From contig AP014719.1 of the NCBI GenBank assembly GCA_001549895.1, positions 124,001 through 188,000 of the forward strand: a DNA stretch of 64,000 nucleotides, given 5' to 3'. The DNA is from Arthrobacter sp. Hiyo8. GTDB lineage: Bacteria > Actinomycetota > Actinomycetes > Actinomycetales > Micrococcaceae. Within the stretch, counting starts at the first letter, position 1. The number at the start of each line of letters is the position of its first letter. The position numbers were made by a program, and so were the translations under genes. The notes below the pieces were generated by a model. The model worked only from the letters and a program-made list of their open reading frames with translations, ran no database searches and had not been told where the DNA came from. This document shows positions 1 to 64,000 of the stretch, in pieces.

Positions 1-1
1 C

Positions 2-583
2 CGCGTGATCCTGCTCGATGAGTTCGAGAAGGCCGACCGCGCGGTCCAGCGTCTGTTCCTGCAGGCGTTGGACGAGGGCTTCATCACCACGGCCCGCGGG
101 AAGAGGATCGACTTCTCCAAGGCGCTCGTCGTCGCGACGACCAACGCCGCGCGCGAGTCGCTCGACGGCAAGCAGACCGGCTTCAGCGTCGGCCCGAAGA
201 CAGTCTCGCACCGGAGCCTCAACACGGCGCTGGCGCAGTTCTTCGACGCTGAGCTGCTGGGCCGCTTCTCGCTGGTGGTCGGCTTCAACCCGATCGACGA
301 GCAGATCTACGGCCAGATCCTCGCTTCGCACTACGCACAGCAGCGCGAGCGGATCATCGACGCCCGTCCCCGGCTCGCCCAGGCGCTGCCGGCGGACATC
401 CCCGTGGATGAGCTCGCAGCGCTGGTCGAGCAGACCTTCGTCCGTGAGCACGGCGCACGCCCGGCCGGGCGTGCGATCCGCACCTGGATCGAGGATCGGC
501 TGCTCGCAGCCCAGGCCGCACCGCAGAATCCCGCCACGCCGCAGGTGACCGTCGCTGCGGTCGCCGACAACGCAGGGGAGTAG
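2..583 (+). CDS. ClpA/ClpB-type AAA+ ATPase, C-terminal part (cut by window edge)
   Basis: Only the last 193 or so residues are present; the gene continues to the left. The fragment opens with a Walker B segment (ILLDEFEKAD), followed by a sensor-1 stretch (VVATTNAA) and an arginine-finger region (ELLGRFSLVVGFNP). It ends in a small helical domain with a sensor-2-like GARPAGRAIR. This order is that of the second AAA+ domain of Hsp100/Clp unfoldases. The element has another protein of this family at 22,116-23,878, so two Clp-like ATPases are encoded. Its N-terminal domains and partner protease, if any, cannot be seen. The family is clear; a role as remodeller of transfer or transcription complexes is only a guess. 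Confidence 0.85.
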   Translation, partial: RVILLDEFEKADRAVQRLFLQALDEGFITTARGKRIDFSKALVVATTNAARESLDGKQTGFSVGPKTVSHRSLNTALAQFFDAELLGRFSLVVGFNPIDEQIYGQILASHYAQQRERIIDARPRLAQALPADIPVDELAALVEQTFVREHGARPAGRAIRTWIEDRLLAAQAAPQNPATPQVTVAAVADNAGE

Positions 584-606
584 CCCGCAAGATCCGACCG
601 TGGATC

Positions 607-632
607 ACCGCGCGCTGCCTCCGGCGCGCGGT
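607..632 (+). terminator. GC-rich hairpin after the Clp-like gene
   Basis: Inverted repeat with 9-bp perfect arms (ACCGCGCGC / GCGCGCGGT) 24 bases after the stop codon. No T-run follows, so it may be a weak terminator or an RNA-stabilising stem. Confidence 0.5.
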
Positions 633-684
633 GTTCGGGGCCTCACGGCCCCGACGGGTGATACCTGGAGAGCACAGAGGAAGT

Positions 685-721
685 AAGGCCATCGGCTGTC
701 TGATCGACAGTCGGTGGCCTT
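685..721 (+). terminator. second hairpin after the Clp-like gene
   Basis: Near-perfect 16-base arms starting AAGGCCA and ending TGGCCTT, followed by TCTTCGTCTC. It insulates the next gene. The stretch 722-892 after it has no gene; it is AT-richer and presumably holds the promoter of the helicase gene. Confidence 0.6.
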
Positions 722-892
722 CTTCGTCTCAGTGGACAGCTCTTTCATGGACTCTTTCAAGTCCTATCAGATACGCATTGCCCCATCGTATCCGAGTGGG
801 GAGAATGGTATTCATCGCCTTTCGCATCACCTATCGGGGTCATGCGACACGTCATTCAGTCTCTACTCACTCCGATCCAGAAAGCGCGTACC

Positions 893-3698
893 ATGCCTCT
901 CCTGCTCGACGACATCGATCTCACCACGGTTCAGGCCTCGACCAAGACCGTGGACCCCAAGTTCTTCTCCTCGAAGCTCACCGGCAACGGCAAGCACAAG
1001 ACCGGCTGCTCCACAGCGAGCTGCGCCCCGCCGACAAGGCCGGCAACACCGCCTACAGCGCTCTGGCAATCGACCACATCACGAAGAAGGCCAGCACGAC
1101 CCAGCACGGCATCACTGTCGTGTCCCTGCCGTTTGCGCCGCTGTTGCGCAGCGCGCTGACCGAGGCCGGCGGCTCGTTCACGATCGCGACCCCGCAGGCT
1201 GGCGACCGCTGCGTCATCGAGACCGGCTCGAACGACTGGGACGTGTTCTTCGACATGACACCGCAGGGCGCGAAGCTCTTCGAGGACGCCAACGGCAAGT
1301 CCAGCACCGGCGGCACCGCCATCTCCCGTGACTTCATCGTCCAGTACCGGATGGAGCTGTTCTTCGTGAAGAAGGGCACCGCGGAGCCGGTGCGTGTGCC
1401 GATCGTCTCGGCCACGACGGGTCCCCGCAACCACGACGCGGCCGTATTTCTCAATTGGGACACCGACCCCATGGGCCATGCTCACGCCTACATCGTCGAG
1501 GTGCTCCGCGCCGCGGGCCTGACGCACCAGAACCCTGATGCCCTGGCCGACTGGCTGACGAACGGCTTCAACGTCCACGATCGCATCGCCTGGCAGGCCG
1601 AGATCTGGGACTCCGAGGGCATCGCCGATGAGGTGAACGCCTACATCGACGGCCTTCCGTCGAACCCGGCGGACCAGCAGCTCAACGCGCTTGCGCTGCA
1701 GCTGCGGTACCTGGAGACGTACAACGTCCCGCTCGAGGCCTACCGCTCGATCCACAAGAAGATCGAGGGGTGTTCTCCGAGGGCATCGCGGCGGCGCTCT
1801 CCAAGCAGAACCTGAATCTGCTGATGAGCCACACCCTCTCGCACCTCGAGAACATGAAGCCCCAGCTCAACACGCCGGCCCAGCCGTCGACGCCTCCGGC
1901 GCTGCGTCCGGAGCTCTCGCACCAGCAGCTCTCCGGCGTCACCACGCATGAGCCTCTGGTGATGATGCAGGCCGGTGCCGGCACTGGCAAGAGCTCGGTG
2001 ATCCTGGAACGCATCAAGTACCTCGAGGCCTGCGGCGTGCCGGCCTCGGACGTCACCGTCCTGTCGTTCACCAACGCGGCGGCCGACAACATCACGGCGA
2101 AGAATCCGAACGTCGGATCGATGACCATCGCCCGGATGATCAACGACATCTACAAGCTGAACCACCCGACGCACGAGCTGTCGAGCATCGACACGATCAT
2201 CAACTCGATCGACATCTTCTACCCGACGGACAACTTCGCTGCTGGGCTCCGCATGCGCCTGGTGGAGGTCGCCCAGAACAAGACGGGCGCGTTCACCTCG
2301 CTGAACACCTACATCGAGAACCACTTCGACGAGATGATGTCACTGCTCGACACGATCAAGCAGACGTCCCTCGAGCTGGAGATCATCATCGCCTACCAGC
2401 GGATCGACTCGATGCAGGAGCCGGCCCACGTGCAGAGCAAGTACCTGATCATCGACGAGGTGCAGGACAACTCGATCTTCGAGTTCATCTACGTGCTGAA
2501 GTACATCACCAAGCACGCACAGTCCCTGTTCATCGTCGGCGACGCCAGCCAGACCCTGTACGAGTTCCGCTCGGCGAACCCGCGCGCGCTCAACACACTG
2601 GAGGGCTCGGGGGTCTTCTCGACCTTCAAGCTCACGACGAACTACCGGTCGAACCAGGAGATCCTGGACTTCGCCAACGTCGTGCTCGGCGACCTGGAGA
2701 CCAACCAGATCGCCGGTATCCAGCTGCAGGCGAACTCGCTCGCCGTGCCGACGGCGAAGACCTTCCAGGAGAAGGTCACGCTCGACTACCGCGCGGTGCC
2801 CAAGCTGCGCGGATTCGTCAGCGAGGAGCTGTCGGGCATCGTGATGCACACGATCTCCCGGTACGTCGACGACTGCCTGGCCCGCGGTGAGCAGGTCTGC
2901 TTCCTGGCGTACTCCCGCATGGAGGTCGCGATCATCCAGCAGGCGCTTCAGCAGAAGTACCCGCAGCGGCACATCGCCTCGCTCGTGAGTGAGAAGGTCT
3001 TCTCGACCGACATCTTCTCGAAGTACATCAAGAACTTCTGGAACGATGTCCTCCAGGTCCAGCCCGCCAACGCCGCCTTCGTGGTGGTCCAGGGCATCAA
3101 GGACAACCTGGACAAGCTCACGCGCAACGCCGGAAACAAGAAGGTCGAGCAGGCCGTGCTCCGCATGGTCTCCAAGTGGTGGACCGAGAACGCTCCGGCT
3201 ATCCGTGGCTGGGAGCAGCTCTGCATGCAGGGCTCGCTGTCCTACAAGGAGTTCTTCGAGCGTCTGCGGGACAACCTGCTCTCGTTCGAGATCCGCCACA
3301 ATGCGGTACGGCAGAGCCTGACCAACCAGGCGAACCGTGAGCGCAAGGAGAAGAACGCCGAGTCGGGTGCCGATCTGCTCGTCTCGACCATCCACGGTGC
3401 CAAGGGCATGGAATTCGACAACGTCGTGATCCTGCACAAGGAGGACACCAAGATGTCGCAGGCATCGCGACGCGAGTTCTACGTCGCCTTCACCCGCGCC
3501 AAGAAGACGGAGTACATCCTCTCCTACGGCACGGTGAAGAACCCGCCGATCGAGTCGAGCTATGAGCAGATCGTCAACCTGCTCACCAAGCGCGACATCC
3601 AGAACGCCGCGCGCGCCGCCGGTGTCGACCCCGATCTTCTCGACGAGGAGACCGAGGACACCCTCAAGAAGGACGCGGCGGCGCTCGTCACCGCCTGA
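893..3698 (+). CDS. UvrD/Rep-type SF1 DNA helicase with a novel N-terminal domain
   Basis: ATP-dependent 3'-5' DNA helicase of the UvrD/PcrA superfamily, about 935 residues once two frameshifts (near 1010 and 1770, each cured by one base) are repaired. Visible motifs: Walker A AGAGTGKSS (about residue 365), motif II IIDEVQDN (about 520), motif III VGDASQTLYEFR, motif IV NYRSNQEI, motif V STIHGAKGMEF (about 832) and motif VI YVAFTRAKK (about 863). The first 300 residues match no helicase domain I recognise. They could be a separate protein, since a start near 1824 or 1857 would give a helicase-only product. I prefer the fused form because the frame break sits in a G-run and the repaired join reads smoothly. 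It may process DNA during transfer or replication of the element. A strong hairpin follows at once. Confidence 0.85.
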
Positions 3699-3710
3699 TC
3701 GGCGCTGCCT

Positions 3711-3755
3711 CACCAACACAGGGCCACCGGGGATTCCGGTGGCCCTGTGTTGGTG
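3711..3755 (+). terminator. strong terminator hairpin
   Basis: Perfect 20-bp inverted repeat with a 5-base loop, 12 bases after the helicase stop codon. The 250 bases that follow contain no gene. Confidence 0.8.
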
Positions 3756-3988
3756 CCCTTCACACTTTTGGCTCTCATCCTCCGAAAGCAATACCTCGTA
3801 AAAGCGAAGAGCCTCGCTCGCTCGAGGTCACTTCCATAGTGCTGCGCCGCCCGGCAAAGCAGTCGATCGACTTCTGACCATGAAGCCGAATCGGCCCCGC
3901 CGCCTGGTGTATCCAAGCGGCGGGCCGGCCTCTGTCTCAGGGCTATCGGGAGTCAGTCGGAACTGCGACTCATTCCCATTCAACTCGT

Positions 3989-3998
3989 ATTCCAATAG
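3989..3998 (+). promoter_or_regulatory. recurrent motif site 1 (ATTCCAATAG)
   Basis: Variant of the ATTC(G/A)ATAG motif, ending 9 bases before the antitoxin start. It overlaps TAGGAT, which fits an actinobacterial -10 element and would give a leaderless transcript. Confidence 0.5.
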
Positions 3999-4007
3999 GA
4001 TCAACGT

Positions 4008-4382
4008 ATGACCACTCCGAATAGCACCCCCGACAACACCACGCCGCTCGACGTCACCGTCATTCCCTACGAGCAGCTCAAACCGCACCTCGGCAAGATC
4101 ATCACGCGCTTCCGCAGCGGGGAAGGCGAGCCTGTGTTCTTCGGCGTCGATGACGTGACCGCGGAGGCCGCGATCATCCCGTTCTCGGACTGGCTGCGCC
4201 TCGCCGCCCATGACGCCGAGAACGAAGAGCAGTTCCAGGCGGAGGTCGCCCGCCGGGTCAGAGAATCCGACGCTCGTCGCGCGGCCGGCGAATCCGAGCC
4301 CACGATGTCGCTGGACGAGTTCACCACAAGCCTTCGTGAGACCTGGAGCAAGGAGCAGCGCGGGAAGGATCGCGATGAGTAG
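4008..4382 (+). CDS. Phd/YefM-like antitoxin
   Basis: A 124-residue protein. After a short acidic lead, residues about 22-65 follow the Phd/YefM antitoxin pattern: PYEQLKPHLGKIITRF, then a beta pair with PVFFGVDDVTAEAAIIPF and a DWLRLA helix. The C-terminal half is charged and helical, as expected for the toxin-binding part. The stop codon overlaps the start of the next gene (ATGAGTAG), so the two are translationally coupled, the usual arrangement of type II toxin-antitoxin pairs. Antitoxins of this type bind their own promoter; motif site 1 lies directly upstream. It may stabilise the element. The family call rests on pattern only. Confidence 0.55.
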   Translation: MTTPNSTPDNTTPLDVTVIPYEQLKPHLGKIITRFRSGEGEPVFFGVDDVTAEAAIIPFSDWLRLAAHDAENEEQFQAEVARRVRESDARRAAGESEPTMSLDEFTTSLRETWSKEQRGKDRDE

Positions 4383-4981
4383 CCGGCGCTTCAAGCTGCG
4401 GCCAGATCCCGGGTTCCGGCAGGACATGCAGTCCCTGTTCGACGCGGCGATGGTCAACCCCGGGGCCGCGAGGCCCGGCTGTACAACGTGACGATCGCCA
4501 AGCTCGCCGCCGTCCAGAGCGGTACCTACCAAGGACGAAGCACCTCTCGTTCATGCCGAGCTATGCCGATCTCTCCGATTGCTCGGAAGCCTATGTCGGC
4601 ATTGACCCGAATGCGAAGCCGTCGCATCGCCTCATCTGGCGGACCCTTGCTCCTGAAGAGCCAGGCGGCCTTCCGATCCTGGAGCCCATCGTGCTCGGTG
4701 AGCGGGCGAACGGCAGAGCCTTCCACATCGCCGGACAGCGTCTTGGCCGCCCTCGCGGGGTCTCGCTCCAGGAGCTGGACTCCACCCCGGAGCCACTCGC
4801 CGACAAGTCGCATCTGCAGCGGGCACCGCGTTCGGAGCGTTCCGTTCCGCCCGTCAACGCCGCACGTCGCGCTGCACAGGCAAGGGCCAGGCAGAGCAAT
4901 GTTCGACGGACGCAGAGCTACACGCCGTCGATCCCGATCGACTACGGCGACAAGGCAGGCAGCCCCGAATACGGCGACTGA
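4375..4981 (+). CDS. candidate toxin partner with Arg/Ser-rich tail
   Basis: The start overlaps the antitoxin stop. Two one-base frameshifts (near 4468 and 4533) break the reading frame; repair gives about 200 residues. The first half includes KLRPDPGFRQDMQSLF and SYADLSDCSEAYVG followed by PSHRLIWRT, loosely like RelE/ParE folds where a beta strand with H-R-L-x-W/Y-R closes the sheet. The last 80 residues are basic and low in complexity and end in SYTPSIPIDYGDKAG, a tail motif shared with two other proteins here (7503-8107 and 9902-15501). The toxin assignment comes mostly from the coupled position behind a Phd-like gene. It could instead be a structural or transferred protein. Confidence 0.45.
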
Positions 4982-5011
4982 CACAGCCACGGCAGGCAGA
5001 GCCTGCCCGGG

Positions 5012-5047
5012 AGCGGCGGCGGATCCAATACGGATTCCGCCGCCGCT
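5012..5047 (+). terminator. terminator hairpin after the toxin-antitoxin pair
   Basis: 12-bp perfect arms (AGCGGCGGCGGA / TCCGCCGCCGCT) followed by CTCTGTTTGG. A smaller stem (GGCAGGC / GCCTGCC, 4991-5007) precedes it. Confidence 0.7.
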
Positions 5048-5097
5048 CTCTGTTTGGCCCATCTCTTCCTGACCCCACACGCGAAACGAGTCCGAGC

Positions 5098-6098
5098 ATG
5101 ACCACCACAGCAAGCCCGAAGCCCGAGAACCCGTACGCCTCGGCGTACCGCGGCTTCGTCGAGCAGACCGGAGACCACCGCCTCGTCGTACTGCATGACG
5201 ACGGGCTGTACAAGCACCTGCGCGTCCAGGCCCCCGGCACCCGCATGTGGAGCTGGGACGTCACCACCTGGCCGGGCCACCTCGCGACTTCCGGCGACAT
5301 CGCCGACGGCCTCGTCTTCACGCGCGAGCCCGACATGATCGGCTTCTTCACCAGCGCCGGCCGCGGTGACGACCACTACTACTCCGACGGAGCGCCGAGC
5401 ATCGACGTGCGCTACTGGGCCGAGAAGCTCTGCGGTGGACGCTCGCTCGAGGTGAAGAAGTACGACGCTGACCGCTTTCTGCAGCTGGTGCGCGAGCACC
5501 TCGAAGAGAGTGAAGTCCTCGGCAACGAGGTTCAGGCCTTCCGCGAGAAGCAGCTCGCGCTCGTGAAGAAGATCCACGAGCTGCGCGGCCTCGACGACGA
5601 CGCGATGCAGAAGCACTTCGAGGCGCACTGGGCGGCTCAGGCCCGTGCACGGCACACCGCCGCGAGCTCGTACACCACGCTCGCCCAGCAGGACCGTGAC
5701 GCCGCCTCGGCGGCCAGCCGCCAGCTGTGGAGCACCGACGGCATCACGGACGAGCAGTTCGACGAGCTGATCGAGGAGTTCGACTGGTACGAGCTCGGCG
5801 ACACCGACATCGACCAGCAGTCTCCGGTCGCGCGCCGCCAGGAGATCCTCGACGCCGCACGCTGGCACGCCGACAGTGAGTCAGAGGCGCACAAATGGCT
5901 GCAGGAAAACGAGGAGCTCGTCGGCTCCGACACCTGGGAATGGGATCTGCGCGAGTACGACATCCACTTCCTGTTCGCCTGCTATTCGATCGCGTTCACG
6001 ACGAAGCTCTGGCGCGAACACCTCGCTGCACAGCACGCGGACGACCCTTTCGACGAGATCGTCCGCTCACAGTCGAAGTCGTGCGCAACCTGCCGTGA
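5098..6098 (+). CDS. hypothetical protein, acidic, about 333 residues
   Basis: Not recognised. The first 100 residues are a compact beta-rich region around HRLVVLHDDGLYKHLRVQ and MWSWDVTTWPGHLA. A long charged helical stretch follows (residues about 120-210), then an acidic C-terminal part rich in Trp and Asp (EEFDWYELGD, WEWDLREYDIHFLFACY). A frameshift near 6066 alters the last residues; repair ends the protein in VEVVRNLP at 6098. No signal peptide or membrane segment is seen, so it is probably cytoplasmic. It stands alone between two strong hairpins, hence a monocistronic unit. Proteins with this kind of N-terminus occur in actinobacterial phages and plasmids without known function (from memory). 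Confidence 0.7.
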
Positions 6099-6119
6099 CA
6101 GACCATCCCCGCAACGCAG

Positions 6120-6157
6120 AGCCCCGACTCGACCATTCATATGGTCGAGTCGGGGCT
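6120..6157 (+). terminator. strong terminator hairpin
   Basis: 17-bp perfect arms (AGCCCCGACTCGACCAT and its complement) with loop TCAT, followed by TTCTGTT, 21 bases after the preceding stop. Confidence 0.8.
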
Positions 6158-6202
6158 TTCTGTTCATCTATCAGCCTCTCTCGTAGACTAGTCGAAAAGA
6201 CG

Positions 6203-6211
6203 ATTCAATAG
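6203..6211 (+). promoter_or_regulatory. recurrent motif site 2 (ATTCAATAG)
   Basis: Exact ATTC(G/A)ATAG match, 43 bases before the start of the small membrane gene. It is followed by GATAAT, a good -10 candidate. Confidence 0.55.
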
Positions 6212-6253
6212 ATAATGAGCCTGATTCGGATCCCGGGCAGACAAGGAGTTCTC

Positions 6254-6529
6254 ATGTTTCACACCATTCGCCGCGGAGTCGCCGCCGTGAATACCACGCG
6301 CCGGATCGTCGCGCTCTGCATCATCGGCGGCGTCAGCGTTGGCACGTTCGTTGGCTGGGCGACCGGCTTCTTCACCTGGATCACCACCACCGTCACCCGC
6401 CTGTGGACTGAATTCACGACCTGGCTGCAGTCACCCTGGGGGATCGATCACATCATCGCGACGGCCGCCATCGTGCTCGGGCCGCTGGTGCTCATCTTCA
6501 TCCTGATCATGGTCATCTCCGACGACTGA
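6254..6529 (+). CDS. small two-helix membrane protein
   Basis: 91 residues. An upstream start at 6215 is possible, but AAGGAG six bases before the ATG at 6254 decides this one. The protein has two hydrophobic segments: residues about 15-37 (IVALCIIGGVSVGTFVG...) and about 65-88 (TAAIVLGPLVLIFILIMVI). Between them lies a loop with Thr and Trp. It ends in SDD. It probably sits in the cytoplasmic membrane. Its place within the conjugative element suggests an accessory channel or entry-exclusion protein, but nothing in the sequence proves that. Confidence 0.75.
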   Translation: MFHTIRRGVAAVNTTRRIVALCIIGGVSVGTFVGWATGFFTWITTTVTRLWTEFTTWLQSPWGIDHIIATAAIVLGPLVLIFILIMVISDD

Positions 6530-6553
6530 CCAGCCCTTCGTCCGAACACACAA

Positions 6554-6590
6554 AGATCCCCGAGTGCAGATGCACTCGGGGATCTCTTTT
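6554..6590 (+). terminator. rho-independent terminator between convergent genes
   Basis: 15-bp perfect arms (AGATCCCCGAGTGCA and its complement) with a 2-base loop and a CTTTTT tail. It is likely to serve the small membrane gene, and perhaps the HU-like gene from the other side. Confidence 0.9.
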
Positions 6591-6608
6591 TCTGCTCCGC
6601 CCAGATCG

Positions 6609-6983
6609 TCACACTCCGACGAGCTGTCGTTCATCTCGCGGAGAGTCCGACTCCTCCAGTTCGTCGTCCATGATCAGCTCGTCATCGACGTCCTCACCGT
6701 CGAGATGGCGGTTCACGCTGGGTGAGGCGGAGAACTTCAGCACCGAATAGTCGTCGATGTCCTGCTTGCCGAAGCGAACCTTGTGCCCCTTGTGTGCCTG
6801 TCGGTAGAAGCGGCCGAATCGCGTCAGCACGACCGTCTCGCCCTGCGAGACCGCTTCGGTCAGCTCGCCGAAGATTCCCTCGTAGATCGAGCTCACCGTC
6901 TTGATCGGCCACCCACTACGCGCCGCCACGCGGGCAATGAACTCCCGTTTCGAGATGCGCTGCTGTTCCTCGGTCATCGCCAT
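6609..6983 (-). CDS. HU/IHF-like DNA-binding protein
   Basis: 124 residues. Residues about 10-100 follow the HU fold: an N-terminal helix pair (SKREFIARVAARSGWP, then VSSIYEGIFGEL), the strand-turn LTRFGRFYRQAHKGHKVRFG and the closing VLKFSASPSVNRHL. The DNA-intercalating arm between them is shorter than in chromosomal HU. A 25-residue acidic tail (EDVDDELIMDDELEE) is added at the C-terminus. It probably bends or coats element DNA. It is transcribed alone from the right, where motif site 3 lies about 100 bases upstream. An alternative start two codons downstream is possible. Confidence 0.85.
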   Translation of the reverse strand: MAMTEEQQRISKREFIARVAARSGWPIKTVSSIYEGIFGELTEAVSQGETVVLTRFGRFYRQAHKGHKVRFGKQDIDDYSVLKFSASPSVNRHLDGEDVDDELIMDDELEESDSPRDERQLVGV

Positions 6984-7078
6984 GCCATACGTCCTGCCCT
7001 ACTCTCTATCCTGTCTCGTTTCGAGTCCCTTGCCGCACAATGTTCCTCGAAACCTCTCTCTTCGCCTTGTAAACCAGT

Positions 7079-7088
7079 CTATCCGAAT
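7079..7088 (-). promoter_or_regulatory. recurrent motif site 3 (ATTCGGATAG on minus strand)
   Basis: Motif variant upstream of the HU-like gene. It touches the long inverted repeat at 7085-7129. Confidence 0.5.
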
Positions 7089-7129
7089 GACCTCTCGAAT
7101 CGTCTAATTCATGATTCGAGAGGTCATTC
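7085..7129. terminator. 17-bp perfect inverted repeat
   Basis: Arms GAATGACCTCTCGAATC and its exact complement with an 11-base loop, 20 bases beyond the stop of the last gene of the polymerase operon. No T-run is present. It is either the terminator of that operon or an operator facing the HU-like gene. Confidence 0.6.
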
Positions 7130-7149
7130 AACGGATGCCGGAACCTGGC

Positions 7150-7497
7150 TCAGAACTCGAAGCCCGGGTCCAGCTGGTCCCGCAGGTCGCGCTGCTCGAT
7201 GTCGACCGTCTCGGCGTCCTTGATCGTCCGCCGGATGGTCTTTGCCGACGTCGCCTCGTGTTCCTCTTTGACCGCCTGCTGTTGCTCGGCCCGAAGGCGG
7301 GCGTCGTTGAGCTTGCTCCGATATTCCGTGACCCCCGACATGAACCCCTTCACGAAGGCCTTCGCTGCCGACTCCGGCCGGTGCTGGAGCTGCCGGGCCT
7401 GCTCCCACTTCTGACGGTCCTCGACCGTCACGAAGCCGAAGCCACCGGCGACCTGGGACTCCCGAGGGAGTCCACCCTTCTGCTGCTGACTGCTCAT
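7150..7497 (-). CDS. hypothetical protein, last gene of the polymerase operon
   Basis: 115 residues, not recognised. The start is a Ser/Gln-rich lead (MSSQQQKGG), followed by FGFVTVEDRQKWEQARQ and a long charged helix (residues about 55-105) likely to form a coiled coil. It ends in DQLDPGFEF. No membrane segment is seen. The ATG lies five bases beyond the stop of the gene at 7503-8107, so the two are cotranscribed with the RNA-polymerase-like gene. GAAGG upstream is a fair ribosome site. It could be a small partner of the polymerase or of the preceding protein; the sequence alone does not say. Confidence 0.7.
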   Translation of the reverse strand: MSSQQQKGGLPRESQVAGGFGFVTVEDRQKWEQARQLQHRPESAAKAFVKGFMSGVTEYRSKLNDARLRAEQQQAVKEEHEATSAKTIRRTIKDAETVDIEQRDLRDQLDPGFEF

Positions 7498-7502
7498 AGT
7501 GC

Positions 7503-8107
7503 TCAGCCTTCCTTCTCGTAACTGTTGTTCTCGGCAGGCTGCTCGATCGGGATCGACGGCTCGTATTCACGGGCCTTTGCTGCAGCCTGATGGCGGGCCT
7601 TCACCGACAGCACAGCATCGCGCGCCGACGTCGATCCTTCAAGGGCTGCGTGCTGCCCTGCCCATGCTGCCTGGGCATCCAGAGACGCATGGCCGAATCC
7701 CTGCGCGACTGCACCTGTTGCCGGGAGCCCCCGTGCAACCTGCTCGTTCGTGGCCTGCGCAATCGCGTCCGAGATACGCTCGTCCTTTCGTGCCGCTCCT
7801 GCACCGCCTCGGCGCGCGCCGCCTTCGCACTCAGCGCTGCGCCCGCCACGCCACCGGCTGCTCCAACAGCCACCGTGCCGAGGTCTGGGACCACCGAACC
7901 AACGGTCGCCCCAGGCCCGCGCCCTCGATCGCGCCCCTTGCCCGCCCCGGCGAGGACCTTCTTCCGCAGTCCTCGCTGCTCACGCTGTTCGGCCTCGACC
8001 GCGGGCTTGCCCCTCTCGAGTCGCTTGCCGTTCTTCGACACCACCGCCTGGCCCATCGTGCGACCGGCCTTGGTAGCGAGCTGCTTCCGTGGTCGTGATT
8101 CAGCCAT
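7503..8107 (-). CDS. hypothetical Ala/Arg-rich protein with Gly hinge
   Basis: About 201 residues after repair of one frameshift near 7800. The N-terminal 60 residues are very basic (ESRPRKQLATKAGR, KKVLAGAGKGRDRGRG). A Gly/Ala-rich stretch follows (LGTVAVGAAGGVAGAAL), possibly a hinge or amphipathic segment. The C-terminal half is an Ala-rich helix with many Gln. It ends in YEPSIPIEQPAENNSYEKEG, which shares the tail Y-x-P-S-I-x-I-(D/E) with the polymerase-like protein and the toxin candidate. Its start overlaps the stop of the upstream gene (ATGGCTGA), so translation is coupled. The basic head suggests nucleic-acid binding. Function unknown. Confidence 0.65.
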
Positions 8108-9858
8108 GTCCTCGTCCTTCCTTCGTCATTGGTGTCATCCGGCTCATGGCTGGTATTCGTGATCGTCGGCCGGCTCCGGGCCGGCTTACCGCCTGGCGGC
8201 TCTGCTGCTGGCTGGCTGCGCCCCTCTCGCGTGATGCCCACTCGTTGTAGGCACCGACCGGATCAGCGGCCACCCTCGTCGAGAAGTGCCCGAACTTCTC
8301 GCCGTACTGTGCATGCCACGCCTGTGCGAACTCGGGATACGACTCGTTGACCGCATCCAGAGCATCCATGTAGGCGAACGAGTACTGCTGGCGCTGCTGC
8401 TCCGCGCTCAACCCGTCCGCGGTCATGGTGGCCTGCATCGTGCGTGCCTGGAAGAGCCGTTCCGGCATCACGCCGGGCAGCCCCTCGCCGTCAACCTCCT
8501 GAACACGGCCATGCAGCCGAGCATGTAGCCAGCCAGGTCCTGGTTGAAGGCATTCATGTCACCACGGGCCGCGGCCTCCGACATGGTCATCGCCATGACC
8601 CCGCCCATGCGTCCTTGTGCTCCTCGGCACCCATCTGCGACCGGAGCGTGAATGCGCCGACCACTCGCGGTCCGTTCGGCGTGTCCTGATACCGGGTCGG
8701 ATCCACGGGCCTGCCCGTGTAGGCCTGGTAGTCACCACGCCAGACACGCTGCACCCGATCCGTCCCGGCAATCCGCTCCTCGTGCGGAGGGGACATGCGC
8801 TGGGCACCGTGGCTGAAGCCATCAACCATGACCTGAACGCGAGGGTCCTCACGCATCCGCTCGCCAGCACGACCCGGGACGACTCTGCGACTTCCTCGCG
8901 GGTCAGGCCGTCCTCCTCGCACTGCCGGTACAGACGGCTGATCATGGTGTTGTAGCTCTCCATGATCTCTTCAGCCTGTGCACCGGGCTGCCGGAGCGCC
9001 GCGAACGCGTTCTCGGTGAGCGCGACCTCGGTCATGCCCGCCGAGCGCGGCGTGAACATCTCACGATGCCCACGCTCGCGGAACTTCAGGTCGTCATAGC
9101 GCTTCTGCCACCGCTTCGACACGTAGTCTTCGACCCGAGCCTCCTTGAGCAGCTTCTTGCCCTGCGTGGCACGCAGTTCGTTCTGCTCCGGATGCCCCGG
9201 TTCCGCCGGTCGGCCTGCCCCGCGGCCCAGTCATGCGTCTTCTGGGCCTTCTGGTCGATCCGTTCCTGGATAGAGGCCTTGACCGGAGCGGCCTTGTCCT
9301 TCACGACCTGACGGAACGTCGGCGACATGAGGTACATCGCCGAGAGCGTCGACATCACCCGGACCACGGAGGCCGTATTGACGCCCTCCTGCAGCGGACG
9401 CATCGCGCTCGTGACCATCATCTGACCGTAGACCCGGTGCATCGCGCTGAGCTTTTCAGTGCGCTCGTTGTCGTTGAACCCGGCACGAGGATGTCCGACT
9501 TCCGCAGCGACTCCATGTACTGTTCGCCGGCGGCCTGGATGTTCTCACGGAGCAGCTTCAGCTCGTCCCGCTCGCTCAGATCCTTGCGATCGTTCATCGC
9601 CTTGCGGGCCGCCGCGCGGCGGCGCGACTGTTCATCGCGCCGCCGCTGGGCACGGGTGTTGAAGAACCCCCGTGCCTGCTCGCCCCAGCCAGGGCCAGAT
9701 GACTGGTCTTGATCGACCTCCCACCACTCGGCATCGATCGGCGGCTCAGTCCGTGCCGAGCCGGAGTACTGCGGGTACACCGGCTGAAGCACGAGCTCGC
9801 CCGTCACCGGAAGCGACTTGCGCCCGCGTCCGGCACCCTGGTTGTTGTCATCCGCCAT
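8100..9858 (-). CDS. hypothetical protein of about 585 residues behind the RNA-polymerase-like gene
   Basis: The gene is broken by about five one-base frameshifts (near 9480, 9200, 8880, 8590 and 8505). Joining the pieces gives one protein from MADDNNQGAGRGRKSL to a basic tail ending KEGRGHG. It is rich in helices and Met, Gln and Arg: a charged region (residues about 55-120, TRAQRRRDEQSRRRAAARK), a hydrophobic helical patch around MVTSAMRPLQEGVNTASVV, and further helices with NEWASRERG. No known motif is seen. The start is 43 bases after the polymerase stop, so both belong to one operon. A structural partner or cofactor of the polymerase is an inference from position only. Confidence 0.6.
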
Positions 9859-9901
9859 GTCTCTCAGCTCCCCATCTCGTAGTCGGTGTCCGAGTCCGTG
9901 T

Positions 9902-12900
9902 TCACGGCTCGATGTCGATCGACGGCCGGTAAGTCTGCGCCGTCGTGCCTGCCTGTCGCGTGGATCCCACGACGACTGCGTGCTGCGACCGGCGACGGTC
10001 GCCGCGGGCCTGCGCGCCGATGTGGCTCTCCGCCATGACATCCCGCTTTATCAGCGTGTCGGCGATGGCCTGCTCGGCGCTGCGCTCCTGGCCCAGGTCC
10101 TGCAACTGCTCTGCCGAGAGCGTCCGCGCACGACGGGTCGGAGCCGAGCAGAACTGTTCGTTCTTCTCGCCGTCGTAGAGGTTCTCGTGGTTGTCCGCCG
10201 CGGCGATCAGGTCCTCCAGCGTGCCTCCATAGGCCATGCGGTCCATCAGCGAACCCTGCAGTGACGTGTCGACCTCCAGGTTGCGCACGCGTCCCGACTT
10301 CGGATCGGCAAGAGCCTTTGCCACCCGCTCGACGTACTCGGGGTTGACCGTGACGTTGAAGCCGTCCTTCGCGTTGTAGAACTCGATGAACTGCGCCGCC
10401 CACTGCTCCTTCGTGGCCTGCACTGCCTCGCCATCCTCGAAGACCGGACGCCACTGGCCCGGGCCAAGGTGCTCGAGCAGACGCCCGCGCCACAGATCGC
10501 GTCCCGGACCCTGGAGCATCTCGTACTTGTGCTTGGCCTCGCTCGCGTCGTGCTTTGCCTGGAGAATGCTCTGGGTGACCGGATAGGTCATCTCGAGCAC
10601 GGCCTTGAGGTCCACGTTCCGCAGCGCACGGACCGCTCGCTGCGAATACGAGCCGCCGAGACCGGTGCCGTGGGACTTGATCGCGGTAGCGAACATCGAC
10701 GCCTCCTGGTCCTGCTGGTTGATTCCGGAACGGCCGCTGCGTCCGCCGAGGTAGCGGGCGTAGTCCATGAGCTTCTCGCGATTGCCCTTGGCTCCGGTGA
10801 CCACGCAGACGTCGCGCACGCTGTTCAGGTGCGTCTGCAGGTCATCGAACCGCAGCGCCGTTCCGAACTCGTCGCGCTGGGCGTAGCGGTAGAAGTCGCC
10901 AAGGCGGCGCGCGATGTCGGCTCGCGCTTCGCGCTTCTCCGGGCTGTCAACACCAGGAGCACGCTGTGCTTCGTTCGCCTCGGTCTGCAGAGCCGCCACA
11001 CCGTTGGCGAGGAAGGGGTCCTTCGACACCGCGACCTGCGTGTCGAGCGAGACCTGCATGGCCAGCGGGTGCTCGCCGTTCTTCACGACGCCCGTGTCCA
11101 GCAGGTTCGCCGGCACGGAGAGCTTCTCCATCGCCTCCTGCTTGGCCGCCTCGCTGTGCAGCTTCACGACCGCGACCGCGTCGCCGTCGAAGTCGCCGTC
11201 GAAGCACTGGTCCATGACCGGGTTGATCGCGACGCCGGTGAGGCGCTCGTCGATCGCCACGCGCATGTAGCGCAGGCCCGCATCGCGCAGCACCGGATCG
11301 CGCCAGATCAGCGCATGGTCGCCTTCGGCGAGCCCCAGCTGCTCGGCCATAACCGGCGACAGCGCCACCTGGTCGATGTCCAGTCGCGGATCCGCGGTCC
11401 ACACGGCCGTAGCCGAATCGGAGAGCCGCGAACTCATGAGCCCGGACTTGAAGGCGTTGTGCTTGCCGGAGAACACGCGCTGCTCGAGGTCGGTCGTGAT
11501 CGACTCGAACTTCCGCTGCGCATGCGACGCCGCCTTGCTCATCTCCTCGGTCAGCTCCTGGCGCACGCGCTGCGTCACCTGGCCGGCCGCGAGCTTCTCC
11601 TGCGCGGCACGGTACCGGCAGGCCTGCTCGTGGATGTCGAGGTAGCGGTTCGTGTAGTCGTGCGTGACGGAACTGCCGTCCTCGAACTCCTGACCGGAGC
11701 GAAGGTGCGAGGAAAGCACCGGCATCTTCCACGACGACGCCGTGACCTGCTCGGTCTGTTCGCCGGTGGGGTACTTCAGCGGGAACGGGATCTCCAGGTC
11801 ACCACCCTTGTCTCCGATGAGCTGGCCGAAGGTCTTGCGCATCGTCGAGATGAGCACCACGCCCTTCTCAGTGCGCGCGAGCTCAGGCATCGGGAAGAAG
11901 CGGCGCTCGGGCCGCTCGTCGCCGGCGTCATGGCTCAGACCCGTATGGTCCTCGTCGCGGCCGACCACGCGCAGCGTACCGTCCGATTCCATGTCGAGCC
12001 CGACGCTGAGCATGAACTCGCGCAGATTCGCCTCGGCTCCGCTGTTGTGACCATAGAACTCGCGCATGATCGCCGGGCAATCCTGCGCGCCGAGCGCCCA
12101 GGCCAGCTGCGAAGAAGCCTTCCGGCCCTTGCCGGAGAGCACAGCCTCGTCGTCGTAGACCTTCGTCTTCTCGTCGACGGCCATGTGCGTGACGATGAAG
12201 CGCATCTGGCCGATAGCACAGTTCGTCGTCCCGCCGCTCGGGTGCTGCAGATCGGAGCCCATCAACTTGTCGGCAGCCTCGGGCTCGACCTCCTGCGGAT
12301 CCAGACCCGCGGCAACGGCAACCCGGACACGCTCCCGGTCCTCCGCCAGCGTGCCCATCAGCTCCCGTCCTGAACCGGCGTTGCGGCGCGAGATCAGCGA
12401 GAACGGGCTCATCACCACATCCATGTCGGGGTTGGCCTTGAACCAGGCCACCTCCTTCTCCAGATCCAGCGCCTCGGCCTCCGCAAGCGGCCTGTCCCTG
12501 TCAACGACCAGCGACACGACGCCCTTGTTGCCGTGCAGGTCCGAGAGCTTGTCGCCGACCACGAGGGAGCGCAGCTCGCCGCCGACACCGCGGATCTGGT
12601 TCGCCTCGGCGAACTCGCGGCTGATGACGATCGGATCGTCGGCAGTCCACCCGCCGAAGGTCATCATCGCCGTACCAGTGGGCGTCGTGATCTTGGAGGA
12701 CTGCATGAGCGTCGAGGCCGTCATCTGCTCGCGGTCGAACGGATCGAAACGCAGCGTCTCCAGTTCCGGCCGGTTCATCAGCGGCGCACGCGCGCCCGAC
12801 AGCACAGCTGGGTCGCCCGGGACGATCCGACCATCGGGGGAGACCTGGGCGTCCTGGGTGAGGTAGCGCACGATACCCTGGTTGGTCGCTCCGCCGGTCA

Positions 12901-15501
12901 TCACCGGGTCGAAGTAACCGGCAGGGGCTGCGATGCCGTTCTGGTCGGTGCCCGTGAGCACAGCCATGTTGCGGCCACCGGTCAGCTTCCAGGCATCGAA
13001 GTGGTTGTCGTCGGCGGGGTCTGCCTCGCTCTTGGTCGCCTGGTGCTCGGCGTACACGGTCGAACCCTGCTTGATGCCGTTGCTGTACCGCACCCGCTTC
13101 GCCTCGGTCGCCAGGATCGACGCCGTCCACGAATCGAGCTGGCCCTCGGCATCCAGCGAACGCTCGATGAAGTCGAGCGGGTGCTTCGTGCCGTACAACT
13201 GCGAGTACACGCGGTTCAGGCTCGAGCCCTCGCCGGCCTCGCTGCGGTTCGTCAGGAGGTCGTTGGCGATCTGGTACTCGATGCGCTCGGTCATCGCCTG
13301 CTCGTAGCCGCGCAGCAGCGTGCGCTCCTCGACAGTCTTCGTCTCACCGGGCAGCTGGGCCGCGATGCGGGCCTCGTAGCCGGGCACGATGAGTCCGTTG
13401 TCGCCGCCGACGAATCGCGTCACGATCTCGCCGTGCTCGCCGACATCGAAGACCTGACCGATCTGGCCGGTCACCTCTGAGGTCGAGCCGTTGCGGCGCA
13501 TCTTCTCCGCCGTCCAACGGATGACGCCCTGGTCGTCGATGAGCACCTCCGTAGGCTCCGTGGCGTTGCGTGCCAGGCTGACCCAGACGGTCTCGCCGAT
13601 CCGGCGGATGAACGGAGATTCGTGCGTGTCGATTGGCGTCGCCCTCTGCTCGTCGAAGCGAACGAGGCGGTCCTTGAAACGGTCGGTCTGGAAGCCGACA
13701 CCCATCATCTCGCTCGGATCGATCTCGGCACGGCGGAGAGCTGCTGCCAGATCGTCGAGGTTCGACCACTGCCCCTTGGCACTGGTCATGAAGCGGGCAA
13801 CGCGCATCGGATCGAAGCGCTGGTCCAGCATCTCGTCACCGACAACACGGATCTCCGGCTCCCAGGTGCCCACAAGCTCGTCGAGCACTTCGTCCGCGTG
13901 TGCGCGCACCGTCTCTTCCGGCGTGCCACCGTAGACGAGATTGCCGGCATCGAGCGACTCGCTGCCGTCACCGACCTGGAGCTCGCCGATCATGCCGAGG
14001 CGCTCCTCGTACATCTCCTGGGTCGCGCCGGGGCGCAGCAGGTGAGCTCGCTGTCCGACCAGGACGTCCCAGTAGGATCGCAGGATCGCAGCAACCTCGG
14101 GTCGCTGGAGAGTGCGGGGATCTCGAACTCGACGATGTTCAGGCCTTCGGCACGCTGGTCCTCGAACGAGGCGAGGAGCCCGTCGACGTCGAGAGAGGCC
14201 GCGAGATTCTCACGCGCCGTCCGCACGGCCGTGGCCATGTACTCTTCCGCTGCCGCCCGACCGCCCTCGGTGGGGTTGTAGAACTCCGGAAGCGTCCGCT
14301 CCTTGCCTTCGCGGCGGAGCATCACCAGCGAACCTTCACGCGGGCGCTCACCGGGCACGCGGTACTCCTTCACGGCGAACATCGAGTCCTTCGCGCCGTG
14401 GTAGTTGTCTTCGACCTCCGTAGGCTCGAGCGGGCTCTTCGCCGTAGTGCGGATCATCTCCGTGTGCGTCGGGCCAAGCGTCCCGGCAAGCAGTTCCGGC
14501 CGGTCCTGCCGTGCCACGGCCTGGCCCTGCGCAAAGCGCAGGAGATCCACGGCCTCGGCGGGCGTGGGGGAGTAGACCGCCGCGTCCTTGCCGACCTTGT
14601 GGTTCGTGGAGTAACGAACGATCGCGCCGTTGTCGTAAATCATCGCGCCGGCGTAGTCCTCGCGCTCACGCGGTTCGGTGAGACGGATCTCCATACCGGT
14701 GCTGGCGATCCGGGCCTTGAGCTGACCAGGGTTCCGGTCGCGCAGCACCTCGTAGTCGAGGCCCTGGGCCTGCAGCTCATGCAGCATCGCCAAGGAACGC
14801 TCGAGTGCCGCCGTGGACATGAAGCGGTTCCGGTCGATCCGATTGGTGCGCGGGTCGCGTCCTCCGTCGATCGCCCACTGGCGAACCTGCTCGTACTCCT
14901 TGACGCTCATCGAATCGCGAAGCGCGGTGAGGCCGGAGGCGTCCTCGTCGGTCATCGCCGGTCCTGCCTCGATCATCTGCCCCTCGGCGTCGACGACCCA
15001 CAGCATCATCTGCCCGTGCTCGCCATCGGCGGCCCGGCTCGTCTCGCCGTCGAGGATCTCGGTGATCGTCTGATCCGGGAGATACGCCAGCGACGTGCCG
15101 ACGTTCTTGACCGTCGCTCGCTGCGACCACTCCGGATCGTAGGGGCTGATGGGCAGAGCCGCAGCACCCTTGGCGTGCTCACCCAGGCCGACCTCGCGCA
15201 TGAACTGCGCCTGCAGCCGCTGGAAGAGCGGATCCGCGCCGGCGTACTCATCGAACACAGCCTCGGCGCTTGGCACCGACTCCTGGATCGAATCATCCAG
15301 CGCGGTCAGCAGAGCGGTGACGCCCAGCCGGTGGTCGGCCACCGACATCCCCTGCTCGGAAAGACGCTCATCCATCCGCTGGCGGATCCGCTTGGCCTGG
15401 GAGATCGGGATGACCTGCCCCGTCTGCTCCCGCGCCTGTCGAATGGCCTCATGCGTGACGTACTCGTAGAAGTACCGTCGCAGGCCGTGTCCCTTTTTCA
15501 T
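9902..15501 (-). CDS. single-chain RNA polymerase: fused beta/beta'-like catalytic core
   Basis: After one frameshift near 14,060 (one C restored) this is a chain of about 1,866 residues. Residues 950-1140 follow RpoB: an acidic pair in TADDPIVIS (where RpoB has E-D), GDKLSDLHGNKGV (about 982), then DVVMSPFSLISRRNAG, then a RpoB-like C-terminus with KGRKASSQLAWALGAQ. Residues 1290-1630 follow RpoC: FSGKHNAFKSGLMSSRLSD, WRDPVLRDAGLRY, the metal-binding GDFDGDAVAV (about 1434), TGAKGN (about 1567) and a trigger-loop-like GLGGSYSQRAVRALRN (about 1615). Both double-psi barrels therefore seem complete. No zinc-ribbon cysteines of RpoC are seen. The first 900 residues are not recognisable. GGAGG lies nine bases before the ATG. 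The tail ends TYRPSIDIEP. It is related in principle to YonO-type one-chain polymerases but about twice as long. No sigma, alpha or omega gene is nearby. Activity is inferred from the retained catalytic residues. Confidence 0.9.
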
Positions 15502-15550
15502 CTTCTATCGCCTCCATTGGAGTGATCGGATCATAACTGTCATATAGATC

Positions 15551-15560
15551 CTATCCGACC
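15551..15560 (-). promoter_or_regulatory. recurrent motif site 4 (GGTCGGATAG on minus strand)
   Basis: About 50 bases before the polymerase start. CATTCGGAAT lies just upstream of it (15,561-15,570) and TAGGAT overlaps it. Confidence 0.5.
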
Positions 15561-15635
15561 ATTCCGAATGAGGCCAGAAATGGGATTAATGCGAGTCGAG
15601 GGGATTCCGAATCGCAGTCAGGCCGCCCAATACAG

Positions 15636-15680
15636 CAGCACCGCGCGACCGGATCGGGTCACGGGGGTCACGGGGTGCTG
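15636..15680 (-). terminator. hairpin after the coupling-protein gene
   Basis: Stem CAGCACC / GGTGCTG with an imperfect GC-rich interior, 15 bases beyond the coupling-protein stop. It separates that gene from the polymerase operon. Confidence 0.5.
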
Positions 15681-15694
15681 TCATTCCTGCTCGA

Positions 15695-18600
15695 TCAGGC
15701 GTCGCGGAGCATCTCCTGGGCCATCGCGCGGTCGAACGCTCCGTCAGCCAGGTGCTCCCACGTCGGCAGCGAGGCCAGGAACTTGTAGAAGTGCGCCGAG
15801 ATCTCCACCGTCGCCAGCGCCTGCAGGCCTTCGGCGTTCAGCTCTTCGTCGGCGTACACCCGCGAAGCGTCGTCCTCCGCCGCCGCGTTCAGCTTCGCCG
15901 CGGCCTCCGTGAACGAGGCCGACCGCGTGGGCGTGATGTACGCATACGCTCCGTCCGCGCTGCGCAGTGATCCGTCGCCGCCGACCGAGAAGTTGTCCCG
16001 GTCCTGCTGCAGCTCCGTCAGTGCGGCCTTATATCCCTCGGTGAACTGGATGTCCAGGCTCTTGATCTTCGCCGCGCCAGACGGCGAGACGAGCATGTCC
16101 TGGCTGATCGTGCCCTCGGCGTAGATCTTCCGCGCCTGCTGCGCAGCCAGGGCACCCTTTTCGGCGACCGCCGCGGCGACCTCCACGTTCTCCACGACCT
16201 GATCCTCGTCGAACATCATCGCCGAGGCGAAGTCGTCGGAGTCCACCTCGATCGGTGCATGCGGGTCCCTGCCTTCCTTCACGTTCGCCAGCATGTGCAC
16301 GATCTCCATGACCGCATCCGCGTAGGTGTCGGGTCCAGACGGGCGATGTCGACGTCCTTGTAGCCGTAGCTCTCCTGGTAGATCGTCTTGGCGTTGGCCG
16401 CGTGCACCGACTGCCCCAGCCTCTTGTAGAACATCTTCTGGAAGTCCGGCTGGTTCATCCGCACATCGAACTCCATCGCCGAGCTCAGCGTCGGGATCGT
16501 CTGCAGCGAGTAGTCGTTGCCCGGGTGGATCATCTTGGCGTCGGTGCGCAGCAGCTTGTACGACATCGGCAGGATGGTCTCGTTCCTGTTCCAGACCGGC
16601 GCGTCGCCGGCACGGAAGACGATGCTGTTGCGCTCGGGGATGAACGCCATGTTGTTGTATTTGATCAGCGGCTCTTCCACGGTGCTCTTCGTGTACGAGA
16701 CCGGCCCTCCGTCCGGCCTCCGATCATCTTGTCGAGGTCCTGGCTGATCTGCTTCGAGTCGATGTAGGAGACGTGAGTCTTTCCCGACATCTTCTCCAGC
16801 GTCTCGATCATCGAATCGTCGGTGCTCTTCAGGAACACGATGTTCGAGGTGTTGCCCTGCACGATCTTGTCGACCGATTCGCCGTAGACGTCGCGCAGCT
16901 GCTGGAGGGTCTGCAGGATGAGCGTGAACTGCTGCTCCTGGCCGAGGCCGATCGAGAGCATCGTCTCGAAGCCGGAGATACCCTTACCCTCCGACTGCAG
17001 GTTGCCCAGCTCATCGAGCATGTACCGGGTCCTGTAGAGCGGCTTCTGATTGCTCTTCGTCATGTAGGACTGGTCGAACGAGACGTCGACGAGCTGCTTG
17101 ACGAGAATGAGCACCAGCTTGGCGTACTGCATCAGGTGCGGCGGCGTCACCAAGAACACAGCCTTGGGCGACTCGCTGTAGCGGACCATCGTCTGCGTGA
17201 TCGCACGCAGCTCGCTCGTGACCCGCTCCGGCGCACCGCCGGCGGAGAGGTCGAGGCGCTCTTCCTTGTACGTCGTGTCGCCGGGCTTGTACCCGGTGAT
17301 CGCCCGTCCCGCTTGCCGCCCTCTCGCACCGGACGCAGCTCGCGCAGTACGCCGTTCTTCACGATCTTCTTGCCGGTGACCGGCTCGATGACGTAGTGCC
17401 GGCCGTTGAGCGAGAGCTGGTAGCTCTTCTGGAAGTGGAAGTAGAACGAGCGCACCAGCATCTTCGTCTGCGGGTTGATCAGCTCCAGCTTGAGCCAGGC
17501 CTCGTCGCCGGGGAAGATCCCCTTGAAGTTGTAGCGCGCCCAGCCCTCTCGGCCCACGATCTCCTCGTGGTCGAAGTCCTCGCCCAGGTCCTCCTGGAAC
17601 ATCGGATCCCTGTACGCCGACCACACGGCCTGCTTGCCAATGAGGTGGTCGCGCTTGACGTAGTTGTTCGCCAGACGCACTCCTAGGCGACGCGGGAAGG
17701 ACAGGCCGGCAAGGTCTGTGTTCTGGGACGGCTTGCCCGAGGTGAGCGTCGAGATCGTCGGGTCAGTGAAGAAGCTCATGCCGGTGATGGCGATGCCGTA
17801 GACGCTCGCCAGCATCTTCTCGGCTCCGGCCATCGACCGAAGGGCGTTGTGCGCGTTGCCAATGAGCGTGCGCATGCTGTTCATCGGCAGGGCCTCGGTC
17901 GCGTTGAAGTAGAGCGTCAGCATGTCCTGCTCGGCCTTTCCCTCCCACAGGAACGCCTGACGCTGCGCTTCCGCCTGAGCTTCCTCCAGCTCATCCTCGC
18001 GGTCCTCGAATTCGCCTGCCTTGACCTTCTTCTCCAGCTCGGCCTCGGGGTTCTTGACCTTCTTCGAGCTCAGCTGCACAAACATCTGGTACGAGTTGTA
18101 GAGCGTGACCTTGCCCCACATGTCGTCGAGCTTTTGCTCGAGCGTTGCGGGGTCCATCTTGGTCTCCGCCGCGTGCTTGCGCAGCTCGCGCTCTTCCTCC
18201 ATGTAGAAGTCGATGAGGCCGTAGAGGATGCGCTTGAACGCGTTCGACGCCGCATTGGGCCACACCGGATCCTCGCCGCCGTCGGTCGGGAAGAAGACCT
18301 CGGCAATGTTTCCGACATACAGAGCAGCCTTGGTCATATCACCCTCGCGCGCCTTGTCGGCAGCCAGACCCAAGGGGTTGTAGATGTCGGTCTTCATGCT
18401 GTTGATGAGGTTGAACTGGACCGGCTCGAATCCGCGCATGACCAGCGGAATGTAGTTGTTGACGAGCAACTCACCCTTGGGGTCGTTGATCACCATGTTG
18501 GAGGCTTCTTCTCGCGCGACCAGATGTCGATCATCGGCTCGATGTAGGTCTGGCCCTTTCCGCCTCGGGTGATCGCGAGGACCATCGTGTTCACCGGCGC

Positions 18601-19743
18601 GGTGTCCACGATGTATGCGCCGCCGGGACGCTGGATCTCGTAATCCGGGAACGTCCAGTCGTTCTTGATGAGGTCGGCCACCGTGCCGTAGCCCTTGTCC
18701 GGACCCTTGAGCTTGTCGCGGTTCGCGTTCCCGGGTTGTACGGGATCTGCGTCGTGTCCCAGCACTTGCGCAGTGTCTTGTCATCGGGGACGCCCGAAGC
18801 CTCGAACAATGCGTCGCCGAAGGCCTCGTCGATGATCGGCTGCAGATCCGAGAGGATCTTGCCGTCGTCGTCGACCATCGCCTCGCCCTTGTAGTAGACC
18901 ATGTTGCCGTCCTGATCGATGATGTCCGCCTCCGCCCGGCGGGACACCTCGACATTCTGCAGCCCCTTCCGCTTCAGCATCATGTGGCTGATCATCGAGC
19001 TGACCTGCACGTCTGAGTGCGCGCCGGCGTCCGGGAACCAATCGAACTTGCGCTGGATCTCCTCGGGCAGCGCGATGTGCTGATCGTCGTCGTGGAAGTT
19101 GATGTCGGAGTCGTCATGCATAAGGTTCGCGGTGTCGACCCGCTTCGCCGACCACGCGCTGATCACGACACCGACCAGCAGGCCCAGACCCACCGTGACG
19201 AACAGCTTGAAGAGCGTGACGTCGGCCAGCTGAGCCCCCAGGCTCGTGGTATTCGCGGCAGGGGCCGCCTTCGTGCCAGGCTTGATGACCTCACCCTGCG
19301 GAGCCTGCTTTGCCGTGTACCAGTCCGGTACCGGCACGTTCGCGATCTCCGGATAGCACGTCCCCTCGGGCTGTCCGTTCGAGGCGAGCTGCTGGTAGCA
19401 CTTCTCGACCGCGCCACCCTCGACCGTCCGGGTCGACTCCAGATAGTACTGCTTCGGGCCAGTGCCCCACCGGTGCCTGCGCCGTTGATCGCCCCGGTCA
19501 GCCCCATCAGTGCCATGGCAATCACCGAGTACAGGATCCAGGCGAGGAGCGTGACGACCACGTCGACGACGATGCCTACGACCAGGCCGGCGTCTTGGAC
19601 TTCTTCATCTGACGGACGCCGCGATCCAGCTGCTGTGAGCCGTGCACGTCCCGGTTCGTCAGCGTCTGCCCGGCATCCCGAGCTGAGATCTTGTCCCAGC
19701 TGCTTGCCGAGGGTCGCTGTGCCTTCCGCTTCTCTCGCGCCAT
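15695..19743 (-). CDS. type IV secretion coupling ATPase (VirD4/TraG family), very large
   Basis: DNA-pumping ATPase that links the relaxase-DNA complex to the secretion channel. Repair of about seven one-base frameshifts gives about 1,350 residues, roughly twice typical VirD4. Order: basic cytoplasmic lead (MAREKRKAQRPS), a membrane helix (VVGIVVDVVVTLLAWILY), an outer loop of about 90 residues with two Cys, and a second membrane helix (LFVTVGLGLLVGVVISAW). Then come Walker A ITRGGKGQTY (about residue 391), NDPKGELLVNN, an inserted charged helical region, and Walker B MLDELGNLQ (about 911) with SIGLGQEQQFTLILQT and NIVFLKSTDD behind it. The acidic/helical C-terminal 300 residues are extra and may bind substrates. 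GAAGGAG supports the start. The left-hand neighbour gene is the polymerase. Confidence 0.9.
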
Positions 19744-19779
19744 GATGCGCTCCTTCGTTCGTCTGTCCGTTAATGCGGA

Positions 19780-19830
19780 CGACGACGGTGCCCGGGGAAC
19801 GTCTCGCGTATCCGCCGCGCACCGTCGTCG
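19780..19830 (-). terminator. hairpin between coiled-coil and coupling-protein genes
   Basis: 12-bp perfect arms (CGACGACGGTGC and its complement) with a 27-base loop, within the 132-base gap. No motif site is present here, so it may be a partial attenuator inside one long transcript. Confidence 0.5.
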
Positions 19831-19875
19831 CTGTGTGCTGTGTGTTCGCCCGCCGCCGTGACGACGGGCCATTGA

Positions 19876-21958
19876 TCAGAGGAGGATCGCTCCGGCGATG
19901 AAGCCGGCACCGAGCATGACCAGCCCGATCGCGATCATGAGCGTGGTCAGCAGCTTGTTCTGCCGGCCCTGCATCTGGTTCGACCGCTCCAGATCGTTGA
20001 TGTACGCCTGGCGGTCGGCCTGCAGGTCGTTGACCCGGTCGTCGTATTGCTTCTTGAACGACTCGCCCATGTGGTCCATCTGCGCGAGCAGATCGGTCAC
20101 GCGGCTGGTCTGTGACGCGGTCTTCTCCTTCTCCAGGTTCAGGTTGTGCTGCCACTCCTCGTCCCGGACCCGCATCTGCTCGATCGTGGACTGGCGGGTC
20201 TTCTCGAACTCGTCCTCGGTGCGGCGCAGGCGGTCGGTGTGCTCGGTACGCAGACGCTCGACGATCTTCGCGTGCTCCTGCTCAAGGGCCGCGACCCGGT
20301 CGAAGCGCGACTGCTCCTCGGCCAGGGCATCGGCGCGGCTGATGTCACTCTTGCGGTTCTCGTCGATGATGCGCTGGATCTCGCTGGTCAGCTCCACGAG
20401 CAGTGCCCGCTCGGCCGCGAGGTTCTCCTGCTGGCGCTCTGCGAGTACCGTGAAGATGCGGGTCGTGCCAATAGCCATGCGGCGATCGGCATCCTTGCGG
20501 CGCAGCCCGAGGATCTCCTGCTGCGTGTGGGCGTAGTCGTTCTCGATCTTCGCGTCGATCGCAGCAACAGCTTCGAGCTGCTCGCGCTGGATCTTGGCCT
20601 TGTTCCGTTCGCGGTACTGGACCTCCGCCTGGCTTGCCGCCTGCTGCCCAATCTGGGCAATTGCCGCCTCGAATGCCTTGGCGATCTCGGCCTGAGCCTG
20701 GCGAGCGGTCTCGTCCTTGCCCGTCAGCGCCTCGCGGTACTCGACCTTCGCACCGGTGGTCAGCTCCTTGTAAACGCTGCCCTCGCGGTCGATCGCCACG
20801 TCACGCATGACCTGCTCGGCATGCAGGCTCATGATGTTGACGAACTCGGTCTGCAACTCGGCCTCACCGTCCGCGTGCAGCTTCGCCAGCTGCGCGTTCG
20901 CCTGGCGGGTGAGCTGGGCGATCTGATCGCCGAGCCAAGAACTCGCACCGTCCGGGACAGCGATCTGCACCGTCGGCGCGGCCACCCCGAACGAGGTGGC
21001 GAACTCGTCGAGGCGCACCTCCAGGTCGAGATCCTCGGTGAGAAAGCGCCGGGCGATGGTGCTGCGCACCTGCTCCTGATCGGCCACGGCTCGTCGTCGA
21101 CCGGTGCGGTCTCCGAGGACCCCTGAGGGGCGTAGTCGTCGTCTTCGTCCTCGTCGTCGAAGATCACCGCGTGCTCGTGCTGGGCGTCCTCGTCTTCACC
21201 CTCGACATCGGTGTGCTCCTCGAACGCCGGAGCTTCAGCATCCTCGTCTGCGGTCTCGCCGAACGCATCGCCGAACGCCGGCTCCTCGTCGAAGTTGACG
21301 TCAGCATCGGAAGCACCCTCGAAGAGAGGATCGCCCTCGTCCTCGGCATCCGGAGCGGCCTTGATCTTCGCCGGCTCCACATCCCCTCGGCCGTCGGCTC
21401 GTCGTCGGTCTCACCGCTGTGCGCCGCCCATGCCTCGCGGCCGACGGCATCCTTGAGCGCGATCGAGCCCGTGGAGACACCGAGCGCCATCGCGAACGTG
21501 GCGTCCGCGACCAGATCGACCTGCAGGCCGTTCTGGTTCTGGTAGACGACCGCCCAGCTGTAGAGCGGCGTCTTGCCGTCAGCGGCCGTCGGCGCGGTCA
21601 GCAGCGAGTACTCCTCCATGCGCGCGAGGGTCTCGGTCGTCGGGATGATTCCGAAGACCTCCTCGGAGAGCATGTCGGCGGTTGCCAGCGTGCAGATCGA
21701 GTCTGCCTCGATGAGTTCGATGAGCGAGCCCTTGGCCTCGTCGCGACCCTGCTTGCGGCTCAGTCCGCCGATCCGCTCGGCGGCGAGCACCAGGATGGCC
21801 CAGGCGGTGCCGCTGGGGAAGACGAACGGTGCGTTGCTGCGCAGCAGCTCAACGGCCGCGGGAACCGCGGTCTCACGCACGACCGATGCCAGGAGTTCAT
21901 CCGGCTTCTTCTGCCGCTCCTTCTTCTCAGTCTTCTTCGGTGCTGTCAGAATGCTCAT
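19876..21958 (-). CDS. tail-anchored coiled-coil protein with acidic linker
   Basis: About 694 residues after repair of frameshifts near 21,375 and 21,085. Three parts are visible. The N-terminal region (about 190 residues) is globular and unrecognised (FVFPSGTAWAILVLAAERIGG). A very acidic linker of about 100 residues contains FEEHTDVEGEDEDAQ and AVIFDDEDEDDD. A long coiled coil of about 300 residues is rich in Gln, Glu and Arg. One membrane helix closes the chain (LLTTLMIAIGLVMLGAGFIAGAI). The protein is therefore cytoplasmic and anchored by its C-terminus. A separate GTG start at 21,087 is possible if the linker and coiled coil are two genes. It may be a scaffold at the secretion site. Motif site 5 lies upstream. 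Confidence 0.7.
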
Positions 21959-22021
21959 GCCTGTCGATCCCTTCGGTTGTGAGTCACGATTCGCCTCGTT
22001 TATCAGAATAGTCTGTCGTGC

Positions 22022-22055
22022 ATATCGAATGCAACAATCAAATGATCTATCGAAT
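22022..22055 (-). promoter_or_regulatory. recurrent motif site 5, double (ATTCGATAG and ATTCGATAT on minus strand)
   Basis: ATTCGATAG complements 22,047-22,055 and ATTCGATAT complements 22,022-22,030. Both lie upstream of the tail-anchored coiled-coil gene and just after the previous terminator. GACTATTCTGATAAA follows toward the gene. Confidence 0.6.
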
Positions 22056-22062
22056 GAGCAAA

Positions 22063-22093
22063 GAGCCCCAGTCGAATCGTTCGACTGGGGCTC
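22063..22093 (-). terminator. terminator after the Clp-like gene
   Basis: 14-bp perfect arms (GAGCCCCAGTCGAA and its complement) with a 3-base loop. On the minus strand it is followed by TTTGCTC. Confidence 0.8.
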
Positions 22094-22115
22094 AACTCGG
22101 CTCGTCTCGCGGGTG

Positions 22116-23878
22116 TCACTGCATCGTGAAGACCATGACGTGTGCGTCAGATGTCCGCAGATCCTTCCGGTCGCTGACCATCTCACCCTCGATGTCGATT
22201 CCGATCCGACGCTCTGCCGGGAACTGGTTGATGAAGGTCGCAACCTCCGTGGTGACCTCGCTGGTCAGCCTGGCCACAGCCGCACGCGCACCGCCGGCAT
22301 CGGAGTCCGTGTTGCCGCGGTCCTCGATCAGGTACTGCAACACGCGGGGATTGATCGTCACGCGCACGTTGTGCTTCACGTGCACTTCCTGCACCAGCTC
22401 GCGCAGCTTGTTCTTCACGATCTGCTGCTGCGTCGCCAGCGACAAGGGCTGGAACGGGACGATGGCGTCGATTCGGCCCAGGAGCTCGGGCGGGAAGCGA
22501 TTGTCCGCCTGGGTCTTCGTGATTGAGCGCCGGATCAGCTTCTCGTACTCCATGAGCTCCTTGCCCGAGCCGGTGTCGTCGGGGCGTAGTCAGCGATCGT
22601 CTTGTAGACCTCGGAGGCTGCGTTCGTGGTGAGCACGATGTACGTGTTGAGGAAGCTCACCTGCCGGTTGTTGTCGTCCGTCAGGCGGCCGTCATCGAGC
22701 ACCTGCAGCAGGAGTCGCGTCACCATCGCCGAGGCCTTCTCGACCTCGTCAATCAGCACGACTGCGTGCGATCGGTCCCACACCCGCTTGGTCAGCTCCG
22801 AGCGGAACAGCTGCAGCGAGGAGTCCTCGGCGAACTCGGACATGTCGAAACGGATCAGGTGGCGCTGGTCGTCGCCGAAGAGCAGCTTGGCCAGCTGCTT
22901 GGTCAGCTCGGACTTGCCGACACCCGTGCTGCCCGTGAACAGCAGGCTGGCCATCGGCCGACCCGGGTTCTGCAGATCTGCCACCGAAAGCTGCAGGCGG
23001 CGGGCCACGGCTCTCGTGGCCAGATCCTGGCTGAGCACCTTCGCGTCGAGCTGCTGCTTGATCTTCGCGACGTCGACCTTGAAAGAGACGTTGACGTTGA
23101 GCGACTCCTGGAGCACGTCGGCGAGCAGGTCCCTATTCATCGACCGCCCCCGGCGGTGCCAGCCGACCATCGCGTTGAGCACCAGGATCGACTTTCGCGG
23201 CTGCGAACTCGCCGGCATGTAGCGCTCGGTGTACTCGTAGATCTGACGGAAGAGATGATCGTCGACGAACTGTTCGGCCACGCCATAGCGCTCGGCCACA
23301 CCTTGCAGGATCGTGATCGTCGTCTCTCGTCCCGGCTGGGCCAGGCTGATGCGCTGAAGGCGCTCGACCAGTGGCTGGTTTGGCGCGATATGCATGTGGA
23401 ATTCGTCGTAGGTCGTCGCGGCGATCACCCGGATTCCCCTGGTGCCCGATGCCGCCAGCACCGGCTTGATCGCCTCGACCGCGGCGTCCGAAAGCTGCAC
23501 GATCTGGTGGAACTCGTCGATGAACAGTACAAGTTCGTGATCTTCGTGCTTGACGTACCGCTCCGCCTCGTCGAAGAAGCCCTTGAGCGTCGCGGCCATG
23601 AGATTGCTGTCGCCGGCCTCGGAGATCATGCGCGCCGGGTCCACCTCAAGATAGAGACGCTTGTGGTCCTCGAGCATCGTGGCCTGTACCAGGGCTGTCT
23701 TACCCGAACCGGCTTCTGCGAGCAGGAGGATATTCGACAGCTCGGGTCGCTCCATGCCCGCCAGCACCTGCTGGATCTCATGCTCGCGGCCGACGATCTC
23801 ACGTTCCGCCGGCTTCAGCGGTTCGGACAGTCGCGCCAGCAGGGGGTAGTTCTCATTCAGTCGGGCATCTGCGAACAT
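22116..23878 (-). CDS. double AAA+ Hsp100/Clp-type unfoldase lacking the N-domain
   Basis: About 587 residues after one frameshift near 22,580 is repaired. First AAA+ domain: AEAGSGKTA (about residue 55), FIDEFHQ (about 116), AATTYDEFH. Second domain: GSTGVGKSEL (about 318), LIDEVEKA (about 379), LTTNAASE, arginine finger ELLGRIDAIVPF (about 465) and a sensor-2 helix. This is the ClpA/ClpB plan, but the protein starts almost directly with domain 1: the usual Clp N-domain and the ClpB middle domain are missing. No ClpP-docking loop is evident. It probably remodels element proteins rather than serving general proteolysis. AAGGAG lies nine bases before the ATG. It is a monocistronic unit with motif site 6 upstream and a terminator downstream. 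Confidence 0.9.
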
Positions 23879-23944
23879 CCGTGATCGCTCCTTCGTTCCA
23901 TTCGAGTTCCATTCAAAGATCAGTCGAATCCTATCACGATAGAC

Positions 23945-23954
23945 CTATCCGACT
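23945..23954 (-). promoter_or_regulatory. recurrent motif site 6 (AGTCGGATAG on minus strand)
   Basis: About 70 bases before the Clp-like start. It is followed by GTCTATCGTGATAGGATTCG, which contains another GATAGGAT element. Confidence 0.5.
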
Positions 23955-23970
23955 GCGGGCTCTAAGCGGG

Positions 23971-24006
23971 CGAAAGGCCCCATGGATCACTCCACAGGGC
24001 CTTTCG
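23971..24006 (-). terminator. terminator after the 24,021 gene
   Basis: Arms CGAAAGGCCC / GGGCCTTTCG plus inner GGA/TCC pairing, 15 bases beyond the stop. Confidence 0.7.
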
Positions 24007-24020
24007 AATCGCCGTTCGGC

Positions 24021-25168
24021 TCATCCGAACTGCGGGGAGTCGCTGCTCTTCTTCTCCTCCTCGTACTGATACGGGTACAATGTCCTCGCGGACGACCTCG
24101 GGGGAGCGGTGCTTCCTGCCGATGCCGTGCCGAACCGTGCTCCGGCCGCGGCGAACGGGTTCGAGGACCGCTCGTCCTCGACGATCTCTGCTTCGATGAT
24201 CTCGGCGTCCACGGCGACCTTTGCATCCGCTTCGCGCACAACACCCTGCCCGGCACCGACCACCCCGCCCACGACGCCACCGACAACGGGGCCGAGCTTC
24301 GGGACGGCCTTGCCGATCTGCGCGCCGGTCCGGGCACCTTCGACAGCTGCCTGGCTGACCCGGCCGAATGCAGAGATCTCCTGTGCCGTCGGTGCCCTGA
24401 GCTTCTTCCGCGCCTTCGGCACATCGTTCGAGCTGATCATCCCCGGATTGGGGCTCTCCGGGATCGACATCTCCGGATGCCGCTGTCTCACGATCGGATT
24501 GAACCGCGAACCAGGCGCACCCGGCGGGGGAGAAGACGGCACAGCGCTCTTCGGCCCATGCGCAGCCCCGAGACCGGCCTGGCTCGAAACACCCGCCGGC
24601 ATCGACACACCTCGGTAGATGCCGTCACTGAGATCGGTATGGGTGTTCTCGCGTCGGGCGTTCGCACTCAGGTCATCCTCGAAGATCACCGAGGCGTCCT
24701 CGGCCTGTTCCTGTCGAACTCGTCGCGCGGAGAGGGCCTGCCGGGTCATCGTCGTCGGGTCGACCTCGAAGTCCGAGGGCTCGAGAGTGTTCATGTTGAT
24801 GAAGTGGCCACCGTCGCCGTACGGCGAGGGCACCAGCTCCGCCTTCACGGCATAGACCGTGCCGATCTTCTCGCCTCGCTCGTTCAGGATCGGCTGTCGA
24901 TTGCTCCCGGCGTTGTACTCGATCGTGTCGAAGTCCGGGTGCCCGTAAGCCGCGGCGTGATTATGCCGGGGACGCCCCTGTCCGTCGCGGGCCGGGATCG
25001 AGGTCAGATGCGGATCCGCCTGACGCCCGTTCGGGTCGCGGTGATCGACCTGGACGTCGAGGTAGCGCCGAAGCCCGTGCTCGGTGGCGTTGCGGTCGTA
25101 GGTCTTGACCAGGAGATTGACGCCCTAGGACGGTCCGTCTCCAGGAAGTAGCTCGTGAGGTCTGCCAT
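24021..25168 (-). CDS. paralogue of the 25,282 gene with a long disordered C-terminus
   Basis: About 382 residues after a frameshift near 25,122 is repaired. The first 120 residues align with the neighbour at 25,282-25,851: shared GVNLL-K-YD, HLTS, then GE-IG--YAVKAELV/ANVMPS and a following (L)E-SDF-VD. The rest is Pro/Ser-rich and probably unstructured. It includes ASVIFEDDLS, a Gly/Ala stretch (GKAVPKLGPVVGGVVGG) and an acidic segment AEIIEAEIVEDE. It ends in YQYEEEKKSSDSPQFG. No catalytic motif is seen. The paired paralogues next to the relaxase gene suggest a DNA-processing or single-strand-binding role, but this is inference. Confidence 0.65.
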
Positions 25169-25210
25169 GGTTCTGCTCTCTCTGTCTTGTCTGGTGGTGC
25201 TGGGGAAGCA

Positions 25211-25242
25211 GAAAGGCCCCGGATCGCAATCCGGGGCCTTTC
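25211..25242 (-). terminator. terminator after the 25,282 gene
   Basis: 14-bp perfect arms (GAAAGGCCCCGGAT and its complement), 4-base loop, TTTC end. Confidence 0.8.
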
Positions 25243-25281
25243 GTGAGGCGTGCTGTGCTCTGCCGTTCAGCCCTGTGCGGA

Positions 25282-25851
25282 CTAGCCGACGGCCAGCTCC
25301 TCGTCCTCGAATAGCGGCACGTCGGTGCTCTGCTCGGGAGCCTCCGCCTGCGCCTCGGCGGCGGGAGCCTCCTTGGCCTGGGACACCTTTGCGGCGTCGG
25401 CGGCCTCCTTGGCTGCCTTCATCGACGCGAACTGCTGGTCCATCGTCTTGCTGTCGACCTTGAAGTCGGACTGCTCGAGGGACTTGGTGTTGAGCACAAG
25501 GCCGTTGCCCTTGGTCGACGGCATCACGTTGGCCTTGACGGCGTAGATGCGGCCGATCTCTTCGCCGTCCTTGTTCGTGATGGGCTCGAAGTTCGGGCCG
25601 GCGGCCTTGACGATCTCCTCGAACTGGCCGGTGCTGTAGGCCGCACCGTTGTTGTAGCGGGTCTTGCCGTCGCTGTCCTTCACCCGCTGGGAGGTCAGGT
25701 GCAGGTTGGTCTGCGCCGGACCGCGCTGGTCGCGGGCGTCGATCTGGGCGTCGACGAAGCGGAACTTGCCGTCCTTGGTCACGCCGTTGTCGTAGACCTT
25801 CGCGAGAAGGTTGACGCCGGTCATCGACCCCGGACCCCGAAGCTGTGCCAT
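25282..25851 (-). CDS. small conserved element protein with acidic tail (possible DNA-binding)
   Basis: 189 residues, intact. Residues 1-125 are beta-rich (GVNLLAKVYDNGVTKDGKFR, RIYAVKANVMPS) and recur in the gene at 24,021. A helical Ala-rich segment follows. The chain ends in STDVPLFEDEELAVG. A short acidic C-terminal tip after a flexible linker recalls the layout of single-strand-binding proteins, but no OB-fold signature is certain. AAGGAG lies seven bases before the ATG. The 155-base gap to the relaxase gene holds motif site 7 and an inverted repeat. Probably an abundant protein, given its own promoter region and terminator. Confidence 0.7.
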   Translation of the reverse strand: MAQLRGPGSMTGVNLLAKVYDNGVTKDGKFRFVDAQIDARDQRGPAQTNLHLTSQRVKDSDGKTRYNNGAAYSTGQFEEIVKAAGPNFEPITNKDGEEIGRIYAVKANVMPSTKGNGLVLNTKSLEQSDFKVDSKTMDQQFASMKAAKEAADAAKVSQAKEAPAAEAQAEAPEQSTDVPLFEDEELAVG

Positions 25852-25874
25852 GATCTGTCTCCTTAATTTCGTTG

Positions 25875-25899
25875 CCCGACTCGATTGACGAGTCGGTAC
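25875..25899. promoter_or_regulatory. inverted repeat upstream of the 25,282 gene
   Basis: CCGACTCG-ATTGA-CGAGTCGG, 8-bp perfect arms, about 35 bases before the start codon. Could be an operator or a 5' stem. Confidence 0.45.
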
Positions 25900-25992
25900 T
25901 GATCTGTCACATTCGCTTCTGGGCCATTCGACTCATCCGCGAATGATCCAAAGACTAATACTGAATAGAGTCGAAAGCAACTCTGAATGGTG

Positions 25993-26000
25993 TATCGAAT
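25993..26000 (-). promoter_or_regulatory. recurrent motif site 7 (ATTCGATA on minus strand)
   Basis: Just beyond the relaxase stop. It lies inside a 12-base-period direct repeat of GAATGGTG (25,985-26,003). A second half, CTCTATTCAGTATTAG, follows toward the gene. Confidence 0.5.
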
Positions 26001-26006
26001 GGTGAT

Positions 26007-28300
26007 TTAGTCGCCTGCGGGATTCGACTCGACTCCATCCAGGTCACGGTTTGCCTCGTAATCGAACGAACTCGTGGCCTCGATCGCGGCCTGATCAATC
26101 TCCCCCTGCAGTCGAACCGCCAGCCCGGCATCCAGCGCCGTCACGGGGTGTCGTCGGGTCTTCTCGATCTCCTGCTGGGCACGAAGCTCTGCGAACCGGC
26201 TCGGCAGAAGGCTGGTCCCTGTCTCAGCTGCCTCGCGAGTCAGCTTTGCTGCCAGCTTTGTCATGCTCGCCACGTCGTCTACCGGAAGCCCGGCGATGGA
26301 TTCGGCCTGTCCGGATTCGTCCAGATAGGTCATCGCTCCGACGAGCAGCCGGCGACGGTGCTGAGCTTCAAGAGCGAACGTCCGACGAGCCTTGCCGCCG
26401 ATCTCGGTGTCCGAGAAGAAGTCGTAGCCCAGATGATGCAGATCCAGGGCCTTCACCTCGTCGAAGTCATACGCCGCGCCCTTCTCAATCCGGGTCGCCA
26501 GAGGTGAGAGCGCGCCGTCGGCCGCCGCCGGCACGTTCTGCCCTCGCTTCCCGGTCTTGATCGTCACAGGCCGCAGCACCAGTCCCGACACGGCCAGATC
26601 CGCGCGCAGCTCATCCAGCTGCGCGTCGTAGGAGCGGCGCATCGCGGCAATGCGCTGATCGAGCACCGCGCGGCCTCCTGCGCCTTCGGTGAGCAGTCGT
26701 CCGCCCGGCTGACCGTAAATCTCCCGGCCCAGACGTTCGGCGTCCTCGCCCTCCTTCATACGCTGGAGAGAGACGTCCTGGCGCAAGCTCATCAGCGACA
26801 GGAGGCGCTGCCCATACTCGGAGACCTGCTTGTGCTGCTCATACCAGGCGTGCTCGTCGCCGACGAACGGCAGGAAGTGCTGGTACTTCGCCATAAGCCG
26901 GCGCTGGTACTCCTCCTCGAAGCGATAGAAGTCATAGAGGGGGCGCGAGTCCTCCACCGCCACGCCGGCGGCATCGGCCTTCTCCCACTGCCGGACGAGG
27001 TCCCGGTATGCCGCCGCACGCTCCCGGTGATGATCCAGCCGCGAGGCGTAACTGCGCAGCCGGAATCCGAACGACACCAGATCGTCGTCCGTCTCCTGGC
27101 TGGCAGCATCCTGCCGATCGCGCGCCAGCGCCGCCATCTGCTCATAGTCCATCCCCATGACCTTGAGCATGGGAGTGCGGATCCTCAGCTCATCCGGCGG
27201 CAGCGCACGCACCAGCTGGTAGACACCGTTGACAGCACGCTCGATGATCTGAGCTCGTCCGGAATCGACCAGACGCTGCCAGGCATCCGTGGTCAGCGAC
27301 TCTTTCGCTCGTCGCTCGTTTGCATAGTCCACGATCTTCTCCATCGCCGCAGGCATAGGCGACCCCGCGCGCCCGAGCTGTTCGGTGACCAGCTCCGTGA
27401 CGATCTCATTGGCCTTGCGCATCCGCATGTCATTGGTGCCGGCACGCCAGAGCCTGCGGTCCGCAGGCAGGCAGGCGAGCAGGAACTGGGGGAGCGCCTC
27501 CGCCCGCATCCGCTCGTGAGCCCAGCGCTTGATGAAGGTCGTGACGTTTCGTCGCTCATAGCCGACAGCGCTGGAGAGATGGGCCACCGCCTGCTTCTCG
27601 TCGAGCCAGGCGTCGACGCCCCGACGCAGCCGGGACTTGTGCCGGTCCAGGAGCTTGCCCTTCTGCTGCCCGTTGGGCATGAGGCGGCCGGTTCCGGCAT
27701 CGACCATCGCGAGATGGCAGTGCACGTGCTCGGTGTCGACCTGGATCACGCCGACATACCGCAGATCGTCGAACCCACCGCTTCCCGCGCTCATCCCGTT
27801 GAGGCCATGCATGATGGCCATTCGCAGCTTCATCTGGTCGATGTGACCGCGGTAGTCGCCGCGGTTCTCGCAGTGGAAGTCCGCATCGACGATGCCGTGC
27901 TTCTTCAGATACGCCTCATCGAACGAGAGCACGGTCTTGAACACCGTGTGACCCTTGTCGAAGTGCTTCTGGAGATCCCGGCTTGCCGCCCGCAGCTGCT
28001 CATCAGAGAGCGACACCGTACCGTAGCCGAACGCCACACCGCCGTCCCCCTGGGCCTGGCGCATCTCGTCCTTCGCCGCGCGCCTCGACGGAGCACGTTC
28101 GACCGCGCTCTCGCGAGCCATGTATCGAAGGATGAAATCGTCGGTGCGCAGCCGCTGTACCGGTGCCAGTGACTCCACCGCCTGCTCTCGAGCCATGTAC
28201 CGCGTGACGTAGCTTCCGGGTGTCGCGCCCGCGACCCCGAGCCGTCCGGCTTCTTGACGCTGAATTCGTTGACGACGACCACGTCCTGCTTGAGACCCAC
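26007..28300 (-). CDS. MobL-like conjugative relaxase
   Basis: Nicks and leads the DNA strand during transfer. About 764 residues after a frameshift near 28,240 is repaired; translation then starts at GTG 28,300, with AGGAGG seven bases upstream. Near the N-terminus come SYVTRYMAREQAVESL and a repeat-like ILRYMARESAVE. The histidine cluster TEHVHCHLAMVD (about residue 190) matches the metal-binding H-x-H of Mob-type relaxases, with YVGVIQVD before it. Tyrosine candidates for strand cleavage lie in the N-terminal region. The C-terminal two thirds are helical and charged. The pattern fits the MobL family known from Gram-positive conjugative plasmids such as pLS20 (from memory). It follows the secretion genes on the same strand. 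Confidence 0.85.
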
Positions 28301-28333
28301 GCCCGTCCCTCCTGTCCCGCTGATCGATTGAAG

Positions 28334-28377
28334 ACAACGGCCCGACGGTGGGATCATCCACGCGCCGGGGCCGTTGT
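28334..28377 (-). terminator. hairpin between the 28,409 gene and the relaxase
   Basis: 10-bp arms ACAACGGCCC / GGGCCGTTGT. No motif site lies between here and the relaxase start, so read-through is likely. Confidence 0.5.
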
Positions 28378-28408
28378 TCTCGTGTGCTTCCGCTGGTATT
28401 GCCCAGGC

Positions 28409-29422
28409 TCAGCGCTGGTGCGCGAGCTCGGTGTCGTCGTGCTCCAGGTCGGCAGCACGCTGCTCGACCTTGCGCTTGAGCTCGTCGTACGTAGGCCGCA
28501 CCGGCGTGGTGTCGTTCACGGACACCTCATCGTCGAAGAACAGATCCTCCAACTCAGGAGCTTCCGTGACCGGCTCGTCCACCGTCTCCAGGGCACTGGC
28601 GACCCGATCGCGGTAGATGTTCTCCGGGGTGCCTTCCTGCGCAGCGCGCTCCAGACGGAACTGCTCCTCCTCGGCATCCAGCTCGGCAGCGACGGCCTGC
28701 AGGCGCGCACTCATGTCGTCCTGTGCTTCCGGCTCGCCCTGCTCGGCCGAAGCGACGCTGGTCGCTTCCTGCGCGTGCTCGAAGTCGGCGTCGTCGAACA
28801 GGGTGGCCATCTCACCCGAACGCTGGCGCAGGCTCTGTCCCTCGACCACTCGGGCTCCACAGGCGGTGCGCCATCGGTCGAGAAGTCCGCGAAGTATTCG
28901 GCCAGGTCGTAGCCGGAGGACTCCATGTCGACGTCGAGACTGCCAAGGTCATGGACCTTGACGAACACCACAGGAACATCCGGGCGCTCTCAGTGCTGCG
29001 CGCCGGATCACCGGCAGGGGCCAGCACGATGGCGTCCATCGTGGCAGGCAGCTCCCATTCGATCCCGACAACCTGTTCGGGAACCGTGAAGCCAGGGGAG
29101 AAGTACCCCGCTTCGCCAGCAACGTCAGCTGCTTATCGTCGAACTCGTAGAACACGTCCACCGTCTCGCCACCCCCGGTGGGGAAGGTCACCGCGTCGAC
29201 GCCATAGGGCAGTCGCCGATGCGGTCGCACGCCGCGAAGCTCGCCGTTCATGTGCAGATACGGCCTGAAGTTCTGCTCGGGCCCGTGGTGCGCCAGCTCC
29301 ATCGTCTCAACGAACACGACGACGTCCGCCTGCTCGTTCTCGATGCGTGCGGTCTCCACGCCTCGCTCGCGCAGCACACGGTGTGCCCACACATCGGTCA
29401 TCGCCAATCCTGCGATTCGCAT
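28409..29422 (-). CDS. hypothetical acidic protein
   Basis: About 338 residues after frameshifts near 29,100, 28,985 and 28,855 are repaired. The N-terminal half looks like a compact alpha/beta domain (VWAHRVLRERGVE, DVVVFVETMELAHH, VDVFYEFDDKQLTLLAKRG, PVVFVKVHDLGSL). The C-terminal half is acidic and helical (MATLFDDADFEHAQ, LEDLFFDDEVSVND) and ends DDTELAHQR. It shares short L/F-F-D/E-D/E segments with other proteins of the element. No membrane segment or catalytic motif is seen. It is cotranscribed between the secretion genes and the relaxase, so an accessory transfer role is likely but unproven. Confidence 0.6.
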
Positions 29423-29452
29423 ATCGATCTCGCTTTCTCTCTTCTCGGTCGG

Positions 29453-29888
29453 TTACTTGCCGGTGGTCTTCCGGGCTACGTGGTGCTCGCGGATCGAGGC
29501 GATCCAACGGCTGCCCGTGCGCCACAGCCAGCGCATCAGAGCGATCTCGGCGACGGCGAGCAGCGTCACGACGAACAGCAGCGGGACGATCCACAGCGCC
29601 ACAGTGCCGCTGGTCGTCAGCTCGTTCTGCGCAGCCCCCGAGGCCTGATGCAGATAGAGCCCGATCATCGGGATGACGCCGACGGCGGTCACCATGACCA
29701 GCAGGTAGTCGACGACCAAAGTCCCTGCCCGGATCACGGTCGCCCACAACGCCACCAGCAGACGGCCTGAACCCCCTCAGTCGCCGCGGCGAACGGCCGC
29801 TTCTTCGTCGGAGCCTTCGCTGCGGTTGTGGCTGCCTTCGTCTTCCCTGCTTCTCGCTGGTCTTGGCCGGGCTGGTGATCGTCGTCAT
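29453..29888 (-). CDS. small membrane protein with two hydrophobic segments
   Basis: About 145 residues after two frameshifts (near 29,845 and 29,765) are repaired. A Lys/Ala/Thr-rich cytoplasmic lead (TKAATTAAKAPTKKRPFAA) is followed by membrane segments LVVDYLLVMVTAVGVIPMIG and VALWIVPLLFVVTLLAVAEIAL, then a basic tail (REHHVARKTTGK). It lies in the run of secretion genes. Two-helix proteins at this place can be channel parts of type IV systems (VirB3/VirB6-like fragments), but no family could be fixed. Confidence 0.65.
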
Positions 29889-29923
29889 GGGTCTGCGTCC
29901 TTTGTGTGGAGTCGTGAATGTGG

Positions 29924-30599
29924 TCATTTGGCGAGTGCGTCCCGCGCGGCGTCCGAGGCCCGAAAGGCCTCAAGGGACAGAACCGCACCGTCGACATTCG
30001 TCTGGTAAATCAAGGTCAGGTACTGCGGCGGCTTCTCCGTCGCGTTCTCACCGCTCGTCGGCACCGGATTGAGCCGGGCGACGGCCAGGTAGCTGTAGAG
30101 GTCAGCCCCTGCACACTCGCGACCTGCTGATCGAGCGACGTCAGCTGGTACGTGGTCGGGCCCTGGCTGGTTGTGGCCTGAAGCCATTCGGGCAGGAACT
30201 GCGTCAGCACCGGAGAGCCAGCCGGCAGAAACGCATAGCGCACAACCAGCGCAGCCTGCTGCTGCCGGGTATCGAGCGTCGAGGCCGATGACGAGGCCAG
30301 CGTCAGCGCAAGCGATCGCGCAGTTGCAGCATCCTTCGAAATGCGCTCTACGCTCACCGTGCCGAGCTGGTCCATCAGCGTCGTGTGCTTCTCCTGCAGT
30401 GCCGTTTCGGCTGCCGACAGATCGTCACGAAGACCGTTCTTGGTCGCCTCGACCTGTGCTGCAGGAGCCTCGTCGGAGCTGGTAGCCATGCTCAGACCGA
30501 GCGTCGACGCGCCAAGGAGGAAACCGCGCCCGCAGCACCGATGGTGATCTTGCTGAGGTGTCTGCGCGTCCAGTTCGTCATGTTCTTCTGAGTACCCAT
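29924..30599 (-). CDS. membrane-anchored secretion-channel protein (TcpC/VirB8-like candidate 1)
   Basis: About 225 residues after frameshifts near 30,520 and 30,105 are repaired. A short basic lead (TNWTRRHLSK) is followed by one membrane segment (ITIGAAGAV plus a hydrophobic run). An extracytoplasmic region comes next: a helical stalk (ATKNGLRDDLSAAETALQEK) and a C-terminal domain with TTYQLTSLDQQVASVQG. One-pass anchor, stalk and small outer domain is the layout of VirB8/TcpC subunits. Three further proteins with the same layout follow upstream. The upstream gene probably ends at 30,607, just before this start. Confidence 0.6.
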
Positions 30600-30606
30600 C
30601 AGCGCT

Positions 30607-31392
30607 TCACCCCCCAGGGCCAGAGTAGCGCCGCTGACCGTCATGCTGATCCGCACATTTGTGAACACCTGTCGCGTGGTGTCGCAGTCGGCCTGTGCCC
30701 AGGCGAGCAGGACCCTCGGTTCTCCAGCGGCGGTGCGCGTCTGCGTCGCCAACCAGACACCGGAACGCTGCCGTCGGCATTGATTGTCTCCGTGCCTGCG
30801 CTACCCAGGCCACACCGGAATCGAACAGCTCGGGGATCCCGGCACCCGCCGGGACCTTGGCGTCGGAAGCCAGCAGATACCAGGGCTCCACCACCGCAGG
30901 AGCCATGCCCCGGTCGAAGTAGGGGATCAGATCCCGACGCTGGTTCACGGTTTGCGCCGCATCGAGCTTCCCATCAGCCGCTGCGACGGCGGCAGCCAGT
31001 CCGAGGTAGCCGTTCTGCAGCTCTGCGACCTCGCCGGCGGCGGTCTGTGCGCGCACGAGGCTCCTCTCGGCAGCGTTCGCGTCAGGAAAGGACTCGGTGT
31101 TCGACTTCGCTGTCTGGATCTGCTGGCGCAAGCCGAAGATCTCGGGCTTGTCCGCCGCGCTCACGACCGTCCCGCCACCGGAGAAGCCGGTGGCCGCGAT
31201 CGAGCAGAGGATCCCACCAACCAGCAGCGACGCGCCGATGACCAGGGTCCGGGTGCTGAACAGCGGGCCATTCCCGCTGCGCTTCCCGCCCTGGTCATCA
31301 TGTCGCGCCGCAACGGTGGCACCGCTGTCGACAGACTGTGCTTCGGCCGCCGCCGATCCAAAGCTCCGCTTCGGATACGTCTGCTGCGTCAT
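30607..31392 (-). CDS. membrane-anchored secretion-channel protein (TcpC/VirB8-like candidate 2)
   Basis: About 262 residues. AAGGAGG six bases before the ATG at 31,392 decides the start. Frameshifts near 30,785 and in the G-run at 30,610 must be repaired. The cytoplasmic lead is YPKRSFGSAAAEAQS. One membrane helix follows (TLVIGASLLVGGILCSIAATG), then a helical stalk (GLRQQIQTAKSNTESF, ERSLVRAQTAAGEVAEL) and an outer domain with PYFDRGMAPAVVEPWYL. This is the same plan as its neighbours at 31,488 and 32,210 (stalk, then YF and W-containing strand). These may be paralogous channel subunits. Motif site 8 lies upstream, so this gene can start a new transcript. Confidence 0.65.
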   Translation of the reverse strand: MTQQTYPKRSFGSAAAEAQSVDSGATVAARHDDQGGKRSGNGPLFSTRTLVIGASLLVGGILCSIAATGFSGGGTVVSAADKPEIFGLRQQIQTAKSNTESFPDANAAERSLVRAQTAAGEVAELQNGYLGLAAAVAAADGKLDAAQTVNQRRDLIPYFDRGMAPAVVEPWYLLASDAKVPAGAGIPELFDSGVAWVAQARRQSMPTAAFRCLVGDADAHRRWRTEGPARLGTGRLRHHATGVHKCADQHDGQRRYSGPGG

Positions 31393-31479
31393 TCCCGACC
31401 TCCTTTCCGCCCTATCAGGGTTCAACTCGAATACGAGGATAATCGTATCAGTTGACGAGTCGGAAAGGCAGTCGAATGG

Positions 31480-31488
31480 CTATTGAAT
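31480..31488 (-). promoter_or_regulatory. recurrent motif site 8 (ATTCAATAG on minus strand)
   Basis: Exact motif match about 90 bases upstream of the 30,607-31,392 gene. The 95-base gap also holds the dyad ATACGA-GGATAA-TCGTAT. Confidence 0.6.
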
Positions 31489-32207
31489 CATCCCGACTGC
31501 CGGGTCTCGCCTGACGCCGGGAAGCCGATCATCTGCGTCAGCCTGCCGGTGACATCGGTCGTCACGAGGATCAGCACACGCCGCGTCGCAGTCGGCTTCG
31601 GCATCGGCTTGCCCTGAGCGTCGATCGTCGCGGGTCCGTTCGAGCCCACCACGGTGTCAGCCATGACCGCATAGCGGTAGTTCGTCGCCGACACCTCGAC
31701 TACCTCGATGTCGACATTGCTGCCGAGCTTCGAGTTCAGGCCGATCGCGTCCAGGTAGTAGTAGCGCTTGCCCGACTGGTCCTGGTTGAACTGCGCCGGC
31801 GGCATGAAGGACTGCAGGAAGGCGTCCTCCTCGGTGAGGTCGAAGCGGCTGTTGAGCGTCGCCCGGCCCGTCTCGTAGGTGTCTCCGGAGTTCCACGTGA
31901 ACGCCGTGGACAGCAGCTGCTGGATTTCCGCCGTGTCCTTCTTCACGCGAGAATCGCTCACGCCCAGCGCCCGGGAAGCGTTCTGGGCAGTCGCCTGCTC
32001 GATCTGTGCCTGTCGGCTGGCGGCGTCCTGCCGAAGCTGTGTGATCTGCGCGGTCTGTGCTGCGACTGCCTGCGACTGGCCCGCTGCGCTGATCCCCGCC
32101 AGGCATCCGCCAACAGCCACCATGGCACCGAGCACCAGCACCCAGCGATTCCTCGTCCAGAAGCCCTGCTTCTGGGTCTGCTCCGGCGTTTCGATCGTCT
32201 CGGTCAT
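31488..32207 (-). CDS. membrane-anchored secretion-channel protein (candidate 3)
   Basis: 239 residues, intact. A cytoplasmic lead rich in Thr/Glu is followed by one membrane helix (WVLVLGAMVAVGGCLAGISAAG), a coiled-coil stalk (QIEQATAQNASRALG) and an outer domain. The outer domain contains TRRVLILVTTDVTGRLTQM and an NTF2-like run (QQLLSTAFTWNSGDTYETG). NTF2-like outer domains are typical for VirB8/TcpC proteins of type IV secretion. The start (ATG 32,207, or GTG 32,213) overlaps the stop of the upstream gene, so the two are coupled. Confidence 0.7.
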   Translation of the reverse strand: MTETIETPEQTQKQGFWTRNRWVLVLGAMVAVGGCLAGISAAGQSQAVAAQTAQITQLRQDAASRQAQIEQATAQNASRALGVSDSRVKKDTAEIQQLLSTAFTWNSGDTYETGRATLNSRFDLTEEDAFLQSFMPPAQFNQDQSGKRYYYLDAIGLNSKLGSNVDIEVVEVSATNYRYAVMADTVVGSNGPATIDAQGKPMPKPTATRRVLILVTTDVTGRLTQMIGFPASGETRQSG

Positions 32208-32209
32208 CG

Positions 32210-33179
32210 TCACTTCCCCTTCCCTGTTCCGGTCAGCTCCGGCAGGAGCTCCGCCTTCGCCGCATCGGTCATCGACAGATGTTCGGCACCCTTGGCCGTG
32301 GTCACGACATCGAGCTGGCTGAACGTCCCGGTCTTATCGGTGTAGGTCGCACTGGCCCAAGCCAGCACGGTGTTGTCCTGCTGCGCGCACGCCCACACCA
32401 CGCGCACGGTGCCAGGTGAGTCGAGCTTGGGCATCACCGACTTGACGTTCCAGGCGTACGTCTTCGGATCCGATGCCTTGAGCCCGTCGAAGCGGACGTA
32501 CCAGGGAAACCGTGGATCGATCTGATCACGCGAGAAATAGGGGACCGTAGTCCAGACATTAGCGAGCTTGGGATCAACAACGAACGACGCCGTATCCCAA
32601 GCCGCCGCCAGATCCTTGCGATGCTCGACCGCTACCAGCGCCTCGGCACTCGGTGTGCCGTTTCCGCTGCTCTTCGCATTGTTCATCGCAGCATGCAGAA
32701 CCGCATAAGCCTGCTGGCCTTCGGCGACCTTGGTCGCCGCCTCCGAGGCACGTGTCGTGAGCGCGGCGATCGCCGCAGCGTCGATCGGCTTCGCGCTCTG
32801 CTGCTCCTGCGCCTGAGAAGCCGCGGCCTGCAGCTGGGCGATCTCGGCAGCGTTCTTCGCGCTCTGCTGATCGAAAGCACTGGTCGCGAGGCTGGTGAAC
32901 ACCGCCATACCAGCCAGTGCACAACCGAGACCCACACCAATGACCAGACGTACCGATCGGCTCTTCATCTCGGGCGTACGCGCGGCCTTCTTCTCCCGCC
33001 TTGCCGTGGTCCAGCCGTCGAACTTCGCCTCGAGGGCCGCGCCCTCCACAGGAGCCTTGAGCTCCGGCTTCTGGAAGTTCCAGCGCTTCTTCTTCTTAGG
33101 CCCCGACGCCACGTCCTTGTCCGTGCCGACATCGGCCCGGAACGAACGCTGCTCGAGCTCAGTCGTCTCTTCCGTCATG
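32210..33179 (-). CDS. membrane-anchored secretion-channel protein (candidate 4)
   Basis: About 322 residues. GAGGAAGAAC before the ATG at 33,179 supports this start over one farther upstream. The cytoplasmic lead of about 90 residues is basic (PKKKKRWNFQKPELKAP). A membrane helix follows (VIGVGLGCALAGMAVFTSLA), then a coiled-coil stalk rich in Ala/Gln and an outer domain (AWDTASFVVDP, WTTVPYFSRDQIDPRF, VVWACAQQDNTVLAW). The layout equals that of the 30,607 gene; YFSRDQIDPRFPWY here compares with PYFDRGMAPAVVEPWY there. The gene ends in GTGKGK and is coupled to the next gene. Confidence 0.7.
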
Positions 33180-33233
33180 TTCTTCCTCGTTCGGTCTGTC
33201 GTGTCTTCGAAATCGGACATGTCTGGGGGAGAG

Positions 33234-33270
33234 GAGGTGAGGATCCTGTGATCCATCGGATCCTCACCTC
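33234..33270 (-). terminator. hairpin after the peptidoglycan hydrolase gene
   Basis: 13-bp perfect arms (GAGGTGAGGATCC and its complement) a few bases beyond the stop. The downstream channel genes may need read-through or their own start. Confidence 0.6.
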
Positions 33271-33274
33271 CTCG

Positions 33275-35323
33275 TTACGCCGCCGGCTGGGGAGGATTCA
33301 CCTGTCCGTTGGGCAGCATCGCGTCGGACATGTCCACGAACTGCCAGCCCTCCGCGGCCATCGCTGTCGCACTGTCCACTCGCACCCGGCCCATGAAGGC
33401 GCAGTACCCGGCCTCGCCGATGATGACCTTGTCACCCTGAACACCGAGCACGACGAGCGTGTGCCCGGCCGAACCGGTGCCAGGCCCCGAGCCCACCGAG
33501 TACGGCGTCGGCGTCGAGCTGAGCTTCTTGCCCGTGGTCTTGGCCACGTATCCGGCGGTATCAATGCCATCACCCCAGGCGTACTGCGTGAAGGTCGTGT
33601 ACTTGTTCAGGAAGTAGTTCGAGAACGACACACAGTTCTCCGCGTGGTTGTCGCCGCAGGAGCCCGGACCACCGTTGGGCCGTACTTCTCATCGAGCCAC
33701 TTGTCGCCCTCCTGGTTGTAAAGGTCGACGAGCTTCTGGGCCTCCTCCTGCGTCATGCCGCCGCTCTTCGGAGTGATGCTGCCGACGCGGGATGCGTTCG
33801 CCTGGCAGGCGTTGCCGCTGAGAAAGGTGCTGATGACCTTCGTCGCGTCCTTGATGAAGTCGCCGCCCTTGTCGATCGAGACGACCAGGCTCTGATCCAC
33901 ACTCCAGCCGCTGATGATGCCGAACCACTTATCGGCGTTCGCCTCACGCTGCGCGGTGGAGCTGTCAGCCGAGCGCTCCCACTTGTCGTGGAAGTACTTC
34001 GCGGCTGCCCTGGGCGTCGGCTGCGGCGTCGAGATCATGCCCTGAACCACCTCGACGTCACTGGCGTTGTCGCCGTTCTTGTCGAACATGAACGTCAGCT
34101 GCAGCTTAATGTCCCACCAGTCCGCACCCTTCGCCGTGGCGTAGTTGCGCAGCAGGGTGTTCCGGCCGAAGGTCCACTGGCCCAGGCCGATGCCGTTGTC
34201 GGTGTTGGCCGCGGCCGACTTCTTCTCGGGACTCATCGTGTAGGTGCGCGTCGGAAAGTGCTGCACACTGGTCGGGTCGATTCCCGACTCCTGGTCCCAG
34301 TTGCCGAGGATGCCCGCGATGTTCACGTCCGACATCCCCGCGGACTTCAGAGTCGAGTAGACCGTCTTGGCCATCTTCTCCACGTTCGCGTCAGCAGGGC
34401 CGGGATTCCCGATCGGAATAGCGTTGCCGTTCGACACCACGCGGCAGTCTGCCGCCAGAGGCGAGTCATTCGCTGCCACGTTGACGCTGAAGATGCCGAT
34501 GATGCCGCCAGGAGCCCGAGGATGGTGAGGCCCGAGACGCCGCGACACCCGCTGCCGCAACCGACGTCGAGATCGCTGCTCCGCCGGTGACGAAGGCAAT
34601 CGCGTTCGCCACCGCCGCGCCGGCCGCCTGGAATGGTGCCGTGAAGAAGTTCCAGACCGCCCCGCCGATGCTCGCAGCCCAGGCCAGGAACATCTGCAGG
34701 AGCGTCAGTGCCTTCGCCAGCAGCGCGAAGAAGAAGGACTTCAGCCAGTTCAGGAACAGCAGCAGCGTGGCGAAGAACGCGGCGTTCGGTGCCACCGCCG
34801 CAGCGCCAGCACCGGCTGCCGTCTTCCCGATGCCGCCCTTCTTGCGATCGGCCTCATCGTCCGCATTCTTGTCCTGGTCTCGCGCATAGCTGGTACCGCC
34901 GGCCCGAGCTGCTTCTCGTCGGGCTTCTGATCCTGCTCCTTCGCAGACTTGGCGTTGTCCTTCGACTTCTCATCGTCAGGCTTTCCGCCGTTCTTCTTCT
35001 CCTGCGCCTGCGTGCCGGCTTCCTTGGTCGCACCGACACCTGCGCCGACCGCTGCACCGGCCCGCCGCCCTGGGTCGCGCCTTCGGCTGCCCCGCGTGCG
35101 GCTGCGACCACGAAGCGCTTCTGGTTCGCGTTCATCCGGTCGCCGATGAGCTTGTTCGCAGCCGCCTCGGCGGCAGCACCCGCGACCTGGCTCTTCACAT
35201 CACCGGTCTTGCCCGCCACACCGCCAGCCGCACCAGGGTTCGCACCAGCGGGCCCGGCGAAGCGGACGCCCGTGACGCATCCGCGTCCGGACCGCGCTTC
35301 GAAGGCTTCGGCTTCTCGTCCAT
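33275..35323 (-). CDS. membrane-bound peptidoglycan hydrolase of the secretion system (lysozyme-like plus CHAP-like)
   Basis: Opens the cell wall for the channel (VirB1/TcpG-like role). About 683 residues after five or so frameshifts are repaired; GAAGGAGAC supports the start. Order: charged and Ala-rich cytoplasmic part (residues 1-175), several hydrophobic segments (about 178-280, LLLFLNWLKSFFFALLAKAL, VWNFFTAPFQAAGAAVANAI, then LAGIIGIFSVNV), and a phage-tail-lysozyme-like domain (about 320-440, MSDVNIAGILGNWDQESGID with the catalytic Glu candidate). A linker follows, then a CHAP-like domain (about 550-683) with Cys in DNHAENCVSF and His in AGHTLVVL. The large membrane part is unusual for VirB1 and may double as a VirB6-like pore. 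Confidence 0.8.
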
Positions 35324-35347
35324 GTCTCCTTCTTCCTTCTCGTAGAT

Positions 35348-35387
35348 GGGGATGCCGCCGCGTTCGTCGCGCAATGGCGGCATCCCC
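35348..35387 (-). terminator. terminator-like hairpin
   Basis: 12-bp perfect arms (GGGGATGCCGCC and its complement), 23 bases beyond the stop of the 35,410 gene. Confidence 0.65.
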
Positions 35388-35409
35388 TGCTTTCGGCGGT
35401 CGCCTCAGA

Positions 35410-36723
35410 TCAGCGGTAGGTGGTGAGGAAGCCCTCGCCGGTGTTGGTCATGCTGTTCGAGCGCACGTCCTTCAGGTCGACGTCGAGCTTCAGCAGCTCG
35501 AGCAGGAGCGTCCCCTGGTACTGCGCCTTGTTCGTCGCGTAGTCCTGGTACGCCTGCGAGAGGTTGTTCATCGCGGTGGTGAGCGGGCGCATGGTCACAT
35601 CCGAGGTTCGGTAGTCCTGTGTCAGGCTCTTGCCGTTCGAGAGTGTCCACTGGATGTCGTTAATCCCGTTCGACGCGCTGGCATCCGTGCCCTGAGTCTC
35701 CGCGGCCTTGGCCTGCAGGAACTCGATGTAGCTCTGGCCCTTCGGCACGATCCTGTCCAGGTAACCGTCGTAGACGTTCCCCGAGCGCCAGTCGAAGGTG
35801 AACCCGCCGCGCACGACGCTCTTGGCGTTCAGCGCCAGCGTCGACGTCTTGTCCTTGGTCTCCGAGGCACTGTGCCCGGAGATCTCGTCGCCGGCAACGA
35901 TCGTCGGCACGGTCGGCGGGCGCAGGAACAGACCGTCGACCTTGGTCGTGGCCAGATCGTCCGTGTAGGAGGAGATCTGCGTCAGGTTCGTACGCATCTC
36001 AGCGAGCTTGGTGTCCAGCGCCGTGCGGGCGGCGTTCTCCTTGCTCTTGAGCGCGATCTCATAGAAGGCCCGGCCGGATCGAAATTCGTAGCGTCAAGCG
36101 TGGCCAGCGGCTTGGTTCCTGTCGCACCAGGGTTGATGAAGACCCGCCACTGATCGAACTTGGCGAACGACGCATCGCCGACCACGTCTTCGTTGCTCGC
36201 ACCGGAGGCCTGCTGCTGGCTGAACGTGAGCTCAGCCTTCGCCCGCAGCGTGAGGTTCAGCACCTGCTGCTCGAACGGCTGCTTCGCCTCGAGCAGCACA
36301 CCAACGTATCCGGTCGATCCGAAGACATAGAACGAGCCGGAGACCCCTGGGGTCCCCAGCTTCTCCGACTTGAGCTGCTCGTTTGAGCCGAGCAGGAACG
36401 CCTGGTAGTCGGAAGCGTTGTAGCTGATCTTCGCCCGGTCGTCGAAGTGCATCATCACCAGCGTCTTGTTCTTCAGCTGGTTGGTGTAAACCCATCGACG
36501 TTGCCCTTGAGCTGCGTCTTGGAGGTTGTGAAGCTCGGCGTCCACAGTGCCGTGTCGGCCAGCTGAGCGCGGCCGGCCACGAACGCCGAAGCGCCGAGGT
36601 CGTCAGCACGAGCAGCCCGGCGAGCGAGAGCACGCCGAAGAAGAGGCCGAAGCGCTCGATCGCGTGGTGCGAGTCGAGCTTGAACTTCTTCGTGAACTTG
36701 GTGATTCGGTCCTTGATACTCAT
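35410..36723 (-). CDS. single-pass membrane protein with large outer domain, secretion-channel candidate
   Basis: About 438 residues after frameshifts near 36,600, 36,500 and 36,075 are repaired. Cytoplasmic lead MSIKDRITKFTKKFKLD, one membrane helix (FGLFFGVLSLAGLLVLT), then a 390-residue extracytoplasmic part. That part is rich in beta strands (LVMMHFDDRAKISYNA, YVFGSTGYVGVLLEAKQP) and late helices (LSQAYQDYATNKAQYQGTLL). It ends in TNTGEGFLTTYR. Family unknown. Position next to the pilin-like gene and the cell-wall hydrolase suggests a structural channel component. An AGGAC ribosome site precedes the ATG. Confidence 0.65.
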
Positions 36724-36783
36724 GTCTTGTGTCCTGTGTCTGTCATCTGTCTGCCGATGGGAACGTGAGCTGTGCAGACGCGA

Positions 36784-36826
36784 AGGACCGGGCCGGCAGG
36801 GCGGATCGCCCAGGCCGCCCGGTCCT
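36784..36826 (-). terminator. hairpin after the pilin-like gene
   Basis: Arms AGGACCGGGC / GCCCGGTCCT, 18 bases beyond the stop. It could favour high expression of the first gene relative to the rest of the operon. Confidence 0.65.
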
Positions 36827-36843
36827 GTGGTCGCGTTCTACAG

Positions 36844-37274
36844 TCAGCGTGCGGGGGAGTCGGGAAGCTCCGGGATCCCGCCAGCATTCGTCGCGTCACC
36901 CCACGGCTGGACGATGATGGTGCCGCCGTTGCCGAGCTGCTCGATCGTGGTCTGGCCGCCCGAGCCGACCGTGCTGATCAGCGTCCAGCCGCCGGTGCCC
37001 AGCGCGCCGCCGACAAGGATGAGCAGCAGGATCTGACCCCAGCCGTGCCCTGTCCGCCCTGCTGGTTGCCCATGAGCTTCTTGACCAAGAGCACGCCGCC
37101 CCAGATCAGACCCGCCACGCCGAGAAGCATCAGGAGCAGACCACCCACGGTCTGCACCCAGGTCTTGGCGTTGCTCAGAAGGTTCTTGATGTCCCAGGCT
37201 GCGGTCACACCACCCGGGAGGGTGGATTCTGCGTGCACCAGCGCCATGGTCGCGGCCTCGTAGATTCGATTCAT
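36844..37274 (-). CDS. VirB2/TrbC-like pilin candidate
   Basis: About 143 residues after a frameshift near 37,045 is repaired. A short N-terminal part (MNRIYEAATMALVHAE) is followed by hydrophobic segment 1 (VGGLLLMLLGVAGLIWGGVLL), a short basic loop (KKLMGNQQGGQG), hydrophobic segment 2 (ILLLILVGGALGTGGWTLI) and a Gly/Pro-rich tail ending LPDSPAR. Two close hydrophobic helices with a small loop, in the first gene of a secretion operon, is what VirB2-type pilins look like. No clear signal peptidase site is seen. AGAGGAC precedes the ATG. Being first in the operon with a hairpin behind it fits a protein needed in excess. Confidence 0.65.
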
Positions 37275-37713
37275 TGCTTGTCCTCTCGTCTTTCGGTCTA
37301 CGATCCGGCGGGTGCGCGGACTCGTTGAGGGCTCTTATACGAATAGTCTATCGACTCGTGACTCAATCATCCACTCGAATCGCTATCGAATGGTAGCGAG
37401 CTCGCGCACCCCTGCCGGCGTTGATACGCAGGTCGCTCGACGCAATGCGCAGACACGCTCGGTACGGTGGTTCCTGATGCCGGGCATGGATTCATCCGTG
37501 GTCTCTATCGCGCCGCTATGCGCAACGATTCACGGACGCGCGAGACAGGGCTGTGCTCGCCATTCGTGTGCGAGTCGACGTTTTTCCCTCGAAAACGAGG
37601 CAGATCGAGCGCATACAATCACTGTGGATACCGCAGACCCGTGCCGGTATCGTGCGCTGCGCGCAGATGCGCAACTGCGTCGACCCCCTGAGACCGAGCC
37701 ATGAGGACCCGAC
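37275..37713. promoter_or_regulatory. divergent control region between the secretion operon and the Xre gene
   Basis: 439 bases without a gene. The left part holds motif site 9 (ATTCGATAG, complement of 37,383-37,391) and CTATCGAC (37,348-37,355), followed toward the pilin gene by GACTATTCGTATAA. CGCTA/TAGCG flanks the site. The right part has TACAAT (37,613-37,618), a -10 candidate for the Xre gene. GGGCTCTTAT at 37,329 recurs at 39,371. Confidence 0.6.
37383..37391 (-). promoter_or_regulatory. recurrent motif site 9 (ATTCGATAG on minus strand)
   Basis: Exact motif match about 110 bases upstream of the first secretion gene. Confidence 0.6.
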
Positions 37714-38136
37714 ATGAACACACTGCCGTCCGACATCTTCGCCCGCCGCCTACGCGCAGAGCGCGAACGACAGGGCATGAGCCAGGTCGAGTTGGCGCGC
37801 CGGATGGCTACTATCCTTGGTGCGAATGTCGATCCGACGGCGATCACACGGATCGAGCAGCAGACCCGGGCCGTGCGACTGGACGAGGCCGTAGCCATGG
37901 CCACGATCCTGGAGGTGCCTCTTTCCTCATTGATCGTCGACAACGACGCTGAGCAGAGCGAAGCTCTCCTGCAGCGGTATCTGGCCGATCTTGCAGCCGC
38001 CCATCATCAGTGGGAGCAGACGCGTCAGGAGATCGGACGGCTCACCCGGATCGTTCAGTCGCTCACCGGCGGATACAAGCTGCTGCACCCTGAAGCCACC
38101 GCCGAGCATGCCGAACAGCAGGACGACAAGGCCTGA
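37714..38136 (+). CDS. Xre-family helix-turn-helix regulator
   Basis: 140 residues, intact. The N-terminal HTH (residues about 8-70) reads FARRLRAERERQGMSQVELARRM, then DPTAITRIEQQTRAVRLDEAVAMATIL and the closing LEVPLSSLI. The C-terminal half is a helix rich in Gln and His, probably for dimer formation. GAGGACCC precedes the ATG. It is transcribed away from the secretion operon across a shared control region, the usual place of a transfer repressor. It may bind the ATTC(G/A)ATAG sites, but other readings of those sites are possible. It ends 27 bases from the converging recombinase gene. Confidence 0.85.
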   Translation: MNTLPSDIFARRLRAERERQGMSQVELARRMATILGANVDPTAITRIEQQTRAVRLDEAVAMATILEVPLSSLIVDNDAEQSEALLQRYLADLAAAHHQWEQTRQEIGRLTRIVQSLTGGYKLLHPEATAEHAEQQDDKA

Positions 38137-38163
38137 CGACGCGGGGCAATGTGCTCCGGGGCC

Positions 38164-39320
38164 TCAGAGCCCGAGTCGCATGACGCTGTTTCGTGCTGCG
38201 GGGTTGAACTCGCGGTCGTAGACGTTCACCGTCTCGGCCTTCCGCCAGCGGCCGGCGCGCATGATCTCTTCGGTGCTCGCACCGTTGCGCCTGGCCTGAG
38301 TCACATGCCCCGCGCGCAGGGAGTGGAATCCGTACGCCGAAGGGTTCATCCCGGCCTCGGCCATACGCGCCAGCAGCATCGTGTGGAGCGCATCGCCAGT
38401 GATGCCCTGCTCATGAATCCGGGCGCTCCTGCGGTTTCGATAGGTTGCCCGCAGGAATGGCGCACCCGACATCAGGTCCGCGCTGCTGATAAGCCCTGGA
38501 CTGGTCCCTGCCTTCCCGCACACGTGCACGTCCAGCTGGTAGGCGTACAGCAGCGTCATGGTCTGCCGGCGGTCGACTGCGTTCATGAGCGCGACCCAGC
38601 GATGTACCGCGCACGGTGCACACGTCGACGGTGTCTCGCCGTAAGGCAGCACCACGACGTCGGGCAGCGTGTTGTCCTGATCCGCCTTCGACGCACCGAC
38701 ATGAACAAGCACGCCGTCGAGCCGGTGAAGCTCGAGACTGTTCAGCTGAAGACCTGCTGCTTCGCTGCGACGAAGCGCCCGGCGAAGCCGAGCCAGATCG
38801 CCAGCGCGTCTCGCGCGGCCGAGACTCCGGCGGGGTACACGTCGTGCTCCATCGAGCCGATCACTCGCAGGACGTCGTCCAGGAGCAGCGGTCGCTTCCG
38901 CTCCGGCCGCACGGCACGCAGTTTCGCCAGGCCGCGGACCAGACCGCTCACGCCTCGGTGACCTGTTGGATCGAGCACCCCGTCGCGCAGATGCCGGTCC
39001 GCGACACCGGCCAGACGCTGGCGGATCGTCGCGACGGAAAAGCGGGGGAGGCCGTGCTCGTCCAGCTGCATCGACATCCAGGCGACGTACCACCGCACGG
39101 TCTCCGGATGCGCCGGGAGCGGCTCCAGGCCGTGCGCACTGCAGAACTCCTCGAACGATCGCCACGCTGATTCGTAGGCGCGCCGCGTATTGGCCGACAG
39201 AGTGTGCGTCTCCAGATCAAGAGACACAGCCTCGAGCTCCCGCAGCTCATCGTTGATCTCCGGCTCGGGAACCGCCTCCGGAGCCTCCACTGCTGCCAGC
39301 CGTACTGGTGAACCGCCCAT
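38164..39320 (-). CDS. tyrosine recombinase / integrase
   Basis: About 386 residues after a frameshift near 38,770 is repaired. An N-terminal core-binding SAM-like domain is visible (LSANTRRAYESAWRSFEEFC ... YVAWM). The catalytic domain has RRSEAAGLQL (first catalytic Arg), H-x-x-R in FHSLRAGHVTQ with GRWRK after it, and the nucleophile in VNVYDREF. The essential R-H-R-Y set is therefore present. The GGAGGG just before ATG 39,320 is too close to act well, so the true start is uncertain. It may integrate or excise the element or the adjoining defence cassette. The intergenic side to the right contains paired repeats that could be its binding sites. Confidence 0.85.
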
Positions 39321-39358
39321 CCCTCCAGTGTGCAGAAGGCGAGGGCAAATTAAAAGCC

Positions 39359-39452
39359 GGTCCCTGATAAGGGCTCTTATCCGGGCATGGGAAACACATG
39401 CCGTCGCGTGACGCGATGGATGAAAAACAACCGAAGCACGGTCCCGGATAAG
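39359..39452. repeat. direct repeat GGTCCC(T/G)GATAAG and a dyad near the recombinase
   Basis: GGTCCCTGATAAG at 39,359-39,371 and GGTCCCGGATAAG at 39,440-39,452 differ at one base and lie 81 bases apart. The first overlaps the dyad GATAAG-GGCT-CTTATC (39,366-39,381). Candidate recombinase or regulator sites in the 238-base gap 39,321-39,558. Confidence 0.45.
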
Positions 39453-39558
39453 ATCACGAGGAGGTAGCGCGCTCCCGCCCTGCCATGTAAGGAGTAGCAA
39501 CGTGTTTGAACCATGGTCGTACGCAGACGGCAATTCAGCCGGACTAGAGGAAAGGCGC

Positions 39559-39630
39559 ATGAGTACCAAACGCCCAGCGACCATTGACGGTGTCGCCTAC
39601 GCACAAGGAATTCGTACGTGGCGAAGCTAA
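39559..39630 (+). CDS. 23-residue leader ORF before the methyltransferase
   Basis: ATG with AGAGGAAAGG upstream. It encodes MSTKRPATIDGVAYAQGIRT and three more residues and ends 13 bases inside the methyltransferase gene. It may couple or control translation of that gene. It could also be the true N-terminus after a missed frameshift. Confidence 0.35.
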   Translation: MSTKRPATIDGVAYAQGIRTWRS

Positions 39631-42333
39631 ATCTGAAAGCCATCGAAGAGCGCGTCGCGCCACTCGCCGGTCGTGAGACGTACGACCGCGAGTTCATCTT
39701 CGATCTCCTGCTCGCCTACGGAAAGCCTCAGAGCAGCGTCACTCGCCTGCGCAACGGCGATCTGAACGTCGCAACTGACCAGGGAAGTGAGGTCGCGCAG
39801 AAGAAGGTCGTCTACTTCAAGGAGACAGCAGGGGACACCCTGGAAGTGCTGGAGGAACTGAAGACGTCCCCAGGCGTCGTGCGCTACAGCACACGCTTCG
39901 TGATCGTCACCGACTACGTCGAGCTCGTAGCCACGGATACCCAGACCGGCGAGACGATCGGATTCCCGATTCGGGACATCGACCAGCACTTCACCTTCTT
40001 CCTGCCCTGGGCCGGGATGGAGAAAGCGCAGTATGTCGCCGAAACGCATGCGGACGTCAAGGCTGCCGAGCGCATGGGCAAGCTGTTTGATGAGCTGCTC
40101 CACGCGAACCCTGATCTCTTAAGCAACCAGGTGGACGCCACGCGCTTAACCTGTTCTTCACTCGTCTGCTGTTCTGCTACTTCGCCGAGGACACGGGCAT
40201 CTTTGCCGAGAACCAGTTCACCAACGCCGTCGGGTCTCACACGCTGGACGACGGCTTGGACACCGCGGACTTCCTCACAGATCTGTTCACGGCGCTGGAC
40301 ACCGCCGACGCGTCCGACAAACCCAAACACCTCGCGGCGTTCCCCTACGTCAACGGCCGGCTGTTCACGATGTCTGAGGACCACGTGGTGCCCTTATTCA
40401 CCAAGAAGGCGCGAGAAGAACTCATCAATGCCGGCAAGCTCATCTGGCGCGAGATCAACCCGGACATCTTCGCTCGATGTTCCAGGCGATCGTCACACCG
40501 GGCAAACGCAGCGACCTCGGCCAGCACTACACCTCGGTGCCGAACATCCTCAAGACGATCGAGCCGCTCTTCCTCAACGCCTTGAAGGACGAGCTCGACG
40601 AGAGCTTCGACTCGGTGAAGAAGCTCGAAACGTTGCTCGACCGGATCAGCGCCATCAAGGTCTTCGACCCAGCCTGTGGTTCAGGCAACTTCCTGATCAT
40701 CGCCTACAAGGAGCTGCGAAAGCTCGAACACGCAATCCTCGAACGCCTGGCCGAGCTGGACGACAAGCACCTCGTGCTGTTCGCCGAGTCGAGGATTAAT
40801 ATCGAGAACTTCTTCGGGATCGAGATCGACGACTTCGCCGTAGAGGTCGCGATCCTCTCCCTCTGGATTGCCAAGCACCAGATGAACACGGAGTTCAAGG
40901 AGAAGTTCAACGTCTCAATCCCACTGATCCCGCTGAAGGAGACCGGCCAGATCAAGCAGGGCAACGCGACCCGGGTCGACTGGAACGACGTCTGCTCGAA
41001 CGACGGTGGAGAGATCTACCTGATCGGCAACCCTCCGTACAAGGGCGGGAAGTCGCAGAAGGCGGAAATGAAAGCGGATTACCCCTTCGTGTTCGGGCGG
41101 CGGCCGTATTCGAAGGACCTGGACTATATCGCTCTATGGTTCATCAAGGGTGCAGACTACATTGAAGGCACTCGGGCGGAGTTGGCGTTCGTCTCAACCA
41201 ACTCCGTGACTCAGGGCGAGCACGTCGGCCTTATGTTCCCGATGATTTTCACGAAGGACATCGAGATCGGGTACGCATACACGTCGTTCAACTGGGAGAA
41301 CAACGCCAAGCGCAACGCCGGCGTCACCGTAGTCGTCATCGGATTGAGGATGGCCAGTTCCGAGCCGAAGTACATTTACAGCGATGGCCTCCAAATAGAG
41401 GCGACGAACATCAACGGCTATCTTGCCGATGCCTCGTCGGTTTTCGTTTACCGCCGGACTGCCGCCCTCAGTCCGTCGCTCCCGCGTATGGCTCTGGGCT
41501 CCATGCCAAAGGACGGCGGCCATCTCCTCCTCGAACCGAGGGACCGCGACGCGATTTTGGATAAGCACCCTGAGGCGGCACGCTACATCAAGCGCTTCGC
41601 AGGCGCTGCGGAGTTCATTAACGACATCGAGCGCTACTGCTTGTGGATCGCAGACGACGAGCTGGAAGAGGCCCAGGCGATCCCTGCGATCGCGAAGCGC
41701 CTGGAAGCGGTGTCAAAATGGCGGCTCGAGAGCGAGGCAGCGACGACCGTGGACTACGCGGTCTACCCGAATCGGTTCAAGCAGAACGCCTACAAACCGA
41801 CCGAGTCCATCGTGGTCCCGAGTATCTCGTCCTCACGTCGGCGCTACATCCCCATGGGCTACCTCGACGCCGGGGTAGTGATCTCGAGTAAGGGCTTCGC
41901 GATCTACGACGCCGAGCCCTGGACTTTCGCTATGCTGACCTCCCAGATGCACATGGCTTGGGTTGGGGCAGTGTCCGGACGGATGCGCCTCGACTTCCAG
42001 TACGGCGCTTACATCGTCTACAACAACTTCCCTGTCCCACCGCTCTCCGACGCGGTGAAGGAGAAGCTCACAGTCGCTGCTCTGCGCGTGTTGGACGTCC
42101 GAGAGTATCACTGCGAGCGGACCCTCGCGGAGCTCTATGACCCGGACAAGATGCCGGAGGATCTGCGCGCCGCTCATTCACAGATCGATGCGCTGGTCGA
42201 CTCAATCTACTCCAAGCGCGGATACGAGACTGATGAACAAAGACTGTCTGACCTCTTTGCTATGTATGAGGAGATGACAAACACCGAGGCCGCAAGGGCC
42301 TCAGTGAAGAAGCCCCGGAGGACCGCGAAGTGA
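39618..42333 (+). CDS. MmeI-family DNA methyltransferase without visible nuclease site
   Basis: N6-adenine methyltransferase and specificity subunit. About 905 residues after frameshifts near 40,137 and 40,477 are repaired, close to MmeI length. Order: N-terminal domain (1-180), helical region (FFTRLLFCYFAEDTGIF, TPGKRSDLGQHYTS), motif I FDPACGSGNFL (about residue 350), motif IV NPPYKGG (about 471), target-recognition part (VVPSISSSRRRYIPMGYLD) and the typical C-terminus YNNFP ... LYDPDKMP ... DERLS-like. The N-terminal domain holds no clear D-ExK nuclease motif where MmeI has one, so cleavage is probably left to the partner proteins encoded next. GTG start with AAGGA upstream. The stop overlaps the helicase start by four bases. 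Confidence 0.85.
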
Positions 42334-44314
42334 ACGCGATCAAGAAGCCCATCAACATCGTCGATGTCACCTATGCCAAAACGAAGGCCTCGGTGAACAC
42401 GGATGCCCTGGGCATGCGTGACATGCAGCAGCGAGTCTTCGCGAAACGCGACGCACAGCACCTCCTCGTGAAGGCCCCGCCGGCGTCCGGCAAGTCACGT
42501 GCACTGATGTTCGTGGCCCTCGACAAGCTCTACAACCAAGGGCGCAGGAAGGTCATCGTCGCCGTCCCCGAACGCTCGATCGGCGCGTCGTTCGCGTCAA
42601 CGGCCCTGTCGAAGTTCGGCTTCTTCGCGGACTGGGAGATCAAGCCGGAGCACAATCTGTGCGACGCCGGATCCTCGGCAGGCAAGGTCGACGCGTTCAT
42701 CCAGTTCCTCGAAGGGCCTGATGCAACGCTCGTGTGCACCCACGCGACACTTCGCTTCGCATTCGAGAAACTCGCACCTGAGTCGTTCAACGGCACGGTA
42801 CTGGCAATCGACGAGTTCCACCACGTCTCCGCCGACATCGAGTCGAGCCGCCTCGGCGCGCTCCTGCGCGACGTGATGAACGGCAGCGACGTCCACATCG
42901 TCGCGATGACAGGCTCGTACTTCAGAGGAGACTCCGTTCCGGTGCTCTCGCCTGAGGACGAAGCGAAGTTCACCCCGGTCACCTTCAACTACTACGACCA
43001 GCTCAACGGGTATGAACACCTGCACTCGCTCGGCATCGGCCACCACTTCTACCAGGGCCGCTACACCGACGCGATCGGTGAAGTGCTCGACCTGGACAAG
43101 AAGACCATCGTGCACATCCCGAACGTCAATTCGGGAGAGTCCACGAAAGACAAGCTCGAAGAGATCGGCCGCATCATCGACGTCATCGGGCATGTCGAAG
43201 GGGAGGACCCGGACACCGGCATCATCAATGTGCGCCGGCAAGACACTGGAACGATTGTCCGCGTCGCCGACCTCGTCGACGACACCGAGCAGAAGAAGCG
43301 CGGCGACACGCTGCACTTCCTGGCCCATACGGCGTCCAAGGACGGCGATGCGGTCGACATCATCATCGCCCTGGGCATGGCCAAGGAGGGCTTCGACTGG
43401 CCCTTCGCCGAGCACGCCCTCACCGTCGGGTACCGGGCATCGCTGACCGAGGTCATCCAGATTATCGGCCGGGTCACCCGCGACAGCCCCGGCAAGGCCC
43501 ACGCGCAGTTCACGAACCTCATCGCCGAACCCGACGCCTCGCAGGGCGAGGTGAAGGTCTCGGTCAACAACATGCTCAAGGCCATCACTGCTTCGCTCCT
43601 CATGGAGCAGGTGCTCGCGCAGAACTTCACGTTCAAGACAAAGAAATTCGACGGTGACGATTCCGCGGTGCCAGGCCAGCTGAAGATCAAGGGCTTCAAG
43701 GAGCCGTCGAGCGATCGCGTGAAGCAGATCGTGGAGACCGATCTGAACGACCTGAAAGCGACAATCCTCCAGGACGACACCTTCGCCCGGGCCGCGGCCG
43801 GCTCCGTGGACGCCGAGACGACCAACAAGGTGCTGATTCCGAAGATCATCCGGGAGAAGTACCCGGATCTCACCGAGGCGCAGGTGGAGGAGGTCCGCCA
43901 GCAGGTCGTCGTGGACTCCGTGATCAAGAACGGCGAAGTGCGCACTGTAGGCGACAAGCGGTTCATCAAGATGGCCGAGAAGTTCGTCAACATCGACGAG
44001 CTGAATATCAACCTCATCGACTCGGTGAACCCGTTCCAGCGGGCGTTCGAGGTCATGTCCAAGTCGGTCACCCCCTCGGTGCTGCGCATCATCCAGGACA
44101 CGATCACCGCGACGCGTATCGAGTTCACCGAGGAAGAAGCCTCGCCCTCGTTCCCAGGATCAAGAACTGGATCAAGGTCAACGATCGGAAACCGGACGCG
44201 AGGGCGGAGGACCCGACTGAGAAGCGGTATGCAGACGCATTGCTGTGGCTCCAGCGGGCCAAGCAGAAGCTTGAAGCACAGAAGCGCGCGACTGAGATGG
44301 TGGAGAGCGAATGA
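42330..44314 (+). CDS. SF2 DEAH-like helicase of the restriction-like system
   Basis: ATP-dependent helicase/translocase, about 661 residues after one frameshift near 44,150 is repaired. Motif I APPASGKS (about residue 50), motif II IDEFHH (about 160), motif III AMTGSYF, motif V-like ALGMAKEGFDW and motif VI QIIGRVTRDSPGK (about 378). The C-terminal 250 residues are helical and unrecognised, ending LEAQKRATEMVESE. It overlaps the methyltransferase gene by four bases and the nuclease gene by four bases (ATGA), so the three are strictly coupled. In this context it probably moves along DNA after recognition of an unmethylated site, as in type I/III-like systems. That is inferred. Confidence 0.85.
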
Positions 44315-45502
44315 GCGATTACGACGATATCCTCGAAGCAGCACCGTACTCCCTGCAGGACCTCATCGACAACGACCTCGACGGCTCCTCGACGCGCCCG
44401 AGAAACCCAAGAAGATAACCTCGTCCGACCGGCTCGAGCGGGCGTTTCTGGAAATCGTGGAGTTCCGCCGGACGCACGGGCGTCTGCCTAGCTCGGCGAC
44501 CCGAGAGATCGCCGAGCGGAAGCTTGGGGCCCGGCTCGAGGGCATCCTCGCCAACGACGAAAAGATCGCGGCGCTCAGACACCTCGACACGGAGTTCGAG
44601 CTGCTGGCAATAGAGGCAGCTCCTGAGTCCCTGGACGATCTCCTTGAGAGCGATGACCTGGACGATCTGCTCGGCGACGACTCCGGCATCCTCGACGTGT
44701 CGGATCTGCCCGTGATCAAGCGTCCCGAGTCTCCGGACTCGGTTGCTCAGCGGGTGAAGGCCGAGGACTTCGACCTGTTCGAGCCGCTGTTCAAAACGAA
44801 GCACGCCGAGCTGGCCGAGGGCACATACAAGCTGATGCCCTTCACTGGCATGGATCTCATCCGCGAGGGTGTGTTCTTCGTGCTGAGCGGCGTCATGTGC
44901 TTCGTTGCTGAGGTCGGCGAGGACGTCGACCTGATCGTTGGTGGTAGGCCGAGGCAGAAGCAGCGCCTGCGCGTCGTCTTCGAGAACGGCACTGAGTCGG
45001 CGATGTACAAGCAGAGCCTCATGACCCGCATGTACGAGGCGCAGGGCCAGGTCTTGGCGCGGACAGGCCACGATGCTGACGAAATCCTCGACGCCGACAT
45101 GGAGAGCGGTCACATCTACGTGCTGCAGTCGCTCAGCGAGGATTCTGTTGTCGCGGGGATGAAAGACCTCCACAAGATCGGCTTCTCCACCACCAACGTC
45201 GAGACCCGCATCAAAAACGCGGTGAATTCACCGACCTACCTGATGGCACCTGTGAAGGTGCTGGCGGACTACCGGCTCTACAACGTGCGTGCGTCGCGGC
45301 TGGAGCACCTCTTGCACCGCGTGTTCGCCGAGGTGCGTCTGGACCTGACACAGGTCGACCGGAAGGGGCGCAACTACGACCCTCGGAGTGGTTCGTGGTG
45401 CCGCTGGAGACCATCAATAAGGCCGTCGCAATGATTATGTCCGGCGAGATCACCGACTACGTCTACGACGCGCAACTCAAGAAGCTCGTAGAACGCGATT
45501 GA
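44311..45502 (+). CDS. GIY-YIG (T5orf172/MUG113-type) nuclease of the restriction-like system
   Basis: About 397 residues after frameshifts near 44,386 and 45,385 are repaired. N-terminal acidic lead, then a helical DNA-binding-like region (LERAFLEIVEFRRTHGRLPS, ATREIAERKLGARLEGIL) of the type found with such helicases. A central alpha/beta part follows (MDLIREGVFFVLSGVMCFVA). The C-terminal GIY-YIG domain (from about residue 268) reads HIYVLQSLS ... DLHKIGFSTTNVETRI ... RLEHLLHRVFAEVRLDL, with K-I-G-x-S, the conserved Arg and a Glu for metal binding. It is the likely cutting subunit. It ends in DAQLKKLVERD. Confidence 0.8.
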
Positions 45503-45590
45503 TCTGAAATCGCGACGGAACTCTCCATTTGCGTTCTCCTGCTCGCTGCCGGAATCTAGCACTCGGCCCCAGGCAGGCAACGGCTTTGAC

Positions 45591-46524
45591 ATGATTGCAC
45601 TGGACGTACTGGCCATTGCGATCAACGGGGCCCAAGTTTTGTACCGGGAGATATCTGCTAAGCCGAATAGAGTCTCATGTCTTGAACCTAACCTCTGGAC
45701 CGACTGGTGCGCTGTCACGAACACCGCCCAGGAGTGCCGCGACGACGCCGTACTGACCCGGTTCAAGAAGCAGGCAGGCGCGTCACAGCGACTGATCTCC
45801 CAGCTGCGGTCGCCGCGGACCAATCACGAATCCCGGGCAACAGCCTGGCCGGCGGCACACCATGAAGAGTCCGATGCGCTCGAGCGTCTGCTCCGCCTCG
45901 GATCTATCCTCGCCAACAGCAGGCAGACGTTCTGGATCGAGCGACTCAGACTCCGACGAATGATGTTCGCCGCGGTGCTCCTCGCGCCGGCCTGCCAGGG
46001 TGGGTTGGGCCTCACACGCGACCGGGCCTCAATCTCGCCCCGGACGAGTTCCAAGAGCTGCGCCCCCAGATCGGAACCGCAGAAGAGGAAGCCAGCTGCC
46101 CTTCATGTGCTGTCTGGTCGTGGCTCGAGGTGCTCGGCACAAACTCAGCTTGGTCATCCGCCTTGGTCCGTTCGCTCGCGCAACGGCGCGAGGAGTCCGC
46201 AACGGACAGCACGGCGCATCGTCACGTGCGTGACGACCCGAATCCTGACTGGGGCGACTGGCAGGACTGCTCGAATCTGCTGCCGGGCATCGACCGCTGG
46301 GGCTACATCTATCAATACAGCTCGATGCACCGGTCATCGTTGTCTGCAGTGATCGCGGTGATGAGGATGCTCCTCGAGGCTCCGGTGCAGCAACCTCAAG
46401 CGCTAGCATTTGCACCCGAACCTCACACCATCAGGCATGTGACCCCGAAGAAGAGATCGAGATCCTTGCCCTGGCCGACGAGCTCAATACTCGTGTGGCA
46501 GCACTCCTTGCTGAATTCGAGTGA
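45591..46524 (+). CDS. hypothetical protein in the defence block
   Basis: About 312 residues, broken by at least two frameshifts (near 46,020 and 46,432). The N-terminal half has FKKQAGASQRLISQLRSP and a helical part (ERLLRLGSILANSRQTFWIE). The middle holds a CxxC pair (ASCPSCAVWSWLEVLG) and DPNPDWGDWQDCSNLLPGI. It ends in DPEEEIEILALADELNTRVA followed by ALLAEFE. A related tail is repeated in the small gene at 47,012. The start is uncertain; 89 bases separate it from the nuclease gene. I do not recognise it. Codon use is less regular than in the conjugative module, consistent with recent acquisition. Confidence 0.5.
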
Positions 46525-47040
46525 AATCAATAAGGACGTGCCCAGGGGTGCGACTGGAATACGGTCTCGGGACCTCAATGATGGGCGCGGCTGGGCAACC
46601 GCTCGGGCTCTATACCTCAGCCGATTGCACATGCGGACAACAATGGCATGTCGGCCTAACACTGACGCCATGGCTGAGAGCGTGCCACGATCGTTGCGTC
46701 CGCCTGTCGTACTCGCGTTGGCGAAAGCGGTAGAAACGATCCCGTCCGCGGGAGCACTGCGGGGAGACATTAGTCCAGCCTGAGAGTTCCAGTTTCGAGC
46801 TCGGAGACCACGTGATACCCCTGCCAGGCCGTTAGCGTTTGAGATGCGCTCGGTCATTCTGCAGGACGTGGCCGCCGTCCGCTCACGCCTCGAACGCAGC
46901 GAGAGCGTGCCCGCGGTTATCAAGTCCGACCACGACAAGCACGTCGTGGTCTACATGCCTGCGCGTATCGCCCCGGACACACCGTCGTGCCGGAACCCTG
47001 GGATCTGATCGGTGTCGAAGAAGTCCCCGAGATCGCCTGA
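46521..47040 (+). CDS. hypothetical protein with Cys pair, defence block
   Basis: About 170 residues assembled across four probable frameshifts, hence weak support. Readable parts: GVRLEYGLGTSMMGAAGQP, SADCTCGQQWHVG, LALAKAVETIPSAGALRG, SSFELGDHVIPLPG, then MRSVILQDVAAVRSRLERSE and KHVVVYMPARIAPD, ending VEEVPEIA. The start overlaps the preceding stop (GTGA); ATG 46,577 is another option. The later half resembles a small beta domain. Function unknown. Confidence 0.4.
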
Positions 47041-47152
47041 ACCGGCACCTCTTGGAAGGTACATCAGCCCGGAAGAAGAAGTCGAAATACTCGCAAAGGC
47101 TGACGAAATCACTGGCCGTGCCGCAAGAATCCTTGTTGAGTTTGAGTCCTAA
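47012..47152 (+). CDS. small ORF repeating the tail of the 45,591 gene
   Basis: 46 residues, GTG start inside the end of the preceding gene. ISPEEEVEILAKADEITGRA followed by ARILVEFES matches the C-terminal end of the 45,591-46,524 product (PEEEIEILALADELNTRVA). The two are therefore related short helical modules. Possibly a free-standing partner, or the remnant of a duplicated gene. Confidence 0.4.
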   Translation: MSKKSPRSPEPAPLGRYISPEEEVEILAKADEITGRAARILVEFES

Positions 47153-47173
47153 GCCCTGCCCACGGGCTGCTTA

Positions 47174-47512
47174 TCACCCTACCGGAGCGAGAAGACGGAT
47201 CAGCTGCGCTTTCTCGGCAGGTGTCAACGAGGAGAAGACGCTCGAGATCTGGGCTGCAAGCGCTTCAAGCTCCGAATCGACTTTCTGCTCATGCGCAGAC
47301 GGCGCAATTGCAACAATTTCGGCAGCTTTCGTCGACGTCGCTACGTAAGGTGCTGAAGAGCCGGAAAATAGTCCAATCAGGAGAGAGGCTTGGTGTTCCG
47401 AAAGCGGTGGAGCCTCAGCTGCCTTTCGCTGAACCCATTCGTCATAGGACTCGACTTCGTCGCTGACAGGCTTGTCAGCTTGAATCGCAATCGAATCGAA
47501 TGAGTTCTCCAT
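47174..47512 (-). CDS. hypothetical small protein behind the serine recombinase
   Basis: 112 residues from ATG 47,512 (an in-frame upstream start is less likely). Acidic and helical: SDEVESYDEWVQRKAAEAPP, then LLIGLFSGSSAPYVATSTKA and a C-terminal helix SSLTPAEKAQLIRLLAPVG. No known domain. The leader holds tandem TTCGAA palindromes (47,517-47,536), an operator candidate. It is on the same strand as the recombinase, 95 bases beyond its stop. It could be a directionality factor, but only its place suggests this. Confidence 0.5.
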   Translation of the reverse strand: MENSFDSIAIQADKPVSDEVESYDEWVQRKAAEAPPLSEHQASLLIGLFSGSSAPYVATSTKAAEIVAIAPSAHEQKVDSELEALAAQISSVFSSLTPAEKAQLIRLLAPVG

Positions 47513-47607
47513 GATGATTCGAATCGTATTCGAATGCTGCGCTAATCGCAAACATGAATGGGCCTGACTGCAGTCTCAGCAGCGCTATCAAGGTTGGGGT
47601 CGAATCG

Positions 47608-49138
47608 TCACCTCCAGAGGAAGTCCACTCGATCCCGGTTGATACCGCGAGACCCAATCTCACCCGGCTTCACTCTGTTGATCTTCGGAACCACTAGGGC
47701 GCGAAGCACCTTCCTGCGCCAGGCAAAGTCCCCGGCTGCTTCATGTTCAGACCAGATTTCCCGGACCCGACCAGACCTCACGAGCTCGACTATTACGGGA
47801 TCAACTCCGACCAGTGCATCTAGCCGGTCCTGCGCAGCCTTCATCTTTGGAAGCACGATTTCTTCCTGGCGGTCGAGCCACCTCAGATCGCGTCGGCGTT
47901 CCGCCTCAAACTGAACCTCATTAAGCCAGGCCTGATGATCCGCAATTTCTTTGATAAGCGCCTCCCGCTCAGCGTCTACGCTGTCGTCTGCCTGGCCGAG
48001 CATCGCCAGAAAGTCCGGCCGCTCGAGACGGGCAAGAACAACGTCGACCACAACCTTGTCGAGATGCTCCTCCTTCATGGCCACATGAAAACCAGTCTTG
48101 CCAGGAGCGCCGCTGCAGATATATATGTTGTAATGCGCGCGAGGAAGTGCGTTCCCTTGATCGTCATACCGTTTGCGACCACTATTCTGCTTGCCAATTC
48201 GCGTACCTACTCCGCAGATGCCGCAGATAGCAATGCCCCGAGCAAATGGGCAACAGGCCAATCATTCGTCCTCCGTCGATCCGGCGGGCTAATAACTCTT
48301 TGGAGCCTGTCCCACGTCTCAGGCTCCAATAACGGTGGCCAGATCGCATCTCCGATGATCTCGCCACGATGTTGTCTTTTGCCGGCATAGGCCGGCATCG
48401 TCAGCATCTGCTTGACCGCGGGCCCTGTCCACCCAGATACTTACGTTGCTCGCGGTACGCGCTCCGACGCGGTGGGATGCCTCGGGTATTGAAGTCCTTT
48501 GCTATGGCGTAGAAGCTCTCACCGGAGAGTGCCCGGTGGGCTGCCTCCTGAACAACCGGTGCCTGGTCAGGATGCGGGACAACCTCTATCAACCGACGGG
48601 TCTCCGCGTCGTAAACCCTGCGGTATCCGTAGATTTGTCTTCCGTGAGGGCGGCCCTTCTCTGCATTATCACGCGAGTGACGTAGGATCCGTTGACTCGT
48701 CTTGTCGCTTTCGTACTCGGCGTCGCTTGCATCCTCACGAATTGACCGGCGGTCGCGGGCATTAGTGGGGTCGTAAACCCTCCCGTGGGTCAGTACCCAG
48801 ATTAGAATGCCTTGGTCCTTGCAGACCTCAATGATCTCCAACCACTCGCTCGTCCGTCGCGAGCCACGCGACGCCTCCCAGAGGCCCAACACATCTGCGT
48901 CGAAGTTACCCGCCCGAATATCGGACACGAGTCTGAGGTAACCCTCGCGGACCTTGCTGGAGTATCGACTGGCACTCCGGTTGTCGTCCCGGTACGGATG
49001 AGGATGAAGTTCCCAGCCCTTGCTCGAACAATCTTTGGCCATCTCATCATGCTGCTGATCTGGGCTCTTGCCAGTACCGGATCGATCTTGGGAGACGCGA
49101 AGGTACTCTCGTACACGCAGTGATTTGGAACTAAGCAT
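47608..49138 (-). CDS. large serine recombinase
   Basis: About 510 residues after frameshifts near 48,415 and 48,255 are repaired. Resolvase domain: catalytic Ser in EYLRVSQDRSG, then GLWEASRGSRRTSEW with the Arg residues of the active site. Recombinase domain: EKGRPHGRQIYGYRR, FNTRGIPPRR, and ending LLEPETWDRL. Zinc ribbon: Cys pair CGICG and a later Cys, followed by a coiled-coil region (ERRRDLRWLDRQEEIVLPKM) and the C-terminal VVPKINRV ... GINRDRVDF part. All parts of a large serine integrase are thus present. It probably moves the block that contains the defence genes or the whole element. A truncated IclR gene just beyond its start may mark the target. Confidence 0.85.
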
Positions 49139-49498
49139 GATGCCATCCTACCCACCTCCTAACTAAACAATGAGCTGGACGACCGCATGAGCTCCGTGGC
49201 ACCAAAGTTGATATAGGGGTGGGTACCAAAATCCCCGGAATTACGCGGGTCCCGGCCTATCTGTGGACATCTTTGTGGCACGACAACGACCCACCTCCAT
49301 TAGTAACGTTGGTAGCTCATTTTTCGCCGTGACGGGCGTGAGGGAATGAGCCCGGCGACGTCCTTGCGGCATGTGATTGAGGACCCCACCAGGGTGTTTC
49401 TCGTCTAAGTCAGTCCGTCGACCGTGTAGGGGTTGGCTGGGGCTCATCGAGTTGTGACAGATCCTCAGGAAGGGAGGTGGACGACGACTATGCGGTGT
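49139..49498. other. 360-base non-coding stretch at the probable element boundary
   Basis: No gene seen. It contains GGGGTGGGTACCAAAATCCCC (a short stem, 49,219-49,239) and a run of stops in most frames. Serine integrase attachment sites usually lie directly before the integrase gene, so an att half-site could be here. None can be defined from one end alone. Confidence 0.35.
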
Positions 49499-49875
49499 CG
49501 GCATGGCTGATACCGCATTGTCTTTCCACCATGAGTATGCCTCCGGGTCTATGACCTTAACTGTGCATGCGTGGCATCGGCGGGTAGTGGCGGGGCTCGG
49601 GCTGGCGCTCACCGACAGGGCCTACCGACAGTTGCTCGGGAACTCAAGGCCACCCGTCAGCGTGGATATGCGCTGTGCCGAGGAGAGACCCAAATCGGCG
49701 CGGCGTCAGCAGCTGTGCCTGTTACTTCCGCGACTGGCCGCCCCATCACGACCATCACTGTGTCAACACCTGTATCTCGGCTCAATCTGGACAAGATATT
49801 CCAGGCCCAGCGTGATCCAAGTGCTGCCCTCGCCGGCGTTCTCCAGGACGAACCGTGCGCCCAAGGTCGGTCGTC
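49499..49875 (+). pseudogene. truncated IclR-family regulator
   Basis: Only the effector-binding half is present. Pieces readable over several frames: SGSMTLTVHA, LTDRAYRQL, then ELKATRQRGYALCRGETQIG with AASAAVPV and TTITVSTPVSRLNLDKIFQ. These align with the intact IclR protein at 56,015 (ERTRKRGYAICREEAQIG, FSVSVPVARL). The N-terminal HTH half is missing. Since sequence errors are common here, some frame breaks may be artefacts, but loss of the first half is real within this window. It lies next to the serine recombinase. Confidence 0.65.
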
Positions 49876-50161
49876 GACGTTGCCAATAGGGAAGGGCCTG
49901 TATCGCCGAACCCCTTGGTTTCGAGCCGGCGCCAGTGCTTCATCGCACCGGAGGGCTCTGCCCCACGGCATCCGAGATCGTGGTGACACGCCGAAGTATC
50001 GCCAGCGGTCGGCAAAGCCACAAATGAGTCGTCGTTTCTGCCAGCAAGAAATGGGTTCTGCTCGCGAGCGCAAACTGGGAATCTGCTTGTAACCAGAACC
50101 CCCGGAAGCCGTCCCAGGGAATCAAACCCTCCTTCCGGCTTCCCTGCGTACGGCTTGGAAA
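49876..50161. other. intergenic stretch before the TetR gene
   Basis: 286 bases with no supported gene. A GC-rich imperfect stem (CCGGAAGCCG ... CGGCTTCC) lies near 50,103-50,146, just upstream of the TetR start. It may be an operator or a terminator. Confidence 0.35.
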
Positions 50162-50764
50162 ATGGACATGGCATGGGATATCGAACGCACCAAAGCACTC
50201 TTGCTGACGGCCGCGGCCGTTGAATTCAGTAAGAAAGGGCTGGCGGGGGCAAGAGTTGACAACATCGCGTCCGGTGCCGGCATCAGTAAGGAACGCATCT
50301 ATCAGTACTTTGGAAACAAGGAAGGTCTTTTCGACGCTGTGCTGGCTGCCGAATTGGGCAGTGCCATGGACGAAGTCCCCATCGTCGGATGCGGGCCCAC
50401 GGCCATGGGTGAATTTGCCGGAAGGCTCTTTGAACATCGCACCAAGGAAGACGCGGTGTCACGCCTTCTCTTCTGGGAGGGTCTGGAACGTGGTGATCAG
50501 GTTGCGGACCGGGCCGCCAGGGCAGGCACGTGGGGTTCGAAGGTTGATGAGATGCTGAAGGTTCTTCCGGGAATTTCCAGGACGGACGCTGCGGACCTTC
50601 TTCTCACTGTGCTTACACTCTGTGGCGGATGGCATGTCCTTCCACAGGTGGATGCGCTGCTCGTTAGTGACCGTCATGACAGGCCCTCGCGACGCAAGGC
50701 ATTCGTAGTCCGCGTGATGACCATCGCTGCCGAAGCCCTCTTGGCTGATGCCTCCAGGCCTTAG
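50162..50764 (+). CDS. TetR-family transcriptional regulator
   Basis: 200 residues, intact. The N-terminal HTH (residues about 8-55) reads RTKALLLTAAAVEFSKKGLA, then VDNIASGAGISKERIYQYFG and NKEGLFDAVL, the standard TetR signature. The C-terminal ligand domain is all helical with FWEGLERGDQVADRAA. It stands at the left end of the catabolic cluster on the same strand as the transporter, but 365 bases separate them, so it is its own unit. Probably a local repressor of the transporter or oxidation genes; the ligand is unknown. Confidence 0.9.
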   Translation: MDMAWDIERTKALLLTAAAVEFSKKGLAGARVDNIASGAGISKERIYQYFGNKEGLFDAVLAAELGSAMDEVPIVGCGPTAMGEFAGRLFEHRTKEDAVSRLLFWEGLERGDQVADRAARAGTWGSKVDEMLKVLPGISRTDAADLLLTVLTLCGGWHVLPQVDALLVSDRHDRPSRRKAFVVRVMTIAAEALLADASRP

Positions 50765-50792
50765 ACATTGACCGTCTAAGCGAGACTTCAGG

Positions 50793-50829
50793 GGCATTCC
50801 CCGGCATTCCCCGGCATTCCCCGGCATCC
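50793..50829. repeat. 10-base tandem repeat (GGCATTCCCC)
   Basis: Three full copies plus a partial GGCATCCC just after the TetR stop codon. A simple short repeat that may vary in copy number. Confidence 0.7.
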
Positions 50830-51128
50830 CTCAAATGACTCGCTGCAGTGCAAATCTTTCTGCAAAGCAGAAGTCCCATGTGCCAGGTCGGCGCCAACTC
50901 GTAGGAGACTCGGTCGTTCTACGGTGACAGTGGTTCGTGGGACGCGTCAACCGGCAGCAGACTTTGGGGCTGGACCGCCCCGGAGGGTCCTTCTCAATCG
51001 AAAAGGGCAATCGCTTCAGGAGTTTTCCGTTGTGAAGAAAAGTGGCGATAGCAATGGGTGGGCGACCCTACACTGAGTCCACCGGGCTCTCCGGGACCCT
51101 TCGACCTCAAAGAATTTTAGGAGCCTCA

Positions 51129-52445
51129 ATGTCGAGTGCTTTGCAGACCGAGTCACAGGTTACCAAGAAGGCGCGAACACGTGCAGTAACTCTGGCCACC
51201 CTCGGAAACGTCATGGAGTGGTACGACTTCACCGTCTACGGTTTCTTGGCCCTTGCCATCAGCGCCAACTTCTTCCCGGGAAGCGATCCGAACGCTGCCC
51301 TGTTGTCGACCTTTGCTGTCTTTGGCGTGGGTTTGTGGCGCGTCCTGTCGGGGCGTTTATCCTGGGTCCCTTGGTGGACAGTAAGGGTCGCAAGTTCGTC
51401 ATGCTGCTATCAATGCTTCTGATGGCCGCGGGCTCATTGCTGGTGGGAATTGCGCCAACTTATGCGCAGATCGGCTTACTGGCGCCGGCCATCATCGTCC
51501 TTGGCCGGCTCTTCCAGGGTTTCTCGGCTGGAGGTGAGTTTGGCAGCTCTGCTGTCTTCCTCGTGGAGTGGGCCACCCCAAACGACGTGGGCTTTTCGGT
51601 AGCTTCCATCAGGTCGCCACCTACGGCGGTCTGCTGACGGGCGTAATCGTGGTTGCAGTGCTCACTTCAATCCTTGGACCAGCACAAATGCAGGCGTGGG
51701 GATGGCGCATCCCCTTCATGTTTGGTGCCTTCCTCGCTGTGATGGTCTTGTACCTTCGTCGCCGAGTGGAAGAGACGCCTGTCTTCAGCGATTCCGATCA
51801 GACTGAATCATCCCAGGACTCCGGCGCTTTGAGTCAAAGTAACGACCGAACTCAGCTGAGCTCCGTCAAGGGATTTTTCCTTACTATCGGCATCACCGCG
51901 CTCTGGGCAGTCACTTCGTTCGTGACTATCAACTACATGCCGACATTCACCAGTAAGTTCGCCGGGATCAACCAGCAAGAGGCATTGTGGGCCACCTGCA
52001 TCGGGTGCTTCCTGGCTGTTGTGTTGTTTCCTCTCGCTGGGCACCTTTCTGATCGCTTTGGCCGTCGGCCGTTCATTCTCGGCAGTGCAATTGCTTATGT
52101 CGTACTGTCGGTGCCGCTGTTCCTGCTAATCGTCAATGGCCGATCACTGCTGACTGTGATTGTGGCACAGGGCCTGTTCGCTCTCCCGACCGCAGCAATC
52201 GCCGGCGTAGGCACGGCAACCGTTACCGAACTTTTCGCCCTTAGGCGACGCGGGTTCTCGTTTCCATCGCAACCGCGATCGCGGTCACCGTGTTCGGTGG
52301 TTTTGGCGGATTCATAACGACGTTGCTGATCGAAGCGACGGGTTCACCCATCTCCGCGGCGTACTACGTTGTGGGTGTCGCTCTGATCACTTTGGTGGCT
52401 GCCCTGGCTATGCCTGAACTGGGCAAGAACGAACTGCGACGGTAA
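51129..52445 (+). CDS. MFS transporter, metabolite:H+ symporter (MHS) type
   Basis: Imports an organic acid or similar substrate across the cytoplasmic membrane. About 439 residues after frameshifts near 51,335, 51,590 and 52,245 are repaired. AGGAG precedes the ATG. The N-terminal signature GNVMEWYDFTVYGFLA is typical for MHS/ShiA/ProP-like carriers. GPLVDSKGRKFVM (loop 2-3 motif), GRLFQGFSAGGEFGSS and GHLSDRFGRRPF (second-half loop motif) follow. Twelve membrane helices are expected. It is the first gene of the catabolic run; the epimerase gene starts 31 bases beyond its stop. The substrate is probably what the following enzymes oxidise. Confidence 0.9.
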
Positions 52446-52476
52446 CCATGCGCTTGTTAGATGAAAGAGGAAAACA

Positions 52477-53479
52477 ATGAACGAACGTCATGCCCTGATC
52501 ACCGGCGCAGGCATGGTCGGAGCCTACACCGCACGCAAGCTGCTCGAGAACGGTTGGCGGTTACCCTCCTGGACCGCCAACTCAACAACGGCTACCTATC
52601 GGACGTCATCAAGGATGACACCGGACTCACTCTCCTTGAAGTTGACCTTACAGACATCGAGGCAACCGAACGAGCAATAAGGGGTCTTGGGCGCTTGGAC
52701 TCCGTTGTCCATACAGCCGCTTTGATTGCAGCCCGCGCACAAGAAGACATTCTTGAAACACTCGAGATCAACGTGGCGGCATCGCTGCGGTTGGCATGCC
52801 TTGCCAAGGAGTCGGTGCCGGCCGGTTGGTGGTCATCAGTAGCTGGAGCGTCTATGCGGATGATCAGAAGCAGGCGATTACCGAAGAATCACCGCTCAAA
52901 ACCAGGTTCACTTCGTACTACACCGCCTCGAAGCTGGTCCTCGAGCATATGCTGAGCGCGTTCGCAGCAGATCAGCAGCTTCCCACGATTGCTCTTCGGC
53001 CGACGGTGATCTACGGCTACGGCCCCAATCTCGGTGGCAGCGTTGGCAGTGCGGCCATTGAGGCTCAGGTCCTGCGCGCAATGCGTGGAGACAATGTCAC
53101 AGTCCCAGACAACATCATTTCCCAGACCGAACTTGTCTACGTCGAAGACGTTGCAGACGCAGTAGCGGCGGCCGCTGGCGACAGCCCCATGAATGAACTC
53201 TTCATGGCCTACAACGTTGGATCTGCCGAGACAACAACAGTGGGACAACTGGTTGAAACACTCGCGGAAATCTTCCCTGAAGCCAACGTCCAAGTGGGAC
53301 GCGGCCTTGATTACTCGGTGATTCCACCGCGGCAAAGCCAACCGACAGAGCTCACAGCAATGCTTCGGGACCTTGTGCGCATCCCACCACGAACTCGCTC
53401 CGCCGGATTCCGTGCCTTCGTTGCGGAACTTCAAGCAGCCGGGAACGAAAATCTTGAAACCCTAGGAGAAAACAAATGA
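52477..53479 (+). CDS. NAD-dependent epimerase/dehydratase (extended SDR)
   Basis: About 334 residues after frameshifts near 52,558 and 52,813 are repaired. N-terminal nucleotide motif ITGAGMVGAYTA (G-x-G-x-x-G), Asp in LEVDLTD, catalytic Ser in VVISSWSVYAD and Y-x-x-x-K in YYTASKLVLEHM. Then RPTVIYGYGPNLGG and the late YVEDVADAV typical for extended SDRs. Substrate may be a sugar or another hydroxy-ketone. Its stop overlaps the start of the flavin monooxygenase gene (ATGA), so the two are made together. Confidence 0.85.
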
Positions 53480-54984
53480 ATCCAGCAGCAGAGACTGAAT
53501 TCTTCGAAACAGTCATAGCCGGAGTGGGATTCGGCGGTATCGCGGCCGCCCACGACCTGCTGGAGAGCGGCCGAACAGATTTCGTCCTTCTGGAAAAGGC
53601 CCCGAAGCCGGGGGCGTCTGGCGGGACAACACCTACCCGAACGCAGCATGCGACGTTCCAGCCCATCTGTACAGCTTCTCATTCGCGCAAAACTCCGAAT
53701 GGTCATGCAACTACGCCAGCCAATGGGAGATCCTCGAGTACACGAATCGCGTTATCGATGAGCTGGGACTCCGGGAGCGCATCCGCTTTGAGGAAGCCCT
53801 CGTTAGAGCGCAGTGGATTAGCGAAAAAGTGGTTTGGCGTCTCCAGACGTCCCGGGGACGGGTCATTGAATGCCGATACTTAATCTCCGCCCTCGGAACT
53901 CTCAACCAGCCCTTGATTCCGGACCTGCCGGGCCTGGCAGACTACCGGGGCCAGATTATCCACACTGCCGAATGGCTGCCGGACATTGACATGACAGGAA
54001 AACGTGTCGCAGTGATCGGTGCGGGGGCCAGCGCAATCCAAGTCGTCCCACATGCCGTTGAGCAGGCAGACTCGGTCTTGGCGGTCATCCGGACGGCACC
54101 GCATGTGATGCCGAAGCCGAGGAATTCTACGACGAGACGGCTAAGGAGCATTTCCGAAACCATCCAGAAATCCTTCAGGAGCTTCGAAAAGAACAATACG
54201 ACTACTGGAACCAGTCCACGCACGCCCAGGCTGTCATGGACGAGGAGTTTCTGCGGAGAGCCGAGACGGTCTGGCGAGAGCACATGGAATCTGCTGTCAG
54301 TGATCCACGGCTGCGGGAAATACTCACCCCCGACTCTCGCTTCGGCTGCCGTCGTCCCGTCGTGTCCAATAGTTTCTACCCAGCCTTGCCGATCCGAAAA
54401 CTACCGTCATCGACGCGGGGATACAACGGCTCACTGCCTCAGGGGTTGTCTCGGAAACCGGAGAGAAGTTCGACGCTGACATTGTCGTACTCGCTACAGG
54501 GTTCCGGGCAACAGAAATGCTTAGCCATGTTGAGATCATTGGCGCCGGCGGGTGGCCACTGACGGAGGAATGGCAGGAGGGCCCCGAAGCCTACAAGGGA
54601 ACGATGGTCAAGGGATTCCCAAACCTGTTTCTCGTTACCGGTCCGAATACCCAGGCTTCTGGATCACTCATCGGCGTTATCGAGGCTCAAACCAAGTACA
54701 TCACCAAATGCCTGGATGAGGCGGTCCGTCAGGAAAGGCCCGTCATTGAGGTAACACCCCAGGCGCAAGCAACATTCAACTCCGGCCTCGAAAAGATGAT
54801 GGAGAGAAGCGTCTACATAGCCGGAGGATGCCACAGCTGGTACAGGCTGGGTGGAACCGGCCGAGTGGTAACGAAGTGGCCCGGAAGCCTCGCGGATTTC
54901 GAAACGGAACTTGAAGGCGTCGTACTGGATGACTTCACCTTTTCGAAAGCGTCTGGGCGATCCTTGACCATGGTCAGCGGCTAG
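53476..54984 (+). CDS. Baeyer-Villiger-type flavin monooxygenase
   Basis: Inserts one oxygen next to a ketone using FAD, NADPH and O2. About 504 residues after frameshifts near 53,612, 54,115 and 54,390 are repaired. FAD motif AGVGFGGIAAAH (about residue 16), NTYPNAACDVPAHLYSFSF (a strong BVMO signature), fingerprint YRGQIIHTAEWLPD (about 157; the usual first Phe is Tyr-Arg here), NADPH motif VIGAGASAIQ (about 180) and ATGF (about 340). The length suits a type I BVMO of the shorter kind. The next gene is an esterase, which would open the ester or lactone product. Start coupled to the epimerase stop. Confidence 0.9.
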
Positions 54985-55110
54985 ACGAGCTCTCGGTGTG
55001 CCTTTGGGGACATCGGGGTTTGGTGGGACACCTGCTTGCTAGCCGGATCCCCAAGGCCCGCGGGTCTTGCTGTGTTCGAGAAGGTTGCACAAGAAAGTGA
55101 GGTGGCAGAG

Positions 55111-56126
55111 ATGCCCTCCGTTGAATTGAAGTCCGTCGTCGAGATGTTGGCGCAGTCCGTTCCGGACTTTAGCGACGACATCCACGAACTTCGGATCCGT
55201 TTCGCTGATTTGGCCTCGAGGAACAAAATCGATGCGGGCATCACCATAAGCCATCGAACGGTTGGAGGCGTCGGGGTGATTGAGACTTCGCATGCACCAG
55301 ACCTCCACACAACCATTCTCTTCTTCCACGGGGGCGCGTACGTGGCCGGAAGTGCTACGGAATCCTTGTCACTCTCCTCCGAGATCGGTGTTGTGGCCGG
55401 TGCCAAGGTTGTCTCAGTCGACTACCGTCTCGCTCCCGAACATCCGTACCCGGCAGGAGTGCAGGATTCCTTGAATGTGTACGCCCAGCTCATCGAGGAC
55501 GGCACAAATCCGGAGAGCATCGTTGTTGCGGGCGCATCGGCGGGCGGGGACTGGCCATCACCCTACTGATTGCTGCCAAAGCACAAGGTTTGCCTATGCC
55601 TGGCGCGTGTGTCGTGTTCTCGCCCTGGATTGATCTGGAACTGACCGGCGAGTCTTTGCGCACCCGGGCCGATGTGGACCCTTCCCTCACCGTGAACGGT
55701 CTCCGACGCGCGGCCACGGACTACCTGCACGGCCGATCACCCAGGCACTCAGGAGCCAACGCCCTGCACGCCAGCCTGGCTGGACTTCCGCCCATGTTTA
55801 TCCAAGTCGGATCACGGGAGATTCTGTTCGACGACTCCATCAGGCTCGCGGCCCACGCCGGAACTGCGGGTGTCAGCGTTGAGCTTCAGTGCTGGCCCGA
55901 AATGGTACATGTGTTCCAAGCGTTTGCCGCCCAATTGCCGGAAGGGCGAGCGGCGCTGCAAGCAGCCGGGGCCTTCATCCGTACTAAGGTAACCCTTAGT
56001 GAAACCTCCGCATCCTACCGACCGCTTCTTTCTGACCGGCCGTTCTCGCCGCCGGCCTCGGACCTCAGAATACTGACGATTTCATCCTGGGTGTGGAAGA
56101 TGAGGCCCAGCTTGTCTGGAGCGTAA
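55111..56126 (+). CDS. HSL-family alpha/beta-hydrolase (esterase/lactonase)
   Basis: About 338 residues after one frameshift near 55,551 is repaired; GAGG before ATG 55,111 is preferred over a start at 55,036. Oxyanion motif FFHGGAYVAGS, nucleophile elbow AGASAGG, YRLAPEHPYPA and His in PEMVHVFQAF form the HSL family set (Ser-Asp-His). A cytoplasmic esterase. The last 40 residues overlap the converging IclR gene by 112 bases, so the true end is probably near 56,005 with a missed frameshift. Behind the BVMO it would hydrolyse the ester formed. The gap from the BVMO stop is 126 bases. Confidence 0.85.
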
Positions 56127-56839
56127 AGCGCCTCCAGCCGCGCCACTGGCACGGAAACCGAGAACGTGGCCATGGACCTGCCGGGAGGGGTGGAAAGAGG
56201 GACTGCCAGTGCGGCGACACCTATTTGGGCTTCCTCGCGGCAAATGGCGTATCCGCGTTTCCGGGTGCGCTCAAGTTCGACAAGGAGTTCTTCGAACTCC
56301 TTGTCCGGGAGGTAGCTTCCCGCGAGCTCAGCACCCTTGCCTCGATACAGCCGCTCGAGTTGCTCCAGAGGAACATGTGCCAGCAACGCCCGACCTCCGG
56401 CAGTCGTGTGCGCCGGCAAGACTGAGCCGGCTCTGTCGCCGATACGGAGTACAGAAGTCGCCTCGATAGTCATCAGAACCCTCGCGTGGATGCCGACCCG
56501 GACTGTGAGGTTTACCGTCTCCTCAAGGCGGGAACAAAGAAGTTCAAGCGAGGGCCGGGTCAGTTCCCGCAGGGTTTGCGTCCAGGATGACCCGATGACC
56601 GGAGCTCCCAGCGCCGGCCCGGCCACGTAGCGCCGGGAATCATCCTGCAGGGCAAACCCCCGGTACATGAGCATCGACATCAAGCGATGCGCCGTGGAGT
56701 AAGCAACGTCGAGTTTCGACGCAACATCAGTGATGCGAACGGCCCCCTCGTCGCGGAGAATGCTGAGGATCCGCAACGCGTTATCCACCGAATCAATCGG
56801 GTACGGAGGGCGTTTGTGTTCAATAGTTGCTTTCTTCAC
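56015..56839 (-). CDS. IclR-family transcriptional regulator
   Basis: About 274 residues from GTG 56,839; upstream starts exist but the HTH begins right after this one. Winged HTH: YPIDSVDNALRILSILRDEG, ITDVASKLDVAYSTAHRLMS. Effector domain: VHAR-like strand VRVGIHARVLMTIEAT, PAHTTAGGRALLAH, YAICREEAQIGVAALAVPL and FSVSVPVARL. It is transcribed divergently from the aldehyde dehydrogenase operon across 257 bases, the classic place for a local activator/repressor of aromatic or ketone catabolism. Its C-terminal end overlaps the esterase gene. A truncated relative lies at 49,499. Confidence 0.9.
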   Translation of the reverse strand: MKKATIEHKRPPYPIDSVDNALRILSILRDEGAVRITDVASKLDVAYSTAHRLMSMLMYRGFALQDDSRRYVAGPALGAPVIGSSWTQTLRELTRPSLELLCSRLEETVNLTVRVGIHARVLMTIEATSVLRIGDRAGSVLPAHTTAGGRALLAHVPLEQLERLYRGKGAELAGSYLPDKEFEELLVELERTRKRGYAICREEAQIGVAALAVPLSTPPGRSMATFSVSVPVARLEALYAPDKLGLIFHTQDEIVSILRSEAGGENGRSERSGR

Positions 56840-57096
56840 AGCGGAAACAATACCCCCAAGTTGCAGGATGGGAAAGACTCTCTTGTTTCGCGCCGGACTC
56901 GCCACGCCAGCGTGGGCGTTTAGTTGTGCGCCCACATCCCCGGTCCAGCGTACTTTCTGCTACGAAGAAAGACATTGAAAGACCCTTCTAGGCGGCGTGA
57001 ACTGGTCTCCTGGCCCTGGGAACAAGAGTCCGTGCGGAGGCAGCGAAGCCAGTTCACCGACCTACACCATGAAGGGCATACAGGACAGGACAAATC
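56840..57096. promoter_or_regulatory. divergent promoter region, IclR / aldehyde dehydrogenase
   Basis: 257 bases without a gene between divergent starts; must contain both promoters and probably the IclR operator. No clear palindrome was picked out by eye. Confidence 0.5.
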
Positions 57097-58574
57097 ATGC
57101 TGAATCAAATTGAAGAACGCACCCCGTTCCAGACCAACCTGCGAGAGCGCCAATGGAAGCTGTTGCTCGGTGGCGAACTTCGGGATGCGGAAGGCTCGAA
57201 GGTCTACGAGAGAATCAGTCCATTCACCAGGGACACCATTACCCAGGTCCCCAACGGTTCGAAGGCGGACGCAGACACGGCGGCGGAAGCAGCCTACGCC
57301 GCGCGGCGGATGTGGCGCTTAACGACGGTTCCGGAACGTGCCGCTGCACTCCTCAAGGCTGCGGACATCATTGAAGCCCACGGTGAGGAACTCGCTTATC
57401 TGGACTCCATTGATGGTGGCTCTGCGTTGCAGAACTCGCGGATGGACGTCCGGCTGACCCTCGCACATGCGCGTCTGTTCGCCGGCCTGGCGCTTGAGAT
57501 GAAAGGTGACACCATCCCTGCCAGCACTGGCCTTCACATGACTGTGAGGGAGCCGGTGGGCGTCGTCGTCAGAATCGTGCCCTTCAACCACCCGCTCATG
57601 TTCGCGGGCAAGGTTTTCGCGCCCATCCTGGCCGGAAACCCCACCATCCTCAAGCCCCCAGAAACCGCGCCGCTGTCAGCACTTCGACTCGGGGAGCTAC
57701 TTCAGGATGTCTTCCCTCCTGGAGTCTTCCAGGTCGTCACAGGTCAGGGACGAACCGTCGCGGATACACTCGTGCGCCACCCACTGGTCCGGAGAATCGG
57801 CTTCATCGGCTCAGAGCAGACCGGACTAGCCATCCAGAAAGCGGCCGCCGAATCCGGTGTCAAGGAAGTTTCCCTTGAACTGGGAGGGAAGAACGCCATG
57901 GTTGTCTTCCCGGACGCCGACCTGGACAAGGCCGCCGAAGGCGCCATCAACGGCATGAACTTCGCCTGGTCGGGTCAGTCATGTGGATCCAACTCCCGAC
58001 TGCTCGTTCATAGCAGTGTCCATGACCAGATTGTCGCCAAAATCGCTGACAAGCTCAAAGCGCACCGCCTCGGAGATCCCCTCGACCCCGGAACGGATCA
58101 GGGCACTGTGATCAACGAGAAGCAGTTCAACTCCGTCATGGGCTACATCGAGACGGCACGGAAGGAAGGGCGACTGTTGTCGCAGGCGGCGGCCGTCCGG
58201 ACGGAGAAGCCTTTGCAGAAGGTCTTTTTATCGCCCCGACGGTGCTGACGAATGTGAATCCCGGCGACACTGTCGCCCAAGAGGAGATCTTTGGCCGGTG
58301 CTGTCGGTCCTTACCTTTGAGACCGAAGAAGAGGCAGTGGAGATCGCCAATGACTCCCCGTATGGACTCACCGCGAGCGTATGGACTGCTGACCTCAACC
58401 GCGCACTGCGGGTTGTCCGGGAAATTGAAGCGGGATTCACCTGGATCAACGACTCCGCCAAACACTTCCCAACGTCCCCTATGGGGAGTCAAAGCGTCAG
58501 GGTTCGGCCGTGAAGAAAGCATCGAAGAACTGCTCAGCTACACCGAACTCAAGACGATCAACATCGCCTACTGA
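57097..58574 (+). CDS. NAD(P)-dependent aldehyde dehydrogenase
   Basis: Oxidises an aldehyde to its acid. About 494 residues after frameshifts near 58,187, 58,230, 58,298 and 58,488 are repaired. PFNHPLMFAGK (cofactor Asn), GNPTILKPPETAP, catalytic Glu in SLELGGKNAMVVF, catalytic Cys in WSGQSCGSNSRL, and late EEIFG, NDSPYGLTASVWT, GREESIEELLSYTELKT. A complete ALDH family plan. First gene of the second catabolic operon; the SDR gene follows after 36 bases. Confidence 0.9.
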
Positions 58575-58610
58575 GCCTTAGGGCTCATCATCATCTCAAC
58601 GAGGAGAATC

Positions 58611-59370
58611 GTGAGTTATCTCGGACTGGACCAAAAGGTCATTGTCGTTACAGGGCAGCGCAAGGTATAGGCGCAGCCTACGTCCAAAGGCTGGCGAATG
58701 ACGGCAGTACCGTCATCGCCGCCGACCGGAACTTCCAGGGCGTGGCTGCTCTGGCGGAATCGCTATCGCACACGGGTAAGGTCTTGCCGGTGGAGGTTGA
58801 CGTCTCCTCGTCATCTTCGTGCACCGAGCTGGCCCGGAAAGCGATCGGCGATTATGGCCGAGTAGACGGGCTCATTAACAATGCCGCAATCTTCTCCACC
58901 ATAACCATGAGGCCCTTCTGGGAGATCCCCGAAGCAGAATGGGACACCCTCATGGCCGTCAACGTCAAGGGCCCCTGGCTGTTGACCTCAGCACTGCTGG
59001 ACGGCTTTAAGGCCTCCGGCAAGGCAAGCATCGTGAACATCGGTTCGGACGCTGTTCAGCTGGGCCGTACCGGATACACCCATTACGTGGCCAGCAAGGG
59101 CGCCGTGGCGGGGATGAGCTATGCCATGGCCAAGGAACTCGGGCATTGGAATATCCGCGTCAATACCCTCTCCCCTGGCCCCGTCTACACCGAGGTCGAC
59201 CGCGGCACAGTCACACCAGAGCAAAAGGAAGCCATGCTTGCCCGTCAGGCACTGCCCGGACAGCAGGACCGGACGACATGACCAGCCTGGCCGCCTTTCT
59301 GCTCTCCGATGACAGCAGCTACATCACCGGCCAGACCATAAGCGTCAATGGCGGCCTTCTTCACCGATGA
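58611..59370 (+). CDS. short-chain dehydrogenase/reductase
   Basis: About 254 residues from GTG 58,611 (GAGGAG upstream) after frameshifts near 58,660 and 59,268 are repaired. Nucleotide-binding start VVTG-A-QGIG, LINNAAIF (N-N-A), Ser in IVNIGSD, Y-x-x-x-K in YVASKGAVAG, then NTLSPGPV and the classical end SSYITGQTISVNGG. A classical SDR, likely an alcohol/ketone oxidoreductase of the same pathway as the flanking genes. Confidence 0.9.
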
Positions 59371-59385
59371 CTCAGGAACGGAATC

Positions 59386-60067
59386 ATGAACACCGACATT
59401 AGGGAACTCGTCTCGCTTTCTTCCCGGATCCTTGGGGAGCTGACCAGGGCGACTTCATCTGGGGCATGCTTCAGCCCGTGATCCGGAAGGACGCGGTGCG
59501 TGGATCAAGGCCAGCGGCTGGGGCCTTCAGGAAGTCACTCCAGATCGCGTCCACCTTGTGGACAGGGAAGGTGCCGTCGTTGAAGGAGAGGGCGCCGTCA
59601 TCTTGAGTACCCATCCATACTGAGATCTACGCGGCCCGTCCAGACGTCGGAGGCGTTGTCCACACGCATTCCCCGCATGCTGTCGCTTTAGCCGCGGCAG
59701 GCCAGGAACTGGTGCCGGTCAGCCACGCAGCCAACTTCTTCGTCCCGCCATCGGTCCGAGATTCACCCTGACCGCCGATCTCATCTTTACACAGGAACTC
59801 GGGGTGGCCCTCGCGGAAACCCTTGGAGGCGCCCGGGCCGTCTTTCTCGTCAATCACGGGATCGTCGCGGTAGGCCCGGATCTTCAGTCAGCAACTGTCG
59901 CGGCAATTTTGTTGGAACGGGCAGCCGAACAGCAGCTCGTGACGCTGGGCTACGGCGGCGTGCCGGCCTGGTCCGCGCCCGAGGAGTCGATAGCAAAGCG
60001 CGAACGGATCTACAACGAGACCGCCATCAGCAACGTTTGGGACTACCTGGTGCGCCAGCTCAAGTAG
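59386..60067 (+). CDS. class II aldolase/adducin-family protein
   Basis: About 228 residues after at least four frameshifts (59,440-59,760) are repaired. Zinc-binding HTHSPHAVAL and the third His in VNHGIVAVGPD are present. The closing helices (ATVAAILLERAAEQQLV) fit L-fuculose-phosphate-aldolase-like proteins. Reaction: retro-aldol cleavage or decarboxylation of a hydroxy-keto acid. The short 5' piece MNTDIRELVSLSSRILGE fits the family's start. The gene lies 15 bases behind the SDR gene. Confidence 0.75.
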
Positions 60068-60192
60068 GTTCAATCCCTTTTCTGCAGCGGGGAAACCCGT
60101 GGGCGGAGCAAGTCAGCAAGAGTAGCTTGAATATAAGCCGGAGTGATCCACATCACTGGCTTCCCAGAATTGTCACGCAAAGGAGCGTATAA

Positions 60193-62299
60193 GTGGGATA
60201 CATCATTGGAATCGACGTTGGGGGAACTTTTACCGACGCTGTTTTGGCCGACGATGCAGGAAACATCGTCGGAGCGAAAGCACCATCCACGCCGCCAGAT
60301 TACTCTGAAGGCGTTCTGGACGTTATCGGCGTCCTGGCGGAACAGATGGGCCTGACGGTGCGGGAGGTGCTGGCCAATACACAACATATCGCGCATGGCA
60401 CGACGTCGTCGTTGAACGCACTTGTTATGGGCAACGTCCCGCCAGTTGGTTTCATCACCACACGCGGTCACCGCGATTCCATCTACATCATGAACGTTGA
60501 AGGCCGGTACCTTGGCGGCTCACCAGAGCAGCTGCAAAGCGTTGTGACCCAATCAAAATCCCATGGTCTGATCCCAAAGCGCCATGCCCACGAGGTCACC
60601 GAGCGGGTAGACCGTGACGGAAACATCATTGTCCCGCTGGACGAGGACGACGTCCGGATGGCCGTTCGCGATCTTATCGATCAGAACGTCTCAGGGATCG
60701 CAGTCTCGCTGCTGTGGTCATTCCGCAACCCCACCCACGAGCGACGAATCCGCGACATCATCCACGAAATCACCCGGAGATGTTTGTCTCAATCTCATCT
60801 GAGGTCAGTCCAAGGATCCGGGAATTTGCCCGAAACGCAACCACCATCATGAGCACCCAGATTGGCCCAGGGCTCAAGCACTACCTTGGAAACCTGGAGA
60901 ATGCACTTCGTGAAGAGGGACTCAAAGGCCCGCTTCTGGTGATGCAGAGCAACGGAGGCGCCATTGTCGCCGAAGAGGCCCCTGCAAATGCAATCAGTAC
61001 TGTAGGGTCTGTACTCACCGGTGGAGTAGTAGGTTCGGTGGCACTGGGAGCTCAGCTGGGCACCCCAACATCGTCACAACCGACGTGGGAGGGACGACCT
61101 TCCTTGTAGGACTCGTAGTGGATGGCGAACCGGTTCGGTCGTCCACTACGGTCATCAATCACCACCCCATCAACGTCCCGACGCTTGAAGTGCACGCGAT
61201 CGGTTCCGGCGGAGGTGCCATCGCCTGGATCGACAAGGGCGGAAACCTCCAGGTTGGACCAAAAGCGCACAGGCAGTACCCGGGCCGGCATGCTACGACC
61301 AAGGCGGAACGGAGCCGACCAACACCGATGCAAACCTGGTTTTGGGAATCCTCCCGAACGTGGCTTGCTTGGTGGCAAGAAATCTCTGAACATCCAGCGC
61401 GCCCGTGAAGCGATCCGCACACGCATCGCAGAGCCCTTGGGTATGAGCGTTGAAGATGCGGCCGCGGCCATCTATCAAGTGCAGAATGCGCAGACAGGTG
61501 ACCTGCTTCGCAAGACAGTTGTTGAAGCAGGGCATGACCCCCGGGACTTCATCCTCTACGCCTTCGGCGGCGCTGGCCCAGCGAACTGTGCAGCATACGC
61601 CGCGGAACTGGGCGTACAGCAGGCGGTCGTTCCCCTGGGACCGGTTGCCTCCGCCTTTTCGGCCTTTGGCCTGGCCACATCAGATGTCGTGTTGACAGCA
61701 GAACTATCCGATCCGGCCACCTTTCCCCTCGATGCCAGGAGCGTTGAGCGGAACTTCCAGAAACTGGGCAACCAGGTACTGGCCTCCCTCGAACGGCAGG
61801 GGCTCAACTTCAAGTCCGTAGAACTGCACCGCGAGACCGACATGCGCTATTCAATGCAGCTGGCTGAACTGCCTATCCCCATGGACCAGGCGATCACAGC
61901 AGAGAGTTTGGAAGAGGCGGCTGTGCGGTTCGAACGTCGCTACGCCGAACTCTACGGAGAAGGTTCGGGATTCAGCGCAGCCGGGATCCAAGCCATCACG
62001 TATCGGGTCCGGGCTGAAGGCAAACTCGCCGTCTCCCTCGAGCTGCCACCAATTGACGCTGCCGACACCGCCGATCCGTCGGCGGCCCAGATCGCCACAC
62101 GACCCGTGCGCCTCAGCTCCGCCGGCTACATGGATACCGCCATCTTCGACTACACAAAACTCAGAAGCGGCCATCAAATCACGGGACCGGCCGTCATCGA
62201 GGTACCGACCACGACGTAGTTGTCCCGGAGGGCATGAGCGGCGAGATCGACAAGCTCGGAAATCTTGTCATTCTGACTCAGAAAGGTTCCCAGCTATGA
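60193..62299 (+). CDS. HyuA-type hydantoinase/oxoprolinase subunit A
   Basis: ATP-dependent subunit of the N-methylhydantoinase / acetone- or acetophenone-carboxylase family. About 703 residues after five or so frameshifts are repaired. N-terminal actin-like phosphate loop GIDVGGTFTDAVL, HGTTSSLNAL, TTRGHRDSIYI, second phosphate loop TTDVGGTTFLVGLV, GSGGGAIAWID, and YAFGGAGPANCAAYA, all family landmarks. The C-terminal part ends in a beta domain with ITGPAVIEVPTTT. Its stop overlaps the start of HyuB. 125 bases separate it from the aldolase gene. Confidence 0.9.
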
Positions 62300-64000
62300 G
62301 CATGACTATCCCCGGTTCCGAAGTTTATTCCAGCCGACCAAAGAGTCCAGATGAGCTTATGAATTCCCTCCCGCAGGGTTTTCCCATCCACTCCGTTACG
62401 CAGGAGCAAATCGACGCGGTGGACCCGCTGACCTACGAAGTCATCCGCCACCGCATCTGGTCGATCACAGAGGAGATGGGTGAGGCGCTGAAGAGGATGT
62501 CTGGATCGCCCATCGTGACCGACGCAATGACTTCGACTTCGCCATCGGAGACGAATTCGGTCAGGAGGTCCAAGTCGGTCTCTACAACACCGGGCTTGTC
62601 GGCGCCGTCGACCTCGCGGTCTACTGGACGCTTCAGAACCGCGCAACAAACCCAGGCATTGAAGAGGGCGACATGTTCCTCTGCAACGATCCGTGGGTCG
62701 GTGGAGGCTTGCATCAAAGCGACGTCATCATCTATCAGCCTGTATTCCATGACGGAAAGCTCTTTGCCTGGACAAGCGGGATCTGCCACGAACCTGACCT
62801 GGGCGGTGTAGGACTTGGTTCGTTCTCGCCGGCTGCTCAGGACGTCTTCAGCGAAGCCCTGCCCACACCACCGGTAAAGATTGTCCGGGGCGGCCAATTG
62901 CAGGCCGATATGGCCGACATGTGGACGAGGCGCTCACGGGTTCCCATGCTCGTTGGCCTTGACCTCAGGGCCAAGTTGGCGCCAACAACGTAGGCCGGCA
63001 GCGTCTTCTTGAGGTCATTAAGCGCTACGGCGCCGACACCGTCAAAGCCGTCATGAAGCGCATGATGGCCGATTCCGAGAACAGGCTTCGCGGCAAGCTG
63101 AAATCGTTGCCCGATGGCACGTGGCGTGCCACCGGCTATCAGGATCAGTCTCACGAAGGCGATCGGTCGCTGCACAAGATCACCGTGGCCATGACGAAGA
63201 AGGATGATCACCTTACCTTCGACTTCACCGGAACGGACCGCAGGCCGGAATGATCAACTGCACCTACGCAGGAATGCGCGGCGGAGTCATGATCGCGCTT
63301 CTACCTATCCTGGCCCACGACATACCGTGGTCCGCGGGCGGCCTGATGCGTTGCTTCGATCTGGTGTCAGAGGAAGGAACGATCAACAACGCCACTTTCC
63401 CGGCTGCCGTAAGCCGCGGACCCATCGGTCCGGCCTGGCTAACCGGAACACTCGTAGCAGAATGCCTGTCGCAGATGCTCGACCGCTCCGTGGATCTAGG
63501 CAAGAGCGTGCAGGCCGCTTGCTGTGGCACCTGGGACACTGCCGTCATCGCCGGACTGGACGAACGCGGAGAGGTACCCGTACCGTTCCTCAACATCCTC
63601 ATGGAGCCCATGGCGGGAGGATATGGGGCTCGCCCGCAGGCTGACGGCATGGACACGGGAGGGCTCTTCTGCATTCCGATGGGGCGTATCCCCGATACGG
63701 AAATGTCGGAGTTCCTTTATCCGATGCTCGTACTCTGGCGCCGGGAGGAGACTGACTCCGGAGGTCCCGGTCGTATGCGTGGAGGTGTCAGCGCGTCGCT
63801 TGCATTCACCCCCACGGCACCAGCGTTCCAATGGGGCTGGTCCTGGCATCGGCCGGCAAAGCCGTCTCACAGAACACAGGCCTGTCCGGCGGCTATCCGG
63901 GAAACACCGGCCTCGATCTGGTCGTGCGAGACGTGGACGTCTTCGAGATGCTCAGAGGAGGAGTCGTTCCTGAAACACTGGATGAGCTGGCGGCGCAATC
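62296..64000 (+). CDS. HyuB-type hydantoinase/carboxylase subunit B (runs off the window)
   Basis: The partner of HyuA. At least 568 residues are present after frameshifts near 62,528, 62,985, 63,242 and 63,812 are repaired; the 3' end is missing. Landmarks: DPLTYEVIRHRIWSITEEMG, FAIGDEFGQEVQVG, EEGDMFLCNDPWVGGGLH and QPVFHDGKLFAWTSGICHEP (histidines and Asp of the metal site). Then NCTYAGMRGG, EEGTINNATFPAAVS, PMAGGYGARPQADGMDTGG and RMRGGVSA follow. Together with HyuA it would hydrolyse a cyclic amide or carboxylate a ketone with ATP. Confidence 0.9.

What the first reader, a model, noticed from the sequence alone, without database searches (positions are those of the whole stretch)
9902..15501. 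A conjugative element encodes a one-chain beta/beta' RNA polymerase
One gene (one frameshift at 14,060) holds RpoB-type motifs (DDPIVIS, GDKLSDLHGNKGV, MSPFSLISRRNAG, then a RpoB-like C-terminus) followed by RpoC-type motifs (SGKHNAFKSGLMSSRLSD, GDFDGDAVAV, TGAKGN, a trigger-loop-like helix). Both double-psi barrels and the metal-binding Asp triad seem intact, so it is likely active. At about 1,866 residues it is far longer than YonO-type phage enzymes, and it sits next to a relaxase and coupling protein. Why would a transfer element carry its own polymerase? Possible answers: transcription of its genes independent of host sigma factors, transcription of incoming DNA, or primer synthesis.
Basis: partly seen in the sequence, partly recalled or inferred. 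Interest (0 to 1): 0.95.

Follow-up and report, generated by a model that had tools for sequence, protein, structure and literature searches.

The report
An RNA polymerase carried by conjugation
A family of transferable DNA elements in Gram-positive bacteria carries, inside its DNA-transfer gene set, a gene for a one-piece protein with the motifs and predicted fold of an RNA polymerase; it likely travels with the DNA into the new cell and would start making RNA there, as some phages do with an injected polymerase.

Summary

The gene belongs to a transfer module (MobL relaxase, Clp-like ATPase, coupling protein, RNAP) in Actinomycetota, with the same order on Staphylococcus plasmids. It follows the coupling-protein gene in 29 of 30 loci; both genes occur in the same 4 of 61 genus genomes.

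New here: Staphylococcus-type RNAPs and their MobL relaxases share a C-terminal hydrophobic-acidic-hydrophobic tail (18 of 26 and 24 of 41, against 6 of 314 other genes). I infer that the RNAP is exported with the relaxase and acts in the recipient, a conjugative counterpart of virion RNAPs. Activity and export are untested; the actinobacterial relaxases seen lack that tail (0 of 7). Mobile-element RNAPs have been named in print; my searches listed no paper giving this role.

The parts
9864..15501 (-). Single-chain two-barrel RNA polymerase gene (as sequenced, broken near 14,100 and near 9,905)
   Evidence: ORFs; relative matched in three pieces; Pfam; full-length relatives
13990..15501 (-). 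N-terminal piece (503-aa ORF; about 467 residues align to relatives); part of a 660-residue region with no PDB match at E <= 0.001
12497..12640 (-). Beta-like barrel motifs DDPIVIS and GDKLSDLHGNKGV
   Evidence: Pfam PF00562; positions; profile match to beta subunits
11126..11470 (-). Beta'-like barrel: SGKHNAFKSGLMSSRLSD, WRDPVLRD, DFDGD (11,180-11,194)
   Evidence: Pfam PF00623; positions; fold match
10622..10702 (-). Predicted bridge helix (ASMFATAIKSHGTGLGGSYSQRAVRAL)
   Evidence: position; helix 946-977 of the model; assignment by alignment and recall
9867..9905 (-). Conserved C-terminal tail VNTDSDTDYEMGS, in another frame in this assembly
   Evidence: tails of relatives
15508..15568 (-). 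Conserved promoter-like and leader stretch upstream of the RNAP gene; promoter function not shown
   Evidence: alignment of 32 upstream sequences; scan; sequence
15695..19869 (-). Coupling protein (VirD4/TraG type), broken into several frames
   Evidence: Pfam PF02534; tblastn with relatives
19876..22036 (-). Unknown protein of about 690-715 aa, module member, broken
   Evidence: no Pfam match in the L004 and L070 copies
22116..23896 (-). Clp/ClpB-like double AAA+ ATPase, module member, broken
   Evidence: Pfam AAA_2 E 6.9e-33, AAA, ClpB_D2-small (below its cut-off)
25282..25920 (-). Module member of about 180-225 aa between relaxase and AAA+ gene
26007..28361 (-). MobL relaxase
   Evidence: Pfam PF18555 E 6.3e-95
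8211..9861 (-). Unknown protein (573 aa in G448) next to the RNAP gene, broken
   Evidence: present in 30 of 30 loci
7150..7497 (-). Small protein (p121 family); most orthologues end in hydrophobic-acidic-hydrophobic
33607..34599 (-). Tail-lysozyme-like protein (PF18013), likely cell-wall hydrolase of the transfer set
1770..3698 (+). UvrD-like helicase of the same element
   Evidence: Pfam; relative

Best explanation
The gene encodes a one-chain protein with the motifs and predicted fold of a two-barrel RNA polymerase, belongs to a MobL / Clp-like ATPase / coupling-protein transfer module of integrative and plasmid-borne conjugative elements, and is likely exported with the relaxase so that it would transcribe the incoming DNA in the recipient before the host's polymerase does. 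Shown by calls: the motifs and fold match, the fixed gene neighbourhood in Actinomycetota and its counterpart on Staphylococcus plasmids, co-occurrence with the coupling protein, purifying selection, the missing beta flap, and the shared C-terminal tail of relaxase and RNAP in the Staphylococcus branch. Inferred: that the tail is an export signal read by the coupling protein, that the Clp-like ATPase unfolds the cargo, that the enzyme is active, starts without a host sigma factor, and works in the recipient. The model is a conjugative counterpart of the virion RNA polymerases of phages N4 and P23-45.
Against: No activity, export or expression data exist. The tail pattern was chosen after seeing the first plasmids; on the 37 close MobL proteins whose tails had not been seen, it fits 8 (20 by the looser pattern, which was set later). 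Sequences within each set are related, so the counts are not independent. On TUM20888 neither RNAP nor MobL fits the pattern. In the window's own branch the relaxase tails seen do not fit (0 of 7, one of them an ORF fused to the next gene; five more do not fit either), and the RNAP tail is of another type (looser pattern 4 of 120; 1 of 30); there it sits on p121 (23 of 28). The G448 element also carries a D5-like helicase (DUF5906), so other replication genes could serve the recipient.
Confidence: 0.5

Rival explanations
1. The polymerase stays in the cell that makes it and transcribes element genes from its own promoters, so that the transfer genes do not depend on host sigma factors (the phage non-virion RNAP model, as for YonO or P23-45 gp64).
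For: Beta flap missing; the element is large (about 59 kb shared by two genomes).
Against: The one conserved promoter-like site found lies in front of the RNAP gene itself; scans of 11 loci, the G448 element and the window gave weaker second sites only (best 16.8 in L023 against 22.8 for the RNAP site). It does not explain why RNAP and relaxase share a tail. The scan used a site from the RNAP gene, so a different promoter class would have been missed.
Confidence: 0.28
2. The enzyme makes RNA primers for complementary-strand synthesis on the transferred single strand in the recipient (a stand-in for the primases of other conjugative elements).
For: PMC5512222 (section 18) says that primases of conjugative elements are transferred and prime the incoming strand; export by the shared tail fits this as well as the best explanation.
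Against: An 1,848-aa enzyme with bridge-helix and trigger-loop-like parts is much larger than primers need; the G448 element carries a D5-like helicase that could belong to a primase-helicase.
Confidence: 0.14
3. A catalytically dead or structural relic kept for a role in the transfer apparatus.
For: No activity known; the N-terminal 660 residues match no PDB entry at E <= 0.001.
Against: Metal-binding and lysine motifs near-invariant over 146 proteins and strong purifying selection.
Confidence: 0.05
4. The window copy is a decaying pseudogene.
For: Frame breaks in this and several other module genes of the window.
Against: The genome's rpoC is split too, and dN/dS against the intact relative is about 0.08-0.14.
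Confidence: 0.03

Closest known systems
[quoted passage not shown]
   Same: Mobile-element two-barrel RNAPs; PMC7824862 (passages) says that these lack the SBHM insert (flap) of the beta barrel, as here. The present family may be part of what those words cover.
   Different: Whether NCgl1702 itself belongs to this family was not tested; the passages seen give no gene neighbourhood, relaxase tail or conjugation role.
Virion RNAP gp96 of Thermus phage P23-45, fused to the tape measure protein (PMC10770324, passages and section 12)
   Same: The best single-sequence PDB match of the window ORF is 8h2n_A, 'Tape tail measure protein', 821 aa (E 8.9e-5), which I take for a gp96 fragment from its name and length; single chain, two barrels; by that paper it transcribes as the DNA enters.
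   Different: Sits in a phage tail protein; here the gene stands in a conjugation module. In the profile search the 60 rows shown are cellular RNAP subunits.
YonO of SPbeta (PMC5467207, passages)
   Same: Single-chain two-barrel RNAP of a mobile element.
   Different: 839 aa; profile comparison gives no match (probability 0.2%); phage, not conjugative.
Cellular RNAP beta and beta' subunits
   Same: Motifs, and extended fold match of the beta'-like half.
   Different: One chain, no beta flap, very low identity, a long N-terminal region without a PDB match.
Primases transferred by conjugative elements (PMC5512222, section 18)
   Same: Nucleic-acid polymerase placed with T4SS genes, transferred with DNA.
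   Different: Unrelated folds; [quoted passage not shown]

Membership tests
Two-barrel RNA polymerase superfamily | DxDxD metal motif in a beta'-like double-psi barrel | tested here: met
Two-barrel RNA polymerase superfamily | Beta-like barrel with two conserved lysines | tested here: met
   GDKxSDxHGNK in 144 of 146; PF00562 over cut-off; profile match to beta chains. By sequence; the fold search barely tested this half
Two-barrel RNA polymerase superfamily | RNA synthesis | not testable with these tools
   needs purified protein
YonO-like RNAP | Sequence relatedness to YonO | tested here: inconclusive
   hhalign probability 0.2%, single YonO sequence against profile A5; absence of a match does not exclude distant kinship
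NCgl1702-like mobile-element RNAP | No SBHM (flap) insert in the beta-like barrel | tested here: met
   spacing 20-25 residues in 142 of 146; alignment to beta skips about 120 residues
NCgl1702-like mobile-element RNAP | Sequence kinship to NCgl1702 | not tested
   sequence not at hand, meant to reach that order of genomes, was not accepted
Virion RNAP (injected with DNA) | Polymerase delivered into the recipient cell with the DNA | not testable with these tools
   only indirect: tail shared with the relaxase in the Staphylococcus branch
Virion RNAP (injected with DNA) | Encoded in a phage with virion genes | tested here: not met
   conjugation genes beside it; scan of viral contigs with two peptide patterns found none
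MobL-type conjugative element | MobL relaxase and VirD4-type coupling protein | tested here: met
   PF18555 E 6.3e-95; PF02534 over cut-off
T4SS substrate | C-terminal export signal shared with a known substrate (relaxase) | tested here: inconclusive
   shared tail in the Staphylococcus branch, not seen in 7 actinobacterial relaxases; that the tail is a signal is not shown

The most novel reading that the evidence does not exclude
Gram-positive conjugative elements inject their own RNA polymerase: a C-terminal tag common to relaxase and polymerase sends both through the coupling protein, a dedicated Clp-type unfoldase threads the 200-kDa enzyme, and the polymerase starts sigma-free transcription of the entering strand, so that the element is expressed in the recipient before host defences or host RNAP can act. 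Phage virion RNAPs would then have a true conjugative counterpart.
Probability: 0.4. Interest if true: 0.93.

Novelty: new variant of a known kind. Interest (0 to 1): 0.76.

Why it matters
How a conjugative element is first expressed after entry as single-stranded DNA is usually answered with host RNAP (my own knowledge). A polymerase that is a fixed part of a transfer module found in two phyla, with a tail like the relaxase's in one of them, makes a direct test possible: does the enzyme cross? It also adds a large family of two-barrel RNAPs without the beta flap to compare with QDE-1, YonO and phage enzymes, and gives a candidate C-terminal export signal for MobL-type secretion systems.

Tried and rejected
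An element-wide promoter class for the RNAP: a scan with the conserved site in front of the RNAP gene gave weaker second sites only (the matrix was built from 19 of these upstream sequences, so the RNAP sites match by construction); a sigma-70 and terminator scan of window 15,400-15,800 found nothing, with about 0.1 of each expected. Shared tail between RNAP and relaxase in actinobacterial loci: not found; the 201-aa protein of L027 (the G448 element) ends like its RNAP (score 45 against a background mean of 17.8, sd 5.0), one case that I did not build on; L016 and L029 show scores of 41 and 40 with other proteins there. YonO kinship by hhalign: none seen. Solved structures for the N-terminal 660 residues: best E 0.19, so a new fold is possible but not shown. 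The VIA list shows largest subunits in its 50 rows; beta chains, QDE-1 and crAss-like gp66 are not among them, which excludes nothing. PHROGs: P0001 best E 0.0011 (RNA polymerase beta subunit), the Staphylococcus RNAP E 1e-6 with a family of unknown function. Phage records: short RNAP-core matches (best E 5e-6, Salmonella phage Arash). The 'Yono' matches in two Clostridium papers were an author's name. Literature: (open-licence library only) listed no paper that I recognised as describing an RNAP in a conjugation module; listings only, apart from the papers cited. Iyer et al. 2003 is not held; Iyer and Aravind 2012 was seen only in a reference list. In one search, 17 of the 18 genomes with a match have only short weak matches (E 1.9e-4 to 8.4e-4), which I take for host rpoB/rpoC and did not count.
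Full report
What is there. On the minus strand two ORFs, 13,990-15,501 (503 aa) and 9,902-14,014 (1,370 aa), together make one gene. A relative of 1,848 aa (P0001) aligns to the own genome in three pieces at 92-95% identity. The frames meet near 14,100, and the last 13 codons lie in a further frame, 9,867-9,905. ORFs are also short in other stretches of the genome, a weak comparison. Between window 12,211 and 12,356 this copy carries 87 more bases than G448, a multiple of three.

Two features matter for mechanism. First, the beta flap is gone: 20-25 residues separate two beta motifs in the 142 of 146 proteins where both were found, where the C. difficile beta chain has about 120 residues more between the aligned stretches. 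[quoted passage not shown] Second, the N-terminal 660 residues fold confidently (pLDDT 88, pTM 0.67) and match no PDB chain at E <= 0.001.

Where it sits. In 30 genome loci found with two peptide patterns, the Clp-like ATPase, p688, coupling protein, RNAP and p579 are present in 30 of 30 and p121 in 28; the coupling protein precedes the RNAP on the same strand within 600 bases in 29 of 30, the exception (L038) being a locus whose RNAP ORF is itself split. In 61 genomes of the genus, RNAP (E <= 1e-10) and coupling protein (E <= 1e-60) are in the same four and absent from the other 57. RNAP and coupling-protein distances correlate (Spearman 0.74 in 14 actinobacterial loci, Mantel p 0.0002; Pearson 0.97 over 21 loci). 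The family is rare and patchy: strong matches in 1 of 394 genomes of the class and 1 of 396 of the phylum, in both cases the own genome. Plasmids carry it: 13 of 72,556 records, in Streptomyces, Rhodococcus, Gordonia, Staphylococcus and Lactococcus. On the Staphylococcus plasmids SAP020A and pHD75-1_1 the order is MobL, small protein, double AAA+ (Clp-like) ATPase, further genes, coupling protein, two genes, RNAP (tables; Pfam); pAYP1020 and TUM20888 are annotated alike. No relative was found in viral contigs with two patterns. Selection is purifying (dN/dS about 0.08-0.27 in five comparisons; codons kept 468 of 468, 1,278 of 1,338, 1,486 of 1,844, 1,788 of 1,849 and 1,825 of 1,850 after masking poorly aligned windows). 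The G448 and window elements are alike over about 59 kb, from the left edge of the fetched flank to window 39,422, with gaps, and G448 has a tyrosine integrase gene at that right end.

The tail. In Staphylococcus plasmids the RNAP and the MobL relaxase end alike: KGFELEM and KDIELEL on SAP020A, KDVEMEMS and KDIELDI on pHD75-1_1, SGFDLEM and KEYEIEL on pAYP1020 (MobL identity of the first two). With the pattern fixed there, these two proteins are the only hits among 80 called genes of SAP020A and 78 of pAYP1020; among 66 of pHD75-1_1 (its first 6.8 kb not fetched) there is one further hit; on TUM20888 (65 genes) neither fits and one other gene does; on the Lactococcus plasmid pJM4A (94 genes) the RNAP fits with one further hit. 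On MobL relatives fetched afterwards that pattern fits 11 of 41 close and 0 of 21 distant ones, and 8 of 37 close ones once four whose tails had been seen are dropped. A looser pattern, set after seeing these, fits RNAP 18 of 26, close MobL 24 of 41, distant MobL 0 of 21, and 10 of 318 other genes, four of the ten being the plasmids' MobL genes, so 6 of 314. Two RNAP-MobL pairs that share a contig length end SGFDIEL/QSYDIEL and SAEIEL/RYSIDL. In the actinobacterial branch the looser tail is on p121 (23 of 28), not on the relaxase (0 of 7, one of them an ORF fused to the next gene) and hardly on the RNAP (1 of 30; 4 of 120), against 7 of 276 other tails; the actinobacterial RNAPs mostly end instead in a DYGMGY/DYEMGS-like way. 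So the shared-tail evidence is direct for the Staphylococcus branch and only by kinship for the window.

How it most likely works. The relaxase is carried through the T4SS with its DNA (PMC5512222, passages). A polymerase fixed in the same module, with a relaxase-like tail in one branch, is most simply a second cargo. PMC5512222 (section 18) contrasts phages, which bring virion RNAPs to transcribe at once, with conjugative elements, which send primases. This family would break that division. Transcription in the recipient without sigma would follow from the missing flap; the Clp-like ATPase beside the relaxase gene could unfold the cargo. These steps are inferred.

Regulation. A stretch upstream of the RNAP start is recognisable by eye in 31 of 32 aligned upstream sequences, L018 being different and L027 and G448 being the same locus. 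A matrix built from 19 of them has its best match in front of the RNAP gene in 10 of 11 scanned loci (not L028), in G448 and in the window; the next best sites reach 16.8 (L023), 16.2 (L016) and 14.7 or less elsewhere. It looks like the RNAP gene's own control site and not like a promoter class for the enzyme.

What is known and what is new. Two papers name mobile-element or plasmid single-chain RNAPs (PMC7824862, passages; PMC10770324, passages and section 12). The family may be the one meant; NCgl1702 was not compared. New here, as far as the searches listed under Tried and rejected show, are the conjugation module in two phyla, the relaxase-like tail, and the proposal of an injected conjugative RNAP.

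Noticed in passing
L070/L069 (G448) against window 16,852, 22,911, 23,700, 28,282 and 1,988; L004:9129-13424: G448 carries extra stretches of about 0.8-1.1 kb that the window copy lacks in the coupling protein, Clp-like ATPase, near the relaxase end and in the UvrD helicase gene; the L004 ATPase and the L069 helicase show homing-endonuclease domains, so at least these are likely inteins.
   Followed up: partly
window 22,116-23,896 and Staphylococcus plasmids L077:2305-4161, L078:2465-4339, L084:2496-4355: A Clp-like double AAA+ ATPase close to the MobL gene in both phyla, an unusual partner for a conjugation system and a candidate cargo unfoldase.
   Followed up: partly
G000:C1:3622273-3625982: The genome's rpoC is split into two frames, a sign of indel errors in the assembly.
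   Followed up: partly
L007:16959-24107 (Lactococcus pJM4A): A 2,382-aa relative on a plasmid with a CpaF/VirB11 gene; C-terminus ...VEIEMEV.
   Followed up: partly
gaps before the RNAP and coupling-protein genes in L009, L015, L016, L027, L035: GC-rich inverted repeats sit between the module genes, as read by eye; possible terminators that would separate RNAP transcription from the transfer genes.
   Followed up: no
window 24,702-25,151: A second, diverged copy related to the small gene between relaxase and AAA+ ATPase (matches of 33-47% identity).
   Followed up: no
window 40,477-45,434: MmeI-like methylase protein and a DEAD-helicase/T5orf172 protein just right of the shared element.
   Followed up: no
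window 5-3,698: Second Clp-like AAA+ gene and UvrD helicase on the plus strand at the element's left part; in G448 preceded by a VWA-like protein (below cut-off) and a dynein-type AAA protein.
   Followed up: no
L005 (Gordonia pGKT2): Several module proteins end in a similar ...GPELGA / EGLGA / GPEMSA / GPQLG tail, perhaps a lineage-specific form of the same signal.
   Followed up: no
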